Shown: one piece after another, positions 1 to 64,000 of the stretch
How the letters are laid out: the number at the start of each line of letters is the position of its first letter
Position numbering within the stretch: position 1 is the stretch's first letter
Assembly (NCBI GenBank): GCA_038831005.1
Contig: JAWBKZ010000001.1
Coordinates: forward strand, 124,001 to 188,000
Origin: Ignisphaera sp.
GTDB taxonomy: Archaea > Thermoproteota > Thermoprotei_A > Sulfolobales > Ignisphaeraceae
Reading direction: 5' to 3'
Length of the DNA stretch: 64,000 bases
Notes under the pieces: model-generated
Seen by the model: the letters and a program-made list of their open reading frames with translations, nothing else
What the model was told of the DNA's origin: nothing
Databases searched by the model: none
Translations under genes and position numbers: made by a program

Positions 1-60
1 ATAGTGTGCAGTTGAGTGTCGATTAGATTAAAAATTGTTGTATCTGTCTATCGTTTGGGT

Positions 61-687
61 ATGCATATGGTTGAAGTAATGTATGTATCGTGGAGAGACG
101 TTATAGATCTGTGTTACAAGATAGCTATAGATGTAGCTAACTCTGGCTATGAACCTAATGCTATTGTAGCTATACTCAGAGGTGGTGTAGTTCCAGCATT
201 AGTTTTAAGCGATATACTTGGTGTTGAAGAGTTTTACGCTATAAGAATTAAACACTGGGGTATAGCTAAAGAAGTCTACACAATTCCTTTAGTTGAACAG
301 CTACCTCAAAGAAAGCTTCAAGGAGTCAAAGTGCTTCTGGTTGATGAAGTTGCTGATACAGGTAAAACTCTTGTTAAGGCTGTTGAAGAGCTTAAGAAAT
401 TAGGTGCATTAGAGGTTAAGACAGCTGTTCTCCACCTTAAATCATCATCTATTGTCATACCTGACTACTATGCGGTAAAGCTTGATAAATGGGTATGGAT
501 ATTCTATCCATGGTCTCTAGCTGAAACATTATTCTCTCTGGCCTATAGAGAATTGGGGAATAAAGCAAATAGAGAAGATGTTATAGCGGTAATAGAACAG
601 CTTGTAGAAACACTAGATGTAGAACACTATAGACGTGAAGTAATAGAAATGGCGCTAAAGTTTTACGCAAAGAAACAGTTTAAATAA
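61..687 (+). CDS. Purine-type phosphoribosyltransferase
   Basis: Likely transfers the phosphoribosyl group of PRPP to a purine base (hypoxanthine, guanine or xanthine salvage), in the cytoplasm. The type I phosphoribosyltransferase signature VLLVDEVADTGKTL is present at about residues 91-104, and the LRGGVVPA segment near residue 40 matches the phosphate-binding loop of this fold. The reading frame opens with a GTG at 16, but the ATG at 61 fits better: an AT-rich TATA-like stretch lies about 30 bases upstream and the fold starts soon after. ATGs at 67 and 79 are also possible. About 209 residues is normal for the family. Base specificity cannot be told from sequence alone. It stands alone, followed by a separate gene pair. 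Confidence 0.85.
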   Translation: MHMVEVMYVSWRDVIDLCYKIAIDVANSGYEPNAIVAILRGGVVPALVLSDILGVEEFYAIRIKHWGIAKEVYTIPLVEQLPQRKLQGVKVLLVDEVADTGKTLVKAVEELKKLGALEVKTAVLHLKSSSIVIPDYYAVKLDKWVWIFYPWSLAETLFSLAYRELGNKANREDVIAVIEQLVETLDVEHYRREVIEMALKFYAKKQFK

Positions 688-723
688 ACATGTTATAAAT
701 CTTTTAAGGTATTAGGGTGAGAT

Positions 724-1011
724 ATGCGTAAACACAGGATCTATAGACAAGGGGATCTGATACTCATAGAGGAAGATGATGCGCACTTAGAGTATATGGA
801 TAAAGAAAGCAATAGACTTGAGATCTCATCTGAAAATGGAAATAAGCATGAACTTTCGTGTAAGGTATACAGATGGAACAACACTAGATATGTGTTAATA
901 GATAGCGTAGAGGTACTGAAGCATCCTCAACATCCTTGGCTAGCGATTGAACCAGGAATCTACAGGGTGACATTTGTGAGAGATTATGTTCTAGAAAGAG
1001 CCATAGACTAA
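724..1011 (+). CDS. Small conserved protein of the RQGD / PGIYRV type
   Basis: A 95-residue protein of unknown function. It opens with YRQGDLILIE (residues 7-16), has a GNKHEL segment in the middle and a VLKHPQHPW...PGIYRV...R-Y pattern near the end. I recall the same order of elements in uncharacterised small bacterial and phage proteins (RQGDVL..., GHAH, HEEH, LPPGVYRV..QREY), so I infer a distant archaeal relative. The conserved histidines suggest metal binding or a small catalytic or chaperone role, but nothing in the sequence proves it. It lies 25 bases before the next gene, which also resembles a protein of that bacterial setting, so the two probably work together. Confidence 0.75.
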   Translation: MRKHRIYRQGDLILIEEDDAHLEYMDKESNRLEISSENGNKHELSCKVYRWNNTRYVLIDSVEVLKHPQHPWLAIEPGIYRVTFVRDYVLERAID

Positions 1012-1036
1012 CAAACTCTGAGGTATATGCATCGAT

Positions 1037-1981
1037 ATGTTTTGTCACATAGGTTTAGGGAAAGCTTACGAAAGATCGTACGAATTTTTTCTATCATCTG
1101 TAGTAACGAGTAGTGGAGCTAAGAAGAAGTATAGAGATATAGTTAGGATAGAATGTTTTCTAGGCTACCCCTATAGACTCCTCATAGAGAAATTCAGAAA
1201 CAACATCATACATAGCTACAGATATAGCCATAGACAATACTACGTCTTTCCACAAGAGTTCTACACACTTTTTGTCTCATTCTTTAAATTACTAAATAAC
1301 CTATATAGACTATATAAGAGAGATCTAGATAGAGTGTTTAGACGAATTGAAAATATAATTAATTATTGTGAAAACATTGAAAAGTGTTACAAAAAGCTTC
1401 TAGATGAAAACTATTCTGTAGCTGAAGAAATTGTAAAGAGGGTTCAAAAAGGTAGGAAGGTGTTAACAACAAGATTAGAGAGAAACACTAAACGATGTAT
1501 TGATAAAGCACTAACCTATTTTCCAGAAATTCTAAACATGTATACCTATAGATACACATCTCCAGAAAATCTAAAAGAATTTCTATTAAAGATTTTCCCA
1601 GAAAGAATTGCTAGAGCTTATCACGATTTCATTATAATGCATAATCCTGTAGTTGTTGCTAGAGACGAACTGATACTTATAGCGAGAGATAGTTATGATG
1701 AATTCGATGGCTTTAGGATCTATATAGATGATTGTGTTGATAAAGAACACTACTACTTTTTACTGAAAATGGTTGGAACACTTACACTAAATGGTTATGT
1801 GAGTAGAATAAAATGGGTAGCGCTTCTAGGTTACGATAAGAACTCTAATCAGATATTCTTACACTACGTACCATCCACAATGGTTCTGCATAATGTTGAG
1901 AAGTGTAGATTATGGTTACTAGGACTTGTAGATAACTTTGGGAGAGAGTATTTCTCTGATTTCGAGTTAATAGAGGTATAG
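1037..1981 (+). CDS. Uncharacterised protein, DUF6745-like C-terminus
   Basis: A 314-residue soluble protein, rich in Arg, Tyr and Lys, with no predicted membrane segment. The N-terminal two thirds look helical and charged. The C-terminal segment (residues about 265-314) contains FLHYVPSTM, then a helix with LWLLGL and a final FELIEV. This resembles the end of bacterial DUF6745 proteins, where VPP is followed by an ALAWTFG helix and a short tail. A GAGGT stretch 12 bases before the ATG may serve as ribosome binding site. The gene sits directly behind the small RQGD-type gene. The family assignment is by eye and tentative; the reading frame itself is secure from its length and codon use. Confidence 0.6.
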   Translation: MFCHIGLGKAYERSYEFFLSSVVTSSGAKKKYRDIVRIECFLGYPYRLLIEKFRNNIIHSYRYSHRQYYVFPQEFYTLFVSFFKLLNNLYRLYKRDLDRVFRRIENIINYCENIEKCYKKLLDENYSVAEEIVKRVQKGRKVLTTRLERNTKRCIDKALTYFPEILNMYTYRYTSPENLKEFLLKIFPERIARAYHDFIIMHNPVVVARDELILIARDSYDEFDGFRIYIDDCVDKEHYYFLLKMVGTLTLNGYVSRIKWVALLGYDKNSNQIFLHYVPSTMVLHNVEKCRLWLLGLVDNFGREYFSDFELIEV

Positions 1982-2051
1982 AAAGGAGTTATAGATTCAT
2001 TGATACTCGTTTCTTCATTAACTCACTCTATATAGTTTGGTTCTTGATTAC

Positions 2052-2058
2052 TTTTAAA
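2052..2058 (+). promoter_or_regulatory. TATA box for the coiled-coil RHH gene
   Basis: TTTTAAA lies 28 bases before a GTG at 2083 and 40 before the ATG at 2092. This is the usual archaeal spacing for a start of transcription near 2080-2084, so the mRNA has almost no leader. Confidence 0.55.
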
Positions 2059-2091
2059 CTCTGTAACTCAGTATTTTTGTAAGTGTGTAGT

Positions 2092-2799
2092 ATGAGTGAC
2101 AAACTTAAGAAAGAATTTGATGAAACCATAGATAGAATTAAGAGAGAGATAGAGTCTCTATCTAAGAGAATTGATGAATATATGGAGAAAGGAGATGTAT
2201 ATAGAGCCTATAGAGCGTGGAGAGATGGTGTTCTTGATTCTCTTAAAATACTTAGAAAAGCCTTAGATCATGTTGTAGAGAATATTAAGGAAATCAATGT
2301 AGGTGAAGAAGAGTTAAAAGACTTTGCTCTACACATAAGAGATAGCGTTAGAGATATTATAAATAGAATTGAAGAATTAGGAGAAAGAATTAGAGAATCA
2401 AGAGGTAGAAGACATATACATGTGTGGTATACCTTTAAACCGTTTAAACATGTTTTTCATGGAATTGCTGGTGCTGTTGATTTAACAGTTGACAGGATTT
2501 TAGATAGTGTTGAAGAGCTTGTTGATAATATCGAGAAAGCTCTTGAAGATGTAGGTAAAAAGGTTACTCAAGTAATTTCGGTAAGAATTAAGGAACAAGA
2601 TCTAGAGATTATAGATAAGTTAGTAGATGCAGGTATATTTAAGAGTAGAAGTGAGGCTATAGCATATTTTGCTAGAAAAGGTATTGAAGCTAGTAAAGAG
2701 TGGATTGAAAAAGCTCTAGAACAAGCTAAAAAAATTAAGGAACTACAAGATTCTATAAGAAAGGAGATAGATCAGTATAGAGAAGATGAAGAAGAGTAA
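2092..2799 (+). CDS. Coiled-coil protein with C-terminal ribbon-helix-helix domain
   Basis: About 235 residues. Residues 1-100 are a highly charged helical region with coiled-coil character (repeated EIESLSKRIDEY-like heptads). A short link with HVWYTFKPF follows, then more helix. Near residue 160 a segment ISVRIKEQDLEIIDKLVDAG, continuing FKSRSEAIAYFARKG, matches the CopG/MetJ ribbon-helix-helix fold: a beta strand, a helix, a turn and a second helix with SRSEAI. Such proteins bind DNA as dimers and usually repress transcription or organise DNA. The long N-terminal helices may add oligomerisation. The ATG at 2092 is preferred to the GTG at 2083 because of codon type and promoter spacing, though the GTG remains possible. 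Confidence 0.75.
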   Translation: MSDKLKKEFDETIDRIKREIESLSKRIDEYMEKGDVYRAYRAWRDGVLDSLKILRKALDHVVENIKEINVGEEELKDFALHIRDSVRDIINRIEELGERIRESRGRRHIHVWYTFKPFKHVFHGIAGAVDLTVDRILDSVEELVDNIEKALEDVGKKVTQVISVRIKEQDLEIIDKLVDAGIFKSRSEAIAYFARKGIEASKEWIEKALEQAKKIKELQDSIRKEIDQYREDEEE

Positions 2800-2822
2800 T
2801 TGTATAGAATTCATAGAGTTTC

Positions 2823-3698
2823 GTGATTAGAGATAGAAAGTATTATACTTCGTTTAGTGTAATAAAACTATGCGATTATGTACTCTATACCGGTTCACAT
2901 ATTGTAGCATATCTATGTATAAACCTTAGACCGTGTGATATATGGATAACTATACCATTGAAATATGTAATAAATGGTGAATATATGGTTATAGATAAAG
3001 ATTTAAGTAAGATTGTAGATGTCTTCGAAGTATATGAGGAGATAGCTGAAGGATTTAGTTCTTGGAGAGTAAAGCCATGGCCTATAGCTGTACTTGGTAA
3101 AAGCAGAGGGGGAATAATAGTCGATCTAGGGGCAGGATCATGCATCAATGGAATCTATGTATATTCTTTTGGAGGAAAATATCTTTTATGTATCGATGTA
3201 TCTTACACTATGGATTTTCTGAGCAGGAGAAGTCTATTGAATAGAGATGTTGTAGGAGACTCTATAGCCGGTGATATGCTTTTCATACCGATAAAAGATA
3301 ACTCTGTTGATGTTGTTTTAGCTATAGCTTCTATTCACCATGTACCTAGTAAGTTTATAGATAGAGTTTTTGCCGAGGTAGTCCGTATTTCAGTCAATGG
3401 GGCTTTAGTCATTATCACCTCTTGGTCTTGGAGACAACTGAGATTTACTATACCAACACTTATGAATATTATTTTAAAACTCTTTGGATTAGTTAAAAGT
3501 ATAAGAGAATACAGAATTTCGTGGAGAAAGAAGAAGAGAACTCTGTATAGGTACTACTATCTGTATACACTTGATGAGCTTCTCAAGTTATGCAGAAAGT
3601 ATAGGCTTAAGGTTCTAAGCTATGGATATACAGGTTATCTTAGGAACAAAAGCGATAACATCTTTATTGTAGCAAGAGTCGTTAAGAATTATGGTTAG
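2823..3698 (+). CDS. Trm9-like tRNA wobble-uridine methyltransferase
   Basis: A class I SAM-dependent methyltransferase of 291 residues. The SAM loop is IIVDLGAGSCING (about residues 98-110). It is followed by LCIDVS, GDMLFIPIKDNSVDVVLAIASIHH in two parts around residues 150-170, and late RYYYLYTLDEL. The IHH motif plus the RYY-(L/H)-(Y/F) motif is typical of the Trm9/ABH8 family, which methylates 5-carboxymethyluridine at tRNA position 34. An Elp3 gene, whose product makes that carboxymethyl group, ends only 70 bases away on the other strand, which supports the assignment. About 90 residues precede the SAM loop, more than in yeast Trm9. The start is a GTG 24 bases after the previous gene. 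A more general SAM methyltransferase role cannot be excluded. Confidence 0.7.
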   Translation: MIRDRKYYTSFSVIKLCDYVLYTGSHIVAYLCINLRPCDIWITIPLKYVINGEYMVIDKDLSKIVDVFEVYEEIAEGFSSWRVKPWPIAVLGKSRGGIIVDLGAGSCINGIYVYSFGGKYLLCIDVSYTMDFLSRRSLLNRDVVGDSIAGDMLFIPIKDNSVDVVLAIASIHHVPSKFIDRVFAEVVRISVNGALVIITSWSWRQLRFTIPTLMNIILKLFGLVKSIREYRISWRKKKRTLYRYYYLYTLDELLKLCRKYRLKVLSYGYTGYLRNKSDNIFIVARVVKNYG

Positions 3699-3768
3699 GC
3701 TTCTCAAGACTTATGGATGTATTTCGATAGATATATCGATTTCAGCTAGATACAAGCTATAGCAGTAC

Positions 3769-5202
3769 CTAGTTTAACTGTTTTACCATATATGGAGAAT
3801 TATATGGTCTAGTGTAACCCAATCTCCTATAGTATTCTCTTGCACCTACACCTGATAGAATGAGTATCTTCGTGCAATTGAATTCATATCTAGCTATTTC
3901 CTCAGCTACTGCAAGAAGTCTTGATCCCCATCCCTTATGTTGCCAAGAATTTTCAGCTCTAGAACCTATAGGTATTTGAGGTCCATATACATGTAGTTCT
4001 CTAACTATAGCGGTTCTACTATCTACTTCAACTCTATGGACATACATAGACGGTATCCTAAGCCTAAGCAACCCCACGAGTACGCCTCTAGCACTATCTT
4101 CTGCGGATAAGAATACCTCTATTCCTTTACTAGCTTCATATACTTCCTTCAATATCTCGATATTAACAGGTTTAATACCCCTATAGAATTCTTGTCTACC
4201 TACTTCTCTAAATCTAATCTCATTGATTTCTATTCCTTTCTCAAGAGCTCTCTTTTCAACGAGTTCACGAAGATTAGCTTTCTTAGGTCCAGCAACAATA
4301 AGTTGTGCTGGTATGTCTCTCTGTATCCTCATAATCCTCACCCATTTAGGTATATACCTATAGAACTCGGATATCAGATCAACAGCTTCTTCATCTGAAA
4401 GAGCTCTATATTCACCCCTTCTCCACATATCGTAGAGTTTTGTTCCTTCAATAACAAGTGTTGGATATATCTTAAGCATATCCGGTCTAAAGTCGGGATT
4501 CTCAAATATCTCTCTAATCATCTGTATATCTCTATCTAGATCAGATCCGGGAAGACCGAGCATAATATGGTAGACAACTTTATATCCAGAATCCTTCAAT
4601 ATTCGTGTAGCTTCAATAGTATCTCTAACGCTATGACCTCTGTCTATACGCTTAAGAACGTCATCGTATGTACTTTGAACACCTATCTCGACTTTTGTTG
4701 TACCTAGTCTAAGCATTTGATCTACATGTTTCTCTCTACACCAATCAGGTCTTGTTTCAAGTGTAAGGCCAACAATCCTTATATATGCTTTCTCATTTCT
4801 AAGCTGAGCATCTTCGAGAGATGGAAATACCTCTGGCCTAGGACTAGGATATCTATTAGCAGCTTCGTATATGTTGGTTATAAACCATTCTTGATAATAT
4901 AGCGGCATAGCCGTAAATGTTCCACCCATAACTATAACCTCAACTTTACTAGGTATATGGCCTATCACTTCATACTGTCTCAACCTCAACCACATCTGTA
5001 GATAGGGATCAAAATCTGTCTGTAAACCCCTCATGAGTGCAGGTTCGTTGCCTACGTAACTTTGAGGAGTACCTTGATCAGGTCCTCCTGGACAGTAGGC
5101 ACATTTTCCATGAGGACATGGGTAAGGCTTAGACATAACAGCTACAACTGTTATTCCGGACAGCATTCTCGTAGGTCTCCTAATTTTCTTCTCTATAGAC
5201 AT
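3769..5202 (-). CDS. elp3: Elp3-type tRNA uridine(34) acetyl/carboxymethyl transferase
   Basis: Radical SAM plus GNAT enzyme that makes 5-carboxymethyluridine at tRNA wobble position 34 from acetyl-CoA. The iron-sulfur motif CPHGKCAYC is at residues 29-37, followed by GGPDQGTPQSY and the strongly conserved VIVMGGTFTAMP. The C-terminal acetyltransferase domain starts near residue 375 and has the acetyl-CoA loop QHKGWGSRLL and a late EYYRRLGY. At 477 residues it is shorter than eukaryotic Elp3 because the N-terminal tRNA-binding extension is nearly absent. An in-frame stop just upstream and a GGAGGT at 5215-5220 fix the start at the ATG. Its 3' end faces the Trm9-like gene. Confidence 0.95.
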   Translation of the reverse strand: MSIEKKIRRPTRMLSGITVVAVMSKPYPCPHGKCAYCPGGPDQGTPQSYVGNEPALMRGLQTDFDPYLQMWLRLRQYEVIGHIPSKVEVIVMGGTFTAMPLYYQEWFITNIYEAANRYPSPRPEVFPSLEDAQLRNEKAYIRIVGLTLETRPDWCREKHVDQMLRLGTTKVEIGVQSTYDDVLKRIDRGHSVRDTIEATRILKDSGYKVVYHIMLGLPGSDLDRDIQMIREIFENPDFRPDMLKIYPTLVIEGTKLYDMWRRGEYRALSDEEAVDLISEFYRYIPKWVRIMRIQRDIPAQLIVAGPKKANLRELVEKRALEKGIEINEIRFREVGRQEFYRGIKPVNIEILKEVYEASKGIEVFLSAEDSARGVLVGLLRLRIPSMYVHRVEVDSRTAIVRELHVYGPQIPIGSRAENSWQHKGWGSRLLAVAEEIARYEFNCTKILILSGVGAREYYRRLGYTRPYNSPYMVKQLN

Positions 5203-5259
5203 GAACTCTCTATTACCTCCTCAACTATCTATCCTAATTTGGTTTTTATGCTGTACGCC

Positions 5260-5266
5260 TTTTAAA
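5260..5266 (-). promoter_or_regulatory. elp3: TATA box for elp3
   Basis: TTTAAAA on the minus strand. Expected transcription start is near 5237, which gives a leader of about 35 bases that carries the GGAGGT ribosome binding site at 5215-5220. This gene is therefore not leaderless. Confidence 0.5.
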
Positions 5267-5293
5267 CTAGTGTTATGAGGATATATTTAAACT

Positions 5294-5300
5294 ATTTAAA
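5294..5300 (+). promoter_or_regulatory. TATA box for the AbrB-PhoU gene
   Basis: ATTTAAA about 26 bases before an expected transcription start near 5323, with the ATG at 5336. A second TTTAAA lies about 8 bases upstream and could serve instead. Confidence 0.45.
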
Positions 5301-5335
5301 CTGTTTATCTCCTGACAATATATGGTTGTCTCGGT

Positions 5336-6328
5336 ATGCGGAAGGTGTATAGACTTCAGGCAATAGGAGGCTCATACTATATAGCTCTACCTAAAGAATG
5401 GCTTAAGAGGTTCGGCTTAGGCAAAGGATCACATGTAGAAGTAGTGATAGAGGATGATGGTACACTAAGGATAAAACCTATCGAGATACAGGAAGAAGTT
5501 CAAGAAGAGTTGTCGAAGATAGAGGTAGAGGTTCAAGATAGAGAAACATTATTCTCACTCTTAATCACGCTATACCTCAGAGGATACGATATTATATCAC
5601 TTAGGTTTAAGGGAAGCGCAATAGCTTCAGCTATAAGAGATGCTGTGAATAGAGCTAAAAACATACTTCTTGGATTCGAAATAGTTGATGAAGACAGTTC
5701 CAGTATAGTTCTCCAGGTTTTATCTTCAAGTGATACCGAAATACATACACTTATTAAAAACATGTATAGAATATCGAGATCAATGTATCTAGACTCTATA
5801 GTAGCTCTCATTGAGAGAGATGCTGAAAAAGCGTACTCAGTTGAAGCAAGAGATCAGGATCTAAACAGACTCTACTTCTATATAACGCGAGTGATAAGGA
5901 AGAAGGTTGTATCAGGTATTGTTGAACCTAAAGAGTTGTTAAAGCTTGTGGATCTGAGAATGGTTGTAAAAGCTATAGAAGAAATAGGTGATGATGCCAA
6001 AAAAGTGGCGAAAATAGTTCAGGAAGTTATACTGAATGATATAGAGATTGATATAAATAACGCAGAGAAGTTGAAGATGTATGTCGATGAACTAGATGAG
6101 ATATACAGGAATATTGTGAATAAGATAGAGAAAGTGGTGCCACTTCCAGAGCTACTCGAATCTCTCTATACATGTGAAAAGATTAGGTCAGGGCTACACA
6201 ATTTCAGAAAAGATTTAATAGAGAAAGATCCGAAAGCTCTTACGCTACTGAGCGAGGCAATCTATAGCTATGAAGATATAGCTACGCATGTATACGATAT
6301 CATAAGCTTAATCTCTTCATCAATATAG
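5336..6328 (+). CDS. AbrB-PhoU regulatory protein
   Basis: 330 residues. The N-terminus (residues 1-48) is an AbrB/SpoVT swapped-hairpin DNA-binding domain: RKVYRLQAIGGSYYIALPKE, then WLKRFGLGKGSHVEVVIEDD. The rest (about 95-330) is all helical with two PhoU-like repeats, including DRDAEKAYSVE-like and DLNRLYFYI segments. In archaea this fusion is thought to regulate phosphate uptake, with PhoU sensing the state of the transporter or metal-bound phosphate clusters. No phosphate transporter genes are nearby here, so the target is not shown by context. The gene is divergent from elp3 and has its own promoter. Confidence 0.85.
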   Translation: MRKVYRLQAIGGSYYIALPKEWLKRFGLGKGSHVEVVIEDDGTLRIKPIEIQEEVQEELSKIEVEVQDRETLFSLLITLYLRGYDIISLRFKGSAIASAIRDAVNRAKNILLGFEIVDEDSSSIVLQVLSSSDTEIHTLIKNMYRISRSMYLDSIVALIERDAEKAYSVEARDQDLNRLYFYITRVIRKKVVSGIVEPKELLKLVDLRMVVKAIEEIGDDAKKVAKIVQEVILNDIEIDINNAEKLKMYVDELDEIYRNIVNKIEKVVPLPELLESLYTCEKIRSGLHNFRKDLIEKDPKALTLLSEAIYSYEDIATHVYDIISLISSSI

Positions 6329-6517
6329 CTTGTTTCTCTAAATTATTCTATAAGTACCTAGATCTAGAGTAATTTTCTTCAAGATGTAGCTTTATCAAAA
6401 CGTATATATGTTGTGAATTATGTAATCATCATAAGTTAAATTGATGCAAAGTTAAATCATGGGCTAAAGTGATTAATTTCCTATATCTGTTTGATGTAAC
6501 TACATACCTCTAGCTAA

Positions 6518-7171
6518 TCAGCTAGACACTAGTTTACCGTTCTTAAGAAATATTCTTTTATCTATATCTATATCCGGTATGTTCTCTATGTGAGATGCTA
6601 TCACTATACCTACTCCTTCTTCACGAAGATCTAATAGTATTTCAATGACCTTCCTTTTTTTCTCTTCATCAAGATTTGCAAAAGATTCATCAAGAAACAG
6701 TACCTGTGGTTGTACTACGAGAGCACGTACTATTGCTACAAGTTGTGCTAAACCTATAGAAAGTTTATGTACAGGACGCTCAGATAGATCAGCTATTCCT
6801 AATCTATCGAGAATATCTTTAGCTATATCCATGGCCTTATATTTATTGATCCCTCTTAACGTTAATCCAAAGACAATGTTATCGATGACGCTTCCCCTAA
6901 TGAGTATGGGTTTCTCATGAACATAGACAACATGTCTACGAATCATAGTTCTAGTTTTTTCATCTAGTTTCCAGAAATCTTTTCCATCTGTAATCACGTA
7001 GCCCTTTGTAGGTCTATATATAAGGGATGCTATTTTCATGAGCGTTGTTTTGCCACTTCCATTAGATCCCACTATATGTACTACTTCATTAGTTCTGAAA
7101 ACTACTGATATATTTTCTAAGACCCATTCTTTATCGTACCTATAGTACACATTGTTTAGCTCTATATCCAT
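6518..7171 (-). CDS. tupC: Tungstate ABC transporter ATPase (TupC-like)
   Basis: 217 residues. Walker A is GSNGSGKTT (about residues 36-44), Walker B is VLFLDESFANLD, and the H-loop is IASHIEN. It would power import of tungstate with the permease and binding protein encoded just upstream. The signature motif is degenerate: LSIGLAQL replaces the usual LSGGQ-type sequence, with one of its two glycines missing, although Ser and the second Gly remain. The gene overlaps the permease gene by 10 bases. The neighbouring binding protein gives the substrate; the ATPase alone would not. Confidence 0.85.
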   Translation of the reverse strand: MDIELNNVYYRYDKEWVLENISVVFRTNEVVHIVGSNGSGKTTLMKIASLIYRPTKGYVITDGKDFWKLDEKTRTMIRRHVVYVHEKPILIRGSVIDNIVFGLTLRGINKYKAMDIAKDILDRLGIADLSERPVHKLSIGLAQLVAIVRALVVQPQVLFLDESFANLDEEKKRKVIEILLDLREEGVGIVIASHIENIPDIDIDKRIFLKNGKLVSS

Positions 7172-7809
7172 GCTACACGAACCCTAGTCAGAAGTTTAAC
7201 AGCTATAGATATCGATACAGTTAGCAGAAGAAGTATTAAACTTAGAGCTATAGCTTCTTCAAATTCTCCTTTAGCAATTTCTAAAGCTATAGCTGTAGTC
7301 ATTACGCGTGTGTAACCCTTTATATTTCCGCCAATCATCATAGCTATACCTAATTCGCCAATAGCTCTAGAGAAACCCATTATACATGAAGCTATAATGC
7401 TGGATATAGATTGATTTAATACAAACACTGTCTTCTGGTATTTATTTGCTCCAAGAGATAAAGCTAGCTCACTATATAATGCGGCTGTATCTTTCAAAGA
7501 TCTATAGATAGTTGAAACTATAAGTGGTGTGATTAGTATTGATTCACCGATTATTATAGCAGTTGGTGTATAGAGGAGCTTTAAAGATCCTAGAGGACCT
7601 GAAGAACTGAAGAGCATGTACAGCAAGAGACCTAAGACTACTGTGGGTATACCTACAAAAGCTTCTGTTAAAGCTTCAACTATATATCTATTCCTAAATC
7701 TGAAAGTAATTATGTATGCTAGCGGTATGCTCCATAGGCATGATAAAAGTGTGGCCGTACCAGCTATGTAGATAGATCTAAATACAGTACCCATAAAATC
7801 ATTGATCAT
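7162..7809 (-). CDS. tupB: Tungstate ABC transporter permease (TupB-like)
   Basis: 215 residues with about five or six membrane helices and the EAA-type loop ELALSLGANKYQKTVFVLNQ (around residues 122-141) that contacts the ATPase. AIGELGIAMMIGGNIKG near residue 165 is characteristic of TupB/WtpB permeases. It overlaps both neighbours, so the three genes form a tightly coupled operon: tupA, tupB, tupC. Confidence 0.88.
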   Translation of the reverse strand: MINDFMGTVFRSIYIAGTATLLSCLWSIPLAYIITFRFRNRYIVEALTEAFVGIPTVVLGLLLYMLFSSSGPLGSLKLLYTPTAIIIGESILITPLIVSTIYRSLKDTAALYSELALSLGANKYQKTVFVLNQSISSIIASCIMGFSRAIGELGIAMMIGGNIKGYTRVMTTAIALEIAKGEFEEAIALSLILLLLTVSISIAVKLLTRVRVAWI

Positions 7810-8713
7810 CTGTTTTCCCCAAGGCTTGAGTTCTCCATATATTTAAAACCATATCTTCTTGATCTTTAACAGGTGTAAATATTTTTGTGCCAAATAATGT
7901 ACAGAATTCCTCTACAATATTTTGATTAATGTATAAGAATTCTTGAAATAGTTCTGCATATCTCTTTTCAATACCTCTACAATTTGTAGCTATATATGTG
8001 CTGTAGATATTTAGTGATGCGTAATCAGAAGTATTGGTATATAGAATAACGATATTACTAAGTCTATTCTTTCTCTTTAAAATTTCATAGGTACCAACAT
8101 CAGCAAATGTATATGCTTCTAACTCATCAGCTAAAAGAAGTGCTTGATCAGCTCCACAGCCACACTCTATATACCATTCACCCTCTAGTCGAGAAACATT
8201 AGATATTCTCCATAGATACCTCTCTCTCATACATGTTCCAGATCTATCGGCTCTACTAACGAATTTGGTTAAACCTTTTTGTGTCGCTATGTATATTCTT
8301 TGAAAAGCGTCAACAAAACTCTTGGATCTCGAGACATTTGCTGGATCACTACTAGGACCAATAATTACGAAGAAATTGTATACAAACGGTTTATGTCTAT
8401 CGATTACCCCTAGTTTTAGGTATTCAGCTTCTAGCTCAGGAGCATGAACTATAACCATACATACATCACCTCTTTTTGCATATTCTAGTGCAGCACCACT
8501 ACCTACAGCTACAAAAACAATCTCTGTATCTGGATATAGTTTTCTGAATGTATTTGCTGTATACTCAAGCAGTCCTGTGGTATACAGCGATGTTGTTGCT
8601 GCTATTCTTATTATGATTTTTGAGTTACTTCTGTCAACAAGATAGTGTGTACCTATAATCAGTAGAGAAATTGATATTATAGTAATTATTATCTTTATCC
8701 ATAGTTTCATCAT
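7799..8713 (-). CDS. tupA: Tungstate-binding protein (TupA-like), membrane anchored
   Basis: 304 residues. Residues 5-25 form one hydrophobic helix that acts as signal or membrane anchor. The mature part has the TupA pattern: AATTSLYTTGLLEY, GSGAALEYAKRGD, VIVHAPELE and, near residue 160, SRADRSGTCMRE. TupA proteins bind tungstate with very high affinity outside the cell. In this protein the usual SGTH is SGTC, a substitution next to the oxyanion site. Tungstate supply matters in hyperthermophiles because aldehyde:ferredoxin oxidoreductases need tungstopterin. The gene is first in the operon and divergent from the ModE-like regulator. Confidence 0.88.
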   Translation of the reverse strand: MMKLWIKIIITIISISLLIIGTHYLVDRSNSKIIIRIAATTSLYTTGLLEYTANTFRKLYPDTEIVFVAVGSGAALEYAKRGDVCMVIVHAPELEAEYLKLGVIDRHKPFVYNFFVIIGPSSDPANVSRSKSFVDAFQRIYIATQKGLTKFVSRADRSGTCMRERYLWRISNVSRLEGEWYIECGCGADQALLLADELEAYTFADVGTYEILKRKNRLSNIVILYTNTSDYASLNIYSTYIATNCRGIEKRYAELFQEFLYINQNIVEEFCTLFGTKIFTPVKDQEDMVLNIWRTQALGKTDDQ

Positions 8714-8755
8714 CTCTGCCTATAAATGTTGTAATTCTGGTGATAAGGTATTAAC

Positions 8756-8788
8756 TATATCGCTATCTGTAAAACCGATAACGATATA
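8756..8788. promoter_or_regulatory. ModE-type operator in the tupA/regulator divergent promoter
   Basis: A 12-base inverted repeat with one mismatch: TATATCGCTATC at 8756-8767 and GATAACGATATA at 8777-8788, separated by nine bases. The ATCGCTAT and ATAACGAT cores are the same as in the bacterial ModE consensus as I know it, and the overall length (about 27 bases between outer ATCG and CGAT ends) is also close. The right arm runs into the regulator's TATA box (8785-8792). The left arm lies just upstream of the likely tupA promoter. Binding here could therefore control both directions. Confidence 0.75.
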
Positions 8789-8822
8789 AAAACCTTAGCA
8801 GTATCTGGGATCTGTGGTCTCA

Positions 8823-9863
8823 ATGGATTACGATGATATTGTTATAAGATTTGATGTAGTTATAGAGTATAAAGGTCATAAAGTTCTCGATAGACGGATA
8901 GCGTCAATATTCAAGATGCTGAAAGAGAGAGGATCAATGCTTAGTGCTTCTAGAGCTTTAGGTGTTCCCTACTCTAAGATATACGATATTATAGCTAGAA
9001 TCGAGCGTATAACAGGTAAGAAGGTTGTTGAGGCTAAAAGAGGTGGTAGAGGTGGTGGTGGAGTAGTACTGACAGAATTTGGTGAGAAGCTGATTTCGCT
9101 CTATGAAATAGCATTGACAAAACTCATTGAGACAGGTCTATCTAGTTATAGCCAGACGATATCGGGAGAAAAAGGTTTAGTTGTAGCTCATAGCCACGAT
9201 CCAGCTCTGTCTGTGGTATTTTCTGCTCTATCTAGAGATGGTGTAGAAGTTAGTAGTATGTGTCTGGGTTCTGGATTATCTCTAGCTATGTTAAGTCTTG
9301 AGCTTGCAGATGTAGTGTGTATTCATCTCTATGACCCTGAATCAAAAATGTATAATACTCCATATCTGGATAGATTTTGGTTAACAGATAGAGTTGAACG
9401 CATAGGAGGATATCAACGTGAGATAGTTTTCATTTACAGAGATGGTCTGAAGTTTAAGTCTATTGAAAATATCCTCCACGGAATTGTTACCGGTGAACTA
9501 GTTGTAGCTAGCAGAAATAGAGGCTCTGGAACTAGATTACTTCTAGAGAGTCTTCTAAAAGATTATATGAATAGATTTTCACTAGATTCAGCAAATGTGA
9601 GAGGTATTGGGAAAGAGCTTTATACACATGATGATGTTGCTGAACTTATAAAGAGAGGAGAAGCTGATGTAGGTTTAACTCTTAGATATGTAGCTGATAG
9701 ACATGGGTTAAAGTATATGCATGTTACATGGGAATTATACGAATGTTATGCATTAAAGAGTCGAAGCAATAGTTATATAGATAGATTCAAAAATATTCTT
9801 CATTCACAACAATTCAAATCCATACTAACCGGCATACCTGGTTACAGACCCTACACAATTTAA
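8823..9863 (+). CDS. ModE-like regulator with periplasmic-binding-protein-like sensor domain
   Basis: About 346 residues. The N-terminal winged helix (residues 10-105) has the ModE hallmarks: DRRIASIFKMLKERGSM, LSASRALGVPYSKIYDII, and the glycine-rich wing GGRGGGGVVLTEFG. Residues 115-346 resemble a type 2 periplasmic-binding-protein domain (SHDPALSVVF, then SRNRGSGTRLLLE near 235), as in the oxyanion-sensing regulators of other archaea. It does not have the TOBE/molbindin domains of E. coli ModE. It probably senses tungstate or molybdate and controls tupABC and itself. The TATA box at 8785-8792 predicts a transcript start near 8814, which supports the ATG at 8823 over the GTG at 8814. Confidence 0.88.
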   Translation: MDYDDIVIRFDVVIEYKGHKVLDRRIASIFKMLKERGSMLSASRALGVPYSKIYDIIARIERITGKKVVEAKRGGRGGGGVVLTEFGEKLISLYEIALTKLIETGLSSYSQTISGEKGLVVAHSHDPALSVVFSALSRDGVEVSSMCLGSGLSLAMLSLELADVVCIHLYDPESKMYNTPYLDRFWLTDRVERIGGYQREIVFIYRDGLKFKSIENILHGIVTGELVVASRNRGSGTRLLLESLLKDYMNRFSLDSANVRGIGKELYTHDDVAELIKRGEADVGLTLRYVADRHGLKYMHVTWELYECYALKSRSNSYIDRFKNILHSQQFKSILTGIPGYRPYTI

Positions 9864-9936
9864 CGAAACTATGATGTAGAGGTTTATTTAAACGATAATT
9901 CTGTATTTAAAAATAAAATCAATTTGTTAGAAATAC

Positions 9937-11448
9937 CTAATTCTGGTTGCCTCGTTTCAGTAAGCTTAAGATAATGAATACCATTAGTGCTAATGCTGTA
10001 GCAGGTAGTGTTGAATGTATCCATAGAACTCTGTACAGATATATGTACCATAGAATTCCTGTTAAAGCCCCTATAACCATAGACGTTATGGCGCCTTCTT
10101 TTGTAGCTTTTCTCCAGTATAGACCTATTGTTACAGGACCTATGAAGCATGCAAATATTGTTCCAAAAGCGGCACTAACTATATCGATTATAAGTCTGTT
10201 TTCAATTAATGCAAGTGCTATAGGTATTAATGAGAAAGCTATTGCAGATAATTTTGCTATACGGAGTAGTTTTTCCTCATCTTTCACACTCTTAGCTATC
10301 TGAACAATATCTCTCACGAGTGTATTAGAGAGTGTTAGAACAGTTAGAGCTATAGTTGACATTGATGCTGCAACAGGTGCTGCTAGAATCAAGCCTCTTA
10401 CACCTATGGGAGCTATTAGCGATATCGTTTTAGGTATAACCCAATCAGTATCCTTCATGAGCTGAACAACTTCCTGAGCTGAGAGATGTTTATCTAGTAT
10501 AAGGTGGCAGAAGGCTCCTAGCGAGAACATAAGAGATGCATAAGTAGCTACAAGTAGAGGTCCTATGAGTCTTCCTCGAGATATAGCTTTAACATCTCTA
10601 GCAGCATAGAACTGTATCAATAGGTTTGGTAAAGCTATTTGAGCCATACCTATTGAGAAAGCTATACTCATTATTAGTATCGGAACAGCGTTTTTCTCTA
10701 TAGCTGGTGGCGGCCCCATGCCGTCGAGCTTTAACCATAGCGATCCAGGTTTACCTGCAATAATTGTTTGAGAAAGCTGTTGAATCCCATTTATTGGCCC
10801 TCCTACGTGGCTCATTATGTAGCTAAATGTTAGTATAGCGGCTATAATCATTAGCGATCCGAGGAACAGATTGTTTATAGCTGCAGCCTTCAGTCCACCG
10901 ATAACGATATATATTATGACAGGTAGAGCCAGCAATAGTAGAGCGTATTTGAAGTCTATTCCTAGCTGTGTCGAAAGTATTACTGCACCACCTTTGTAAA
11001 CACTTACAAGATATAGTGTAAAGAGAGATATAATTATTGTAGCTGCTATAGCTCTGGCTAAGACACTTCTATATCTATGTCCTATTAGTTCCGGTACACT
11101 CATAACCTTGTTCTTGGAGACGTAGTCGAATAGCTTACCTGCTACAGCTATCCATAGAATTACAACACCTATAACATGCCATGCTGTTAGCCATGCTCCA
11201 AACCCTAGATTATATAGATAGGTAGCTCCTCCTCCACCCAGAAATGATGCAGCGCTAAAGTATGTAGCCATTATGGAGAATGCTAGTAGCCATGGACCTA
11301 GGGTCTTGTTGGCAAAGATGAATCCTGTGAGTGTCTTGCTAGCTCTATAGCCTATGAACCCTATGGCTATAGTTAAACACATGACTGTGAATATTATGGC
11401 TGTATCGATATTGATTGTAGAGCTGAATGCTACAATGAGTCTATTCAC
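9937..11448 (-). CDS. Sodium/solute symporter (SSS family)
   Basis: 503 residues with about 13 membrane helices. Family signatures are visible: SIMATYFSAASFLGGGG (residues about 57-73) with the sodium-site region, YKGGAVILSTQLG, YIVIGGLKAAAINN, and APVAASMSTIALTVLTLSN in the eighth helix. It imports an organic solute with sodium. The closest known relatives by pattern are pantothenate, proline or monocarboxylate carriers, but I cannot name the substrate. It starts at a GTG that overlaps the stop of the tiny upstream gene (GTGAATAG), so translation is probably coupled. Confidence 0.88.
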   Translation of the reverse strand: MNRLIVAFSSTINIDTAIIFTVMCLTIAIGFIGYRASKTLTGFIFANKTLGPWLLAFSIMATYFSAASFLGGGGATYLYNLGFGAWLTAWHVIGVVILWIAVAGKLFDYVSKNKVMSVPELIGHRYRSVLARAIAATIIISLFTLYLVSVYKGGAVILSTQLGIDFKYALLLLALPVIIYIVIGGLKAAAINNLFLGSLMIIAAILTFSYIMSHVGGPINGIQQLSQTIIAGKPGSLWLKLDGMGPPPAIEKNAVPILIMSIAFSIGMAQIALPNLLIQFYAARDVKAISRGRLIGPLLVATYASLMFSLGAFCHLILDKHLSAQEVVQLMKDTDWVIPKTISLIAPIGVRGLILAAPVAASMSTIALTVLTLSNTLVRDIVQIAKSVKDEEKLLRIAKLSAIAFSLIPIALALIENRLIIDIVSAAFGTIFACFIGPVTIGLYWRKATKEGAITSMVIGALTGILWYIYLYRVLWIHSTLPATALALMVFIILSLLKRGNQN

Positions 11449-11551
11449 CCCTCAACTCTTTGTATACACTATATGCTATACCTAGAATGAGTACCGCTAG
11501 AGATACTATGTATCCTAAAGCTATTGAGATATCTAGCTCCACAATATTCAA
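11441..11551 (-). CDS. Small single-helix membrane protein, symporter partner
   Basis: 36 residues if started at the TTG at 11551. One hydrophobic helix (about residues 8-26: IALGYIVSLAVLILGIA) is followed by a basic/acidic tail ending KELRGE. A GTG at 11542 with AGGTG nine bases upstream is an equally good start and gives 33 residues. The stop overlaps the symporter start by eight bases. Many SSS symporters are preceded by a short membrane protein that acts as an accessory subunit; this is shorter than the bacterial versions, and its role here is inferred from position and topology. Confidence 0.7.
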   Translation of the reverse strand: MNIVELDISIALGYIVSLAVLILGIAYSVYKELRGE

Positions 11552-11557
11552 CACCTA

Positions 11558-11610
11558 AGAAATATACAAGATAGTTGGGACCACTTAATAAACTTTACTT
11601 GTATATCTCT
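11558..11610. promoter_or_regulatory. Inverted repeat flanking the symporter promoter
   Basis: AGAAATATACAAG (11558-11570) and CTTGTATATCTCT (11598-11610) are inverted copies matching at 12 of 13 positions, with a perfect 9-base core. The 27 bases between them contain the minus-strand TATA candidate TTTATTAA (11586-11593). Such a pair around a promoter suggests a repressor site; the winged-helix gene that ends 26 bases away is the obvious candidate binder. Confidence 0.5.
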
Positions 11611-11635
11611 AAATACCTGGTTTATGTTCATTAAT

Positions 11636-11905
11636 CTATATCAGTCCATAGTCATCTAGAAGATCTAGGACTTTCTTCAGCTCTTCATAAAGCCTTATAC
11701 CTTTGTCTGTTATACGTATGAACCTAGTTTTTCTACTACTGTTCATCTCTATAATTTTTCTCTCTTCTAGTTCCCTCAAAAGCTTTACAAGTCTGTCGTA
11801 GGGCATGTTGACGAGAGTTGCTAGTTTAGTTGGATTTGTTTCACCTTGAATAAGAATCTCGAGAACTTTGAACACTATCTCAATCCTACTTCGCTTTCTG
11901 CCCAT
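11636..11905 (-). CDS. Winged-helix transcription regulator (Sso10a / HTH_45 type)
   Basis: 89 residues. It begins GRKRSRIEIVFKVLEIL, then TNPTKLATLVNMPYDRLVKLLRELEE as the helix-turn-helix, a basic wing, and a final helix ITDKGIRLYEELKKVLDLLDD that can form an antiparallel coiled-coil dimer. This layout is that of small archaeal Sso10a-like DNA-binding proteins. Its start overlaps the end of the preceding membrane-protein gene by 31 bases, so the two are translated from one mRNA. It may regulate the anchored-protein cluster or the adjacent symporter promoter. Confidence 0.85.
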   Translation of the reverse strand: MGRKRSRIEIVFKVLEILIQGETNPTKLATLVNMPYDRLVKLLRELEERKIIEMNSSRKTRFIRITDKGIRLYEELKKVLDLLDDYGLI

Positions 11906-12450
11906 AGCCTTGATACCTTTAGACTATTGTGTACAGCTAGAGCAACAGCTGATGTACTTCTTACAGATTCAGAGATTAGTAGAAGTATGGGTGTAAACTC
12001 AACACTAGCTACTACGGCTAATGCTCTTAAATAGTATGATAGAGAAAGCATTAAAAGAAACAATCTAATAGATCTTTTAGCTTCTATAGCTACATAAGAT
12101 GAAAGTAAACCTGCTACAATATCGGGAACCAGTATCAATAAAATTGTTGGTACCATAATGTACATTTTATTCTCTATATGTCTCTGGACAATCATTATAG
12201 TGAAACTCGCAATAGCTGTAGTAGCTGTTGCTACATACAGAGCTGTAGCTATCCTTATATCGCTAGAGAGTATAGAGAGAAGCACACATAATTGACTAAG
12301 CGAGAGAAACATGAAAGATAGGAAGGCTAGTGCAAGTTCATCTCCACCAATCTCTCTATAGATCTGTAGAAACCTTAGAGCTGTATAGAGGAAAGCTGTA
12401 AAACCCATCAACTCTAAACAAATTAGCACTAAACTATAGAGCAGTAACAA
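11875..12450 (-). CDS. Polytopic membrane protein, unknown function
   Basis: 191 residues with about six hydrophobic helices and short loops (for example LYSLVLICLELMGFTAFLY at the start and IASFTIMIVQRH in the middle). I do not recognise a named family. The arrangement of a membrane protein directly overlapping a small winged-helix gene is seen repeatedly in crenarchaea and suggests a membrane-linked signalling unit. It starts five bases after the stop of the anchored 160-residue protein. Confidence 0.7.
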   Translation of the reverse strand: MLLLYSLVLICLELMGFTAFLYTALRFLQIYREIGGDELALAFLSFMFLSLSQLCVLLSILSSDIRIATALYVATATTAIASFTIMIVQRHIENKMYIMVPTILLILVPDIVAGLLSSYVAIEAKRSIRLFLLMLSLSYYLRALAVVASVEFTPILLLISESVRSTSAVALAVHNSLKVSRLWAESEVGLR

Positions 12451-12455
12451 TCACC

Positions 12456-12938
12456 TCAACGAGGTGTATACACAAATCTCATACCATTCATATGAACCTC
12501 TATGGGTATAAACGTCAATCCTCTAGGTGTCCTAAATAGATAGCCTATGGCAACAACCTTTGTGCCATTCATATATCTGGCGAGTTCCTCTCCATCAATA
12601 CACTTCTCTTCAGCTAAAGACCTATATCTAGACATAAAGACAGTGGATACAAGATCACCATCAACCACGAAAACACCTACTCTAGAATCTCTCCACATAA
12701 AAAATCCCCTAATAATATTTCTAGAACCTCTAAGAGCTGTATATCCATAAACCCCGTGGACAAACCTTGGAGGCGGTCTAGGGATAGATAGATACTGAAA
12801 CGCATCTTCAACTATTTGCTCAACAGGTTCTTGCTGATCTATAGGATAGGTCAAGTATATTACTAATGGTATAGATAGAACTATCAATACAGAGGCTACA
12901 GAGATCATTACTATGGTCGTTCTATCCATAAGCTTCAC
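12456..12938 (-). CDS. Membrane-anchored extracytoplasmic protein
   Basis: 160 residues. One hydrophobic N-terminal helix (about residues 9-29) is followed by an exterior domain with a proline-rich stretch (IPRPPPRFV), a central VGVFVVDGDLVSTVF and a late IPIEVHMNGMRFVY. No known catalytic motif is visible. With the next gene upstream it makes a pair of single-pass proteins ahead of a polytopic protein and a winged-helix regulator, suggesting an environmental sensing or surface-response group. Confidence 0.65.
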   Translation of the reverse strand: MKLMDRTTIVMISVASVLIVLSIPLVIYLTYPIDQQEPVEQIVEDAFQYLSIPRPPPRFVHGVYGYTALRGSRNIIRGFFMWRDSRVGVFVVDGDLVSTVFMSRYRSLAEEKCIDGEELARYMNGTKVVAIGYLFRTPRGLTFIPIEVHMNGMRFVYTPR

Positions 12939-12990
12939 AGCATAACCACAGAATATATATTCAAGTGCATATAAAAATTGTTTAGTTAAA

Positions 12991-13521
12991 CTATCTTATA
13001 ACACTATTATCATCTAGAGCTTCAACCCACGTGCTACTGCATCTACTACTGATTGTCATTCTGTTTTTCAAGATTCTTTCACACTTAACAATCTCTATAA
13101 CAAATCCATTAATTACATCTACGTAAACTTTAGCCTTATTTTCACCATTTTTAGCTAGTATAACAACAGCTTTATCTGCTCTCATGACGATAGAACCATC
13201 TCCTTGAACAACGAACCTCACAATAGGTTTAATTACAGCTATACTATATCCGTTTTCAAGTAGAGTAGAGGCATTAGGATCAGATCTAAGTATGTTTTCG
13301 ATTCTAGTTCTATACTCATCACTAACCTCTACAATATAATGCCTCAGTATTTCTCTACTCAATCTAAATCCATAGAACCATCTAGATTTATCATTGATAG
13401 CGTTTGGTATATTTCCTATATTGTATTGAGCATAAGCATAGCTTAGGGTAACTACTATAGCAATAGCTATGACTATTATAACTACATACAAGAGTATAGA
13501 TCTTCTGTGCATAAATTTCAC
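12991..13521 (-). CDS. Membrane-anchored extracytoplasmic protein
   Basis: 176 residues with an N-terminal hydrophobic helix (residues about 9-31) and an exterior domain of alternating strands (IKPIVRFVVQGDGSIVM, AKVYVDVINGFVIEIV). Two cysteines near the C-terminus (CERIL and SSRCSS) could form a disulfide. AGGTGA five bases before the ATG supports this start, and TTTAAGTA-like sequence about 30 bases upstream (13551-13558) gives a promoter. It is the first gene of a four-gene minus-strand cluster. Family unknown. Confidence 0.65.
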   Translation of the reverse strand: MKFMHRRSILLYVVIIVIAIAIVVTLSYAYAQYNIGNIPNAINDKSRWFYGFRLSREILRHYIVEVSDEYRTRIENILRSDPNASTLLENGYSIAVIKPIVRFVVQGDGSIVMRADKAVVILAKNGENKAKVYVDVINGFVIEIVKCERILKNRMTISSRCSSTWVEALDDNSVIR

Positions 13522-14038
13522 CTGTTCATGAAGTAAAAGTTGTAGTAAAGTATTTAAGTAGGACTCACAGAATGTGTAGAACTATCTACTGAATTACTCA
13601 TAACTAAGTATCTAGAATTATGTTCACTGACACATACTCTTATGTAATTTATACATCCTACAAATAAGGGTAACATCCTATGTAGATATACTAGATTATG
13701 AACTTAGTACTTAATAGAATGTGTAAATATAGTATACATACTTATCTCATATGTCTTATGGCTATACCTAAAGCATAGCTTAACTTAGATAGCAGACCTC
13801 TAGTATAATTCATAACATATACTGTAGGATCAAGGCAAAAAGCAGAACAAAAATATTGTATTAACCGTTAACGGTAACCGAAAGAGTTACTAAAGAAGCA
13901 GATAAAGAAATTATGATATAGTGATACTGATTACAGGTGTACCTACTCGCTATGGGAAGACCCAGTAGATAATATTTATACACTATATTATTTCTGTCTT
14001 TCTTCCAGAACCCGTTTATTAAGTATCATACAAATTTA
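13522..14038. other. 517-base gap without a recognisable gene
   Basis: Stops are frequent in all frames and I find no RNA gene. It holds the promoter of the gene to the left, two CATCCTA copies (13654-13681), and a perfect 12-base palindrome ACCGTTAACGGT at 13864-13875. The rightmost part lies behind the ABC ATPase gene and shows no clear terminator. Confidence 0.5.
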
Positions 14039-14710
14039 TCAGAATCGTTGAAATGTGTGTAGTTTACTGTTTACTAGAAGCAGATCTTTATCAGAGTTAT
14101 AGTTTTGGTGTAGATCTGTAGTTGTTACAATGATTGCTGTACCTTTTTCATCTACATATCTTCGAAAGAGCTTCATAACTGTTTGTGCTGTATTGTCATC
14201 TAGATTCGAAATAGGTTCATCACCTACAACTAGTATAGGGTCTTTAGCAAGTGCTCTAGCTATAGCTACTCTCTGTCTTTCACCACCACTCAATTCATCT
14301 GGATATCTGTACATCTTATCCTCTAAACCAAGGTATGCTAGAATATCGCTAACCTTTCTTCTTCTTTCGTTTCTCGGTATTCCTAGGAGCTTGAGTGGTA
14401 ACTCAACATTATCTGCAACACTTATCGATGGTATTAACTTGAACATTTGATCTATGTAGCCTATGTATTTAAGTCTCAGAAAAGCTCTCTCACCCTCATT
14501 GATACTTGTTACATCTCTATCTATAAACTCTAGAGAACCTTCATCAGGTTTAATGAGGAGAGATAGGATTTTAGCTAAAGTTGTTTTACCTACACCACTC
14601 CTACCCCTAACAACAACTAGTTCTCCAGCTTCTATAGCTAGATCTACATTATCTAGAATCTTTTCTCTTCCCATCCACTTAACTACAGACAATAATCTGA
14701 TTATATACAT
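14039..14710 (-). CDS. ABC exporter ATPase (LolD/MacB type)
   Basis: 223 residues. Walker A GRSGVGKTTLAK (about 35-46), Q-loop YIDQMFKLIPSISVADNVELP, intact signature LSGGERQRVAIARA, Walker B ILVVGDEPISNLD. The Q-loop region and the DEP(I)SNLD ending are typical of ATPases that work with FtsX-like permeases in mechanotransmission or lipoprotein/peptide export rather than import. It is the last gene of the operon with two FtsX-like permeases and a GT-C-like protein, five bases after the latter. Confidence 0.88.
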   Translation of the reverse strand: MYIIRLLSVVKWMGREKILDNVDLAIEAGELVVVRGRSGVGKTTLAKILSLLIKPDEGSLEFIDRDVTSINEGERAFLRLKYIGYIDQMFKLIPSISVADNVELPLKLLGIPRNERRRKVSDILAYLGLEDKMYRYPDELSGGERQRVAIARALAKDPILVVGDEPISNLDDNTAQTVMKLFRRYVDEKGTAIIVTTTDLHQNYNSDKDLLLVNSKLHTFQRF

Positions 14711-14715
14711 AGTCT

Positions 14716-16320
14716 CTACCTCATTAACAATCCTAATACTGTTCTACAATCATAAACTCTATTCAATGTATTAATATACATCACCAAACTCTTTATGTTG
14801 TGTATCGTTAGAGATATTACATATCCTTTATCGAAGTTATCTCTATAGAGAATAACTAGAGAATCTCTATAGCCTCTATTGGTGTAAAGGTAGTTGATTA
14901 GAGCAAGAGGATATACATATCTTCTGCTACCCATAAAGTAGAATACTTTAGCGTCTCCTAGAATCTTGGTGTTATCTATAGATGAGATATACATATAGTT
15001 TAAGCTATGTACTTCTGATTCTCTATAGATCCAGTAGAAAATAGTTCTATCTCTACCTAAAACAATGTTGCATACACTAATTACGTTCATCAACACAGTT
15101 ATCGAAACTATGAAGAATATAAAGATCTTTAAAATACTGTTGCGAACTCTAGAGACAATGTATCCCATGAGAAACGAACTCATTAACGGAAGATAGTTTA
15201 GAATTCTGTGGAATATCTCCATAAGCTCTGGTCGACTGAAATATATATACATAATGTTTATAGAAAGTGCTGTAGCTATCCCCAAAATTAGAGCTCTACC
15301 TATATCCATTTCTTTAGGTAAGAAACAGAAAAGCGGTAGCGGTATGGCTAGAGGCACTATGTATGGAACAATATCGATTCTTTCAAAAGTTACTCCATAA
15401 GCCAGTGAATAGACAATGATAGCTACAGTCATGAATATGACTATAGAGGTTATAGAGAGGGTAGAGGTTTTTCCGATACCAAGTTGGATAACCAGGGCAT
15501 AGCTTATATAGACAAATAATGTATAGAATACATATAGAGCTATGTCCTCAACAGCTATTCTATATCTAAAACCGTATCCACCGTAAATAAAATAGTAAAG
15601 AGCGAACGCTATTGCAAAAATACTTGAAGAAGATATAAGTAGTTTGAATCCTTTCCATATATCTTCTCGTTTCTTCGGCTTTTCTACGATATAGTAGATC
15701 ATTACTATAATTATAGTGCTGATCATGAACTCTAGAGTTAGAAGCGATGTAAAGTGATGTGTAGTAGATATTGTTATGAAGAGAAGAAATAGAATAAAGT
15801 AAGTAGTGAAATCAATTCTTCTCCTCTCTATCGAGACAACCATAGTCAAAAGGATTAGATAGAGAAAAACATGGGCATAGACCTCTTTGAGTATAGATGA
15901 CGAGAATAAGGCTAGAGATGGTGTAGATACATAGTACAACGTTATGGCAATAGCTATACCTTTACGAAGATTTACAGTATTCATTAAGAGGTATATAGAG
16001 AGGATCTGTATAGATGTTACAACTATCACATATAGGTAGCGATAGATTATCTCTACGTTTGTTCCAGTCACTAGCGAGTATATCGCTATAGATATAGGTA
16101 AACCTGGCCACCTATTGTTGTATCCATCAAAACGGTCATCCATCCATATACGTGCTTCAGGGTTCTCGACAATAGTTCTACTCACTTTTATCAAAGGCCA
16201 TACATCTGTTGAAAAAGGTTGATTATAGACTGTTGTAGGAGTTACTCTAAGTATTACGGCAAAAACTATGGTTGCTAAAAGAGCTATAGATGCTCTATAT
16301 AGTTTCTTCTCTATATCCAT
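14716..16320 (-). CDS. GT-C-like polytopic membrane protein
   Basis: 534 residues, with about 11-12 membrane helices and a short C-terminal exterior part. The first loop has an acidic cluster (DVWPL near residue 39 and WMDDRFDGYNNRWPG near residues 59-73), which is where GT-C glycosyltransferases such as oligosaccharyltransferase and PMT place their catalytic aspartate. I infer a lipid-linked sugar transferase or a related surface enzyme. It sits between the permease and ATPase genes of an exporter and overlaps the upstream permease gene by 26 bases, an unusual position for such an enzyme. Whether the residues are catalytic is not shown by sequence alone. Confidence 0.55.
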   Translation of the reverse strand: MDIEKKLYRASIALLATIVFAVILRVTPTTVYNQPFSTDVWPLIKVSRTIVENPEARIWMDDRFDGYNNRWPGLPISIAIYSLVTGTNVEIIYRYLYVIVVTSIQILSIYLLMNTVNLRKGIAIAITLYYVSTPSLALFSSSILKEVYAHVFLYLILLTMVVSIERRRIDFTTYFILFLLFITISTTHHFTSLLTLEFMISTIIIVMIYYIVEKPKKREDIWKGFKLLISSSSIFAIAFALYYFIYGGYGFRYRIAVEDIALYVFYTLFVYISYALVIQLGIGKTSTLSITSIVIFMTVAIIVYSLAYGVTFERIDIVPYIVPLAIPLPLFCFLPKEMDIGRALILGIATALSINIMYIYFSRPELMEIFHRILNYLPLMSSFLMGYIVSRVRNSILKIFIFFIVSITVLMNVISVCNIVLGRDRTIFYWIYRESEVHSLNYMYISSIDNTKILGDAKVFYFMGSRRYVYPLALINYLYTNRGYRDSLVILYRDNFDKGYVISLTIHNIKSLVMYINTLNRVYDCRTVLGLLMR

Positions 16321-17467
16321 GTATCTTCACCATAGCAAGTCCAATGAGTGTGAAGAATAGTATGTATATTGATGTAGCTAGAAGGATATCCTTTGATATA
16401 GCTACCTTAAGTGGGTAACCTACTATTGTTAGAGAAATAATGTTTGAGAGCATTCTAGTGGCTATTAAAGATAGCTTTATTGATGTAGCTATAAATATGG
16501 CTAGAACTATGGCTAGAGATATCTTTATCTTGATACTAGATACACCTTGTTCATACAGTACCTCGAGATTATGGCTGTTTATTGTAGCAATTGATTGACC
16601 GATCATGTATAGACCTATAGACATTATGAAGGCTGTTGCAAAAGAGATGAGTATGTAGATATCTCTAGGTAAACCTAGTCTAGATACAAGCATTTCAGTC
16701 ATATGCTCATATATATGAGGCCTGATTTCTCTACCAATATACTTTAAAGCTACAATAGCTCTTTCCATTAGAGACATTCTATCTCTATGTAGACCAAGTC
16801 TTTCAGCAAAAACTAGATAATCTTCTCTCGAGCTAAACACTACAACAGCCATAGATACATAGCCTCTAGCTACACCTCTGATAGATTGTGCCAAACTTAT
16901 CGAGGATAAGAGTTCATAATTATAGGGGTATCCAGCATCTATTATCCCTGAGACTCTTAGGATAAGAGGTATAGACAAGAAAGGAGATGAAAGCACGATG
17001 ATATCTCCAACACGTATGTTAAGCTCTTCAGCAATATTTTTGCCTACCCATATGCAGTAGAAACAATACTCATCTATATCTCTACCATCAATGATTCTAT
17101 AGTCTGCAATAATCTTAAGATCTTTAGCCTCGATACCTCTAACAATTACAGCTCTAGAGTTATTGATGTAGACTATTGCCAGGATTTGGTAGAAAATATA
17201 TTCAACATCTTGAGCATCTTTAAGCATGTTTTTGAGAACATCTGTAGATACGAGTGATGTGAAGGGAGCAAGAGCATAACTAGATACCACTACTACAGGT
17301 TTTTCTCTAAATACTTCAGGATATGCTATCTCTTCATAGATGTTGTACAGAGACTGTAGATAACCTAAAACAGTTAGTAGAACTGTTGATGTAATAAGTA
17401 TGGACGTGAATACGAGAATACAGCTTTTAATGCTCACGAGTTTCAGTATCTCTACCATCCACATCAA
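16295..17467 (-). CDS. FtsX/MacB-like ABC permease
   Basis: 390 residues. One N-terminal helix (about 15-37), a large exterior domain (40-255) with the DGRDIDEYCFYCIWVGKNIA segment typical of MacB-type periplasmic domains, then three C-terminal helices (about 262-285, 310-335, 355-380). This 1+3 topology defines the family. Its 3' end overlaps the GT-C-like gene by 26 bases, its 5' end the other permease by four, so the operon is strictly coupled. Substrate unknown; related systems move lipids, peptides or work as force transducers on cell-wall enzymes. Confidence 0.75.
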   Translation of the reverse strand: MMWMVEILKLVSIKSCILVFTSILITSTVLLTVLGYLQSLYNIYEEIAYPEVFREKPVVVVSSYALAPFTSLVSTDVLKNMLKDAQDVEYIFYQILAIVYINNSRAVIVRGIEAKDLKIIADYRIIDGRDIDEYCFYCIWVGKNIAEELNIRVGDIIVLSSPFLSIPLILRVSGIIDAGYPYNYELLSSISLAQSIRGVARGYVSMAVVVFSSREDYLVFAERLGLHRDRMSLMERAIVALKYIGREIRPHIYEHMTEMLVSRLGLPRDIYILISFATAFIMSIGLYMIGQSIATINSHNLEVLYEQGVSSIKIKISLAIVLAIFIATSIKLSLIATRMLSNIISLTIVGYPLKVAISKDILLATSIYILFFTLIGLAMVKIHGYREETI

Positions 17468-18456
17468 AATCCATCACCAGTTCTTCCAATAATTATCGCT
17501 ACAGACAAGGTTATGGTCAACAGATTTATTGTTATGGGTATCATCAACGAACTGAACGTAGGTAGAGAAATAGTAAACATGTACACACCTAGGAGCTTCA
17601 AGATCCATAGACCTATATGTAGAGCTACAACACCTACTGAAACACCATAGAGTATACCTATACATGCTATAGATAGGACAGCTAGATAGAAACATAGTTT
17701 CAGAGATATTCTGTCTAAACCCATATTGTAGAGCACTGTTACCTCATCTCTATATAGGTTCCATACCCTATCTATAGCCAGATACACAGCTATGAGGTAG
17801 GGAGCTACAGTAGCTATAGAAAGAAATCCTGCAATAGATTCTATACTTTTGCCAAGGTCTTCAACTATACTTCGTATTGCGTAGTTATGGTAGCTTCTAC
17901 AGAAGTTAACAGTATGTCCATAACCGTCTATACCGCTTGTGATAGCTATGTAGCCTAGATATCCATTACCATCGTGTAGAGCTACAACAGTTCTATTGAT
18001 ACAGTAGCCCTCTATACATACAGCAATATCTGAACCTACATCGATGCCATAGAGTTCAGCTACACCTCGACCTATAGAGAGAAAATATTTGTAACCGTTT
18101 TTCATCTGCTTGGATATCCTGATACCCGTAATCTCTCTATATATATTGAGGTTGTCTATAGAATGCATCTGTATGGTGAAATTCTTATCTCTATACAAAA
18201 TATCTAAATAGAGAACACGAATTACTGTACAATTGCTGTAAGAAGGCATATCCACGTAAACTGAGGACTGTCTACTGTAGAGATCTAGAACTAATTCAGT
18301 TTGCCTATACAGAGTGGCTATAGAGCTAGAGAGAACCGTTGCTATAGCTATCGGCAGCGATATGGAGATTACAAAAAGAATAAAGACTCTACTACGCAAG
18401 AAAATAGCTAGCAGTGCTAGGAACGTATGTATTAAGGCTCTAAGACTGTTACCCAT
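17464..18456 (-). CDS. FtsX/MacB-like ABC permease
   Basis: 330 residues with the same 1+3 helix topology as the next gene: an N-terminal helix (about 10-35), an exterior domain with SIGRGVAELYGIDVGSDIAV resembling the MacB-type pattern (here -GxxxAxxxGI-xGD), and three C-terminal helices starting near 210, 255 and 300. Two different permease genes imply a heterodimer. It is the first gene of the operon; a TTTATTTAT-like promoter element lies about 50 bases upstream on the minus strand. Confidence 0.7.
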   Translation of the reverse strand: MGNSLRALIHTFLALLAIFLRSRVFILFVISISLPIAIATVLSSSIATLYRQTELVLDLYSRQSSVYVDMPSYSNCTVIRVLYLDILYRDKNFTIQMHSIDNLNIYREITGIRISKQMKNGYKYFLSIGRGVAELYGIDVGSDIAVCIEGYCINRTVVALHDGNGYLGYIAITSGIDGYGHTVNFCRSYHNYAIRSIVEDLGKSIESIAGFLSIATVAPYLIAVYLAIDRVWNLYRDEVTVLYNMGLDRISLKLCFYLAVLSIACIGILYGVSVGVVALHIGLWILKLLGVYMFTISLPTFSSLMIPITINLLTITLSVAIIIGRTGDGF

Positions 18457-18732
18457 AGTATCTAGCCAAATCCTCTGATACGATTACACTAAGGTATAGA
18501 TCCGATAAATAAACTAAAATATCCTATAGCTACGAAACCATAAAACAACTCATACTAACACTGCTCTAGAGTGTTATGGAGAAAGAAGCAAAATTTGCGC
18601 AGAATCTTATTCGGGGGCAGTAGCAGTCATTATAGAGAACAGAGCTAACGAATTGAGAAAATAAGATGCAGTAGCGGTAATTCATGTATGTGTAATTCTT
18701 CCGCAGTAGCGCATCTATATCACCGTCCCACT
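18457..18732. other. 276-base gap with small repeats
   Basis: Contains the promoter of the ABC operon, a 7-base hairpin TAACACT/AGTGTTA (18556-18562 and 18570-18576, loop of seven), and three copies of GCAGTAGC at 18617-18624, 18668-18675 and 18703-18710. No gene is visible. Confidence 0.45.
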
Positions 18733-19005
18733 CTAGCGATCTCTCTTCAACTCTTCATACGTCACTATACCTATGACTACAGCTAGTGCCGTAAGTATTA
18801 AGAAATAAGCCATTCCAGACCATGTATATATAGGTTTACTCCAGAGATAGAACGGTGAAGGAAAATACCATTCAAGAAATCTTTCACCAGCAACTTCAGC
18901 AACTAGGTTTATCCATATATAGTTGACTATGAGTATTACTATGTATAGTTCTAGTACTAGGAGTATCCAGAAAACAGATCCTCTGGCTCTACCCATGATG
19001 TTCAC
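18733..19005 (-). CDS. Small membrane protein, unknown
   Basis: 90 residues with two hydrophobic helices (about 10-33 and 60-80) and an aromatic loop (WYFPSPFYLWSKPIYTW). No family recognised. It overlaps the preceding 183-residue gene by 17 bases. Its codons are richer in G and C than those of the surrounding genes, judged by eye. Confidence 0.65.
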   Translation of the reverse strand: MNIMGRARGSVFWILLVLELYIVILIVNYIWINLVAEVAGERFLEWYFPSPFYLWSKPIYTWSGMAYFLILTALAVVIGIVTYEELKRDR

Positions 19006-19540
19006 CCCTCCCTATTTTCGTTAAAGCTGTTCTGGCTATGAAGACGAGGGTTATTGTGAAGCTGAGGAAAGCTGTAAACATGTACATCGCATCTCCCCAG
19101 AGCAGATAGAAAGATGTATCAGGTTTTGGATTCACTTTATCGGCACCTTTTATGTTGGCTCTGAATATCTCGTACCAAATCCAGTTAGCGAGAAGAAGAA
19201 CCGTGTACACAGTTACAGCCACCACGAACCTGGACTTCGGCATACCCAGCGCTTTAGCTAGAAGTACCGTGAAGACCAGTAGAACCGTGTAGGACGAGAA
19301 CACTATAACGGATATAACCAGGTCTACCCAAAACCATGAAGGTGCATAAAATATGTAGAGAATTGATGGCACAGGTCTCTCTATATGAAGCCTCCAGTCT
19401 ATATTGAGTTTATAGACTTCCCACCACCAAACACATGCCGAAATGGTGAGCATATGCGTAAACAAGGCTATGGATAGACCTATAAGGATATGCTTAGCAC
19501 TAACACCACTAAAGGTATCGATTTTCATATCCTTAACCAT
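18989..19540 (-). CDS. Membrane protein, unknown
   Basis: 183 residues with about four hydrophobic helices (near 20-40, 72-94, 105-123, 150-172) and tryptophan-rich loops (CVWWWEVYKL, APSWFWVD). No family recognised; the overall look resembles a quinone- or haem-interacting membrane subunit, but no ligand histidine pattern is convincing. GC content is clearly above that of the neighbouring genes (many GAG, CTG, ACC and AGC codons), which may mean recent transfer. Forms a two-gene operon with the next gene. Confidence 0.65.
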   Translation of the reverse strand: MVKDMKIDTFSGVSAKHILIGLSIALFTHMLTISACVWWWEVYKLNIDWRLHIERPVPSILYIFYAPSWFWVDLVISVIVFSSYTVLLVFTVLLAKALGMPKSRFVVAVTVYTVLLLANWIWYEIFRANIKGADKVNPKPDTSFYLLWGDAMYMFTAFLSFTITLVFIARTALTKIGRGEHHG

Positions 19541-19681
19541 AGTGTTTCTGTTTATGATCTAAATTAAGTTTAGAGGAATTATGCCTCTAGTGGTCGACTA
19601 CATAGAATTGAATCAATAGCAAGTACTATACTTCACGGTATGTAGTGCACGTTATTTTGCTTAATAGTCTATCCGTAAGGT

Positions 19682-19732
19682 TCTTAAACTGGAATAAATA
19701 TCTTCTAGGGATTGAGAGAAATCACCTAGGTG
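19682..19732 (+). promoter_or_regulatory. Promoter and palindromic ribosome-binding site of the MoxR operon
   Basis: TCTTAAAC at 19682-19689 is a TATA candidate that predicts a transcript start near 19711. AGGTG at 19728-19732 sits seven bases before the ATG and is half of a perfect palindrome, CACCTAGGTG (19723-19732), which could pair with itself and limit ribosome access or bind a regulator. Confidence 0.45.
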
Positions 19733-19739
19733 TTTATTT

Positions 19740-20693
19740 ATGGATCTAGATAGAGCTTCAAAAATAACTAGTGAGATAATAAGGTCTATATCTAGAGTGA
19801 TTGTGGGTAAGGCAATTCTATTGAAACATATACTAGCAACACTTATCGCTGGTGGTCATGTGCTTATAGAGGGTCCACCTGGAACAGCAAAAACTTTGAT
19901 AACAAAGAGTATCGCTAGAGCTATTGGGGGTGTATTTACTCGTGTCCAAGGTAATCCAGATATATTGCCCACAGATCTAACTGGCTACTATATCTATGCT
20001 CTTGACGGAACCAGAAGATTTGTGAAAGGTCCTGTATTCACTAATATACTGATGTTTGATGAACTTAATAGAACTCCTACGCGTGTACAATCAGCTCTTC
20101 TTCAAGCTATGGCTGAACTCCAAGTTACTGTAGATGGTGTTGTACATGATCTTCCGAAACCGTTTCACGTTATAGCTACCGAGATCCCGATAGAAGAAGA
20201 GGTAGGTGTGTATCCTCTAGTTCTCACCCTTCGAGATAGATTTTGGATTAGATGTGTATCTCCATACAATCCTGTAGAGGAAGAAATGGAAATGGTTAAG
20301 AAAGCTGATCAGCTGTATATTGTAGATGCTTCTGGTGTAGATAAAGTTGTTAGCATAGAGGAATATGTAGAGCTACAAACCTTTGTTTCTAGAGGTATAT
20401 ACATAGATGAGAGAATAATCAGGTACATAGCCGACATAGCTAACTATATCAGAAACCACAAATACAACAAACTTGGGTTAAGTCACAGAGGATCTATATA
20501 CCTCTATAGAGTAGCAAAAGCTTTAGCACTTATAGATAAAAGAGACTATGTTATTCCAGACGACATAAAGGAGATAGCTGTAGAAGTTCTCTCACACAGA
20601 ATTATTTTATCTGAAGAAGCTGTAGCAGAAGGTGTGAAACCTGAAGACATAGTTAGAGAAGCTCTACAGAAAGTTGAGGTTCCTAAAGAATGA
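19740..20693 (+). CDS. MoxR-type AAA+ ATPase
   Basis: 317 residues. Walker A GPPGTAKTL (about 40-48), FTRVQGNPDILPTDLTG as the MoxR-specific pore region, Walker B LMFDELNR, sensor and arginine-finger region ending in DRFW. This is a MoxR ATPase, a chaperone-like enzyme that matures protein complexes together with a DUF58/VWA partner. The DUF58 gene lies four genes downstream in the same operon, and DUF4129- and DUF4350-like genes lie between, matching the classical bacterial MoxR-DUF58-DUF4129 arrangement. The consensus binding residues all appear intact. Confidence 0.92.
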   Translation: MDLDRASKITSEIIRSISRVIVGKAILLKHILATLIAGGHVLIEGPPGTAKTLITKSIARAIGGVFTRVQGNPDILPTDLTGYYIYALDGTRRFVKGPVFTNILMFDELNRTPTRVQSALLQAMAELQVTVDGVVHDLPKPFHVIATEIPIEEEVGVYPLVLTLRDRFWIRCVSPYNPVEEEMEMVKKADQLYIVDASGVDKVVSIEEYVELQTFVSRGIYIDERIIRYIADIANYIRNHKYNKLGLSHRGSIYLYRVAKALALIDKRDYVIPDDIKEIAVEVLSHRIILSEEAVAEGVKPEDIVREALQKVEVPKE

Positions 20694-20728
20694 AGTCACA
20701 GCCCTATATATCGGTATGAGGCATAGAG

Positions 20729-21424
20729 ATGTTCACTATGGAGAACAGATATATTATTATAGGCCTAGCTATTATCTCTATATCCTCTCTATTCATCGTC
20801 TATGGGGTACTGATCAGCAACGACAGAGTTATAGGAGTGTCGCTTTCCATACTAGTCGTAGGTGTCGTGTCAACAGCAGTTGGTACAACGTATAGAGAGC
20901 CATTAGAAGAAATGTTGGAGCACTATATCCATGATCTAAATCTATTCTATACATCAGTTCTAGAGGATACAGGTATTGTGGGTAGCCACAAGATCAAGTT
21001 ATGTCTAGAGGATAGAGTTATAGTATTTTCAGAAAGGGTAATACCGTGTAGTAGAAACATATCGGTAGGTGTAAATATGCTTGATAGAGTTCCTTATATA
21101 GCTCTACCGATTACAAACATACTTGATTACATATCAAAAGTTGTTGGTGAATCTAGTGATGTGGTTGATGGATTTAGAAAGATATTCATAGATACCTCGT
21201 ACCTGTGTAGAGAAGTAGCTATAACTAAGGAGAACGATACTATATCTATAGAGTTGAGTAAATTATCAGAAAAAGCTCTAGAGATGATGAAGACACCAAT
21301 AAACATTATCAGAGTATATGTACTCACATTATTGGCACACCATTTTAAGAATGATATAGAGATAGTTGATGAAGTTATTACAGCTGAAAGCTATAAAATT
21401 ATTGCGAAGATTTTAGGTGAATGA
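20729..21424 (+). CDS. Membrane-anchored protein, unknown
   Basis: 231 residues. Two N-terminal helices (about 8-28 and 33-52) are followed by a soluble, probably cytoplasmic domain of 175 residues with mixed strands and helices (DRVIVFSERVIPC, LPITNILDYISKVVG). No family recognised. It lies 35 bases after moxR and overlaps the next gene by eight bases. Its place between MoxR and the DUF58-type genes suggests it belongs to the same complex. Confidence 0.65.
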   Translation: MFTMENRYIIIGLAIISISSLFIVYGVLISNDRVIGVSLSILVVGVVSTAVGTTYREPLEEMLEHYIHDLNLFYTSVLEDTGIVGSHKIKLCLEDRVIVFSERVIPCSRNISVGVNMLDRVPYIALPITNILDYISKVVGESSDVVDGFRKIFIDTSYLCREVAITKENDTISIELSKLSEKALEMMKTPINIIRVYVLTLLAHHFKNDIEIVDEVITAESYKIIAKILGE

Positions 21425-21680
21425 TGTGAATAGAGTTATAGTAAGTCTAATTGTTTATGCTCTCCTTACATCAATACTAACGATATTTCTTGTACTTGTC
21501 GGAGAATCTAGACCAGATGCCTATCTATCTGTTGCTATACTGATTTACTTCATATTCACAGCTATAGATAATTCGATAAGAAGTAGAGCAAAAATGTTAG
21601 CTGTAGATATAGCGTTATTAACGGTGTTCACAGCTATGGTACTCTTTAGAGTACTGATAGTTTTAGAAGTAATACGGTGA
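21417..21680 (+). CDS. Small membrane protein of the MoxR operon
   Basis: 87 residues, hydrophobic throughout, with two or three membrane helices (about 5-25, 33-48, 60-84) and a central charged turn (DNSIRSRAK). Overlaps the previous gene by eight bases. No recognised family. Confidence 0.6.
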   Translation: MNDVNRVIVSLIVYALLTSILTIFLVLVGESRPDAYLSVAILIYFIFTAIDNSIRSRAKMLAVDIALLTVFTAMVLFRVLIVLEVIR

Positions 21681-21753
21681 TGTACATAGTTCTCCGTATA
21701 TACTTAAATAATTCATTAGCAAGCTTAAGCATAGAGGGTTGATTAAAATACAG

Positions 21754-23631
21754 ATGAGATCTATAAAAAGAATAGCTAGGTATATCGCAATACCTTATAC
21801 AGTTCTTCAGATAGCTCTACTTCTGACACACATTAGCTATATCTATACACAATCTATAGAATCTTTAAGCATAGATCCTGCTCCACTCTTTAAATTACTT
21901 CAAGATACTCTATACAGTGTATTGATTAACGAGTACGGAAAAGCTGAAGCTTTATGTGGAGAAGCGCTAGTATTATCTCTACCAACAGATATATATAGCA
22001 TGCATAGAAAAACGTACACCACACTAATGAACATTATAGACATTCTTATCGATATAGAGGCAATGAAGTCAAAAGATTCGGTAAATAAAACAAATCTGCT
22101 AGCCGCTATATACAGACTTGAGATAGCCAGGTCAGATCTAGAAATTGCTGTAACAAACTATATCAACAAGCTTTCGAATATGTTCATAGATCAGGCATCT
22201 AGGTACATAATGACCAGAAACACTATGGATAGTGTAGCTAATCTGGACACAAAGTTGAGAACAATAATTATGGATCTCACTCAACTGTATCTACATGGTG
22301 AATATGGTGAAGAGCTGTATATACATATAGATTACCCAGATATTGTTGAAGGTGGTAGCAGGTATACTGTAAACATATCTATAGTTACTAGAGCTCTTGT
22401 AGAGAATATAAACTTGACACTGATATCCATATACGGAGGTGTTGTAAGTAGAGAGGTATCAGGGATAGTATCGGTAGATAGATCAATAGCTATAGAAATG
22501 ATTGCACCATCAGCTGAAGAGCTTCTGGCTAGAGGTATAAATCCTTTAACAATTAAAGATGCTGTTTTAATGGTTATAGCTAGAGCATCAGTAGAGAATA
22601 AGACCATAGGTGGTCACAAATTAACTAATCTTTCAATTGTATATAGACGCCCAAACATACAGTTTTTAGTACCAAACTATGTTTACCCAGGTCAGGTGAT
22701 AGAACTTCAAATAATATCTGGTGTTGATGCTCCTTTAAACCTCTCGATATATCTCGATAGAATATCTAGTGACACATTCATTACAAATACAACTATAGAT
22801 ATAGGGGAGAACAGGCTCTCTATAGAGATTCAGAATCTCTCTATAGGATACCACAAACTTATCTTCGTAACAGAAGCTGGAGGAAAATACGTACCTCTAG
22901 TACATAGCTCGGTTTTCGCTGTTGTTAAGCATAGGGTACCAGTTATCGCAGATGTCAGCAAATTTAGTATAATACCTTTGGCAAAACCCTTAATTAATCT
23001 GTATGTAGATTCACCAACTCTCTATAGTGTTAATATATATTTAGATGGTAAACTTGTAGCAAGCTACAGACATATAGATAAACCTAGATTCTCTATCTCT
23101 ATAGATACACCTCCAACAATTCTTTTTTGGAGATACAGCATATATATCGAAGTTAAATCCGAGGATCCTAACTACATACCCACAGATGTTGAAGGATACA
23201 TATACATAGTTAATCTACCAGTAACTACTCTAACAGTACTTGTGGTAGGAATAGCCTTGACATCACCTTCGAGCTCGAGATATATCGCTATATCGCTGAG
23301 AACTCTTGGTTCAGGTGTAAGAAGGGCTATCTCTAGATATAGTGGAGAGACAACTGTAATCGATATAGCTAGACCTAGATTCAGAAAAACTAAGTTAGGT
23401 GATCTCTATAGAGTCTTCATAGCTTTGATATCTAGATATATAGAACCTCCAAAAAGTTCGGAAACTCTTAGAGAGTTCTACACTAGATTTGATAGAACTG
23501 TTGTAAAACCTGTAAAGAGTTTTGTTAAAAAGTTTCTAGATATCTATGAAGAGGATCTATATTCAAATCACGATTTAGATGTATCTGAAGCCAAAAAAAT
23601 TGTTAAAAGGTTAAAAGATCTTGAAGATTGA
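21754..23631 (+). CDS. Bitopic surface protein with DUF4129-like cytoplasmic tail
   Basis: About 625 residues. An N-terminal helix (about 8-30) is followed by a helical exterior segment (40-180), two or more beta-sandwich-like regions (190-300 and 300-480), a second membrane helix (about 487-505) and a 120-residue cytoplasmic tail. The tail has PPKSSETLREFYTRF and IYEEDLYSNHDLDVSEAKKI, the pattern of the DUF4129 domain found beside transglutaminase-like proteins in MoxR operons. A TATA-like CTTAAATA at 21703-21710 could start an internal transcript. The start may be this ATG or the TTG at 21739; neither has an ideally spaced ribosome site. Confidence 0.7.
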   Translation: MRSIKRIARYIAIPYTVLQIALLLTHISYIYTQSIESLSIDPAPLFKLLQDTLYSVLINEYGKAEALCGEALVLSLPTDIYSMHRKTYTTLMNIIDILIDIEAMKSKDSVNKTNLLAAIYRLEIARSDLEIAVTNYINKLSNMFIDQASRYIMTRNTMDSVANLDTKLRTIIMDLTQLYLHGEYGEELYIHIDYPDIVEGGSRYTVNISIVTRALVENINLTLISIYGGVVSREVSGIVSVDRSIAIEMIAPSAEELLARGINPLTIKDAVLMVIARASVENKTIGGHKLTNLSIVYRRPNIQFLVPNYVYPGQVIELQIISGVDAPLNLSIYLDRISSDTFITNTTIDIGENRLSIEIQNLSIGYHKLIFVTEAGGKYVPLVHSSVFAVVKHRVPVIADVSKFSIIPLAKPLINLYVDSPTLYSVNIYLDGKLVASYRHIDKPRFSISIDTPPTILFWRYSIYIEVKSEDPNYIPTDVEGYIYIVNLPVTTLTVLVVGIALTSPSSSRYIAISLRTLGSGVRRAISRYSGETTVIDIARPRFRKTKLGDLYRVFIALISRYIEPPKSSETLREFYTRFDRTVVKPVKSFVKKFLDIYEEDLYSNHDLDVSEAKKIVKRLKDLED

Positions 23632-24520
23632 TAGAGAAGCTCTACTGATCATAGTTCTGTCAATTCTAACAACATCAATATCTATAGTCATGAACATGTC
23701 TTCCACAACCCCCTATAGCCCATATAACACGTACGACGATGGATATTCAGAACTTCTATCTATTACAGATAGAGTTACCGTAATTAGGGGTCTCAAAAGT
23801 ATTGAAAACAATTCTGTAGTATTTCTACCCATAGCCAGAGGTATGGATAGAGCTAGATATGAGTGGATTAAAGATATACTGAATAGAGGTAATACTGTGG
23901 TTATCCTCAATGAGGCTGGCTACATTAATGAGTTTATGGAGTTTATAGGTATAAGAGCTAGAATTGAGAAGACAAAAGTACTTGATGAGGTACATAAACT
24001 AGATTCAAGAGTGTACCCCCTGATAACCCTAGAGATCAACATCAATAATAGTGTGCATATGTATAGGGTAGCTATGTATAGTCCATCACATATAGTTATA
24101 AGTGATGTATCTAGTGCTTTTTCTACTAGAGGTACAACATCTGTATACGCTTATGCTGATATAGATGGTAATAACTATTATTCTCTAGGCGAAGAAATGG
24201 GGATGTATATAACGATATGTTCTTTTAAAGTAGGTAAAGGAGAGCTGTGGCTTATATCTGATCTAGATCTATTTAGTAACAAGCTGATCAATATAGAGAA
24301 TGCGAATAACAGAAAGTTTCTAGAGACATTGGTGGAGTTCAGGAGAATGTATATAGTTATTGATTACCTGGAGTTAAGCCCTATAGACATTATCAAGTAT
24401 AGCTATAACGTTATAGTTCCCCTAAATCTAACCAAGGATCATATCTCCATAGGATTATCTATATACATACTTCTTTTATCTATATTGGTAGTGATGCGTT
24501 ATGCAGAAAGAAGAGGTTAA
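23621..24520 (+). CDS. DUF4350-like membrane protein
   Basis: 299 residues. N-terminal helix (about 6-26), soluble exterior domain, and a C-terminal helix (about 275-293). The middle has VVFLPIARGMDRARYEWIKD and NRGNTVVILNEAG, then late GKGELWLISDLDLFSNKLIN and NNRKFLETL. This is the layout of DUF4350 proteins, which have a glutamine-amidotransferase-like exterior fold and occur beside MoxR and DUF58 genes. It begins with a TTG that overlaps the previous gene by 11 bases and itself overlaps the DUF58 gene by 20 bases. Confidence 0.75.
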   Translation: MKIDREALLIIVLSILTTSISIVMNMSSTTPYSPYNTYDDGYSELLSITDRVTVIRGLKSIENNSVVFLPIARGMDRARYEWIKDILNRGNTVVILNEAGYINEFMEFIGIRARIEKTKVLDEVHKLDSRVYPLITLEININNSVHMYRVAMYSPSHIVISDVSSAFSTRGTTSVYAYADIDGNNYYSLGEEMGMYITICSFKVGKGELWLISDLDLFSNKLINIENANNRKFLETLVEFRRMYIVIDYLELSPIDIIKYSYNVIVPLNLTKDHISIGLSIYILLLSILVVMRYAERRG

Positions 24521-26171
24521 GCTTTATCAAGTTATAGACAGTTTTGTTGTGCTCTATGCTATAGTATCTATACTTTATCTCACATTTAATGTAGGCATAA
24601 TCATCATATCTGTACCATTGGTACCTATAGCTATATTCCTGGTTTACAGAAGGTTCAGATATCTCCTACCTATCGCTATATATGTATCGTTAATTTTTAT
24701 GTCTACGGTGAATCATCAAGGAGTCTACCTATCGCTTCCTCTAGCTATAGCTACACCCTTCGTGTTGAGAGCACCTGGTGCTGGAAAAAGAGGTCTACTA
24801 GGTCCTTCATCTGTTACTGTAGCTAGGTATTCTCTTGTATCGCTACTTGCGGTCTTTATATATCCTCAAGTATCTATACCTATAGTTGTCGTTATATTGT
24901 CCACCTTCGGCTATATCTTCTACAGCTATGTAATTCTTTCAAAATCTTACACTAAAATCTTAGCGCTATCGGATACAATTCCTGTAGACAGAAAAGCTTC
25001 TGTGACTATAGAAGTCTATACACCTATCAAATCATACGTGATTATCGATCATAGCTTCGGTAGTAACATATATGTTGTTAAAGGTAGATCGATAATACAC
25101 CTTGAGTTTCCAGCTAAACATACCGGTAGAAATGTTGTAGATCTCTCTGTGTATGTTTTTGATGGACTGGGGTTTGCTGGTAGATATATAGCTAAATACT
25201 TTATAGAATACAAAGCTATTCCCATGGTTCAATATATTGTTGAAGCTGTGGAAAAAACATTCCTAGAGGTTCAAGATATAGAGAGTTTCTTATCCAATGT
25301 AGAAGTAGCTGTATACAGTTTAGATCTAGGAGCTATAGCAGTATCTATGAGTGGTAGAAAGGCTGTAGATATTATTCGTGAGTACATACATAGAGCTAGA
25401 GCACATCCCTATGCTCTAAGAATCGTTGAAAGATTTGCATCAGTTCTAGAAGAGTTATCGCATATGGTTGGTAGAGGTGATGATGTTTTTAGGAGAAGTA
25501 GATGGGGCGAGTATATGGGTGTTAGATACTATACCGCAGGAGATTCAATTAAACATATACACTGGAAGAAATCAATAAGCAGAGGCATCATGGTCGTTAA
25601 AGAATTTGGGTCGACGGTTTATGAGAAGATATACAATGTTGCTGAAGAAGGACTTGAACCTATTGTTATAACAGATCTGTATGCTTCTAGTGTTCTTGAT
25701 CTCGACAGAATAGCGTTTAATTTAGTTAAACTCTGTTTAGATATATTCAAGAGGTCTCCTACAACTGGGTGTACAGTTATTCTCGTAGTAGGAGATATTG
25801 TGATAAGTCTGAGGGGAAGAGTAGTAGATATTCTGTATAGACTGTATCGTACATTCAAGGGACTATCTATACAAACTCTATTCAATTACACCTCGATACA
25901 TAAAGTAGATGAAGGATATGTTGAAGAGATTCTCGAGATAGATAAAAAACCTAAGATATTCTCTATATACATTTTGAGCAACACTATGTATGCTGACAAA
26001 CTTGCAGAAGTTATAATTAGAGAAGGATGTATACCACCAAAACCATTTACAGCTATATATAGTAGATCACTAGAGCTTAGATACGCTATAGCTAAATATA
26101 TTCTCAGTAGATATGGATACATATATACACCTTTAGAGCTAGTTCCAGAAGTAGTTATGCGGAAGAAATAA
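24501..26171 (+). CDS. DUF58 protein, membrane anchored
   Basis: 556 residues. Four or five N-terminal helices (up to about residue 150), a beta-rich region, then the DUF58 core: RRSRWGEYMGVRYYTAGDSI (about 333-352) and KHIHWKKSISRGIMVVKEF. DUF58 is a von Willebrand-A-like domain and the expected partner of MoxR. After the core the domain continues with VIVGD-like strands. The predicted A-domain metal site is not clearly intact, which is common in this family. The gene is in the middle of the long operon. Confidence 0.85.
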   Translation: MQKEEVKLYQVIDSFVVLYAIVSILYLTFNVGIIIISVPLVPIAIFLVYRRFRYLLPIAIYVSLIFMSTVNHQGVYLSLPLAIATPFVLRAPGAGKRGLLGPSSVTVARYSLVSLLAVFIYPQVSIPIVVVILSTFGYIFYSYVILSKSYTKILALSDTIPVDRKASVTIEVYTPIKSYVIIDHSFGSNIYVVKGRSIIHLEFPAKHTGRNVVDLSVYVFDGLGFAGRYIAKYFIEYKAIPMVQYIVEAVEKTFLEVQDIESFLSNVEVAVYSLDLGAIAVSMSGRKAVDIIREYIHRARAHPYALRIVERFASVLEELSHMVGRGDDVFRRSRWGEYMGVRYYTAGDSIKHIHWKKSISRGIMVVKEFGSTVYEKIYNVAEEGLEPIVITDLYASSVLDLDRIAFNLVKLCLDIFKRSPTTGCTVILVVGDIVISLRGRVVDILYRLYRTFKGLSIQTLFNYTSIHKVDEGYVEEILEIDKKPKIFSIYILSNTMYADKLAEVIIREGCIPPKPFTAIYSRSLELRYAIAKYILSRYGYIYTPLELVPEVVMRKK

Positions 26172-26184
26172 AGGATAGAGACCT

Positions 26185-27831
26185 ATGAATAGTGATAGAC
26201 TCTACAAAATTGTTGTACTCATTCTTGTAGCTATAGCTCTAGCAGCAACACTCTATATAGCCTACAGAGACTACCTATATGTATACATAAGATTGATGCT
26301 TACAGAAGACTATAGCTATCTAGTTGTTGCACTACCTATAGCTGTAGGTGTTTTTCTGAAGGTGATATTAGATAGATTCAGTATTGAAGGTATAAACGTG
26401 TTTAGAGCTGTAACATCAGTTATGTTTCTATCGACAGCTATAACATTCTACGTAATTGGGGAAACGGTAACGGAAATGTATATTGAGCTAAAGACACTCT
26501 CTATAGTGTTTCTCTTATGGTCTTTTCTAGCTCTTTTTCTAAGATCTAGAAAATTGATGACAGGAATTCTATCAATGATGTTGCTACTAATACTCATACC
26601 AATACCTAGACCTATTGCGGATGGTCTATCATCTTTTCTCACAGAGATCGTAGCAAGAACTGCGGCTCATATCACATCCACAAAACTTACAGAATCTAAT
26701 GGAATAATAGTGCTTATCACAAAAGATTCAACTGGAATAGAAAGATCGTTTGAGATAGCTCCAATATGCAGCGGTATAGTTTCGTTTCTATCAGTACTCT
26801 CTATAGCGCCATTGGTTATATACTTGTCCTCAAAATCTAGTACGTCTATCAGAAGGAAAGCTATGTATACTACCCTCTCTATTGTTTCTGCTATCCTCAC
26901 AGTTTTTCTAGGGAATATCTCTAGACTTGTACTTATAATCTTAGTAACAAGGACTATAGGTTTTGAGGAAGCTCTAAAGTTTTTCCATTACACACCATCT
27001 ATTCTGTATGTAGCTATAGCTACGGCTTTATCGCTATACATAATCTCGAAAATATCTAAAGAGAAAGCTGTAGTGAAGCCCTATACAATTAGCTATATGA
27101 AGCCCTCTATAGCTTTCTCAGGATCCATAGCTCTTCTTCTATTCATAGCCATAGTGTTTAACGTACTAGCTCCAGCGGCTTCAACAGTAACTTTAGCACA
27201 AACAACACCTTCTGTGATTAGTTTACCCAAACTTCTAGAAAACCCCACTACTATTGTACTAAATTCCACAGACATATTTCTATTTAAAGATGTACCTGAA
27301 CCCAGACTTGGAACAGCATTAGGTATACCGATAATAAGGAGTATAGCATTCATGTACAACAACACGATATTCTTAGGCTATATAGAGGTTGCTGATGTAC
27401 CTACGAAATTCCATGGATGGTACGTATGTGTGACACTACAAGGATATAGAATTCATAGATCTTGGACAGAACTAGGTAATATCACGATAAACCATATGCT
27501 GATATCCAAATCAGGCAATATGATGCTACTTAGCTACGCAATCTACAGGTACATTCTTCAGGAAGGAACTACATACATAAGGTTATCAATAATGACACCA
27601 ATATCTAATGAATATTCAGAACAGTTGCAGATGGCTAGAGACATTCTAGGTAATGTTAGATCTATTGAGATATCTAGATCGAGAACCACCTATGTACTAG
27701 ATTTATCAATGATCATAACAAACACTAGTGTTGTCATAGGATTCATGCTTCTGATCCTACACTATCTTGGTAAATATCTACAAAAGCTATATATTCGTAG
27801 ATCTCGTGAGGAAAAGGGTTTGAATCTGTAG
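26185..27831 (+). CDS. Archaeosortase/exosortase fused to an EpsI-like exterior domain
   Basis: 548 residues. Residues 1-290 hold about eight membrane helices and the exosortase/archaeosortase catalytic triad: Cys195 in IAPICSGIVSF, Arg247 in LGNISRLVLI and His268 in LKFFHYTPS. The IPIPRP motif at about 138-143 is also typical. A further helix (310-330) leads to an exterior domain (340-505) with GWYVCVTLQGYRI, like the EpsI/DUF3485 domain that accompanies some exosortases, then a last helix (about 510-530). These enzymes cut C-terminal sorting tails (PGF/PEP-CTERM) and attach surface proteins to lipid or glycan. No tailed substrate is visible in this window. Confidence 0.85.
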   Translation: MNSDRLYKIVVLILVAIALAATLYIAYRDYLYVYIRLMLTEDYSYLVVALPIAVGVFLKVILDRFSIEGINVFRAVTSVMFLSTAITFYVIGETVTEMYIELKTLSIVFLLWSFLALFLRSRKLMTGILSMMLLLILIPIPRPIADGLSSFLTEIVARTAAHITSTKLTESNGIIVLITKDSTGIERSFEIAPICSGIVSFLSVLSIAPLVIYLSSKSSTSIRRKAMYTTLSIVSAILTVFLGNISRLVLIILVTRTIGFEEALKFFHYTPSILYVAIATALSLYIISKISKEKAVVKPYTISYMKPSIAFSGSIALLLFIAIVFNVLAPAASTVTLAQTTPSVISLPKLLENPTTIVLNSTDIFLFKDVPEPRLGTALGIPIIRSIAFMYNNTIFLGYIEVADVPTKFHGWYVCVTLQGYRIHRSWTELGNITINHMLISKSGNMMLLSYAIYRYILQEGTTYIRLSIMTPISNEYSEQLQMARDILGNVRSIEISRSRTTYVLDLSMIITNTSVVIGFMLLILHYLGKYLQKLYIRRSREEKGLNL

Positions 27832-27861
27832 ATTCATTATATCGGTTTTGGTGAATGCATA

Positions 27862-28320
27862 TTGTGTATAGATTCATCATTAATTAAGTTGAACAGTATG
27901 GTTATAGTACTAATGGTATTAGTTCTTGCTGTTTCTATCTCCAGTAGTTGTATCTCTATACACTCAGATAGCGGTATATTTGAAGAATTCTTGAAGCTCT
28001 ATATCGAGGTAGCTGATCTAGCTAGAAAAGGTGTTGATGTTTCATATATTGTTTGTAAGCTTAAGGAGGTTCACGAAGCTATACAGAACAATAGAACAGA
28101 ATATGCCAAGCTTTTGCTTTTAAACTTAAGCACAGAAGTTGAGTATCTTAGGGAAAGAGCACCCACTATCGTTATGTACAAGAATATCGCTAAAATGTCT
28201 ATGGTTGTAGCTATAGCTTCTATACCCCTAATTCTCTATATAGTGTTTCCCAGATTGTACATCTATGTATGGTTTAAAGCTAGAAGAAAATGGGTGATTA
28301 AAACTGAATCTACTAGATGA
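27862..28320 (+). CDS. Two-helix membrane protein of the archaeosortase operon
   Basis: 152 residues with a signal-like N-terminal helix (about 15-33), a helical exterior segment of some 80 residues (EEFLKLYIEVADLARKG, LKEVHEAIQNNR) and a second helix (about 117-137) with a basic tail (KARRKW). The start may be this TTG or the ATG at 27898, which would leave a cleaner signal helix. Unknown family; a helical exterior bundle is consistent with a structural or adaptor role. Confidence 0.6.
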   Translation: MCIDSSLIKLNSMVIVLMVLVLAVSISSSCISIHSDSGIFEEFLKLYIEVADLARKGVDVSYIVCKLKEVHEAIQNNRTEYAKLLLLNLSTEVEYLRERAPTIVMYKNIAKMSMVVAIASIPLILYIVFPRLYIYVWFKARRKWVIKTESTR

Positions 28321-28354
28321 AGAAGTTTTAGCAGTTATTCTAGCTATAACTGTT

Positions 28355-28810
28355 GTGGGTTCAGCTATAGCTATAGCACAGATATTGAGACCAGAGATAG
28401 TGGAACCGTTTCAAGCTCTTGGTATACTAAATGAGGAGATGAAGATAGGTGAGTATCCAACAAAAGTTTATCCAGGTCAGAATCTAGAGCTTTATGTATA
28501 TGTATATAATCATAAAGCTTATCCAGCACTAGTGCAGGTAAGGTATAAGATAGGAAATAGAGAAACATTACCAACAAATACTTCACCAAGTTCTCAACCT
28601 ACGATAAAGGTATATGAATTTCTTGTTGATGTTAAAGAGAATGTGACTAAGAAGGTGGAGATACCGATAACTATTGAGAGAAATACTGATGTAGATGAAA
28701 TAGCGTTAATCTTTGAGCTATGGATATATGATATAGATAGAAAGGAATGGATGTACACAGGTATTTGGAACCATCTATACGTGAATATAGTTAAGGTGCA
28801 AATACCGTGA
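28355..28810 (+). CDS. DUF1616-like exterior domain protein
   Basis: 151 residues from the GTG. After a hydrophobic start come EEMKIGEYPTKVYPGQNLELYVYVYN-type strands (given in parts: KIGEYPTKVYPGQ, LELYVYVYNH) and a late LIFELWIYD. This is the beta-sandwich half of archaeal DUF1616 proteins. The frame stays open to 28298, and the residues before the GTG (NLLDEEVLAVILAITVV) would complete a proper membrane helix, so translation may truly begin at a CTG at 28304 or another non-standard codon. The stop overlaps the next gene start. Confidence 0.65.
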   Translation: MGSAIAIAQILRPEIVEPFQALGILNEEMKIGEYPTKVYPGQNLELYVYVYNHKAYPALVQVRYKIGNRETLPTNTSPSSQPTIKVYEFLVDVKENVTKKVEIPITIERNTDVDEIALIFELWIYDIDRKEWMYTGIWNHLYVNIVKVQIP

Positions 28811-29358
28811 AGACCAGGTCATCGCAAAATAAGACGTTAGAAGAATATGTAGAAGAGCTATATGATAGAGCAAGAAGAGGGAGGTTCAATATTTTGAAGA
28901 ACATCTATAACGATATAGCATCAGGTAAAATAGTTTTAATGGATCCAGCTCCCCCTAGAGATTTTGTAGAGTATTTATCAAGACCAGACTATACACTATG
29001 GTTATGGACAACAATAACATTAACAGCAACTACAATAATAACAGTTGTGTTATCACCTACTGTCTTATGGATAATATATCTGAGATATATCTTAGGATCT
29101 ATATCTGTCCTCTTTCTACCTGGATACGTATTGATAGAGGCTCTGTATCCGAAAGAACAAGATCTTTCTTCACTAGAGAGACTAGCATTATCTATAGGGT
29201 TATCATTAGCAGTAGTTCCATTAATAGGTCTTCTATTGAACTATACGCCGTGGGGAATAAGACTAGAATCGGTATTGACATCGTTAACAATATTTATAGC
29301 AATAATGGCTATAGTAGCTAACTACAGAAAATATCAAATACTGAAGAAACGAGTTTGA
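28807..29358 (+). CDS. DUF1616-like membrane protein
   Basis: 183 residues. A charged, helical N-terminal region (1-60) is followed by four helices (about 66-88, 92-110, 128-147, 157-175). GSISVLFLPGYVLIEALYP and SLERLALSIGLSLAVVPLIG are the DUF1616 signature. It overlaps the upstream gene by four bases (GTGA). Together the two genes look like a DUF1616 protein split into its exterior and membrane parts and placed in reversed order. Last gene of the operon. Confidence 0.8.
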   Translation: MKTRSSQNKTLEEYVEELYDRARRGRFNILKNIYNDIASGKIVLMDPAPPRDFVEYLSRPDYTLWLWTTITLTATTIITVVLSPTVLWIIYLRYILGSISVLFLPGYVLIEALYPKEQDLSSLERLALSIGLSLAVVPLIGLLLNYTPWGIRLESVLTSLTIFIAIMAIVANYRKYQILKKRV

Positions 29359-29530
29359 GATAATATGTAATGATTTATTGTTTTATATTAATAAGGTTTG
29401 TTGTAAAAGCATGTAGATGTTTATATCATATTCTATATATCTATGTATGATATAGGTAAGGTCAAAATATATGAAAGAATCTATTTAATAAAGTTTCTGG
29501 TATTAAATGCTTAAAGATTTTACCTAAAGT

Positions 29531-30418
29531 ATGTTTATGGGAATAGTCATGCACAACGATAAACCTTTGCTTAAAAAAGTTGTTGAAAAGATCTTGGGTA
29601 GCGAGTATGTTGAAAAGATTTGGAAACGTATTGAGATTGTAGGTGATATAGCTGTTATTAGAAAACCTTTTGATCTTTCTCCAGATATTTTTAAAGCTGT
29701 TGGAGAAGAGCTTTTGAATCAGCTTCCCTATATCAAATCTGTTTGGCTTGCTGTTTCTCCTGTTCATGGTGCTGAAAGAATTAGAGAGTATATACATTTA
29801 GCTGGTGAAGCAAGAAGCGAGACAGTATATAAAGAATATGGATGTATCTTTAGACTAGATATAACTAAAGTCTATTTCTCTCCAGTTCTTAGCTACGATC
29901 ATATGAGGATAGCTAGACAAGTAAAGAAGGGTGAGAAGGTTCTCAATATGTTTGCAGGCTTTGGTCCATATAGCGTAATTCTATCTAAGTATGCTCAGCC
30001 AAGCTATGTCCTATCAATAGATATAAACGATTATGCAGCTAGATACATTAGGATAAATATCGAATTAAATAAGGTATCGATATTCAATGAGGTTATACAT
30101 GGAGATTCACTACTTATAGTACCAGCTTTGAAAGAGAAATTTGATAGAATCTTGATGCCTTATCCAGATATGTTTGAAGAAGCTATAGATGTTGCAATTA
30201 AAGCTGTTAAAGATTATGGCTATATACATCCACATCTATTTATTGAGGCAGAAAACAAGAGACAAGCATTTATGAAAGCTGTAGAGAAAGTTGTAGAGAG
30301 AATCAGCGCCACTAATATACCTGTAGAAGTTGTTGGGAGACATGTAATTAGAGGTATATCTCCAAGAAGGTATCACGTTGCAGTAGACATCGTTGTTAAG
30401 AAGAGTGGTAAACTATAA
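29531..30418 (+). CDS. Trm5-family tRNA(guanine37-N1) methyltransferase
   Basis: 295 residues. The SAM loop is VLNMFAGFGPYSVILSK (about 137-153), followed by SIDINDYAARYIRINIELN and the catalytic-region segment FDRILMPYPDMF. The N-terminal part holds the D2 region with EIVGDIAVIRKP. These features match archaeal Trm5/Taw22 enzymes that make m1G37 or, in wyosine synthesis, methylate imidazoguanosine. Crenarchaea carry several Trm5 types; the subtype here is not clear, partly because the usual NLP is MPYP. ATGs at 29537 and 29549 are alternative starts. A Taw1 gene lies at the right end of this window. Confidence 0.82.
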   Translation: MFMGIVMHNDKPLLKKVVEKILGSEYVEKIWKRIEIVGDIAVIRKPFDLSPDIFKAVGEELLNQLPYIKSVWLAVSPVHGAERIREYIHLAGEARSETVYKEYGCIFRLDITKVYFSPVLSYDHMRIARQVKKGEKVLNMFAGFGPYSVILSKYAQPSYVLSIDINDYAARYIRINIELNKVSIFNEVIHGDSLLIVPALKEKFDRILMPYPDMFEEAIDVAIKAVKDYGYIHPHLFIEAENKRQAFMKAVEKVVERISATNIPVEVVGRHVIRGISPRRYHVAVDIVVKKSGKL

Positions 30419-30478
30419 CTGAGTATTCATAGAAAGGATATGGCTATTTAGAATCAGTAGCACAATAGCATAGAAAAC

Positions 30479-31156
30479 TTATTGATTAGAAGACTTTTCA
30501 TCCTCTTTGATGCTCTGTCCATTGAATTCTATGTATTTTCTTAATAGAGGTGAGTACTTAATTACATCTAGAGCTGTTTTTAAGTGTTTATTGAATAGAA
30601 GATTGTAGAGATTTTTATGCTTCATTATTATTGATGTGCTACAGTTCACTATCTTCATTATCGATGTAAGGGACATAGGATCTGATACAAAATCTTCTAG
30701 ACATTCTCTAAAATATGGATTTTCAACTATAGCTAGCTTGAGTAGTGTAACTATGTTTATCCTGAGGACAACTCTTTCGTTGTATATACCCTCGAGATAT
30801 ATCCTAAGTACATGACTTCTAGGCACCATTGTGCATTTTATATAGTTACAGTCTAGAGCATCTACATAGATATCACTATTCTCAATTCTATATATTTCCT
30901 CTATGTCATGACTTAAATAAAGCTTAAATAAACCAAATCTACTCCTAAAAATCACGACTTCATTATATCTAGAAATGATGTAGTCAATAATTTTCCAGAA
31001 GCTGAGTTTCTTAGGGTACTTATCTATTCCGTATTTATCGAGAAGACCTGAGGTTATAATTGGTGGATCCATGCAGTGTAAATCATATCTAAGACAGTTG
31101 AGAACCTGCTCATATATGGATTGAATAATTATGGTGATAGCATCAAGTATCTTCAT
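30479..31156 (-). CDS. Uncharacterised protein
   Basis: About 225 residues, soluble, with helices at the C-terminus and five cysteines spread through the chain (including CLRYDLHC and DCNYIKC). I do not recognise a family. Segments such as VIFRSRFGLFKLYLSHDIEEIY and VLRINIVTLLKLAIV suggest an alpha/beta fold. It is alone on the minus strand between Trm5 and the radical SAM gene. The ATG at 31156 is preferred to the upstream codon at 31165. Confidence 0.6.
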   Translation of the reverse strand: MKILDAITIIIQSIYEQVLNCLRYDLHCMDPPIITSGLLDKYGIDKYPKKLSFWKIIDYIISRYNEVVIFRSRFGLFKLYLSHDIEEIYRIENSDIYVDALDCNYIKCTMVPRSHVLRIYLEGIYNERVVLRINIVTLLKLAIVENPYFRECLEDFVSDPMSLTSIMKIVNCSTSIIMKHKNLYNLLFNKHLKTALDVIKYSPLLRKYIEFNGQSIKEDEKSSNQ

Positions 31157-31372
31157 ACTACACACAATAAATTATCTATAGCTCTGACTTTAAATACCAA
31201 TAGTATCATTAAATCAGGACCCTTACAATATTCTAAATTAATCCAAAATTATACTTAATTTAATTTTCATTTGAGTGCTATTAAGGATACACATATATAG
31301 CTTCAATATTACCAGAAGGACTAAACATACATTAGGCTCTGGTAGAATGAAGTGGTAATTTATGGTGAAACA

Positions 31373-31604
31373 GTGAAGGTTAAAATCGCTCTCATAGTTT
31401 TCCTCATTACTATACTACTCGTATCCTATATTGCACTAATCTACTGGAGGCAGCTGAAGCCCCCCCGAGAAACCTAGAAAGATACGTATAGATCCCGCTC
31501 CTGCCACTAGAACACCTGAGTTTTACGATCGTTTGAAAACATATGCGGCTGAAAACACTTCTCCACGATCTAGCTATCCCATTGTCAGGGACTATTATGT
31601 CTAG
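31373..31604 (+). CDS. Short membrane peptide gene broken in a C7 run
   Basis: From the GTG at 31373 the frame encodes a basic start, one hydrophobic helix (IALIVFLITILLVSYIALIY) and WRQLKPP, then meets a stop at 31475 just after seven Cs (31460-31466). Removing one C would let the frame run on through 45 further residues, including RIDPAPATRTPEFYDRL and a C-terminal YPIVRDYYV, to a TAG at 31602. That stop overlaps the radical SAM start (ATGTCTAG). The 76-residue product would thus be coupled to the enzyme. The break may be a sequencing error, slippage, or real inactivation. A role as subunit or substrate of the radical SAM enzyme is inferred. Confidence 0.55.
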
Positions 31605-33027
31605 CAGAAGTAGTGTTGATGTAGTTATTGCATTGATTAGATTATTTCTAGGGAATAGGCTTGTGAGAAGCCTACTAAGATATGCTACTAATAGCACTAT
31701 ATGTTATGTAGATGGTGCAGCTGAAAAACGTAGCTATATGCACTACGCATTATCTAGATACATAGGCTCTAAAGTTTTATGCCCCATAACATCGAGATTT
31801 ACTATAGACTTTATGTATATGCTCATTGATGTCGGTATAAAGATTCTTGGAGGCAATCGTAGAGAAATTGCTGAAATGCTTAGTGATCCAGCTGTTAGAA
31901 GAGGTGTAGAATGTGTTATGAAAGGAATAGCAGAGTATGGTGTAACAATTCCACAAATTCTTCCAGCACCTTTTCTAGTTGTATGGAATTTCACAAACAT
32001 CTGCAATCTCCAATGCATACATTGTTATCAAAAAGCAGGAAGAAATATGGAAGATGAGCTCACACTTTCTGAGAAACTAGCACTAGTAGATCATCTCGAT
32101 AAAGCTGGTGTAGCTGCTGTTGCACTAAGTGGTGGTGAACCAACACTTCATCCAGATTATCTAACCATAGTTAAAGCACTTGCTCAGAAAGGTATATACG
32201 TAGCTGTAGCTACAAATGGCTGGAGATATGCAGATATAGATGAACTTAAGAAAGCTGCTGAAGCAGGTTTACGGTATGTAGAAGTATCGATAGATTCTGC
32301 TTATCAAAGTAAACATGATAGATTTAGAGGTCTCGAAGGTTCATGGAATAGAGCTATAAAAGCTCTAGAAAATGCTGTTAAACTTGGAATAAATAGTGCT
32401 ATGGCTGTAACAATAACGAAACTCAATATAAATGAAGTAGATGAAATCCTTGATTTAGCTCAAAACATAGGTGTAAATAGAGTAATATTCTTTAACTATA
32501 TACCGGTTGGGAGAGGTAAGGAAGTTCCGAATCTCGATCTCGATCCAATTGAAAGAGAGAACTTTATGAAGAAGATATATAGAGAGATGAAGAAGAGAAA
32601 AAACGAAATATACATAACGGCACCTCAATACGCTAGAGTAGTTCTCCAGATTAGTGGAGGTAAAGAGATAGCACCAACACACTACGCTATCCGTGGCGAT
32701 ATAGTTACAAAACCTTTAGCAGAATTCATAGGTGGATGTGGAGCTGGAAGAATATATGCAGCTATACAACCAAATGGAGATGTATCTCCATGTGTATTTA
32801 CGCCTATAGCTCTAGGGAATATTAGGTACATAAGCTTTGAACGTATATGGAAAACAAACAAATTACTCAAAATGCTGAGAAATAGAGAGAATCTTGGGCT
32901 ACCTTGTAGAATCTGTTCCTATAGATGTATTTGTGGAGGTTGTAGAGCTAGAGCATATGCGTATTTCGGAGATCCTTTGGCTCCAGATCCAGGATGCATC
33001 AATACTCTGTATACAAGGATTATCTAA
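31597..33027 (+). CDS. Radical SAM / SPASM enzyme
   Basis: 476 residues from the ATG at 31597, which overlaps the stop of the preceding short gene; an upstream ATG at 31543 would add 18 residues. The iron-sulfur motif CNLQCIHC is at about residues 136-143, SGGEPTLHPDY follows, and the C-terminus holds a SPASM-type set of cysteines (GGCGAG, SPCVF, LPCRICSYRCICGGCRA, PGC) for extra iron-sulfur clusters. Such enzymes modify peptides, haem precursors or cofactors. An N-terminal extension of about 130 mostly helical residues is unusual. Substrate not identified; the coupled short gene is a candidate partner. Confidence 0.85.
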   Translation: MSSRSSVDVVIALIRLFLGNRLVRSLLRYATNSTICYVDGAAEKRSYMHYALSRYIGSKVLCPITSRFTIDFMYMLIDVGIKILGGNRREIAEMLSDPAVRRGVECVMKGIAEYGVTIPQILPAPFLVVWNFTNICNLQCIHCYQKAGRNMEDELTLSEKLALVDHLDKAGVAAVALSGGEPTLHPDYLTIVKALAQKGIYVAVATNGWRYADIDELKKAAEAGLRYVEVSIDSAYQSKHDRFRGLEGSWNRAIKALENAVKLGINSAMAVTITKLNINEVDEILDLAQNIGVNRVIFFNYIPVGRGKEVPNLDLDPIERENFMKKIYREMKKRKNEIYITAPQYARVVLQISGGKEIAPTHYAIRGDIVTKPLAEFIGGCGAGRIYAAIQPNGDVSPCVFTPIALGNIRYISFERIWKTNKLLKMLRNRENLGLPCRICSYRCICGGCRARAYAYFGDPLAPDPGCINTLYTRII

Positions 33028-33126
33028 ATAATCATGAACTATACATAACAGTAATCATTTTAGGTAAAGTAACTGTCTCGGCAATCTATACCAAGATAGG
33101 TTTAGTTGAATATAGATCAATCGAGA

Positions 33127-33234
33127 TCAATCGTCTTCTTTAGATATTTTCACAATAGATCTATGCACAGTAGCTGTGTATCTATCAACATCAGCTACAC
33201 TATTGAGTTCATCTCTATGATTCTTGTGAAACAC
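33127..33234 (-). CDS. Possible 35-residue protein behind trpC
   Basis: A GTG-started frame 22 bases after the trpC stop on the same strand. The peptide is hydrophilic (MFHKNHRDELNSVADVDRY, then TATVHRSIVKISKEDD) and uses codons like its neighbours. No family recognised and no ribosome site beyond the GGTG at the start itself. It could be a real small gene at the end of the trp transcript or chance. Confidence 0.3.
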   Translation of the reverse strand: MFHKNHRDELNSVADVDRYTATVHRSIVKISKEDD

Positions 33235-33256
33235 CTACATTAGAGCTAAAGGATCA

Positions 33257-34003
33257 TTAGATTGTTAATTCATATATTTTACTTGGATTAAGCATAATTT
33301 CTGTCCCTATTAAGAAAGCTTTTGCACCAGCGTTCTTTAGATAATCTATATCTTTTCTACTCTTTATACCACTTTCAGCCACTTTAGTTACTCTATTGGG
33401 TATCTTTTCAAGAACTTTGTATGCTTTTGATAGATCTATCTCAAATGTTATCAGATTTCTTGAGTTTACACCAATCATTGGAAAACCCATGTCAACAACA
33501 TGTTCAGCTTCATCTTCGTTATGAACTTCTATGAGAACTTCTAGATTGAAGCTTCTTGCAGCTTCATATAGTGCATCTAGTTCTCTATCGGTAAGTATTG
33601 ATGCTATTAACAAAATGGCGTCAGCACCTATATTGTATGCTGTTTCTATTTGGCTATAAGATACCACTATATCCTTCATCAATATGGGTAAATTAGTTAT
33701 GGATGCTATAGATATGAGATAGTTGTAAGAACCTCCAAAGTAAAGTTCTTCAGTAAGTACACTCATCCCTACAACATGTTTCTCTACATGTTTTACATAA
33801 TCTGTGGGATCTCTAACTATATTTAATCCTGAGGGTGATCTCATCTTGAATTCAGCTATTATTGCTATACGATCTCTACGGTGCATCTCCTCTATTCTAT
33901 CCCTAAGGCTATAAAAATTACGAAACCTGCTTATTCTGAGTACCGGTCTCAAGCTATTATATCTAACAACATTTTCAAGCCATCCCTTAATGTTCTTCGG
34001 CAT
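33257..34003 (-). CDS. trpC: Indole-3-glycerol-phosphate synthase
   Basis: 248 residues, a beta/alpha barrel that closes the indole ring in tryptophan synthesis. Key motifs: AEFKMRSPSG (catalytic Lys near residue 50), MKDIVVS (second Lys), VLIEVHNEDE, GVNSRNL and VAESGIKS. The family usually reads EIKR/KSPS; here EFKMRSPS, still with the required lysine. Last gene of the trp operon, four bases behind trpG. Confidence 0.95.
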   Translation of the reverse strand: MPKNIKGWLENVVRYNSLRPVLRISRFRNFYSLRDRIEEMHRRDRIAIIAEFKMRSPSGLNIVRDPTDYVKHVEKHVVGMSVLTEELYFGGSYNYLISIASITNLPILMKDIVVSYSQIETAYNIGADAILLIASILTDRELDALYEAARSFNLEVLIEVHNEDEAEHVVDMGFPMIGVNSRNLITFEIDLSKAYKVLEKIPNRVTKVAESGIKSRKDIDYLKNAGAKAFLIGTEIMLNPSKIYELTI

Positions 34004-34007
34004 AAAG

Positions 34008-34598
34008 CTACACCATATCTATGAAATTCTTCAATATCTGTTTACCGTGCTCTGTACCTATGCTTTCTGGATGGAATTGAAGACCATATATCGGATATTC
34101 TACGTGGTGTATAGCCATAATCTCTCCATCATTTAGAGATATAGCGTCTATAACAAGCTCCTTAGACACATTATCTATAACTAAGCTGTTGTATCTAGTT
34201 GCCTTAATTATCTTTGGGATACCCTTAAGTAGGGTATCTTCATTCAGTATCTTTATGGTATCTATTTTTCCATGCATAATTGTTCTAGCTCTTCTTATTT
34301 TTGCTCCAAATGCGTAACCTATTACTTGATGTCCAAGACATATACCTAGAATAGGTATGGATTTACAGTATCTCTTTATAATATCTAGAGATATACCTAT
34401 ATCTTCTTTTTTCTCGGGAGTTCCGGGACCTGGCGAAATTATTATTTTGTCTGGATTTATTCTATCTATAGCTGATAGAGATATCTCGTCATTTCTTACA
34501 ACAATAGCTATAGCACCTAGTTCGCTAACTATTTGAGCTATATTGTACACAAAACTATCATAATTGTCTATCACGAGAATAAGCTCCAATACAATCAC
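34008..34598 (-). CDS. trpG: Anthranilate synthase glutamine amidotransferase
   Basis: 196 residues. Class I amidotransferase that gives ammonia to TrpE. Oxyanion region IISPGPGTP, nucleophile motif GICLGHQ (Cys near 83), and the catalytic His-Glu pair in LQFHPES. The GTG start overlaps the trpE stop (GTGA). The next protein-like motif, LVIDNYDSF, follows nine residues in, so a few extra N-terminal residues may not be translated. Confidence 0.95.
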
Positions 34599-35866
34599 CT
34601 CTCGATAATGCCTAGAGCCACTTTTAGTGCTGCAAGCTTGTGTTCTGTTTCTTCATATTCCATTCTAGGTTTAGAGTCGTATACAATACCTGCCCCAGCT
34701 TGTATCCTTACAAGATCTTTATATATGAAGGCGGATCTGATAGTTATAGCCATTACAGCTTCACCAGAAGATGTAAAGAATCCTACAGCTCCAGCATAAG
34801 GACCTCTTTTGTATTCTTCTAATTCTTCTATCAACTTCATTGCAAAAGGCTTTGGAGCTCCACTTACAGTTCCTGCGGGTAGCAATGCTTTCATTAAATC
34901 TATAGCATCATATCTCTTCTTCACTATACCTACAACTTTCGATACCATGTGTTGCACATGGCTGTACTTCTCTATATACATAAGTTTCTCGACCTTTACT
35001 GTACCAGGTACACATACTTTTCCAAGATCGTTTCTAGCGAGATCTACGAGCATAAGATGTTCAGCTCTATCTTTTTCTGATTTAAGAAGCTCTTCCTCAA
35101 GTACTCCATCCTCATTGTTGGTTCTTCCTCTGGGTCTTGTACCAGCTATTGGGTAAGTTTCAACAATACCTCTTCTATACGAATAGAGAAGTTCTGGACT
35201 AGCACCCAATACAACCCTGTTGCCGAATTTTATGAGGTATGTATAGGGTGATGGATTTATCTCTCTAAGATTTAGATAAAGATTAACAACATCGCCTCTA
35301 TAGGTATATCTCTGAAATCTCGATAAAACAGCCTGAAAAACATAGCCATTCTTGATGTACTTGAGAGTCTCTTCAACAGCTTCTTCAAATCTTTTACCAT
35401 CTAGCGAAGAATCATAAAATTCGACTCTCACATTTCCTCTACTGTATCCACCTCTACATTTCTCTAGTTGATAGGGATCTCCATCGATATAAATAGACCC
35501 TCTACTGTAATCATATATGGCTATGTTCATGGGCTCGAAGAACTCTACATAATTCCATTCCTCTGAATAGGGACGGAGATCCGGTATTTTCTCCCACAGT
35601 CTTACAGCATCATACCCTACGTATCCTATCAAACCTATATCTAGTGGATACATATGGTTACGTATCTCAACCTTCTTTAAACTAGTTCTAAGTTCATCAA
35701 GAACATCTTCATGGCTTCCTCTCACAGTGTTCTTAACCCCCCATACAATAATACTATAGCTTCTTTGAGCAAGATCCTCATATACAGCAAAGATCTCTTC
35801 TTCTCCATCTATACACTTTATAGCGTCTTCAATATTGGGCATGTACTTCATGTTCATTTTCTCCAT
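34595..35866 (-). CDS. trpE: Anthranilate synthase chorismate-binding subunit
   Basis: 423 residues. Conserved blocks of the chorismate-utilising fold: [49 protein letters not shown] as ([20 protein letters not shown]), [20 protein letters not shown] and [10 protein letters not shown]. With TrpG it converts chorismate to anthranilate. Several ATGs cluster at the start (35866, 35857, 35851, 35842); the first overlaps the trpF end by 13 bases. Shorter than bacterial TrpE (about 500) because the N-terminal domain is compact. Confidence 0.95.
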
Positions 35867-36453
35867 TCATATACAACCTCTTTAAGCTTTCTAATCTTTT
35901 CCAAATCCTTTTTCTTGGGATGGATCTCAACACCGCTAGAGACATCTATCCATCTAGGTTCTAGCTCTAGGAACTCGTGTACATTCTCTAGAGTGATGCC
36001 TCCAGCTACTCCAGCATCCCTATGGTAATCAAGAAGAATTCTCAGTACCTTAGGATTACTGGGCACACCTTTTATTGGTGAATCAAATAGTATTAGACTG
36101 AGGTACTTTTGTACTTTCTTCAAATAGTCTAGATAGTCTAGTGATGCAGGTACATATAGTATGAACCTCTTTGTATTGTATGTTGATAGAGTCTCAATTT
36201 CACTGTCTTTTAAGATTCTATGTATCTGTATATAGTCTGCGTAACTATTAACTAATGTATCTATAGCTCCATGTACTTTAACGCTAACGATAGGTGTTGA
36301 AACTATATTCTTTAGTTTGGCTACAAATTCTTCTGATACGTATCTAGGACTTACAGGATCTGTTACAACACCTATGAAGTCTACACCTATTCTATCTATC
36401 TCTAAAGCATCGTCTAGATTAGCCACACCACATATCTTCAGCTTTATCCTCAT
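35854..36453 (-). CDS. trpF: Phosphoribosylanthranilate isomerase
   Basis: 199 residues. KLKICGVANLDDA carries the catalytic Cys near residue 8, and DVSSGVE near residue 174 carries the general-acid Asp. GGITLENV and the VAGG phosphate site are also present. Overlaps trpD by four bases and trpE by 13. Confidence 0.93.
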   Translation of the reverse strand: MRIKLKICGVANLDDALEIDRIGVDFIGVVTDPVSPRYVSEEFVAKLKNIVSTPIVSVKVHGAIDTLVNSYADYIQIHRILKDSEIETLSTYNTKRFILYVPASLDYLDYLKKVQKYLSLILFDSPIKGVPSNPKVLRILLDYHRDAGVAGGITLENVHEFLELEPRWIDVSSGVEIHPKKKDLEKIRKLKEVVYEWRK

Positions 36454-37484
36454 AGAATTTTCACCAATAGAGATCTAAATCTATCTATATCGCCATTAAT
36501 TTGAACTAATGTTTCTATTCTATCTATTAATTTTGGTAGAAGATTCTCAGCATATTCAAAACCATCCTTAAAGCTCTTGACAATATCTGCTACATATAGT
36601 GCTAAAGCTGTATTCATCTCTATAAATACTTTAGCATCTCTATCCAGACCTTTGGCAGCTCTTAAGATCCTAGTAGCAGAATCTTCAACACCAGAGACTG
36701 TGAGTCGCGTTATAGGTATACTTTCTACTCCAAAGTCATTGGGCTGTAGTGTATAGTATTCGATTCTAGATCCTTTAACTTCATACACATGTGTTAAACC
36801 CGAAGGACTTACCTCATCAATACCGGGTTCACCATGTATGACAAGTACCTTCTCGAAATCTAGACGAGCAACGGCTTGGGCTATAACATGGGCAAAAGAT
36901 TTCGAGAATACACCAATGACTTGTTTCTTGGTTCCTCCAGGGTTTGTTAAAGGACCTAACACATTGAATATTGTTCTTATCCCTAGCATCTTTCGTATTG
37001 GTGCTACTCTCTTCATGGCTGGATGGTATAGAGGCGCGAATAGGAATACAAACCCGGTTTTACTTATCAATTCTATTGCTCTATTAGGCTCTATCTCTAT
37101 CCTATATCCGAGAAATTCTAAGAGATCTGCTGAACCACTTCTACCGCTTACAGCTCTATTACCGTGTTTAGCAACAGGGTAGACAATCGATGTAAGTATT
37201 GCTGAAGATGTACTAACATTTAATGTTCCAATACCATCTCCACCTGTTCCAACAATATCTATAGCATAACTACAAGGTATCTTCAGAGACTTCATCCTCA
37301 TAGCTTTAACAAAGCCGACAATTTCATCAACAGATTCTCCTCTAATCCTTAGAGCTACAAGAAGGGCTGAAACAATAATGTCCGGTATTTCTCCATCCAT
37401 AATGCTTAGCGCTATAGACATGGAATCTTCTTCACTCAGTTTTTCTCCATTAATGAGCTTACTCAGTATTGCTCTATAGTCCAT
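36450..37484 (-). CDS. trpD: Anthranilate phosphoribosyltransferase
   Basis: About 344 residues. The PRPP and anthranilate sites are visible: DIVGTGGDGIGTLNVST, VAKHGNRAVSGRSGSADLLE, and FLFAPLYHPAMK. The start is taken at the ATG at 37484, because GAGGTG lies six bases upstream; it overlaps the trpA end by 11 bases. A frame extension to 37511 is unlikely to be translated. Confidence 0.94.
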   Translation of the reverse strand: MDYRAILSKLINGEKLSEEDSMSIALSIMDGEIPDIIVSALLVALRIRGESVDEIVGFVKAMRMKSLKIPCSYAIDIVGTGGDGIGTLNVSTSSAILTSIVYPVAKHGNRAVSGRSGSADLLEFLGYRIEIEPNRAIELISKTGFVFLFAPLYHPAMKRVAPIRKMLGIRTIFNVLGPLTNPGGTKKQVIGVFSKSFAHVIAQAVARLDFEKVLVIHGEPGIDEVSPSGLTHVYEVKGSRIEYYTLQPNDFGVESIPITRLTVSGVEDSATRILRAAKGLDRDAKVFIEMNTALALYVADIVKSFKDGFEYAENLLPKLIDRIETLVQINGDIDRFRSLLVKIL

Positions 37485-38205
37485 CCAGTACACCTCTAAC
37501 AGTTTCGACAATTCTTAATGCCTGATCTACTCCGTCATTCTCCAAAGCTTCAACAATAGCTGTGCCAATAGCAACACCATCAGCACCTGCTTCCAAAACC
37601 TTAGCTATATCGTTTATCGACAAACCGAACCCAACAACGAGAGCGTTGTTGGTGAGTCTTCTAACCCTTTTGACTAAGGCAATAGGATCTATGGGTATCG
37701 GTATACCTGTAGCAGGTCTTAAGCCATAATACAGAAATGGGTGAGTCAGTAGAGACACTTCTGCTACAAGTTTATCAGGCATAGAGGGAGAGACAAATAG
37801 TGTTACCTTTAGTCCGTGGTCTTCAACCTCTTTGACTATGTCTTGGTATCTATCGACGTAGTCTATGAGTAAGTCTGGGAAGAGAACGTAATCTATCTCA
37901 AGTGCGTGTAGATTCTCTATAAACATTCCAAGATTCTCCACATGATCATCAAGATACGTCAAAACTATTAGAGGAATATCTGTATTCTTTCGAACAGTTT
38001 TGAGCACTTCCCATATATCTACAATAGAACACTTAATACGACTATAGCTCCTCCTTATTACTGGACCATCGTATTTAGCAAATTTAGGTGGAATGCCTAT
38101 CTCAAAGAAGTCGACTCCCCTATTTCTTGCTTCCTTTAAGAATAGTAGGAACTTATCTATTGATGGAAATCCCAATGTATTATAGACTACGAGATATTTA
38201 CCCAT
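37474..38205 (-). CDS. trpA: Tryptophan synthase alpha subunit
   Basis: About 243 residues. Catalytic Glu in FFEIGIPP and Asp in KYDGPVI are both present (equivalent to Glu49 and Asp60 of the enteric enzyme). GFGLSIND and ADGVAIGTAIV form the phosphate site. The enteric SDPxADGP is replaced by PKFAKYDGP, as in other archaeal forms. GAGGTGA six bases before the ATG at 38205 sets the start. Confidence 0.93.
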   Translation of the reverse strand: MGKYLVVYNTLGFPSIDKFLLFLKEARNRGVDFFEIGIPPKFAKYDGPVIRRSYSRIKCSIVDIWEVLKTVRKNTDIPLIVLTYLDDHVENLGMFIENLHALEIDYVLFPDLLIDYVDRYQDIVKEVEDHGLKVTLFVSPSMPDKLVAEVSLLTHPFLYYGLRPATGIPIPIDPIALVKRVRRLTNNALVVGFGLSINDIAKVLEAGADGVAIGTAIVEALENDGVDQALRIVETVRGVLDGL

Positions 38206-38231
38206 ACACTCACCTCTAGATTTCTGCAAGT

Positions 38232-39521
38232 CTATTCCTTTCCGTATCTAATCATCATAGATCTGTAGTTCTCTATATCTAGTAATCCATGACCACTCAT
38301 ATTGAACAGTATGACTGGTTTTTCATTTCTTTTCTTTGCCTCTAGAGCAATATCTATGACTACTTTAGCAGCATGAGCGGATTCTGGTGCAGGTACTATT
38401 CCTTGTGTTTCTGCAAAAATTCTGGCTGCTCTATAGACATCTCTTTCGCTAATCTCAGCATACTCGATAACTCCTTCTCTAGCTAGTAAGCTTAAGCTTG
38501 GTGCTAATCCATGGTACCTCAATCCACCAGAATAGATGGGTGGTGGTATGAAGTCTTTACCTAGTGTAATCATCTTAATAAGTGGTAGAATTCCAGCAGT
38601 ATCTGGATAATCGTATGTATATACACCTTTACTAAACTTAGGTACTTCTGCTGAAGCTACAGCAATAAATCTCTTACCATTGTTTCTAAGCCCTATATAT
38701 GGATACGCTAATCCACCGAAATTACTTCCACCACCTACACAAGCTACAACTACATCAGGTTCTTCACCTACAATTTCCATCTGTTTAATACTCTCTAAAC
38801 CTATTACACTTTGATGGAGTAGAACAACATCTAGAACACTACCTATAGCATATCTGTATCTATGACTAAGCGTGTACTCTATAGCTTCGCTTATAGCTAT
38901 TCCGAGAGACCCAGGATTCTCTGGATCTCTACTAAGTATTTCTCTACCAAAGTTCGTTAATTTTGATGGACTAGGAATTACTTCTGCTCCATAGAACTCC
39001 ATGAGGGCTCTTCTACTAGGTTTATGTTCATAACTAACTCTAACCATAAACACAGTTGACAGAATTCTATACAGAGATGTAGCTAATGCAACAGCAGAAC
39101 CCCATTGGCCTGCACCTGTTTCTGTTACAATCCTTTCAATGCCTTCGATATATGCGTAATACACCTGCGGTATAGCTGTATTAATCTTGTGGGAACCTGT
39201 GGGTAGAGCACCTTCATATTTAAAGTATATCTTAGCTGATGTATCTAGATACCTCTCTAATCCTATGGCTCTATAGAGAGGTGTAGGTCTACCAACAATT
39301 CTGTATTTCTCTAGAACATCTTCGGGGATCTTTACGTATCGCTCAACTGTGAACTGCTGTTTTAAGATTTCGCTAGGCACTATTTTCTGGAGCAATTCTA
39401 TTCGTGAGGAACCATTTTCTGGATCCATTGGTGGTGGTAATGGTTTAGGTAAATCCGGTATAATATTGTACCAGTAGCTAGGTAGAATTTCATCCAGATA
39501 TCTTTTAGGTATATCTACCAT
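38232..39521 (-). CDS. trpB2: Tryptophan synthase beta subunit, TrpB2 type
   Basis: 429 residues, first gene of the trp operon. PLP lysine in [12 protein letters not shown], glycine-rich PLP phosphate site [10 protein letters not shown], and [10 protein letters not shown]. The GSHKIN (not GAHKIN) motif, the extended N-terminus with PLPPPMDPE and the length mark the TrpB2 family (TIGR01415 type as I know it). No TrpB1 is present in the operon, so this protein is presumably the partner of TrpA, as reported for some crenarchaea, rather than only an indole-salvage enzyme. Confidence 0.94.
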
Positions 39522-39567
39522 TGGCTCATATCAATCCCCAGCCACACTTCTCTATATCTTTTCCCCT

Positions 39568-39603
39568 ATTAAAGCTTTACGTATAACGTTTATGTATAAT
39601 GTT
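39568..39603 (-). promoter_or_regulatory. trp operon promoter with tandem direct repeat
   Basis: CTTTAATA on the minus strand (39568-39575) is the best TATA candidate, giving a start near 39545 and a leader of about 24 bases before trpB2. Immediately upstream are two 10-base direct repeats, GTATAACGTT (39581-39590) and GTATAATGTT (39594-39603), with one difference and a 13-base period; they may bind a regulator. A 6-base inverted repeat AGTCTC/GAGACT follows at 39605-39618. Confidence 0.45.
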
Positions 39604-39759
39604 CAGTCTCCAGAGACTCTTCATCTAGTCAGTCTGGTCTAGGAATCATCACTCTGTACCTCTGTAGTGTTATAGCAGAATAAAAGGATCTAGACTCGAT
39701 TAATGTTACATAGATGGTTTAGTTAAAAGTATTGATTTAACCTGTACAGTATGGCACCT

Positions 39760-40545
39760 CTAGCTAGCTAGATCTTCTGAAATTACTTCCGCAAGTTTCT
39801 TGCCAGATAAAATCATAGAACTAAATATAGGACCCATTCTCGGTAATCCATATAGTGATGCAACAGACATACCAGAAACATATAGCCCTGGTATAACTCT
39901 TCCTGTTTTATCTACAACAACTTTTTCTGATAGTTCTGAATAAGCAGATTTCTCTCCACGTAGAGCTATATTTGCCTCAGGTAGTTTTCTAGCAACTATC
40001 TGCAGAACTTCTGCATCATGTCCTGTGGCATCTACAACAGCTCTAGATCTTATGAATAGAGGATCTACATGTAGACCAGACATAATTACGGCACTCCACT
40101 GAATAACAACACCCTCTATTCTAACAGGATCAGATCTATATATAACATCCTCCACATGGATTCCTTGGAATATTTTTGCACCTGCATCAATAGCTCCGAC
40201 AGCTAGTTTAGCCATAAGCTCTGAAGCATCTATAACGTAGAGGTCTTCTTCCTCATCTCTATAGAACTTTATATTGAAATCCTTTAGTATAGATAAAACC
40301 GAATTATCCACAACAACTTTGTGGAAAAGCATACCACCACCACCAATACCACCACCAAAGCTAAGTCTACGTTCAAGAACTAGAACCCGTAAACCTCTAT
40401 CAGCTAAATATTTAGCGGCAGTCATACCTGAAGGACCTGCACCTACTATAACGACATCAGTATTACTCAAATCTAGCCATTCCTTCATTGTATTTCTAAC
40501 TATAGCTCTAGTTATCCTTACTTCAAGAGATCTAGGAATAGACAT
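39760..40545 (-). CDS. thi4: Thiamine thiazole synthase, sulfide-dependent Thi4 type
   Basis: 261 residues. Rossmann FAD/NAD loop VVIVGAGPSGMTAA (about 31-44), then GGGIGGGGMLF, and late GMSVASLYGLPRMGPIF. At the position of the sulfur-donating cysteine of yeast Thi4 this protein has His159 (GLHVDP), as in methanogen Thi4, which uses free sulfide catalytically instead of destroying itself. It builds the thiazole half of thiamine. No riboswitch-like structure is evident in the short upstream region. Confidence 0.92.
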   Translation of the reverse strand: MSIPRSLEVRITRAIVRNTMKEWLDLSNTDVVIVGAGPSGMTAAKYLADRGLRVLVLERRLSFGGGIGGGGMLFHKVVVDNSVLSILKDFNIKFYRDEEEDLYVIDASELMAKLAVGAIDAGAKIFQGIHVEDVIYRSDPVRIEGVVIQWSAVIMSGLHVDPLFIRSRAVVDATGHDAEVLQIVARKLPEANIALRGEKSAYSELSEKVVVDKTGRVIPGLYVSGMSVASLYGLPRMGPIFSSMILSGKKLAEVISEDLAS

Positions 40546-40692
40546 AAGTCTAACCCAATGTCTTATCTAGGATTCAGTATACATTTGCTGAAACTTAAAG
40601 ATAATAACTTTAACTCATATAACAGGACAGAAGGATAAGCTATATCAAAGCATGTCAATAATAATGCAGAAGCTATAGAGATAGATGAAAAA

Positions 40693-41001
40693 TTATGTTG
40701 ATTGAGAAAGCTCTTCCTCAGTCTTCCTTCTTTTTACAGCTCTATCGAATAATATCCAATTACGGTACCATTCATCATTCTCTTTTTTAAGAAGTTCGAG
40801 AATTATCTTTGTAAGCTCTTTAGCGCTAACCTCTTCTTTACCTTCTGATATAAGTTTAGCTGTAACGAATGTAGCAATTCTCCGAGCAGCATCTAAGGTA
40901 GCGCCAGCCTTTAAGCAAGAAACAACAATCTTTTCGTATACATATGGCTCTTTACTACCATCTCTCTTAATAACAAGTATCTGGGGCATCCATACAATCA
41001 T
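40693..41001 (-). CDS. Stand-alone ATP-cone domain protein
   Basis: About 102 residues, almost entirely an ATP-cone: ILVIKRDGSKEPYVYEKIV, SCLKAGATLDAARRIATFV, VSAKELTKIILELL and WILFDRAVKRR. ATP-cones sense ATP/dATP at the N-terminus of ribonucleotide reductases and in NrdR. Here the domain is alone, without the NrdR zinc ribbon or any enzyme part, so it may act as a separate nucleotide-sensing regulator. The ATG at 41001 follows GGGTG by six bases; an ATG at 40989 is also possible. Confidence 0.82.
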   Translation of the reverse strand: MIVWMPQILVIKRDGSKEPYVYEKIVVSCLKAGATLDAARRIATFVTAKLISEGKEEVSAKELTKIILELLKKENDEWYRNWILFDRAVKRRKTEEELSQST

Positions 41002-41376
41002 TATCTGCACCCATATTCAGTATGTAGATACCTAGAAGAGAATATAAATATTTATCAGAATAGAACATATAGTATGCAAAGCACTAAAGGTACTATAACA
41101 TGATTGAGTATCTATATTGCTGGTCTAAAAACTCTCTACATGTATCACCTATATTGTATAGCCGACCAAGCTAGACATATCAAGCGTATCAATGATTTGT
41201 AGCTATTTCTATGTTCAATACATCCCTAAACCTACTTAATCTTGAGCTACAGTAATTCTGCTCCTTATTTACATGAATAATATCGGGATAGGATCTACAT
41301 ACATTAGGAGGCGTGCAGATCTAGATGTAAAAATGTTAATGAAATTATAGTATTTTTAGATGCGGTACTCGGCATT
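41002..41376. other. Gap of about 375 bases
   Basis: Holds the ATP-cone gene promoter on the minus strand (AT-rich TATA region at 41041-41055, expected start near 41020). The remaining 300 bases behind glutamate synthase show no gene, RNA or clear repeat. Confidence 0.5.
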
Positions 41377-42981
41377 CTATTTGGTGAGTATAGACTCGAA
41401 TAATTCTTTATCTACTTCATCTGTCATCGATATACCGGTTACTTTTGCAGCTCTTTCTGTTAATGATGTTAGATCTGATCGATCTAGCAGATCTAATCGA
41501 TATTTTCTCTGTCCAACCATGAGGATCTTTATACCTGTTGCGATTTTTAAGAAGTACGTGTAAAGTCCAGCAGCACCTGTTTCTATTAATTTCTCTAAGT
41601 TTTGTGCGCCATATCTTCCTACAAGCTCATATGTCGATGCAAAGAATGATTCTGGTTTAGATCCGTATCTCTCGACAAAATTCTGTGGAAGTGCATTTTT
41701 CTTAGAGAGTTCTATGAAGTATCTAGATTTCATAACGGCAAGTATTGGTGCTCTAGCCATTGCTACAGCTTTTATATAGGGTTTGTCACCGAAATTGCTC
41801 ATTGCTATAGCTTTAACTATTTGATGTTCATTAGAGAATCCTCCAGCCATAGCTATGTCTGGTATATGCATACCCTTCTTTTTCATTATTTCACAGGCCT
41901 TCAATACCCATGCTTCTAGATATATTGTTGGTACACCGCTTTCGTTCATCATGGGTACCGGAGACATGCCTGTTCCACCTCCAGCACCATCGAATGTAAT
42001 GGCATCTGCTTTAGCTTGTGCTGCAATCTTCATCACGAATGCGATGTCTATAGGTCTGTAGCATCCTGTCTTTATCCATATCTTTTTGACTCCCATAGAT
42101 CTCAATAGATCTATTCTCTCCAAGAAGTGTTGAGGATCTGGTTTACCTATCCTGCTATGTCTTTCAAAACTCTTCACTATGCCTAGCTTGAATGCTTCTT
42201 GGACGCTCTTGTCTTCAGGATCAGGGATGACTATGTATCCTCTTTTCTTTAGCTCTATAGCTCTCTCAAGATCTCTTACTCTAACTTCACCACCTATGGA
42301 TTTAGCTCCTTGTCCAAACTTCTTCTCTATGATATTTACCTCTAGCTTTGATGCGGCATAGATATCCACACCCATTGTCTCATCTTCTATATTGTTCTGG
42401 ACAGCTATATCACCGTACTTTCCATCCCAAAGCTCTCTATACGTCTTAACTCTGAACTCTAGATCCTTAGAGTACACCACTTGATTGTTAGAGAATATAG
42501 CTTCCTTATCCATTCCGCAAACATTTTCGCCTACAACAATAGCTGTACCAGATATAGCGGCACCTATAGCAAGTCCTTCCCAATTCTTTTTAGCTACATC
42601 AGTAGAGCCTAGAGCTGCAATGAATACAGGTAGCTTGAGATTTACGTTACCATAGCTGGTAGACACATCAGCTTTCTCGAAAATCATTTCCTCTGGAATA
42701 GGCTCAATACCAAAGACTTCTGAGAGTCTTGGTATAAGCTGTAGATCAGACCAATCAAGTCCAAAGTCTTTATTGGCTGCAGCTGTACTCAATCCAAATT
42801 CTTCTGGCTCAGGATATAGAACCTCTCTTCCTCTAATAGCTGATTTACCTACTTCACATAGTATAGGGCAATTATATACACATAGTGCACAAAGACCACT
42901 TATAGGCGTTATATCTGGAACTCTTGTTCTAGTGCCGGATAACACACTACTGTTTTCTGTTGGTAATTTCTTTTCCGGCAT
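41377..42981 (-). CDS. FMN-dependent glutamate synthase domain protein
   Basis: 534 residues. Residues 80-500 match the FMN-binding (alpha-2-like) domain of glutamate synthase: IAALGSTDVAKKNWEGLA, KIWIKTGCYRPIDIAF, ADAITFDGAGGGTGMSP and DIAMAGGFSNE. The amidotransferase domain of bacterial GltB is absent, so ammonia or a separate glutaminase must supply nitrogen. The N-terminus has four cysteines (31, 34, 38, 42; CALCVYNCPILC) that can hold an iron-sulfur cluster. A TATA box at 43013-43022 places transcription only about ten bases before the ATG. Confidence 0.88.
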   Translation of the reverse strand: MPEKKLPTENSSVLSGTRTRVPDITPISGLCALCVYNCPILCEVGKSAIRGREVLYPEPEEFGLSTAAANKDFGLDWSDLQLIPRLSEVFGIEPIPEEMIFEKADVSTSYGNVNLKLPVFIAALGSTDVAKKNWEGLAIGAAISGTAIVVGENVCGMDKEAIFSNNQVVYSKDLEFRVKTYRELWDGKYGDIAVQNNIEDETMGVDIYAASKLEVNIIEKKFGQGAKSIGGEVRVRDLERAIELKKRGYIVIPDPEDKSVQEAFKLGIVKSFERHSRIGKPDPQHFLERIDLLRSMGVKKIWIKTGCYRPIDIAFVMKIAAQAKADAITFDGAGGGTGMSPVPMMNESGVPTIYLEAWVLKACEIMKKKGMHIPDIAMAGGFSNEHQIVKAIAMSNFGDKPYIKAVAMARAPILAVMKSRYFIELSKKNALPQNFVERYGSKPESFFASTYELVGRYGAQNLEKLIETGAAGLYTYFLKIATGIKILMVGQRKYRLDLLDRSDLTSLTERAAKVTGISMTDEVDKELFESILTK

Positions 42982-43304
42982 ATTCTCACACGAACTTTGG
43001 CGCTAGGGTTGAGTTTAAAAATTTTTATGGTCTTTAAACAAGAATATACATGTATAAAATTAATAAATTGAACCAGTTACTTGTTGTTCAGTAGATAAGC
43101 TTCTGAAAGATATTGATAAGATGCAACACTAATTCAGAACTTCATAATTCTTCCTAGGTACTGAAGCTAGAACTAGACTACCGTACAGCTGTTGGGTACA
43201 GCGTTAGTGATAATAATTACTGGATGTTTAATTCTAATTTTAACGTCTTATGTATATATAAATCCTATAAATCCAGGTTATAATAGCCCAATGTGGTGAT
43301 TTTG
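42982..43304. other. Intergenic region between gltB-like gene and purE
   Basis: Divergent promoter region. Minus-strand TATA (TTTTTAAAC) at 43013-43022 for glutamate synthase; plus-strand TATATATAA at 43254-43262 for purE, with GGTGA five bases before its ATG. Between them I see only a GTACAGC repeated twice (43184-43190 and 43197-43203). Confidence 0.55.
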
Positions 43305-43778
43305 ATGCCTAAGGTAGCTGTTATCATGGGTAGTAAGAGTGATTGGGAGTATATGAAGGAAGCTGTAGAGCTACTTAAACAGTTCGATATAGAGGTTGTG
43401 ATAAAGGTTCTTTCAGCACATAGAACACCTGAAGCTACATTTGATTTTGCTAAAAATGCTGCTGAAAATGGTGTAGAGGTTATAATCGCTGGTGCAGGTG
43501 GAGCAGCTCATTTGCCTGGAGTGGTTGCAGCTTTAACGCATCTACCTGTGATAGGAGTACCTATACCTTCAAAACATCTAAATGGATTAGATTCACTCTT
43601 ATCTATTGTTCAAATGCCTCCTGGTGTACCAGTAGCAACAGTTGGTATAGGTGGTGCGAAGAATGCAGCACTTCTTGCTCTACGTGTACTTAGTCTAAAG
43701 TATCCCGAGATTGTAGCGAAACTTAAAAGATATGTAGAAGATATGAAGAAGGAGGTTCTGTCTATAAAGCTTGAATAG
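43305..43778 (+). CDS. purE: N5-carboxyaminoimidazole ribonucleotide mutase, PurE class I
   Basis: About 157 residues. GSKSDWEYM, the catalytic-loop [21 protein letters not shown] and [19 protein letters not shown] are hallmark PurE motifs; the SAHRTP histidine and the long [10 protein letters not shown] segment point to class I, which works on N5-CAIR made by PurK. No purK is nearby. The ATG at 43305 is chosen over a GTG at 43293 because GGTGA lies just upstream. Confidence 0.95.
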
Positions 43779-43909
43779 ATTGTCTAGAATATAGAGCATT
43801 ACGTGTCTAAAAATATTTTAATCGATATCATTTTAATTTTATTAGTATATGTTATGGATACAATGTCACATAGCTTCATGTTGTGGTCTGTTACGGGGGC
43901 TTGATCCCT

Positions 43910-45397
43910 ATGTCCAAAATCCTTAATAACTTAGGTGGGGTGTTTCCTCCAAGATATGGCCCTGAATGGGGTAGTGGAGGTATATTTGGGCTCAAGTACT
44001 ATAAGGAAACACTATACTTTACATTAGCTTTTGAAGCTGAAGCACACTTCATTAATGACAATGAAAAGGTCTATAGATATGAGCTTGTAGGTCCAGGGCC
44101 TAGATCTGGAGGAGATACATATAATGCTGTTGATGTTGTTGATGAATACATATATTTTGGTGGATGGGTTCATGCACCAGCTGTCTATGTAGGTAGAAAG
44201 AATGGTATGGGCTCCTATATATCGTTTAAGAACAAGTGTAGTCATATACACTCATATGATGTATATAACGCTAGAGTTGAACTTCTATGGAAAGAATGTT
44301 TAAATCATGAAACAGATTGGGTTGGTGAAGTAAGTGAAATAGTGTATGATCCAGCGGGAGATAGACTTCTGCTTGCTAGAGGAGATGGTATGGTTAATCT
44401 AGGTGTATATCAGATTGATAGAAAAGGAGGAAACTATAGGAAGCTATCTAGTGTAGCTGCACAAAAAGGTTCGTACTTCTATGACCATATATGTTTCGAT
44501 ATGTTTAAGGACTGGATTGATGGTGTTATAGGGATACAGTGTGTGGATCTAGTTGAGGATAAGGTTAGGTATCTAGAGCTAAAAGATATAGCCAAGATGA
44601 GTATAGATGGTGGTGAAGTTTCGTGGAGATTACCAGGTTCAGCTACATCGGCTTATGGAAGATTCTTTCTATTCATTCGTGGAGGATTATTGGTTGGAAA
44701 TCCTGTAGATGAATCTATTGAGCCTATAGTGTTCTATAGACTTTTTGATTTTGGATTGTCTGGATATACCCCTAGAAGGTCTATGGCTAAGCCATTTGCT
44801 GGAGGAATACTTGTTGGATTCAATAGCTATTCAGAAGCAACTATAAAGTCTACCAACGAGTATGAAAGAATTCTTTCAAAAGCTACAAATACTATAGTAG
44901 CACCTTCTGTTCTGCTATTTATTGCACCACCGATAGCCAAGATAGTTGGTATCTTTGGTGCTAGAATAACGGGTTTCGAATCCGTGGAAGACAAGCTCAT
45001 TGTAGCTTATGATACTATGGCGAATACGTTTAGATACGATGCTCTACCAATAGATGCTGGATTCAGAGGGTTCACAATTCTAGACCAAGATATAGTCAAT
45101 AGAAATCCTCCACTAAAATTTGTGATCAGAGGATTCCAAGTAGAGAACAGAACCTTTGGAGGAATACCTACAGCAGGTTATCGAGAACCTTCTATAGAGA
45201 TATTGAGTAATAAGGATAACAAGATCTATATATATGAGTATGATTTATCTCTACCACCGACTAGCATAGTACAAGATGTATATACATTATCAAAAGGCAA
45301 AAATGTTCTAGATTTAAAGAGCTATAGAAACTCAATATTGTCGTTCAAACTAGAGAAAGAAGATAGAGAAGCATTGATCAAGATAAATCTCATGTAG
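43910..45397 (+). CDS. DUF2139-like beta-propeller protein
   Basis: About 495 residues, soluble, beta-rich, no signal peptide. It reads like repeated propeller blades (YFGGWVHAPAVYVG, EIVYDPAGDRLLLARGDG, GILVGFNSY, KLIVAYDTM). The opening LGGVFPPRYGPEWGSGGIFG and the middle HIHSYDVYN resemble archaeal DUF2139 proteins, function unknown. This assignment is from memory of the pattern and is uncertain. The start is either this ATG or the GTG at 43883; a G-rich stretch lies 10-15 bases before the ATG. Confidence 0.6.
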   Translation: MSKILNNLGGVFPPRYGPEWGSGGIFGLKYYKETLYFTLAFEAEAHFINDNEKVYRYELVGPGPRSGGDTYNAVDVVDEYIYFGGWVHAPAVYVGRKNGMGSYISFKNKCSHIHSYDVYNARVELLWKECLNHETDWVGEVSEIVYDPAGDRLLLARGDGMVNLGVYQIDRKGGNYRKLSSVAAQKGSYFYDHICFDMFKDWIDGVIGIQCVDLVEDKVRYLELKDIAKMSIDGGEVSWRLPGSATSAYGRFFLFIRGGLLVGNPVDESIEPIVFYRLFDFGLSGYTPRRSMAKPFAGGILVGFNSYSEATIKSTNEYERILSKATNTIVAPSVLLFIAPPIAKIVGIFGARITGFESVEDKLIVAYDTMANTFRYDALPIDAGFRGFTILDQDIVNRNPPLKFVIRGFQVENRTFGGIPTAGYREPSIEILSNKDNKIYIYEYDLSLPPTSIVQDVYTLSKGKNVLDLKSYRNSILSFKLEKEDREALIKINLM

Positions 45398-45529
45398 TAG
45401 GTTTCATATTGTATATCATAATGATAAACAAACAATAGAAATGAACATGAAGTTACATCCAACTTATAATCAATAAACTCTATATATTGATGCTTGTTGA
45501 TGAGGTAAAGGTGTCCAAAATCAGTATAT

Positions 45530-46642
45530 TTATATTGTTACACTAGGCAAAACAGTAAAATCTCTTAGTATCCACACAAATCTTGCAATACCGTTAGATG
45601 ATCTGGTACCCCATTCAGTTCCTATCTCCCAACCTAATAGATAGTGACTAGATATGTTGAACGTTGAATACCTAGTTGTGATATTAACGAAGACTGTTGG
45701 ATCGTAAGCAACATGACCACACTTGATGTTTATTTCCTTAGGTACAAATGCTATGTATTGCCAACCACCCCAAGAAACACTATCTTCTCTCCATACCTCA
45801 AAGATTATGTCAACTCTTGAGCCGTTAACAACTATAGGCACAATTTCTTCACCAACTTTTCTTCCTGCTGGATTAAGATTCTGTCTATAGATCCAAACCA
45901 TTATCTCTACATCACCATTTCCAGGTGATGTACCAGGATTATTTGCTACACTAGGTCGAACTAACCATGCATCTGCAGCTATATTGAAGTTCATTGAAGG
46001 CTCTATATCTTCTATACATATGTGGAAGGATATAACGAAAGGAGTCATCTCACTAATCTTCATTGGAAACTTGACTCCAAAACCATTAGCGTATCGTCTT
46101 CCCCAAGGTTTTCTACCTATATATACTTCAGGATAACCATTTACCCATTCTACTGGCTGTATATCTGTCAAATTAAATTCAGCTTTAATAATGCGTCTAA
46201 TAAGGTCTATTAGTATTTGTTGTGTCCCTTTGTAGCTCTTCATATTCCACGGATTAATTTCAACAAAAGCATCTACAGTATTATCACCATTAACATCTAG
46301 TTCGGTTGAAGATCTCAACGGATACGAAAGTTTGATTTCGGGAGACGCTGTTATAGTTGTGAACTTAATCAAGGTATCCACCAAGGTCTTAGTTAATGTT
46401 TCCGTATACGTGGTATAAAAAGTAAATAGCTTTGTGGTCTCTATTGTTTCTGTTACAGTCATTATTGATTGATGTGTGTGTTGTGTTACTGTGTGATGGT
46501 GTGTAACAATATTTGTTATCGTAACTGTTTTTGTTATCGTAGCTGTTGATGGTTTGGCCGCATTTGAATAGTAGAGATATCCTCCAATAAAACCTATAAC
46601 AATTATTACTATGACAATTAATGGTGCGAGTAATTGTTTCAT
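45530..46642 (-). CDS. Membrane-anchored GH12 endo-beta-glucanase
   Basis: 370 residues. An N-terminal helix (about 5-26) anchors or exports the protein; residues 30-100 are a Thr/Val-rich linker, probably glycosylated. From about 105 on it is a glycoside hydrolase family 12 jelly roll: GYPEVYIGRKPW, NFNIAADAWLV, GDVEIMVWIYRQ with nucleophile Glu246, FEVWRED, GGWQYIAF, and LLGWEIGTEWG with acid/base Glu343. It would hydrolyse internal beta-1,4 (or mixed) glucan bonds outside the cell, as Sulfolobus and Pyrococcus GH12 enzymes do. Both catalytic glutamates are present. Stand-alone gene. Confidence 0.88.
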   Translation of the reverse strand: MKQLLAPLIVIVIIVIGFIGGYLYYSNAAKPSTATITKTVTITNIVTHHHTVTQHTHQSIMTVTETIETTKLFTFYTTYTETLTKTLVDTLIKFTTITASPEIKLSYPLRSSTELDVNGDNTVDAFVEINPWNMKSYKGTQQILIDLIRRIIKAEFNLTDIQPVEWVNGYPEVYIGRKPWGRRYANGFGVKFPMKISEMTPFVISFHICIEDIEPSMNFNIAADAWLVRPSVANNPGTSPGNGDVEIMVWIYRQNLNPAGRKVGEEIVPIVVNGSRVDIIFEVWREDSVSWGGWQYIAFVPKEINIKCGHVAYDPTVFVNITTRYSTFNISSHYLLGWEIGTEWGTRSSNGIARFVWILRDFTVLPSVTI

Positions 46643-46953
46643 GGCTACCTACACCAAGTCGACTATACCTTGGCTAGCTCTAAAAAGTTTTTGATGTGTG
46701 ATATATCATGGAATACCTTAGCCGATCAAGTTAATGGTTGCACTTAGTAGCTACTTATTCAAATATATTATAGTTTCAGAAAGCGGAGTTTTGATATAGA
46801 TAGAGTTTTTGGTAGCTCAAAAATGTGATTTAGTATCAAGATAGATGAAGATATGAGGTGAATTTACATTCTAGGCTAGTTCTATGACTACCATAGAACT
46901 ATTTTTGCATACATGTTAATATTGTTAGTGTGGTGGATGGGGATTGAGGACAT
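46643..46953. other. 311-base gap between the GH12 and polymerase genes
   Basis: Left part carries the GH12 promoter area on the minus strand (weak TATA around 46680-46689, GGTG ribosome site). A 10-base palindrome TGATATATCA lies near 46700. The right part carries the long inverted repeat listed separately. No gene is visible. Confidence 0.5.
46877..46901. repeat. Perfect 10-base inverted repeat
   Basis: TAGTTCTATG and CATAGAACTA with a five-base loop, followed on the plus strand by TTTTTG. It lies 53 bases behind the polymerase stop. On the minus strand the hairpin would be in the polymerase 3' end but without a T run after it; on the plus strand it looks like a terminator but has no gene before it. 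Confidence 0.6.
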
Positions 46954-49764
46954 CTAAATTAGTTTTGATCCCCCAGCTATATCTTCCCAACTAAGGTTTA
47001 GAGCTGTAAACAATTGTTCTAACGTAGACCTCATTGCTTCAACATATTTTTGTACATCTATCTCTCCTATTCTCGCTAACTGTATGGGCTTTACACCTTC
47101 TTTAGATCTAACCTTTACATAGGTTATTATATCTCCAGGAGATATCTCGATACCGTATCTCTGGAGCATAAGAGCGGCTTTAACGTGTTGAGGTGTAGTT
47201 TTTACGTATTCAGATAGGGTTTTTGTCAAACCTATGTGGAAAGCTACTTCGTCTAGTGTCAAAAGTCTATTCTTTAGAAGCAGATAGTATTTCCCTAACG
47301 TGTTTTTAACGTTATCGATAACCTTTACAGCATCTTCAGGCTCATTTATACTCGCTATCTGTTTTATTATATCTGTGAATAGGTTCTTTATGAAGTCTGG
47401 AGTATTTCTTTTCTTACCCATCATACCCTTAATATCTATATCTCCTCCCGATTGTACACCCACGTAATTCTTTTTGAGAGCAAATGCAACAAATCTATAT
47501 GTTTTATCTATCTCTAGTTCAAGACCATAAGTTTCTTCAACCCATTTCTTGAGTTCCTCAAGTTTTGATGATCCAGGATTCCATATGAATAGAGAATCGG
47601 TATCCCCGTAGAGAACCTTTAGATCTAGTTCCTCAGCTTTACTAATTGTTGTAGATATGACCCTTCTACCTAAGGCAGTAACACTTTCAGCTACTGAAGG
47701 AGCATAGAGTGGAAATGTCTCAGCTCCAAAAACGCCATAGGCAGCATTGATGTACACCTTCATAGCTCTTTGAACAACATCGTACCAGCTACGGTATAGT
47801 GGATCTAGGTTCTTATCTTTTGCTTTTTTCTTGTATAGCTTGACTCTAAAGTCTCTTAAAAGTCCTACGATTTCAGATGTTATGCCTACGTTATCCATAC
47901 AAACCTTATGAACAACGTTACCTTTTTCATCAACTACATTGTCAACCTTATTACACGGGATTTTATCAGGATCTATTGTTTCGTAGCTTAGGTTCCATCT
48001 CTTTATAATTGATGGATATAATGATGCGAAATCCAGAACCACAACATTAAAGAATATTCCTTGTGGTGGATCGATAACAATAGCACCTGCATACTTCTTT
48101 CCCTTGATTATGGCTTCAGTAACTTTCCTTCCTTTGAGCATAGATATATCTTCTTTACGTGGTATAATGAATCCTTTACGTCTATGCTCCCAATAAAATA
48201 GGTTCTTGATCCAAGTAGATACCGTTGTTCTACAAACATCCTCTAGTCCAAGTTTGCTTATACGCATAATGAGCAACATAAGTTTCCAGACAAGTTCATC
48301 TGAAAAAGTGGTTAGAGCTAACGTTATTTGGGCATCTCTGATGTTGTATCTGGCAAGTGTTGATAGATCTACTTTACCTAACTCTTCGTCAAGCTGAACC
48401 TTACCTACGCCTAAGAGTGCTTGTGCAACTGAATCAAGATTAACTTCTCTATATCTACCTTCGAATGCATATACTTGTATAGCCTTATTGCTGAAGAACT
48501 TGTAGAGATCTAGGTGGAGAGCTGAAGATAGTTTAGCCACATATTCTACTTTACCGCCTTTCAATATCTTCTTCACTTTTATGTTTATGAATTCATTGGG
48601 GATATTCAACTTGATTGCTCTTATGTAGAGGTACCGTAGATCAAAGTTATCTCCATTGAATGTTAAGACTATAGGGTATCGAGAAAGTATTGTCAGTGCC
48701 TCAAGAATTATCGATACCTCGTTATCGAATATCTCTATCTCTACATTGTCTTCTGGTAAAGGTTGTATCATCTTGAGGTTTTCTCTATACAACACCAAGA
48801 CTTTTCTAACTCCATCGTTTGATGCAAAAGCTATAGACATTATTGGATACGAGGCTTGATCTGGTGAAGGTATTTTACCTTCAAATGGTGTATACACTTC
48901 TATATCTATGGCAATACGTTTAGCCGATACCCATTTAGTTTCAAAGAGCTTAGCCAAGTTGATTGCTGTTTCAATACTTTCAGATCTACTTATCCCTAGA
49001 CTATTAATTAAACTACTCTTTAGATGCTCCTTGTCCACCTCAATGATTTCCTCAATCGAGTTACCTTCTACTCTATAAGGCATGCCGGGTATTAGACTAC
49101 GATCATAGATGTAGTTCACATGATACTTTATGTCCGCTTCCCATGCAGCTGGAACTTTGGTTCTAAGTGATCTTACTGCAAGAGGATCTTTTGTTACAAT
49201 TTTTGTGAATCGTTTAACTGTTTCATGTAGAAGATCGATTTTTTCGACTGTTTCTATGGAATCGAAAGATTTGTGTCTAACAATTTCTGGGATCTTACTC
49301 ACTTTATCGGGTGGAAGATCCGTTAAGAAGTAAGGCTTGTGTCCTGTTTTATCATACCAGTGCAAGAGTGTGTGATGTATAGGATCGTAGAATATTAAGA
49401 CAGCTTTACCAACATCACCATTGTAATCTACATCTAAAAGAAAAGCATAATCAATCCTATCTACGTTATTTGGATAGCTATAGAATTTCACTACCCTTAC
49501 ATTATCCAGATCCATGTTGTTTGGTATATACACCCTCAGACCTGAGTGTATAAGCTTCTTCCACACACTTTCTTCACTATACGGGACTACTGGTTGTTGC
49601 TCGGATTGTTTGAATTCATTAGTACTGTTTACATTACTGACCTTAGATTTAGACACTATTTCGCTCTCTCTACTACCAATTGGTAGAGATTCTCTGCTTT
49701 CTGGTTCTTGGTCTCCAGATCTGTTCTTCTTGATGAATTCTAACAAAGTCTTCTGCTTAGACAC
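46954..49764 (-). CDS. polB: Family B DNA polymerase (PolB1-like replicative type)
   Basis: 936 residues. Proofreading exonuclease motifs: ExoI AIDIEVYTP (about 285), ExoII VLTFNGDNFDLRY, ExoIII YNIRDAQITLAL. Polymerase motif A LDFASLYPSIIKRW (about 578), motif B region KVYINAAYGVFGAE and motif C LYGDTDSLF (about 718) with both aspartates. An N-terminal tail of about 65 hydrophilic residues begins with QKTLLEFI, a good match to the PCNA-interacting peptide, as at the tip of Sulfolobus PolB1. Probably the main or an accessory replicative polymerase, acting with PCNA. Confidence 0.94.
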   Translation of the reverse strand: MSKQKTLLEFIKKNRSGDQEPESRESLPIGSRESEIVSKSKVSNVNSTNEFKQSEQQPVVPYSEESVWKKLIHSGLRVYIPNNMDLDNVRVVKFYSYPNNVDRIDYAFLLDVDYNGDVGKAVLIFYDPIHHTLLHWYDKTGHKPYFLTDLPPDKVSKIPEIVRHKSFDSIETVEKIDLLHETVKRFTKIVTKDPLAVRSLRTKVPAAWEADIKYHVNYIYDRSLIPGMPYRVEGNSIEEIIEVDKEHLKSSLINSLGISRSESIETAINLAKLFETKWVSAKRIAIDIEVYTPFEGKIPSPDQASYPIMSIAFASNDGVRKVLVLYRENLKMIQPLPEDNVEIEIFDNEVSIILEALTILSRYPIVLTFNGDNFDLRYLYIRAIKLNIPNEFINIKVKKILKGGKVEYVAKLSSALHLDLYKFFSNKAIQVYAFEGRYREVNLDSVAQALLGVGKVQLDEELGKVDLSTLARYNIRDAQITLALTTFSDELVWKLMLLIMRISKLGLEDVCRTTVSTWIKNLFYWEHRRKGFIIPRKEDISMLKGRKVTEAIIKGKKYAGAIVIDPPQGIFFNVVVLDFASLYPSIIKRWNLSYETIDPDKIPCNKVDNVVDEKGNVVHKVCMDNVGITSEIVGLLRDFRVKLYKKKAKDKNLDPLYRSWYDVVQRAMKVYINAAYGVFGAETFPLYAPSVAESVTALGRRVISTTISKAEELDLKVLYGDTDSLFIWNPGSSKLEELKKWVEETYGLELEIDKTYRFVAFALKKNYVGVQSGGDIDIKGMMGKKRNTPDFIKNLFTDIIKQIASINEPEDAVKVIDNVKNTLGKYYLLLKNRLLTLDEVAFHIGLTKTLSEYVKTTPQHVKAALMLQRYGIEISPGDIITYVKVRSKEGVKPIQLARIGEIDVQKYVEAMRSTLEQLFTALNLSWEDIAGGSKLI

Positions 49765-49863
49765 GTCTAAGTCCCTTAGTCATACCAGTACTAAACCACA
49801 TTGTATGTATTCTATCCCCGTATAATAGTAATGTATAGATGTGTTTATAAAGTCTGTGCATTA

Positions 49864-50610
49864 TTAGCGGTATGGAAAAATATGGTTCAATTCATATTTT
49901 TTCTTTTTCTCTTCATATTCATCTCTACTCATAATAGGTTTGGCAGGAATACCCGCCACAACGGTGTACGGTTCTACACTTTTTGTGACAACAGATCCAG
50001 CAGCTATGACAGCTTCTTTACCGATCACTATTCCAGGGGTTACTATAGTGTTTGCACCTATAACTACTCCGTCCTCTATTATGGTTTCTATAATCCTTCT
50101 ACTCGGTGGATATCTATCATTTGTAAAAACAACCCTTGGTGCTATAAATACGTTGGATCCTATCCTAACCTTAGGCGGTATATATACGTAAGTCTGTATA
50201 ATGGTGTTCATTCCTACATCAACATTGCCATCGATGACTGTGCCTGTACCTATCTTGCATCTAGATCTGATTACAGTTCTTTCTCTAATAAGTACATTGT
50301 GTCCAAATATAACGTCGTCCTCTATAGATGTATCCTCGTATATTGTTGTACCACTACGAATAATAACGTTATTACCTATGCTTGCTCCGCTACTTATATC
50401 GTCAATGATTTCGTCAAGTAAACCTGCATAACCGCTTCTAATGATCTTAAGCAGTTTATCTTGAGTTATGTAGCCTATAACTACGTTGTTGTCGATAAAC
50501 CCATTAGAGCCTATACGTGTAGAACCATAGATCTTCACGTTATTCCCCAGAACAGTCCCGTTTCCCACCGAGGTATTTTTACCTATAAACCTTATGCTAA
50601 TAACTATCAC
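49864..50610 (-). CDS. Left-handed beta-helix (hexapeptide) acyltransferase
   Basis: About 248 residues made of hexapeptide repeats ([LIV]-G-x4), for example IGKNTSVGNGTVLGNNVKI, IGNNVIIRSGTTI and VGMNTIIQTYVYIP. VFTNDRYPPS in the second half is typical of sugar N- or O-acyltransferases of the WbpD/QdtC type that acetylate amino sugars; the final VVAGIPAKPI coil is also standard. A role in surface polysaccharide or N-glycan synthesis is likely. The start is taken at a GTG at 50610; the frame extends to 50634, which sits at the predicted transcription start. Confidence 0.82.
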   Translation of the reverse strand: MIVISIRFIGKNTSVGNGTVLGNNVKIYGSTRIGSNGFIDNNVVIGYITQDKLLKIIRSGYAGLLDEIIDDISSGASIGNNVIIRSGTTIYEDTSIEDDVIFGHNVLIRERTVIRSRCKIGTGTVIDGNVDVGMNTIIQTYVYIPPKVRIGSNVFIAPRVVFTNDRYPPSRRIIETIIEDGVVIGANTIVTPGIVIGKEAVIAAGSVVTKSVEPYTVVAGIPAKPIMSRDEYEEKKKKYELNHIFPYR

Positions 50611-50742
50611 CTGTGGAGTTCTGATGTGATACACATGTTATACACAAGTATTTTATAAATATTGTTTCATGCATCTTGGATTTAAAGCAATAAGCCTTAT
50701 TAATCCTAAACATAGTAAGGCTAATCGTGAGGTATGAAAAGC

Positions 50743-53628
50743 ATGGGCAATCCAGTAAAGAAATATGTGTACCAGTTTGAAGAAGGTGATCCTGAGAACA
50801 AGAGGCTCTTTGGAGGGAAAGGAGCAAGTCTCATAAGAATGGTTAAAGTAGGACTACCTGTTCCACCAGGTTTCATAATAACTACAGAAACATGTGTAGA
50901 TTTCTATGCTCCTAGAAAGAGTGAAGTAGACTACATAGAGTTTGAGTTATCGAAGAATCCTCCGCCAGAAGTTCGAGACAAGCTTATAGAGAATGTGTGG
51001 AACATAATAAACTCCCTAAGTTTACCCAGTGGGTTATGGGAACAGGTTGTAGAAAATGTCAAAATAATTGAGCAAAAGACGGGCAAGAAGTTTGGAGACC
51101 CAAATAACCCACTACTTGTATCTGTCAGAAGTGGTGCACCTATCTCAATGCCCGGTATGATGGATACAGTCCTAAACCTTGGTCTAAACGATGAAGTTGT
51201 TGTGGGTTTGGCTAAGTTAACCAATAACGAGTGGTTTGCATATGATGCTTACAGAAGATTCATCAATATGTTCGGTAAGATAGTTCTTAGTATAGACGAG
51301 AAATTATTCAATAAGGTTTTTGAAGAGCTTAACGAGAAATATGTTAAAGAGGTTACACAGAGATTTGCAGACGAGATAGCTAATGTGAAGGCTAAGTTCC
51401 CGACTTATTCACCTAGGCTAGATGCTCAACCACCTAGAGAACTTGCACCAAATCTATGGAAGAGGTCTGTTGAGTACCTCAAGGAACTTGTAAACCAATT
51501 CAAAGCCATAGTTAAAGAGAATTGGGGAGAATTTCCACAAGATCCATGGAAACAGCTAGAGCTTGCAGTAAAGGCTGTTTTTAGATCGTGGATGAACCCA
51601 AGAGCTATTTACTATAGAATATTCAATAAGGTTACACCAGATATAGCTCACTGTACAGCTGTAAATGTTGTCACAATGGTTTTCGGCAACATGGGATGGG
51701 ATAGCGGAACTGGTGTAGTATTCACTAGGAACGTTGCTACTGGTGAAGATGAGCTTTATGGAGAGTACCTTCCAAACGCTCAAGGAGAAGATGTTGTAGC
51801 AGGTATTAGAACACCTTTCCCAGTTGCAGAACTCAAGAAGATGTTCCCAGAACTTTATGATCAGCTGTATAAAGCATCAAAACAGCTTGAAAGAGCACTT
51901 AAAGAAGTTCAAGACATTGAGTTTACAGTTGAGAGAGGTAAGCTCTACTTCCTACAGCATAGAGATGCCAAGATGACTCCACTAGCTAGGGTTAGAACAG
52001 CTGTTGACATGGTTAAGGAGGGCATAATAACGAAGGAGGAAGCGATACTCAAAGTTAAAGCAGAACACGTGATACAGCTTCTATATCCAAGGATAGATCC
52101 AAATGCTAAAGCTAAACCAATAGCCAAAGGATTACCAGCTTCACCTGGAGCTGTAAGTGGACAAATTGTTTTCCATCCAGATGATGCTGTTGCATGGGCT
52201 AAAGAGGGTAAGAAGGTTATACTTGTCAGAATAGAGACTAAACCCGACGATGTCCACGGATTCTATGCGGCTGTAGGTATACTCACAAGTAGAGGAGGTA
52301 TGACAAGTCACGCAGCTGTTGTTGCTAGAGCTATAGGTAAAACTGCTGTTGTTGGTGCTGAAGCTCTAGATGTACGTGAGGAAGAAAAGCACTTTAAGGT
52401 AGGAGATATCGTGGTTAAAGAAGGCGACTGGATCACAATAGATGGTAACTCAGGTAATGTTTACCTAGGTATAGTTCCGACTATAGAAGGTGGCTTAATA
52501 CCTGAGCTCGCAGAGATACTGAACTGGGCTGACGAAGTTAGAAAGCTAGGCGTTAGAGCTAATGCTGATGTACCTGAAGATGCTGAAGTTGCCCTCAAGT
52601 TTGGTGCAGAAGGCATTGGACTACTTAGAATAGAGAGAATGTTTAGGAAACCCGAAAGACTAGAGCTTCTGAGGAAAGTTATCCTCTCTGAATCGGTAGA
52701 AGAGAGAGTTAAGAATCTAGAACCTCTAGCATCTATGATTAAAGAAGACTTCAAAGGTATATTCAAGATAATGAACAGCAAACCTGTAATTGTACGTCTA
52801 ATTGATCCACCGCTCCATGAGTTCTTACCTAAACCTGAGGAAGTTCTTCAAGAAATATATGAGCTGAAGGCCAGAGGAGCTTCAGAGAATGTTATAAAGG
52901 AGAAAGAGTGGTTATTGAGAAGAGTAAGAGCTTTACAAGAAGCTAACCCAATGCTTGGTCATAGAGGTGTTAGAGTAGGTGTAACTAATCCAGAGATCTA
53001 CTACTATCTATCCAAAGCAATACTAGAGGCTACAGCAGAACTAGTTAAGGAGGGATACAACCCAATAGTCGAGATAATGATTCCACAAGTATCAGATGTA
53101 AATGAAATCAGGTACGTGAAGCAAAAAGCAATACTACCTGTTCTAGAAGATGTTGAGAAAAGATATGGAGTTAAACTAAACGTGAAGATAGGAACAATGG
53201 TTGAAACAGTTAGAGCCTGTCTAGCCATGAACGAAATAGCCAAGGAGATAGACTTCATAAGCTTTGGAACTAACGACTTGACACAAGCAGCTTTCAGCTT
53301 CAGTAGAGATGATGTAGAGAACAAATTTATGCCATTCTACCTACAGGAAAAGATCTTGCCTAACAACCCATTCCAGACACTAGATGTAAAAGGTGTAGGT
53401 AAACTCATAGAGATAGCAGTAAAATCCGCTAGAGAAAACAACCCGAAGATCGAGATAGGGATCTGTGGAGAGCACGGAGGAGATCCAGACTCAATAATGT
53501 TCTTGTATAAAGCAGGACTAGACTATGTATCTGCATCACCTTTCAGAGTACCTGTAGCAAGACTAGCAGCAGCACAAGCAACAATTAAATACACAAAGAA
53601 GGATGTAAAAGTTAGTTACGACGTATAA
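50743..53628 (+). CDS. ppdK: Pyruvate, phosphate dikinase
   Basis: About 961 residues. ATP-grasp domain at the N-terminus (GGKGASLIRMVKVGLPVPPG, VRSGAPISMPGMMDTVLNLG), swivelling domain with catalytic His in GGMTSHAAVVARA (about 520-530), and PEP/pyruvate barrel with GIGLLRIERMF, PMLGHRGVR, SFGTNDLTQ and the catalytic Cys in IGICGEHGGDP (about 905). Interconverts PEP + PPi + AMP with pyruvate + Pi + ATP. Longer than typical bacterial PPDK (about 875). In barrel motif GLxRxEHM the usual T-E-H is I-E-R. GAGGT nine bases before the ATG at 50743 favours this start over 50734. Confidence 0.95.
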   Translation: MGNPVKKYVYQFEEGDPENKRLFGGKGASLIRMVKVGLPVPPGFIITTETCVDFYAPRKSEVDYIEFELSKNPPPEVRDKLIENVWNIINSLSLPSGLWEQVVENVKIIEQKTGKKFGDPNNPLLVSVRSGAPISMPGMMDTVLNLGLNDEVVVGLAKLTNNEWFAYDAYRRFINMFGKIVLSIDEKLFNKVFEELNEKYVKEVTQRFADEIANVKAKFPTYSPRLDAQPPRELAPNLWKRSVEYLKELVNQFKAIVKENWGEFPQDPWKQLELAVKAVFRSWMNPRAIYYRIFNKVTPDIAHCTAVNVVTMVFGNMGWDSGTGVVFTRNVATGEDELYGEYLPNAQGEDVVAGIRTPFPVAELKKMFPELYDQLYKASKQLERALKEVQDIEFTVERGKLYFLQHRDAKMTPLARVRTAVDMVKEGIITKEEAILKVKAEHVIQLLYPRIDPNAKAKPIAKGLPASPGAVSGQIVFHPDDAVAWAKEGKKVILVRIETKPDDVHGFYAAVGILTSRGGMTSHAAVVARAIGKTAVVGAEALDVREEEKHFKVGDIVVKEGDWITIDGNSGNVYLGIVPTIEGGLIPELAEILNWADEVRKLGVRANADVPEDAEVALKFGAEGIGLLRIERMFRKPERLELLRKVILSESVEERVKNLEPLASMIKEDFKGIFKIMNSKPVIVRLIDPPLHEFLPKPEEVLQEIYELKARGASENVIKEKEWLLRRVRALQEANPMLGHRGVRVGVTNPEIYYYLSKAILEATAELVKEGYNPIVEIMIPQVSDVNEIRYVKQKAILPVLEDVEKRYGVKLNVKIGTMVETVRACLAMNEIAKEIDFISFGTNDLTQAAFSFSRDDVENKFMPFYLQEKILPNNPFQTLDVKGVGKLIEIAVKSARENNPKIEIGICGEHGGDPDSIMFLYKAGLDYVSASPFRVPVARLAAAQATIKYTKKDVKVSYDV

Positions 53629-53719
53629 TATATCCTTTTTATCCTCTTTTTAAATCAATTTCCACATCTTTATATCCAATATACATCTATATGTCTTCAT
53701 CTATAAACTTATATACCTT

Positions 53720-55969
53720 GTGACTTCTAGAGATCTAGGTAATGGTGTTAGTGCATTGGCTACAGAGAATGAGATTACTTTAAGAGTTGAATCTGCTAGA
53801 CAACGTGATGTTGGTAGAAAAATTGCTCGATTGCCACGAAAAGCGTTTATAGAGCTTAAGCTAGAGCCTGGCGACTACATAGAGATCAGAAGCGGTAAAG
53901 GTGTTACAGTAGCTTTAGCATGGAATGCATATCCTGAGGACGAGAATTACGAGATTATAAGGATCGACGGATTCATGAGGGAGGTATTGGGTGTTAGTGT
54001 AGGAGATGTTGTTAGGGTTAGAAAAGCTCATGCAGTACCTGCACAAAAGGTTATATTAGCTTTTGTTGAAGGTGATTTTCTTGGAGCTGATTATGATCCA
54101 AGATATAAGGAATATTATGCTCGCAATCTTGCTCAATATGTTAAAAGAGATCTTCTTCAGAAGCCTTTGATAAGAGGTGATATTGTTGTTGTTTCTTATT
54201 TTGGTTACTTTGGAAATCCATTGAGACTTAGAGTTGTATCAACTATACCAAATCAGATTGTATATATTACTGAAATGACTGAGATAGTTATAAGGCCTGA
54301 GCCTGCTAGAGTAGCTCCTGCTGGTGTTCCAAGAGTTACATGGGAAGATATAGGAGATCTCGAGGAAGTTAAGGAAAAGATTAGAGAAATTGTTGAATTA
54401 CCTCTAAAGCATCCGGAGCTTTTCGAGAGATTAGGTATTGATCCGCCTAAGGGTATTCTTCTTTATGGTCCTCCTGGTTGTGGAAAAACATTGTTAGCAA
54501 AAGCTCTTGCTAATGAAACGGGCGCCTACTTTATTGCTATAAATGGTCCAGAGATAATGTCTAAATACTATGGAGAATCCGAACAGAGACTTAGACAGAT
54601 ATTTGAAGAAGCGGAAAAGAATGCTCCAGCAATAATATTTATAGATGAGCTAGATGCTCTTGCACCTAAAAGAGAGGAGGTTGTTGGCGAGGTCGAGAAA
54701 AGAGTTGTAGCACAGCTTCTAACGCTTATGGATGGTCTTAAAGAGAGAGGTAGAGTAGTTGTTATAGGTGCTACCAACAGGCCCGAAGCTGTTGACCCCG
54801 CATTAAGAAGACCTGGTAGATTTGATAGAGAGATAGAGGTACCTCCACCAGATAGAAGAGCTAGAAGAGAGATACTAGCGGTACATACACGAAATGTACC
54901 TCTATCAGAAGATGTCGATCTAGATAAACTTGCGGAGATTACTCATGGCTATACAGGTGCAGATCTATCTGCATTAGTGAAGGAAGCTGCTATGAATGCT
55001 TTAAGGAGATTTCTTAAAGGTCATGCAATAGATTTAGATAAACCCATACCTTCAGAGCTACTTCAAAAACTTAAGGTAACAATGATAGATTTCCTTAACG
55101 CTATGCGTAATGTAGCTCCATCGCTTATGAGAGAAGTACTTATAGAGGTACCAGAAGTCCGATGGGATGATATAGGCGGTCTTGATAACGTTAAACAGCA
55201 GCTTAGAGAAGCAGTTGAATGGCCTTTAAAATATCCTCAAATATTTGAGCAAACCGGTATAAGGCCTCCCAAGGGTATTCTTCTTTATGGTCCTCCTGGT
55301 TGTGGAAAAACATTGTTAGCAAAAGCTGCAGCTACAGAAAGTGGTGCAAACTTTATTGCTGTTAAAGGACCTGAGGTTTTGAGCAAATGGGTAGGTGAAT
55401 CTGAAAAAGCTATCAGAGAAATATTTAGACGTGCTAGAAGAGCTGCACCAGCTTTGATATTCTTTGACGAGATAGATGCTATAGCCGCTATGCGGGGCCA
55501 TGATGTCTCGGGTGTTACGGATAGGATAGTAAATCAGCTTTTAACAGAAATGGATGGAATAGAGCCTCTCAGAGGTGTAGTTGTTATAGGTGCTACCAAT
55601 AGACCTGATCTACTAGATCCAGCTCTTCTAAGACCCGGTAGGTTTGATAGAATCATCTACGTACCTCCACCAGATCTTAAAGCTAGATACGAGATTCTCA
55701 AGATACATACAAGGAAGATAGCTTTAGCAGAAGATGTTGATCTCATTGAATTAGCTAAAATGACAGAAGGATACAGTGGAGCAGACATAGAGAATCTCGT
55801 CAGAGAAGCCGTAATGCTTGCACTTAGAGAAGATATAAGACCTAGACCTATAGGTTATAAGTACTTCAGGAAAGCTATGGAGCAGATTAAGCCTAGTCTC
55901 ACAGCAGAAGGTCTTCAAGCATATGAAAGAGTTAGAGAAGAACTGACAAGAAAAATGCTCTACATGTAG
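53720..55969 (+). CDS. cdc48: CDC48/VAT AAA+ unfoldase
   Basis: 749 residues. N-domain (about 15-200), then two AAA rings: D1 Walker [14 protein letters not shown] (about 250), Walker [12 protein letters not shown]2 Walker [14 protein letters not shown] (about 524), Walker [11 protein letters not shown]. Arg fingers ([11 protein letters not shown] and [11 protein letters not shown]) are present in both. It unfolds proteins for the proteasome and remodels complexes. The start is a GTG with a short leader. The two Walker A regions share an unbroken 57-base identity at the DNA level. Confidence 0.96.
54449..54505 (+). repeat. cdc48: Exact 57-base repeat inside cdc48 (second copy 55271-55327)
   Basis: The DNA encoding [19 protein letters not shown] is identical, base for base, in the two AAA domains, including silent positions. 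It ends sharply on both sides. A second shared stretch of 23 bases encodes VVVIGAT in each domain. The remaining domain sequences differ, so this looks like recent gene conversion between D1 and D2. Confidence 0.9.
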
Positions 55970-56028
55970 CCTCTGATCAATCAATTTTATCTTCTTATCA
56001 TATATTATTTGCGATAAGGTTGTGATTA

Positions 56029-58524
56029 GTGTTGTCTAATAATCTCAAGCATTTAACGAAACGTGCACCTAGCTACATAACAGAAAATTTTAAGGAATTC
56101 AAGTTACGTTTCCGTAAAGAGCTTAATAAAGCGTTAAACGGTAGATATAGATTAATGGTAATACTTGCAGGTGATAATGCAGAAAGACAGGGAGTTTTAT
56201 GTGTAGATATACTTCTATCTTACCTTAAATGGATAGGGAACATGAGAAAGGGCATAAAGATTCTTTACGTATATCATGATGAGTTCAATGACGCTCTCTA
56301 CAGGAGGATGATTGTTGAAAGATTCATCAAAAGGTATGTGAAGAAGCATAGACTTGATGTAGAGCTCGAGATAGCTGTTTACGAAAATTCTGAAAAGTAT
56401 CTTGGTATCACATCCCATGCTCTTGTAATAGATCTTGTAAACAGTTTGAAGCCTAATGATGTTGGTAGACTTGTAAATGTGGTTGAAGGAGGAGGCATAA
56501 TTATAGCTTTTACACCTAAATGGAGTGAATGGGTCAACAGGAGAAATCTTTTCCAGATGTCTTTAGCTGTTCCACAGTATCCAGAACCTAGAAATGTTTT
56601 TACTAGATGGTTTCAGACAATAACTATGGCAAGCAAAGGTATCTATGTATATGACGTCGATGGAGATAATATCGTGAAATTTGATGAAGAGGATATCCCT
56701 AGCGAAACAATAGAGCCTATATCCATTCCAAACAATACAATGTTCCCTAAAGATCTCTACAAACTAGCATTAACACAAGATCAGGTTAATGCTATAAACG
56801 CTATAGAGAATCTTATCGATAACCCTAAGAATCCGTACATACGGGTGTCCGTAGTTCTTACAGCTGATAGAGGTAGGGGTAAATCTTGTGCCATAGGTAT
56901 AGCGTTAGCAGGTTTGATTCAGAACATGCTTAAGCATAGGAATAGGATCAGAATCGCTGTTACAGCACCAGCTGCAACTAATGTGCAATCACTTATGATG
57001 CTTGCTATGAAGGCTCTGGATACCCTAGGGCTAAGATACGAGATTATGAAGAAAGAGGATACGGTTATCGAGCTTAAGAGCGAAAGATTCAGTATAGAGT
57101 ATTGGAGTCCTGCAGCTGTAGTTAAACAAGATGTAGATATTGTTGCCGTTGATGAAGCTGCTGGGATACCTGTTCCATTGATTCACAAGATATGGTTAAA
57201 GTTTAAGAGAACAATATTTGCAACAACTATCCATGGATACGAAGGTGCAGGTCGAGGTTTCTCCATAAGGTTCCTTAAAAGGATTAAGGAAGACCGAAAA
57301 ACAAAGCTAGTGATATACGAGATGGAGGAACCCATAAGGTATAGCAGACATGATCCTATAGAGAGATGGGTCTTTCGTGTACTTCTTCTTGATGCAGAAC
57401 CAGATGAGCTTACAGAAGAAGATATGAAATACATAGAGAAGAAGGAATTCATATACCTCAAACCTGATGTATCAGACCTATTCACTATAGAGAGGGAGAA
57501 GATCTTGAGGAGCCTGTTCGGTATCTATGTTCTTGCACACTATAGGAACGAGCCAGACGATCTAGGTATGATAGCTGATGCTCCTCACCATAGTGTTAGA
57601 GGCTTGGCTCTCCCTAACGGAAAGATTGTAGGAGCAGCACAACTTGCAGAAGAAGGGCCTATACCAATCAACTACATAGATTCTTTATTGAGAGGAGGTA
57701 AGATACCCGGCAACATTATTCCCGATAGATTGCTCAAGCACGGTAGGCTAAGGGATATCGGTAACGGAAGAGGATGGAGGATAGTCAGAATAGCTGTACA
57801 TCCAGAAATTCAGGGAAGAGGTATAGGTTCCTATTTCTTGTCAATGTTGATCAGAGAAGCTTTAGAGAGAAACTACGATTGGATTGGGAGCGGATTTGGG
57901 GCTACCGAGGAGCTTCTCAGGTTTTGGATCAAAAATGAATTTGTGCCTGTACATATTTCTCCTGATAGAAATCCTGTTAGTGCTGAATATACTGTTCTCT
58001 TGATAAAGCCTCTTACAGATACATGGAGCAAGATAGTCGAGTTACTAAACAAGGAATTCAAAATGAAGGTGATCGACAGTTTATACGATACCTATAGGGA
58101 TCTAGAGGTAGAGGTAGCACACATACTACTGAACACAGAATATCGCTACAAAAAAGATGGAGAAGAATGCATGAAAACAGATGAACTTACAGCTATACAG
58201 GTCGACAGACTTTTAAGCTATATCAATGGATACATGACTTACGAATCGTGCAACGATGTTATTGTTAGGCTTGTCAAATATTACTGGCTTTTGCCAAAAA
58301 GTTGTAGAAATTTGGATAGATTTGAAGAAATGGTGGCTATAGCTAAAGTTCTACAGGGTTTACCGTGGGAAACTGTAGCAGATATTTTGCGCAACAAAAA
58401 GAGCAAGATTATAGAGACTGTTAGAGAGACTATCGTAAAGCTTACAGAGACATTCATAGGCTTAAATAGAGAAGAAGCAGAGAAGTTTCTAGGTGGAGTT
58501 ACATTAGATAAGTATAGGGTGTAG
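56029..58524 (+). CDS. tmcA: tRNA(Met) cytidine acetyltransferase TmcA
   Basis: 831 residues. Order of parts: N-terminal DUF1726-like region (about 1-230), RNA-helicase-like module with Walker A TADRGRGKSCAIG (about 276-288) and Walker B IVAVDEAAGIPVP, then a GNAT acetyltransferase with IAVHPEIQGRGIGSYFL (about 587-603), and a C-terminal tRNA-binding region. Makes N4-acetylcytidine, in archaea often at many RNA sites. The start is a GTG, with a TTG three bases later as alternative. Likely co-transcribed with the small gene behind it. Confidence 0.95.
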   Translation: MLSNNLKHLTKRAPSYITENFKEFKLRFRKELNKALNGRYRLMVILAGDNAERQGVLCVDILLSYLKWIGNMRKGIKILYVYHDEFNDALYRRMIVERFIKRYVKKHRLDVELEIAVYENSEKYLGITSHALVIDLVNSLKPNDVGRLVNVVEGGGIIIAFTPKWSEWVNRRNLFQMSLAVPQYPEPRNVFTRWFQTITMASKGIYVYDVDGDNIVKFDEEDIPSETIEPISIPNNTMFPKDLYKLALTQDQVNAINAIENLIDNPKNPYIRVSVVLTADRGRGKSCAIGIALAGLIQNMLKHRNRIRIAVTAPAATNVQSLMMLAMKALDTLGLRYEIMKKEDTVIELKSERFSIEYWSPAAVVKQDVDIVAVDEAAGIPVPLIHKIWLKFKRTIFATTIHGYEGAGRGFSIRFLKRIKEDRKTKLVIYEMEEPIRYSRHDPIERWVFRVLLLDAEPDELTEEDMKYIEKKEFIYLKPDVSDLFTIEREKILRSLFGIYVLAHYRNEPDDLGMIADAPHHSVRGLALPNGKIVGAAQLAEEGPIPINYIDSLLRGGKIPGNIIPDRLLKHGRLRDIGNGRGWRIVRIAVHPEIQGRGIGSYFLSMLIREALERNYDWIGSGFGATEELLRFWIKNEFVPVHISPDRNPVSAEYTVLLIKPLTDTWSKIVELLNKEFKMKVIDSLYDTYRDLEVEVAHILLNTEYRYKKDGEECMKTDELTAIQVDRLLSYINGYMTYESCNDVIVRLVKYYWLLPKSCRNLDRFEEMVAIAKVLQGLPWETVADILRNKKSKIIETVRETIVKLTETFIGLNREEAEKFLGGVTLDKYRV

Positions 58525-58529
58525 TAGTA

Positions 58530-58925
58530 GTGGGTATTAGGTGGATCGACATTATCGAGAAGATCTATAGAGAGATAGACGATATAGTGATCAACTGCTC
58601 CTCTTGTTCTCCATCCTCAAGATGTGTCGAAGAACTTACACAATCTCTACCAATAGGTATAAGAGTATTGGGTGAGTGTTGTGCTTGTGTTTTTGAAACA
58701 GTTCTAGAGACTATACCAACAATAGATAGACTATACACTCATCTAGATACAGGCGATTCTGTAGCTATATATGCTCTAGACGATATAATTGTAGAGATTT
58801 CTCAAACATCTGTAATGTTGATTCCCACAACTTTGCTTACATCATATCTAGACATTATTGATGAATCTGGCTATAGAGATGCCGAAGTAGTAAGGAATTG
58901 GTTGAAAAGTAGGGTGGAACACTAA
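58530..58925 (+). CDS. Small cysteine-rich protein linked to TmcA
   Basis: 131 residues with six cysteines in the first half: CSSCSPSSRC near residues 23-32 and GECCACVF near 48-55. These could bind zinc or iron-sulfur. The second half is a helix/strand mix ending in VVRNWLKSR. No known family. It begins with a GTG five bases after the TmcA stop, so translation is coupled and a functional link to TmcA (RNA acetylation or its RNA substrate) is likely but unproven. Confidence 0.65.
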   Translation: MGIRWIDIIEKIYREIDDIVINCSSCSPSSRCVEELTQSLPIGIRVLGECCACVFETVLETIPTIDRLYTHLDTGDSVAIYALDDIIVEISQTSVMLIPTTLLTSYLDIIDESGYRDAEVVRNWLKSRVEH

Positions 58926-59086
58926 GGCTAATAATCCAGAAGCTACGATTTTACATTCTATACCTTATACCTATTGTTTTACTAAATATACTCTATTAAT
59001 GCTGATCGCTCTTTGTATAGCCCTAATAATCTTGAATGATGTAGCTGAACATAGATTTTACACAATGTTTTTATTCTATTCTTAAG

Positions 59087-59773
59087 TTATTTAATTGATT
59101 TTGGATGCACTTTGATTCCTGAAGAATCTATATCCACAATTGTGTAGAAACCTTTCGATAGAGGTCCAGGGTTAATCACTATAGTCTCGTTAATTTTATC
59201 TACACATCTAGATTCATGTACATGTCCACAGAATATTGCTAGAGGTCTCACTATCTCTATAAATTTTCTAAGTGCTATTGATCCCACGTTTTCTCCCGTA
59301 TATATACGATCACAGTTGGTTCCATATGGAGGGACATGGGTAACCAGAACAAGTTTTGATGGATTTCTCACATTCTTCAACGAATTGTATATATTCATGA
59401 GAATCTTCTCTATGTCCTCATCTTGTAGCTCGAACGGTGATCTAAAGGGTGTTTTGTTTGAGCCTCCTAAACCCATGAATATGTATTCTCTATACTCTAT
59501 GAATTTCTTGTGCAGGTTCACAAATACGCTATCTACTATTTTATCGTAGTGATCAGCTATATCAATGTTTCCTGGTACAGCTATAAGCAGCTCAACTTTA
59601 TACATCTTTGCTATATCTATAGCTCGCTTAATGAGATCTAGAGTCTTAAACGGTGCTTGATAGGGAGCTATATCTCCTGAAAACACCACTACCTCTATGC
59701 CTGGTTCTTTCTCAAAAACTGTTCTCAGTAGATCTACATAACTATGGATATCGCTTATAGCCAGGATCCTCAC
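59087..59773 (-). CDS. Calcineurin-like metallophosphoesterase
   Basis: 228 residues. Metal-binding motifs in order: ISDIHSYVDL (DxH), FSGDIAPY (GD), AVPGNID (GN), LVTHVPPYGTNCD (H) and CGHVHESRC (GHxH). All ligands of a di-metal site are present. Archaeal relatives of this length act as phosphodiesterases. It is the last gene of a five-gene operon; its GTG start overlaps the previous stop (GTGA). Confidence 0.9.
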   Translation of the reverse strand: MRILAISDIHSYVDLLRTVFEKEPGIEVVVFSGDIAPYQAPFKTLDLIKRAIDIAKMYKVELLIAVPGNIDIADHYDKIVDSVFVNLHKKFIEYREYIFMGLGGSNKTPFRSPFELQDEDIEKILMNIYNSLKNVRNPSKLVLVTHVPPYGTNCDRIYTGENVGSIALRKFIEIVRPLAIFCGHVHESRCVDKINETIVINPGPLSKGFYTIVDIDSSGIKVHPKSIK

Positions 59774-60720
59774 AAGCTATCACCTAAGGATCCTAAATCA
59801 TTGTTACTGATTCTATATCTGGAGGAAAGCATATTTAAGCCATCAACAGGTTCTATATGGAAAAGTTCTCTCCTCTTAGCCTCAAGAAACACGGGCTCTA
59901 TATTCATAAACTGTGCAGCGGTGGTAATCTGTTTACCTTTATTAATGGTTTCAGTTAATAGTTCATCTATCTTACTAGTGTAGTCGAGTTCCCGGCACAT
60001 ATGGTGATCGAGTATGATGATGTTTAACGTATCTAGATTTATAAGGTCTGTGAGAAATCTTATTGAGTTCCTAAAGCTGGAATCACTATATCTGTAGCCT
60101 AAGAGATACGTTGGAGGTCCATCAACTATAGCTATACCAGCCTTTCTGCAGAAGTCTATTAGAGATTTATGGTGATGCGTAGGTCCACCTTCTATATCTG
60201 ATGTATAGAGAAGAACATTATCTCTGTCTTCTATACATACGCTAATGATGTAGCCAAGCGTATCCTCTTCGCCGTGGGGTAACGGATGTGAGAAATTTAC
60301 ACGTGTCTTATCTAGCTCTATAGATCTTCCATCGGCTATAGATATGGTTCTAGCTCTATCGGATACAATTCTAAGGAATATCGAGGCTCTAATCTTTTGT
60401 GAAACATTTATGCTGTTCACAGGATCTTTCACATAGATAACTTTACCTCTATAGATATCTGGATCCATGAATCGTCCAGGATCATGGTGATCATAGTGGT
60501 AATGTGTTACCACAACTATATCGCTATCCTTAACCAGATTCTCTATTTCGTCGAATTTCTCTAGAAGCTTTCTAGCTTCATAGATATGTGGTGGAAGTCC
60601 AAATCTTCTTGGTGCTAGAGCTGCTGAAGGATCTATGAATATGTTTGCTGAATAGGTCTGTATGAACGTAGCTTGAGATCTAACACCCATGCTTTCGAAA
60701 GCTATAAGCTCTATATCCAT
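59770..60720 (-). CDS. UPF0282 metallo-beta-lactamase-fold protein
   Basis: 316 residues. TYSANIFIDPSAALAPRRFGLPPH at the start and VVTHYHYDHHDPGRF (the HxHxDH metal motif) near residue 75 mark the UPF0282 family, which is found across archaea with unknown function. Additional metal-site candidates are HPLPHGEED, YTSDIEGG and LDHHMCREL. The family is likely a hydrolase, perhaps acting on a nucleotide or RNA. Located between the hotdog gene (12-base gap) and the phosphoesterase gene (4-base overlap). Confidence 0.88.
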   Translation of the reverse strand: MDIELIAFESMGVRSQATFIQTYSANIFIDPSAALAPRRFGLPPHIYEARKLLEKFDEIENLVKDSDIVVVTHYHYDHHDPGRFMDPDIYRGKVIYVKDPVNSINVSQKIRASIFLRIVSDRARTISIADGRSIELDKTRVNFSHPLPHGEEDTLGYIISVCIEDRDNVLLYTSDIEGGPTHHHKSLIDFCRKAGIAIVDGPPTYLLGYRYSDSSFRNSIRFLTDLINLDTLNIIILDHHMCRELDYTSKIDELLTETINKGKQITTAAQFMNIEPVFLEAKRRELFHIEPVDGLNMLSSRYRISNNDLGSLGDSL

Positions 60721-60732
60721 TGTATCAACCGG

Positions 60733-61134
60733 TTAATCGCCTTCCACAACAAACGTGGATAGCGCATACGCTACATCTGTTTCTCCACATCTTGTGTAAG
60801 AAGATATGTTGAGTATTCGTTCACCTCTACTTAATGTGCAACTTTCGATCTCTATATCATTTAATGTTTCGGGATGCTTTAAGAAATGTACATTATGGTT
60901 AACGACTAGAAGCGCCTTATTACTCTGAATAGATGTAGTTGCAAGAGCTTCGGCTACAGCTATAGTTAACATCGATATCAATCCTCCAGGTATTTCTCCA
61001 TGAGATGTGAGTATATCCGGGTTAAGCTCTATCAATATCTTCAGACAATTTCTTTTAGCATTTCTTGAAGATTCACGTATAGCTATAGCGTTTCTTAAAA
61101 CTAGTGGAATATTATCCAAGATTTCGGTAGACAA
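60733..61134 (-). CDS. Hotdog-fold protein, PaaI thioesterase-like
   Basis: 133 residues. HGEIPGGLISMLTIAVAEALAT with a helix, NHNVHFLKHPETLN, and ERILNISSYTRCGETDVAYALSTFVV match the hotdog fold of PaaI-type acyl-CoA thioesterases, including the terminal A-xx-TFVV strand. The Asp/Asn catalytic site is not clear, so the enzyme may be inactive or have changed specificity. It starts at a TTG with GAGGTG seven bases upstream. Confidence 0.65.
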   Translation of the reverse strand: MSTEILDNIPLVLRNAIAIRESSRNAKRNCLKILIELNPDILTSHGEIPGGLISMLTIAVAEALATTSIQSNKALLVVNHNVHFLKHPETLNDIEIESCTLSRGERILNISSYTRCGETDVAYALSTFVVEGD

Positions 61135-61153
61135 GATCCTGCACCTCTAAAAT

Positions 61154-61918
61154 CTATGTCTTGTTTATATTAATGAACTTTTCTAGAGTCGGATTAGGTC
61201 TGCTCTTACCCACAAGTTCATGAAGAGCTATAAACCTAAAACCTTCTCTATTCATTAAAGCTAATGCTTCTTGAGTAATTTCGGGGGCAATCAATATTCC
61301 CTCAACTTTGTGGTTCTGGGATAGATAGTATTCCACGTATCTTTTGAGTTGAGCAACAGCTGGAACACCAGCCTTTTCGTTCTTAACCTCAACTACAATC
61401 ATGGTGTTGTCTTTCTTAATCAGTATATCTATCTTACCGTAAGGTGTAGGTATATCTATACCAACTATAGAGACTTCTTCAGCTAGGGTCAAAACCTGTG
61501 GATTCGAAACAATCAATTTAATTAAATCTGATTCTCTTCCTACAATACTGAGTTTTGTTGTCGAGAGTTTGCATATCTTTATGAAGTCTATCTCGATGAA
61601 CTCTATGAAGACTTCTTCATAAGGTTTATCTCTAGTAGATCTAAGCCTAAGTTTATCTCCTACGCACTCAAAGTATGATGAAGATTTCGGTGGTTGCCAA
61701 TTGAGTGGATCTACACGTGTTGATTCGTGAACTAATAGAGATCCATCTGGCTTAGCTATAATCATACGGTTAGCGGGATATGCATATGAAGATGCTCTAC
61801 CTATGTACTCTATACTTGTTTGACCAACTATAACTATAACCCACTCCTTTTTATACATGTTAAGGATCTTAGCTATGATTGTGCAACTAGATTGGTCGAT
61901 ATCGCTGCATATCTTCAT
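61154..61918 (-). CDS. nucS: NucS/EndoMS mismatch endonuclease
   Basis: About 254 residues. N-terminal dimerisation/DNA-binding domain with RMIIAKPDGSLLVHESTRVDP and the conserved W in PLNWQPP; C-terminal RecB-like nuclease with KIDILIKKDNTMIVVEVKNEKAG (given in parts: KIDILIKKDN, MIVVEVKNE, GVPAVAQLKRYVEYY), holding the D-E-K active site. It cuts mismatched or branched DNA together with PCNA. The ATG at 61918 overlaps the DHH stop (ATGA), better than an upstream codon at 61930. Confidence 0.94.
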   Translation of the reverse strand: MKICSDIDQSSCTIIAKILNMYKKEWVIVIVGQTSIEYIGRASSYAYPANRMIIAKPDGSLLVHESTRVDPLNWQPPKSSSYFECVGDKLRLRSTRDKPYEEVFIEFIEIDFIKICKLSTTKLSIVGRESDLIKLIVSNPQVLTLAEEVSIVGIDIPTPYGKIDILIKKDNTMIVVEVKNEKAGVPAVAQLKRYVEYYLSQNHKVEGILIAPEITQEALALMNREGFRFIALHELVGKSRPNPTLEKFININKT

Positions 61919-62904
61919 GGCTGAACACATAGATGTTTTCTCAAACCTTCTTCAACAATCTTCTGGAGGTCATCAACTGTACAAGTCTTCCTTATGGTGA
62001 GAGATGCAGCTTCTTTATGTCCACCAAAAACACCTTTAGATCCGCTATCTATATGGCTTACTAGCTTACCACATGTATCTAGAGCTCTCTTCTCTGTGGA
62101 CCTAATGGTTATAACAAACTTATCTTCTTCTTCCCTAATGAGTATTACAGATCTCTTAGCTTTCTTCATGTACTCTGATGAAGCTATACCAAAGAGACCA
62201 GCAAAAATTAGTGATTCTGGAAAAGTGAATGTAGCTATATCCCATCCACATAGACTCTTAGCCTTAATCTGTATCTTCTTTATTAGGAGACTTAAGAGCC
62301 ACTTAGCCTTCCAGTAAACTTCATCGAATTGCTGTATCTTCCAGAATTCTTCACCCTTCACTATACTGTCTATTGAGTTATAGATGATGTTGTTATTTGT
62401 AGGTTCAACAGCTAAAACAAGTTTAACCTTATCAGCTATACTCCTAACATATTCATCTTCTGTGGATCCACCTTCACAAACATTAGCAACGGTAACGAGC
62501 ATCTGTTCATAGTTGTTCAAATTTCTTAGAACGGATTGGGCAAGTACTTGAGGTGTTGACTGAAGTGTTGACCAGTATATCTTGGTATTACCTATAGTCT
62601 TCAGCTCATCTAACGCTTTTTCAGATGATTGGTGGTGATCTATAACTATAATCGATATTCTTCTCTTAACAGCTTCCAGCAATAGTGATAGGTCATCGAT
62701 ATTCAATGCTAGATCAACTAGAACTATGATATCTATATCTTGCTGTGAGAGAATCTTCTTTAGATCTAGTGCTAGTCGCCATGGATGAGAGTGTCTCAGT
62801 ATTACCTGTCCTGGATATAGATCCCTCAAGAATCTTCTAATGTACAGTCCAGCGGAAATAACGCCATCGCAATCTCCGTGGAAGAGAATAACACATTTTT
62901 TCAT
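61915..62904 (-). CDS. DHH/DHHA1 phosphoesterase
   Basis: 329 residues. FHGDCDGVISAGL (motif I), VDLALNID, VIDHHQSS (DHH motif) and late GGHKEAAS of the DHHA1 domain. Enzymes of this type degrade short RNA/DNA or single-stranded DNA (RecJ or nano-RNase like). An apparently intact metal site separates it from the inactive RecJ homologue bound to the archaeal CMG helicase. It is first in the operon that includes nucS, with GGAGAG about ten bases before the ATG. Role probably in DNA repair or nucleotide turnover. Confidence 0.88.
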   Translation of the reverse strand: MKKCVILFHGDCDGVISAGLYIRRFLRDLYPGQVILRHSHPWRLALDLKKILSQQDIDIIVLVDLALNIDDLSLLLEAVKRRISIIVIDHHQSSEKALDELKTIGNTKIYWSTLQSTPQVLAQSVLRNLNNYEQMLVTVANVCEGGSTEDEYVRSIADKVKLVLAVEPTNNNIIYNSIDSIVKGEEFWKIQQFDEVYWKAKWLLSLLIKKIQIKAKSLCGWDIATFTFPESLIFAGLFGIASSEYMKKAKRSVILIREEEDKFVITIRSTEKRALDTCGKLVSHIDSGSKGVFGGHKEAASLTIRKTCTVDDLQKIVEEGLRKHLCVQP

Positions 62905-62997
62905 ACTTCAGCACTCTCCTACACAACATTTATTATAGCTCTAAAATTTATGTTATTTGTAGAATTCGCAAAGTGAGAGGTAAAGGTCTGCATATTT

Positions 62998-64000
62998 ATG
63001 ACCTACAACGCTGTAGCTGTTCATCAGAGAGATGATCAGGTTTTAAATATTCTGCATAAACAGAAGTACCATATTGTGGGAAGTCATAGTGCTGTAAAGA
63101 AGTGTTACTGGATCCATAAGACGCTTACCGAAAAAATGTTCTGTTATAAGGCTAAATTCTATGGTATAGAATCCCATAGATGTATACAGTTTTCTCCAGC
63201 TGTATTGTGGTGTTGGAATTACTGTCTACATTGCTGGAGATATAGACCTGGTTCAGATCATGGATTCAGAACAATAGAGGCTGTTGATGATCCTAGATTC
63301 ATAGCAGAAATGGTCGTGAAAGAACATAAGAGAACTGTGAGCGGCTATAAGAAGTATCCTAACGTGGATAGGAAGATGTACGAAGAGTCTCTGAATCCGA
63401 AGCATGTAGCTATAAGCTTAACTGGTGAAGCAACGCTTTACCCAAGGCTTGGCGAGCTTATAGAGGAATTCCATAGAATGAATCTAACAACATTTCTAGT
63501 CACAAGAGGGATAAGGCCAGAGATACTTGCCAACTTGGGTACAGAACCTACACAACTCTACGTATCTCTAGAGGCATTTGATGAAGATAATTATAGATAC
63601 TTCAATAACCCTGTCTATCCAAATCTATGGAAGAGAACCCTAGAGACTTTAGAGGTTTTACCGAGCTTCTCATCTCCAACAGTTGTTAGGTTGACATTGA
63701 TTAGAAGTTTCAATATGAATCTTAGAGCAGTTAGTGAGTGGGTGAAGTTGCTGAAGATAGCTGAACCAACCTTTATAGAGATTAAAGCGTATATGCATAT
63801 AGGGACATCAATATTGAGGTTGAGTAGAGATGATATGCCTAGCCATAAAGAGGTTAGAGAGATAGCTATAGAGATAGCTAATAGATTAGGGTACAATATT
63901 GTTTCTGAAAGTGTTCCCAGTAGAGTGGTTCTTCTCTCAAGACTCGATAAACCTGTTATAAGATACGGTAATCCTCCTGTAAGCTGGTATGATAAAGATC
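62998..64000 (+). CDS. taw1: tRNA 4-demethylwyosine synthase Taw1 (partial, runs off the window)
   Basis: At least 334 residues; the 3' end lies beyond the window. Motifs in order: KKCYWIHKTLTEKMFCYK, FYGIESHRCIQFSPA, and the iron-sulfur motif CWNYCLHC within AVLWCWNYCLHCW (about residues 70-80), then HVAISLTGEATLYPRLGEL. Archaeal Taw1/TYW1 joins pyruvate carbons to N1-methylguanosine 37 of tRNA(Phe) by radical SAM chemistry, the first committed step of wyosine synthesis. The substrate m1G37 is made by a Trm5-type enzyme such as the one at 29.5 kb. Divergent from the DHH-nucS operon. Confidence 0.95.
   Translation, partial: MTYNAVAVHQRDDQVLNILHKQKYHIVGSHSAVKKCYWIHKTLTEKMFCYKAKFYGIESHRCIQFSPAVLWCWNYCLHCWRYRPGSDHGFRTIEAVDDPRFIAEMVVKEHKRTVSGYKKYPNVDRKMYEESLNPKHVAISLTGEATLYPRLGELIEEFHRMNLTTFLVTRGIRPEILANLGTEPTQLYVSLEAFDEDNYRYFNNPVYPNLWKRTLETLEVLPSFSSPTVVRLTLIRSFNMNLRAVSEWVKLLKIAEPTFIEIKAYMHIGTSILRLSRDDMPSHKEVREIAIEIANRLGYNIVSESVPSRVVLLSRLDKPVIRYGNPPVSWYDKD

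Follow-up and report, generated by a model that had tools for sequence, protein, structure and literature searches.

The window analysed here, 64,000 nucleotides of Ignisphaera sp. DNA, carries at positions 19740-29358 ten compact, co-directional genes with intergenic distances between about -20 and +60 bp, in the 5' to 3' order MoxR, orf20729, orf21417, DUF4129, DUF4350, DUF58, Xrt, orf27862, DUF1616C, and DUF1616N (Table 1). The tight packing of ten open reading frames on one strand, which had been described in a sequence-only reading of this DNA, was confirmed. No RNA family or tRNA features were found in the gene-block region. A second group of genes, an ABC/PMT-like cassette at 14039-18456, is located on the opposite strand and encodes an ABC ATPase, GTm, FtsX1, and FtsX2.

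Table 1. Genes of the block and of the neighbouring ABC cassette (positions in the window).
Feature	Length (aa)	Position	Strand	Evidence or remark
MoxR-type AAA+ ATPase	317	19740..20693	+	Pfam AAA_3 4.4e-42, AAA_lid_2 4.9e-23
orf20729	231	20729..21424	+	two TM helices and alpha/beta domain
orf21417, small membrane protein	87	21417..21680	+	module component
DUF4129-type protein	630	21739..23631	+	PF13559 0.17
DUF4350 protein	299	23621..24520	+	N- and C-terminal TM; PF14258
DUF58 protein, long type	about 560	24501..26171	+	signature; PF01882 in relatives
Exosortase/archaeosortase (Xrt)	548	26185..27831	+	PF09721 3.1e-14, TIGR04178
orf27862	152	27862..28320	+	fused to DUF1616C in relatives
DUF1616C, C-terminal (extracytoplasmic) part, own gene		28355..28810	+	PF07760 positions 172-276
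DUF1616N, N-terminal membrane part, own gene		28807..29358	+	PF07760 positions 6-121
FtsX2, permease-like membrane protein of ABC cassette		17464..18456	-	label by inspection only
FtsX1, second permease-like protein of cassette		16295..17467	-	label by inspection only
GTm, multi-TM, probably GT-C/PMT-like glycosyltransferase		14716..16320	-	conserved FSTDxW
ABC ATPase of cassette		14039..14710	-	PF00005 5.7e-30

The first gene product is a member of the MoxR AAA+ family, with both Pfam domains of that family; its Walker motifs, A (GPPGTAKT) and B (MFDELNR), are intact. DUF4129 and DUF4350 proteins are familiar neighbours of MoxR-DUF58 pairs. The DUF4350 protein scored above the cut-off of PF14258 (33.3 against 30.4 bits), and fusions of DUF4350 to DUF58 occur in loci L013, L018, L020, L034, L036, L051, L054, L059, L066, and L071. 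The product of 24501..26171 fell below the PF01882 cut-off; however, ten of 12 relatives matched this model and the signature GEYxGxREYxPGDxxxxIHWKK was close to invariant in the Ignisphaera protein and these relatives, on the basis of which it can be assigned to the DUF58 family. The DUF4129-type protein was similarly below the cut-off of PF13559, which matched 8/13 members (best relative, 1.1e-7), and its ETLRE motif was invariant. As read from the sequence, it consists of an N-terminal TM, a long beta-rich extracytoplasmic region, a further TM, and a C-terminal DUF4129 domain.

As had been noted previously, orf20729, orf21417, and orf27862 gave no family match at useful E-values. In a survey of 214 genomes of the order to which the source genome belongs, orf20729 relatives were present in 48. 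Profile-profile comparisons connected them to proteins of modules lacking Xrt (E 4.5e-18) and to proteins encoded next to Xrt in other classes (E 1.8e-7). Its AF2 model reached a pLDDT of 94, and a PDB fold search returned nothing below E 0.01. orf20729 founds a new protein family common to the module and to distant sortases. orf21417 was found in 53 of the 60 module loci. Regarding orf27862, which comprises a signal/TM segment, a helical region, a TM, and a conserved LPRxYxYxWFKxRRKWVV end, its proposed status as an independent new component was not upheld; in L095, L124, and L125 it is fused to DUF1616C in proteins of 293-314 aa, and it is a detached part of DUF1616C, corresponding to the N-terminal half of that protein in some relatives. 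We also considered orf27862 as a dedicated sortase substrate and rejected this, because its strongly conserved C-terminal end and its onward fusion to DUF1616C argue against a discarded tail.

DUF1616N matched PF07760 with 115 bits (cut-off, 31.6), whereas DUF1616C aligned with the C-terminal part of the model at 26.7 bits, below the cut-off. The two genes are in reversed order relative to the single-chain family, and the Ignisphaera pair thus departs from the single-chain form. DUF1616C was detected in 41 of the 60 module loci, and both halves are separate genes in about 40. The sequence-only reading had grouped DUF1616 with the exosortase-family enzyme; however, both halves and orf27862 also accompany MoxR-DUF58 in loci without Xrt (L068-L079, L124-L127, L134), and since DUF1616 is kept in Xrt-less modules, we rejected it as the partner of the sortase and place it with MoxR-DUF58.

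The Ignisphaera Xrt exceeded the cut-offs of Exosortase_EpsH (PF09721; 53.4 against 25.7 bits) and TIGR04178 (35.6 against 23 bits). It consists of a sortase core, a TM, an extracytoplasmic domain (about 365-473) with conserved H410 and C415, and a C-terminal TM, and its AF2 model had a pLDDT of 87. The catalytic triad, C195, R247, and H268, is conserved in the membrane core. The earlier description of this protein as an archaeosortase-EpsI fusion was borne out for the archaeosortase core. The support for the EpsI part is indirect: no EpsI model (PF11984/DUF3485) matched the Ignisphaera protein, but PF11984 matched this domain, in the C-terminal half, of a distant homologue of full length in genome G472 (4.9e-5). 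The ArtA model was absent from the NCBIfam matches of nine Xrt members. A PDB fold search with Xrt returned nothing below E 0.01; a weak Mog1/DcrB/LpqN-like similarity in this search apparently came from the outer domain.

Xrt of this type occurred in 43 of the 214 genomes. When linkage was defined as Xrt lying within 10 kb of a core gene, at least one core gene was linked in 37 of these 43, and four or more core genes were nearby in 30. The linked loci span seven families and at least ten neighbour arrangements, with the gene order reshuffled and the gene set kept between relatives in dozens of heat-loving archaea. The same module was also found outside the order, in other families of the phylum (G480, G515, and G486). 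A scan of named genomes with a narrow-alignment query returned only Desulfurococcaceae, Thermosphaera, and Thermogladius MAGs, and that with a single-protein query returned nothing. The proposal that the archaeosortase and MoxR/DUF58/DUF4129/DUF4350 constitute one linkage unit is, therefore, well founded, and separation to unrelated loci in relatives, which had been named as the observation that would count against it, is not the rule. Sporadic distribution within the genus (2/11 genomes) is the single point in favour of two unrelated gene sets having become neighbours by chance, which we rejected because 37 of the 43 Xrt genomes keep the linkage; its probability is negligible. The linkage of these genes is firm.

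A wider module of MoxR, DUF58, DUF4350, DUF4129, orf21417, orf20729-like proteins, and the DUF1616 parts exists without Xrt, and complete modules of this kind were present in at least ten genomes. Our comparison established that MoxR, DUF58, DUF4129, DUF4350, orf20729, orf21417, orf27862, and the DUF1616 halves are one inherited module, to which the exosortase-type enzyme is a frequent, optional addition, as follows from the Xrt-less modules. A possible but rather unlikely explanation is that the genes form a conserved neighbourhood of co-regulated envelope genes, with different clients for MoxR-DUF58 and for the sortase, which would then not be one machine. This explanation accommodates the optional nature of Xrt and the tree correlations, which were r = 0.84-0.91 between pairs of core genes and r = 0.62-0.76 between Xrt and the core (both without a species-tree control), but not so readily a linkage that outlasted many rearrangements in seven families, or the fusion of module parts in relatives. 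MoxR proteins mature dedicated complexes, such as RavA-ViaA (PMC3893208), and Xrt is directly upstream of MoxR in 15 loci; MoxR-DUF58 may, thus, be a chaperone that assembles or activates a sortase complex as its client. The Xrt-less modules and the Xrt homologues of other classes that occur without adjoining MoxR make this improbable.

The unit is also larger than the two-part composition originally envisaged; both parts are linked as claimed, whereas DUF1616 and the genes without a family go with MoxR-DUF58, the sortase, in some copies devoid of catalytic residues, is an optional part, and the ABC/PMT-like cassette and, often, a DPM1-like GT2 glycosyltransferase are recurrent neighbours of the module, with and without Xrt. 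In a comparison with LolCDE/MacB-type systems, the ATPase matched its family and the two permease-like proteins had no FtsX match; the Pfam search returned no match of any kind for FtsX1 or FtsX2. FtsX2 is at the same position in L016, L046, L124, L125, L131, and L132, FtsX1 is present in 18 module loci, and GTm relatives in 52/214 genomes of the order. PMT_2 (PF13231) matched one of ten GTm members weakly (1e-4), and the Ignisphaera GTm was unmatched. The Ignisphaera cassette belongs to the system. Strict confinement to the module was rejected, since genomes that lack the sortase-type module can carry the cassette as well, in many cases next to Xrt-less wider modules.

Distant two-domain Xrt homologues have as neighbours orf20729-like genes and genes for secreted proteins that carry (V/I)PE-x-x-G, a TM, and a basic tail, and a VPE-type tail profile gave 11 and 25 matches in two genomes with such homologues. 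The same profile gave none in the Ignisphaera genome (G000) or the other module genomes tested, and tailed proteins in module flanks within the order shared no common motif or consistent tail. The proposal that tailed surface proteins are cut and anchored here is not supported in the form in which it was put forward. A role for Xrt in this clade as a structural membrane subunit that is no longer a protease or transpeptidase would explain why no VPE-type target tails were found, as well as the loss of catalytic residues in several copies that are still linked to the module (L020, L030, L043, L046, L049, and L054). We regard such a role as improbable because the Cys-Arg-His triad is intact in 32 of the 39 proteins surveyed, including that of Ignisphaera; moreover, copies without the core Cys tend to lack the second-domain Cys too, which would be expected of decay and not of a new role.

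A literature search found no paper linking MoxR with an archaeosortase or DUF58 with an exosortase. The ArtA system of haloarchaea (ArtA, PGF-CTERM, PssA/PssD; PMC7157517) shares with Xrt the enzyme superfamily and the Cys-Arg-type active site, and both are presumed to process surface proteins at the C-terminus and to anchor them to a lipid; however, the Ignisphaera enzyme lacks an ArtA equivalog match and possesses an extra extracytoplasmic domain and a MoxR/DUF58 context, and neither PssA/PssD-like neighbours nor a VPE-type tail in the genome were recognised. The bacterial PEP-CTERM/EpsH-EpsI system (PMC1569441) is similar in its exosortase core, probable EpsI-type domain, and glycosyltransferase neighbours, whereas the Ignisphaera enzyme is a single fused protein, EpsI models match its distant homologue only, and no PEP-CTERM proteins were recognised, nor an exopolysaccharide locus around it. 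RavA-ViaA, a MoxR AAA+/VWA-type adaptor system, also combines a MoxR ATPase with a partner protein, and bacterial gene clusters, for example the bifidobacterial PFNA (PMC8430577), pair MoxR with DUF58; in contrast to both, the present module adds a sortase, a split DUF1616, orf20729/orf21417, and the PMT/ABC cassette.

We infer that the module encodes a membrane complex of Thermoproteota-type archaea that matures cell-surface proteins, with an optional sortase, a reading to which we give an even chance. A cytosolic MoxR ring, for which DUF58 and possibly also orf20729 would be the adaptor, would remodel membrane partners at the expense of ATP, while DUF4129, DUF4350, DUF1616C, and the C-terminal domain of Xrt would act on exported proteins outside the membrane. 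Where present, Xrt would use its Cys-Arg-His site to remove a C-terminal tail and, like ArtA, may transfer the cut protein to a lipid. The ABC and glycosyltransferase genes may supply or move a decorated anchor or product, and Xrt-less copies would perform the same task on clients that do not need sorting. Eukaryotic GPI anchoring involves tail cutting by a Cys transamidase-like enzyme and Dol-P-Man synthase-like and PMT-like genes. In the present module, predicted tail cutting likewise goes together with DPM1-like and PMT-like genes, which we put forward as an analogy, with no claim of homology to the transamidase. A GPI-like pathway in hyperthermophilic archaea, in which a DPM1-like synthase and a PMT-like enzyme convert a lipid to a glycolipid that the sortase exchanges for the tail of the protein, and the MoxR-DUF58 motor and ABC cassette release or move the anchored protein, is highly improbable in our estimate.

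Sortase-type processing in archaea has mainly been studied in haloarchaea. The occurrence of this module in dozens of genomes provides concrete gene targets for the finishing and anchoring of surface proteins in Thermoproteota, and matched genomes that either have or lack the sortase represent a natural experiment. The orf20729 family is found both in the module and beside distant sortases with recognisable substrates. The linkage to a sortase, DUF1616, and glycosyltransferases suggests a plausible class of clients for archaeal MoxR-DUF58 systems.

The operon of the window comprises ten genuine, tightly packed ORFs in one direction. MoxR, DUF4350, the exosortase, and DUF1616N passed curated thresholds or equivalent tests, and the identities of DUF58 and DUF4129 rest on relatives and invariant signatures; the three genes read from the sequence as lacking a recognised family (orf20729, orf21417, and orf27862) were also assigned none by family searches. 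The genome (1.70 Mb, 99.5% complete) yielded only one exosortase in the profile search for Xrt (the exosortase/archaeosortase of the window and its relatives); a separate MoxR-DUF58 pair and other features are listed in the table. Homologues of the five small genes beside the cassette and the operon were absent from every module locus examined.

Features of the window, its genome (G000), and compared genomes; coordinates at loci (L numbers) are local
Feature	Location	Strand	Description
Module	window 19740-29358		MoxR, DUF58, DUF4129, DUF4350, split DUF1616, three orfs, Xrt
Xrt	window 26185-27831	+	548 aa
Cassette	window 14039-18456	-	ABC ATPase, PMT-like, two permease-like
Five small genes	window 11875-13521, 18733-19540	-	membrane/secreted; beside cassette and operon
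Probable radical-SAM/SPASM protein	window 31543-33027		CNLQCIHCYQKAG; by reading; adjoins tryptophan-biosynthesis block 33257-39521
Second MoxR-DUF58 pair	L087:6560-8805 (G000:C2 about 194.5-196.8 kb)		ordinary type; without remaining module
Second module type	L124-L127, L134		GT2, two permease-like, PMT-like, ABC ATPase, DUF1616N, DUF1616C, orf27862, DUF58, MoxR, DUF4350, DUF4129, orf21417, orf20729-like
G006 cassette	L130:7573-12000		ABC/PMT-like
Distant-branch cassette	L097-L113		680-750-aa exosortase, orf20729-like, DPM1-like GT2, flippase-like 530-aa protein, secreted proteins with VPE-type C-terminal tails
Lone exosortases	L055:9350-11062, L057:9311-11032, L058:729-2456, L060, L063:9594-11294		separate clade, Desulfurococcaceae-type genomes
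Degenerate exosortases	L020, L030, L043, L046, L049, L053, L054		without catalytic Cys, Arg, or His

A profile of the window Xrt and eight relatives detected Xrt in 43 of the 214 genomes of the order, and flanks were annotated with profiles built in this analysis. At least one core gene lay within 10 kb in 37 of the 43 genomes (G044 counting solely through a small DUF1616N remnant), at least two in 33, and at least four in 30. This linkage spans seven families and refutes adjacency by chance, the reading that would have gained support had relatives carried the parts at unrelated loci. In the unlinked genomes, Xrt is broken or fragmentary at a contig end (G125, G168, G169), degenerate in a genome with an Xrt-less module (G122), or a lone paralogue (G104, G115). 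Since the immediate neighbours of Xrt vary (before MoxR, between DUF58 and orf27862, beside DUF1616 genes, or divergent), the gene set is conserved, and the gene order is not. Three genomes outside the order (G480, G515, G486) carry the same module.

The sequence-only reading of two sets of parts in one unit holds for the linkage, but not for the archaeosortase as an equal half. Among 48 genomes with orf20729 (counts inflated by related genomes), 38 belong to the 43 with Xrt, and the loci of the other ten are mostly the module minus the sortase. A census with the PMT-like protein of the cassette led to a second module type, with an ordinary 435-aa DUF58 and no Xrt at any locus seen; the orf20729-like proteins of both types are homologous (E 4.5e-18). 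The cassette directly follows DUF1616N in L131 and L132, and, therefore, the divergent cassette of the window is part of the same system. Fusions of DUF4350 with DUF58 (ten loci) and of orf27862 with DUF1616C (L095, L124, L125) tie module parts physically. Taken together, these Xrt-less loci, the cassette position, and the fusions identify the archaeosortase as an addition to a broader MoxR-DUF58-DUF4129-DUF4350-DUF1616 module. In line with this, correlations among core-gene trees are 0.84-0.91, and those between the Xrt tree and core trees are 0.62-0.76 (no species-tree correction). In G006, of the same genus and without the module, the PMT-like gene of the cassette is interrupted by a stop and GT2 is in two pieces, as if decaying.

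The window Xrt retains C195, R247, and H268, together with H410 and C415 in its outer domain; 7 of 39 surveyed proteins lost at least one core residue. Most of these degenerate exosortases remain within the module, and core Cys loss is often accompanied by outer-domain Cys loss. In the structure model (pLDDT 87), the membrane core is followed by another TM, an alpha/beta domain outside the membrane, and a TM at the C-terminus. Of the proposed archaeosortase-EpsI fusion, the exosortase part was confirmed; EpsI models did not match the window Xrt, and PF11984 matched the equivalent domain of a 707-aa homologue (4.9e-5), making "EpsI-like" a reasonable but indirect label.

Other classes of the phylum have Xrt relatives of roughly 680-750 aa without MoxR/DUF58 neighbours; directly after several of them lies an orf20729-like gene (E 1.8e-7 in profile-profile comparison; 1.5e-9 against the Xrt-less module type). 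Their 530-aa neighbour is, on reading, a probable polysaccharide flippase. Secreted proteins beside them end in (V/I)PE-x-x-G, a TM, and basic residues, and a sorting role for these exosortases is well founded. Searched with the tail profile, two such genomes had 25 and 11 matches, and there were virtually no matches in G000 or other module genomes; therefore, the branch of the window uses either another tail or few substrates. The lone exosortases neighbour short pilin-like proteins (ISPVIATLILIAIAVIAGVFVLR) and, by reading, an AbrB/PhoU-like regulator, and are possibly sortases linked to a filament.

Haft et al. 2012 is reportedly the founding archaeosortase survey. Outside that work, where prior notice is possible, the literature searched contained no paper joining an archaeosortase with MoxR or an exosortase with DUF58.

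The linkage of the module genes and Xrt is conserved, module parts are fused at some loci, and the active sites are intact. We suggest that a cytosolic MoxR ring, with DUF58 as an adaptor, remodels a membrane complex, the extracytoplasmic domains of which (DUF4129, DUF4350, DUF1616C, and the Xrt outer domain) may handle exported proteins; the topology of DUF4129, DUF4350, and orf20729 was read by eye from hydrophobic segments, not with a topology program. Xrt would cut, and perhaps re-anchor, a subset of these proteins, and the same products may be acted on by the ABC and glycosyltransferase gene products.
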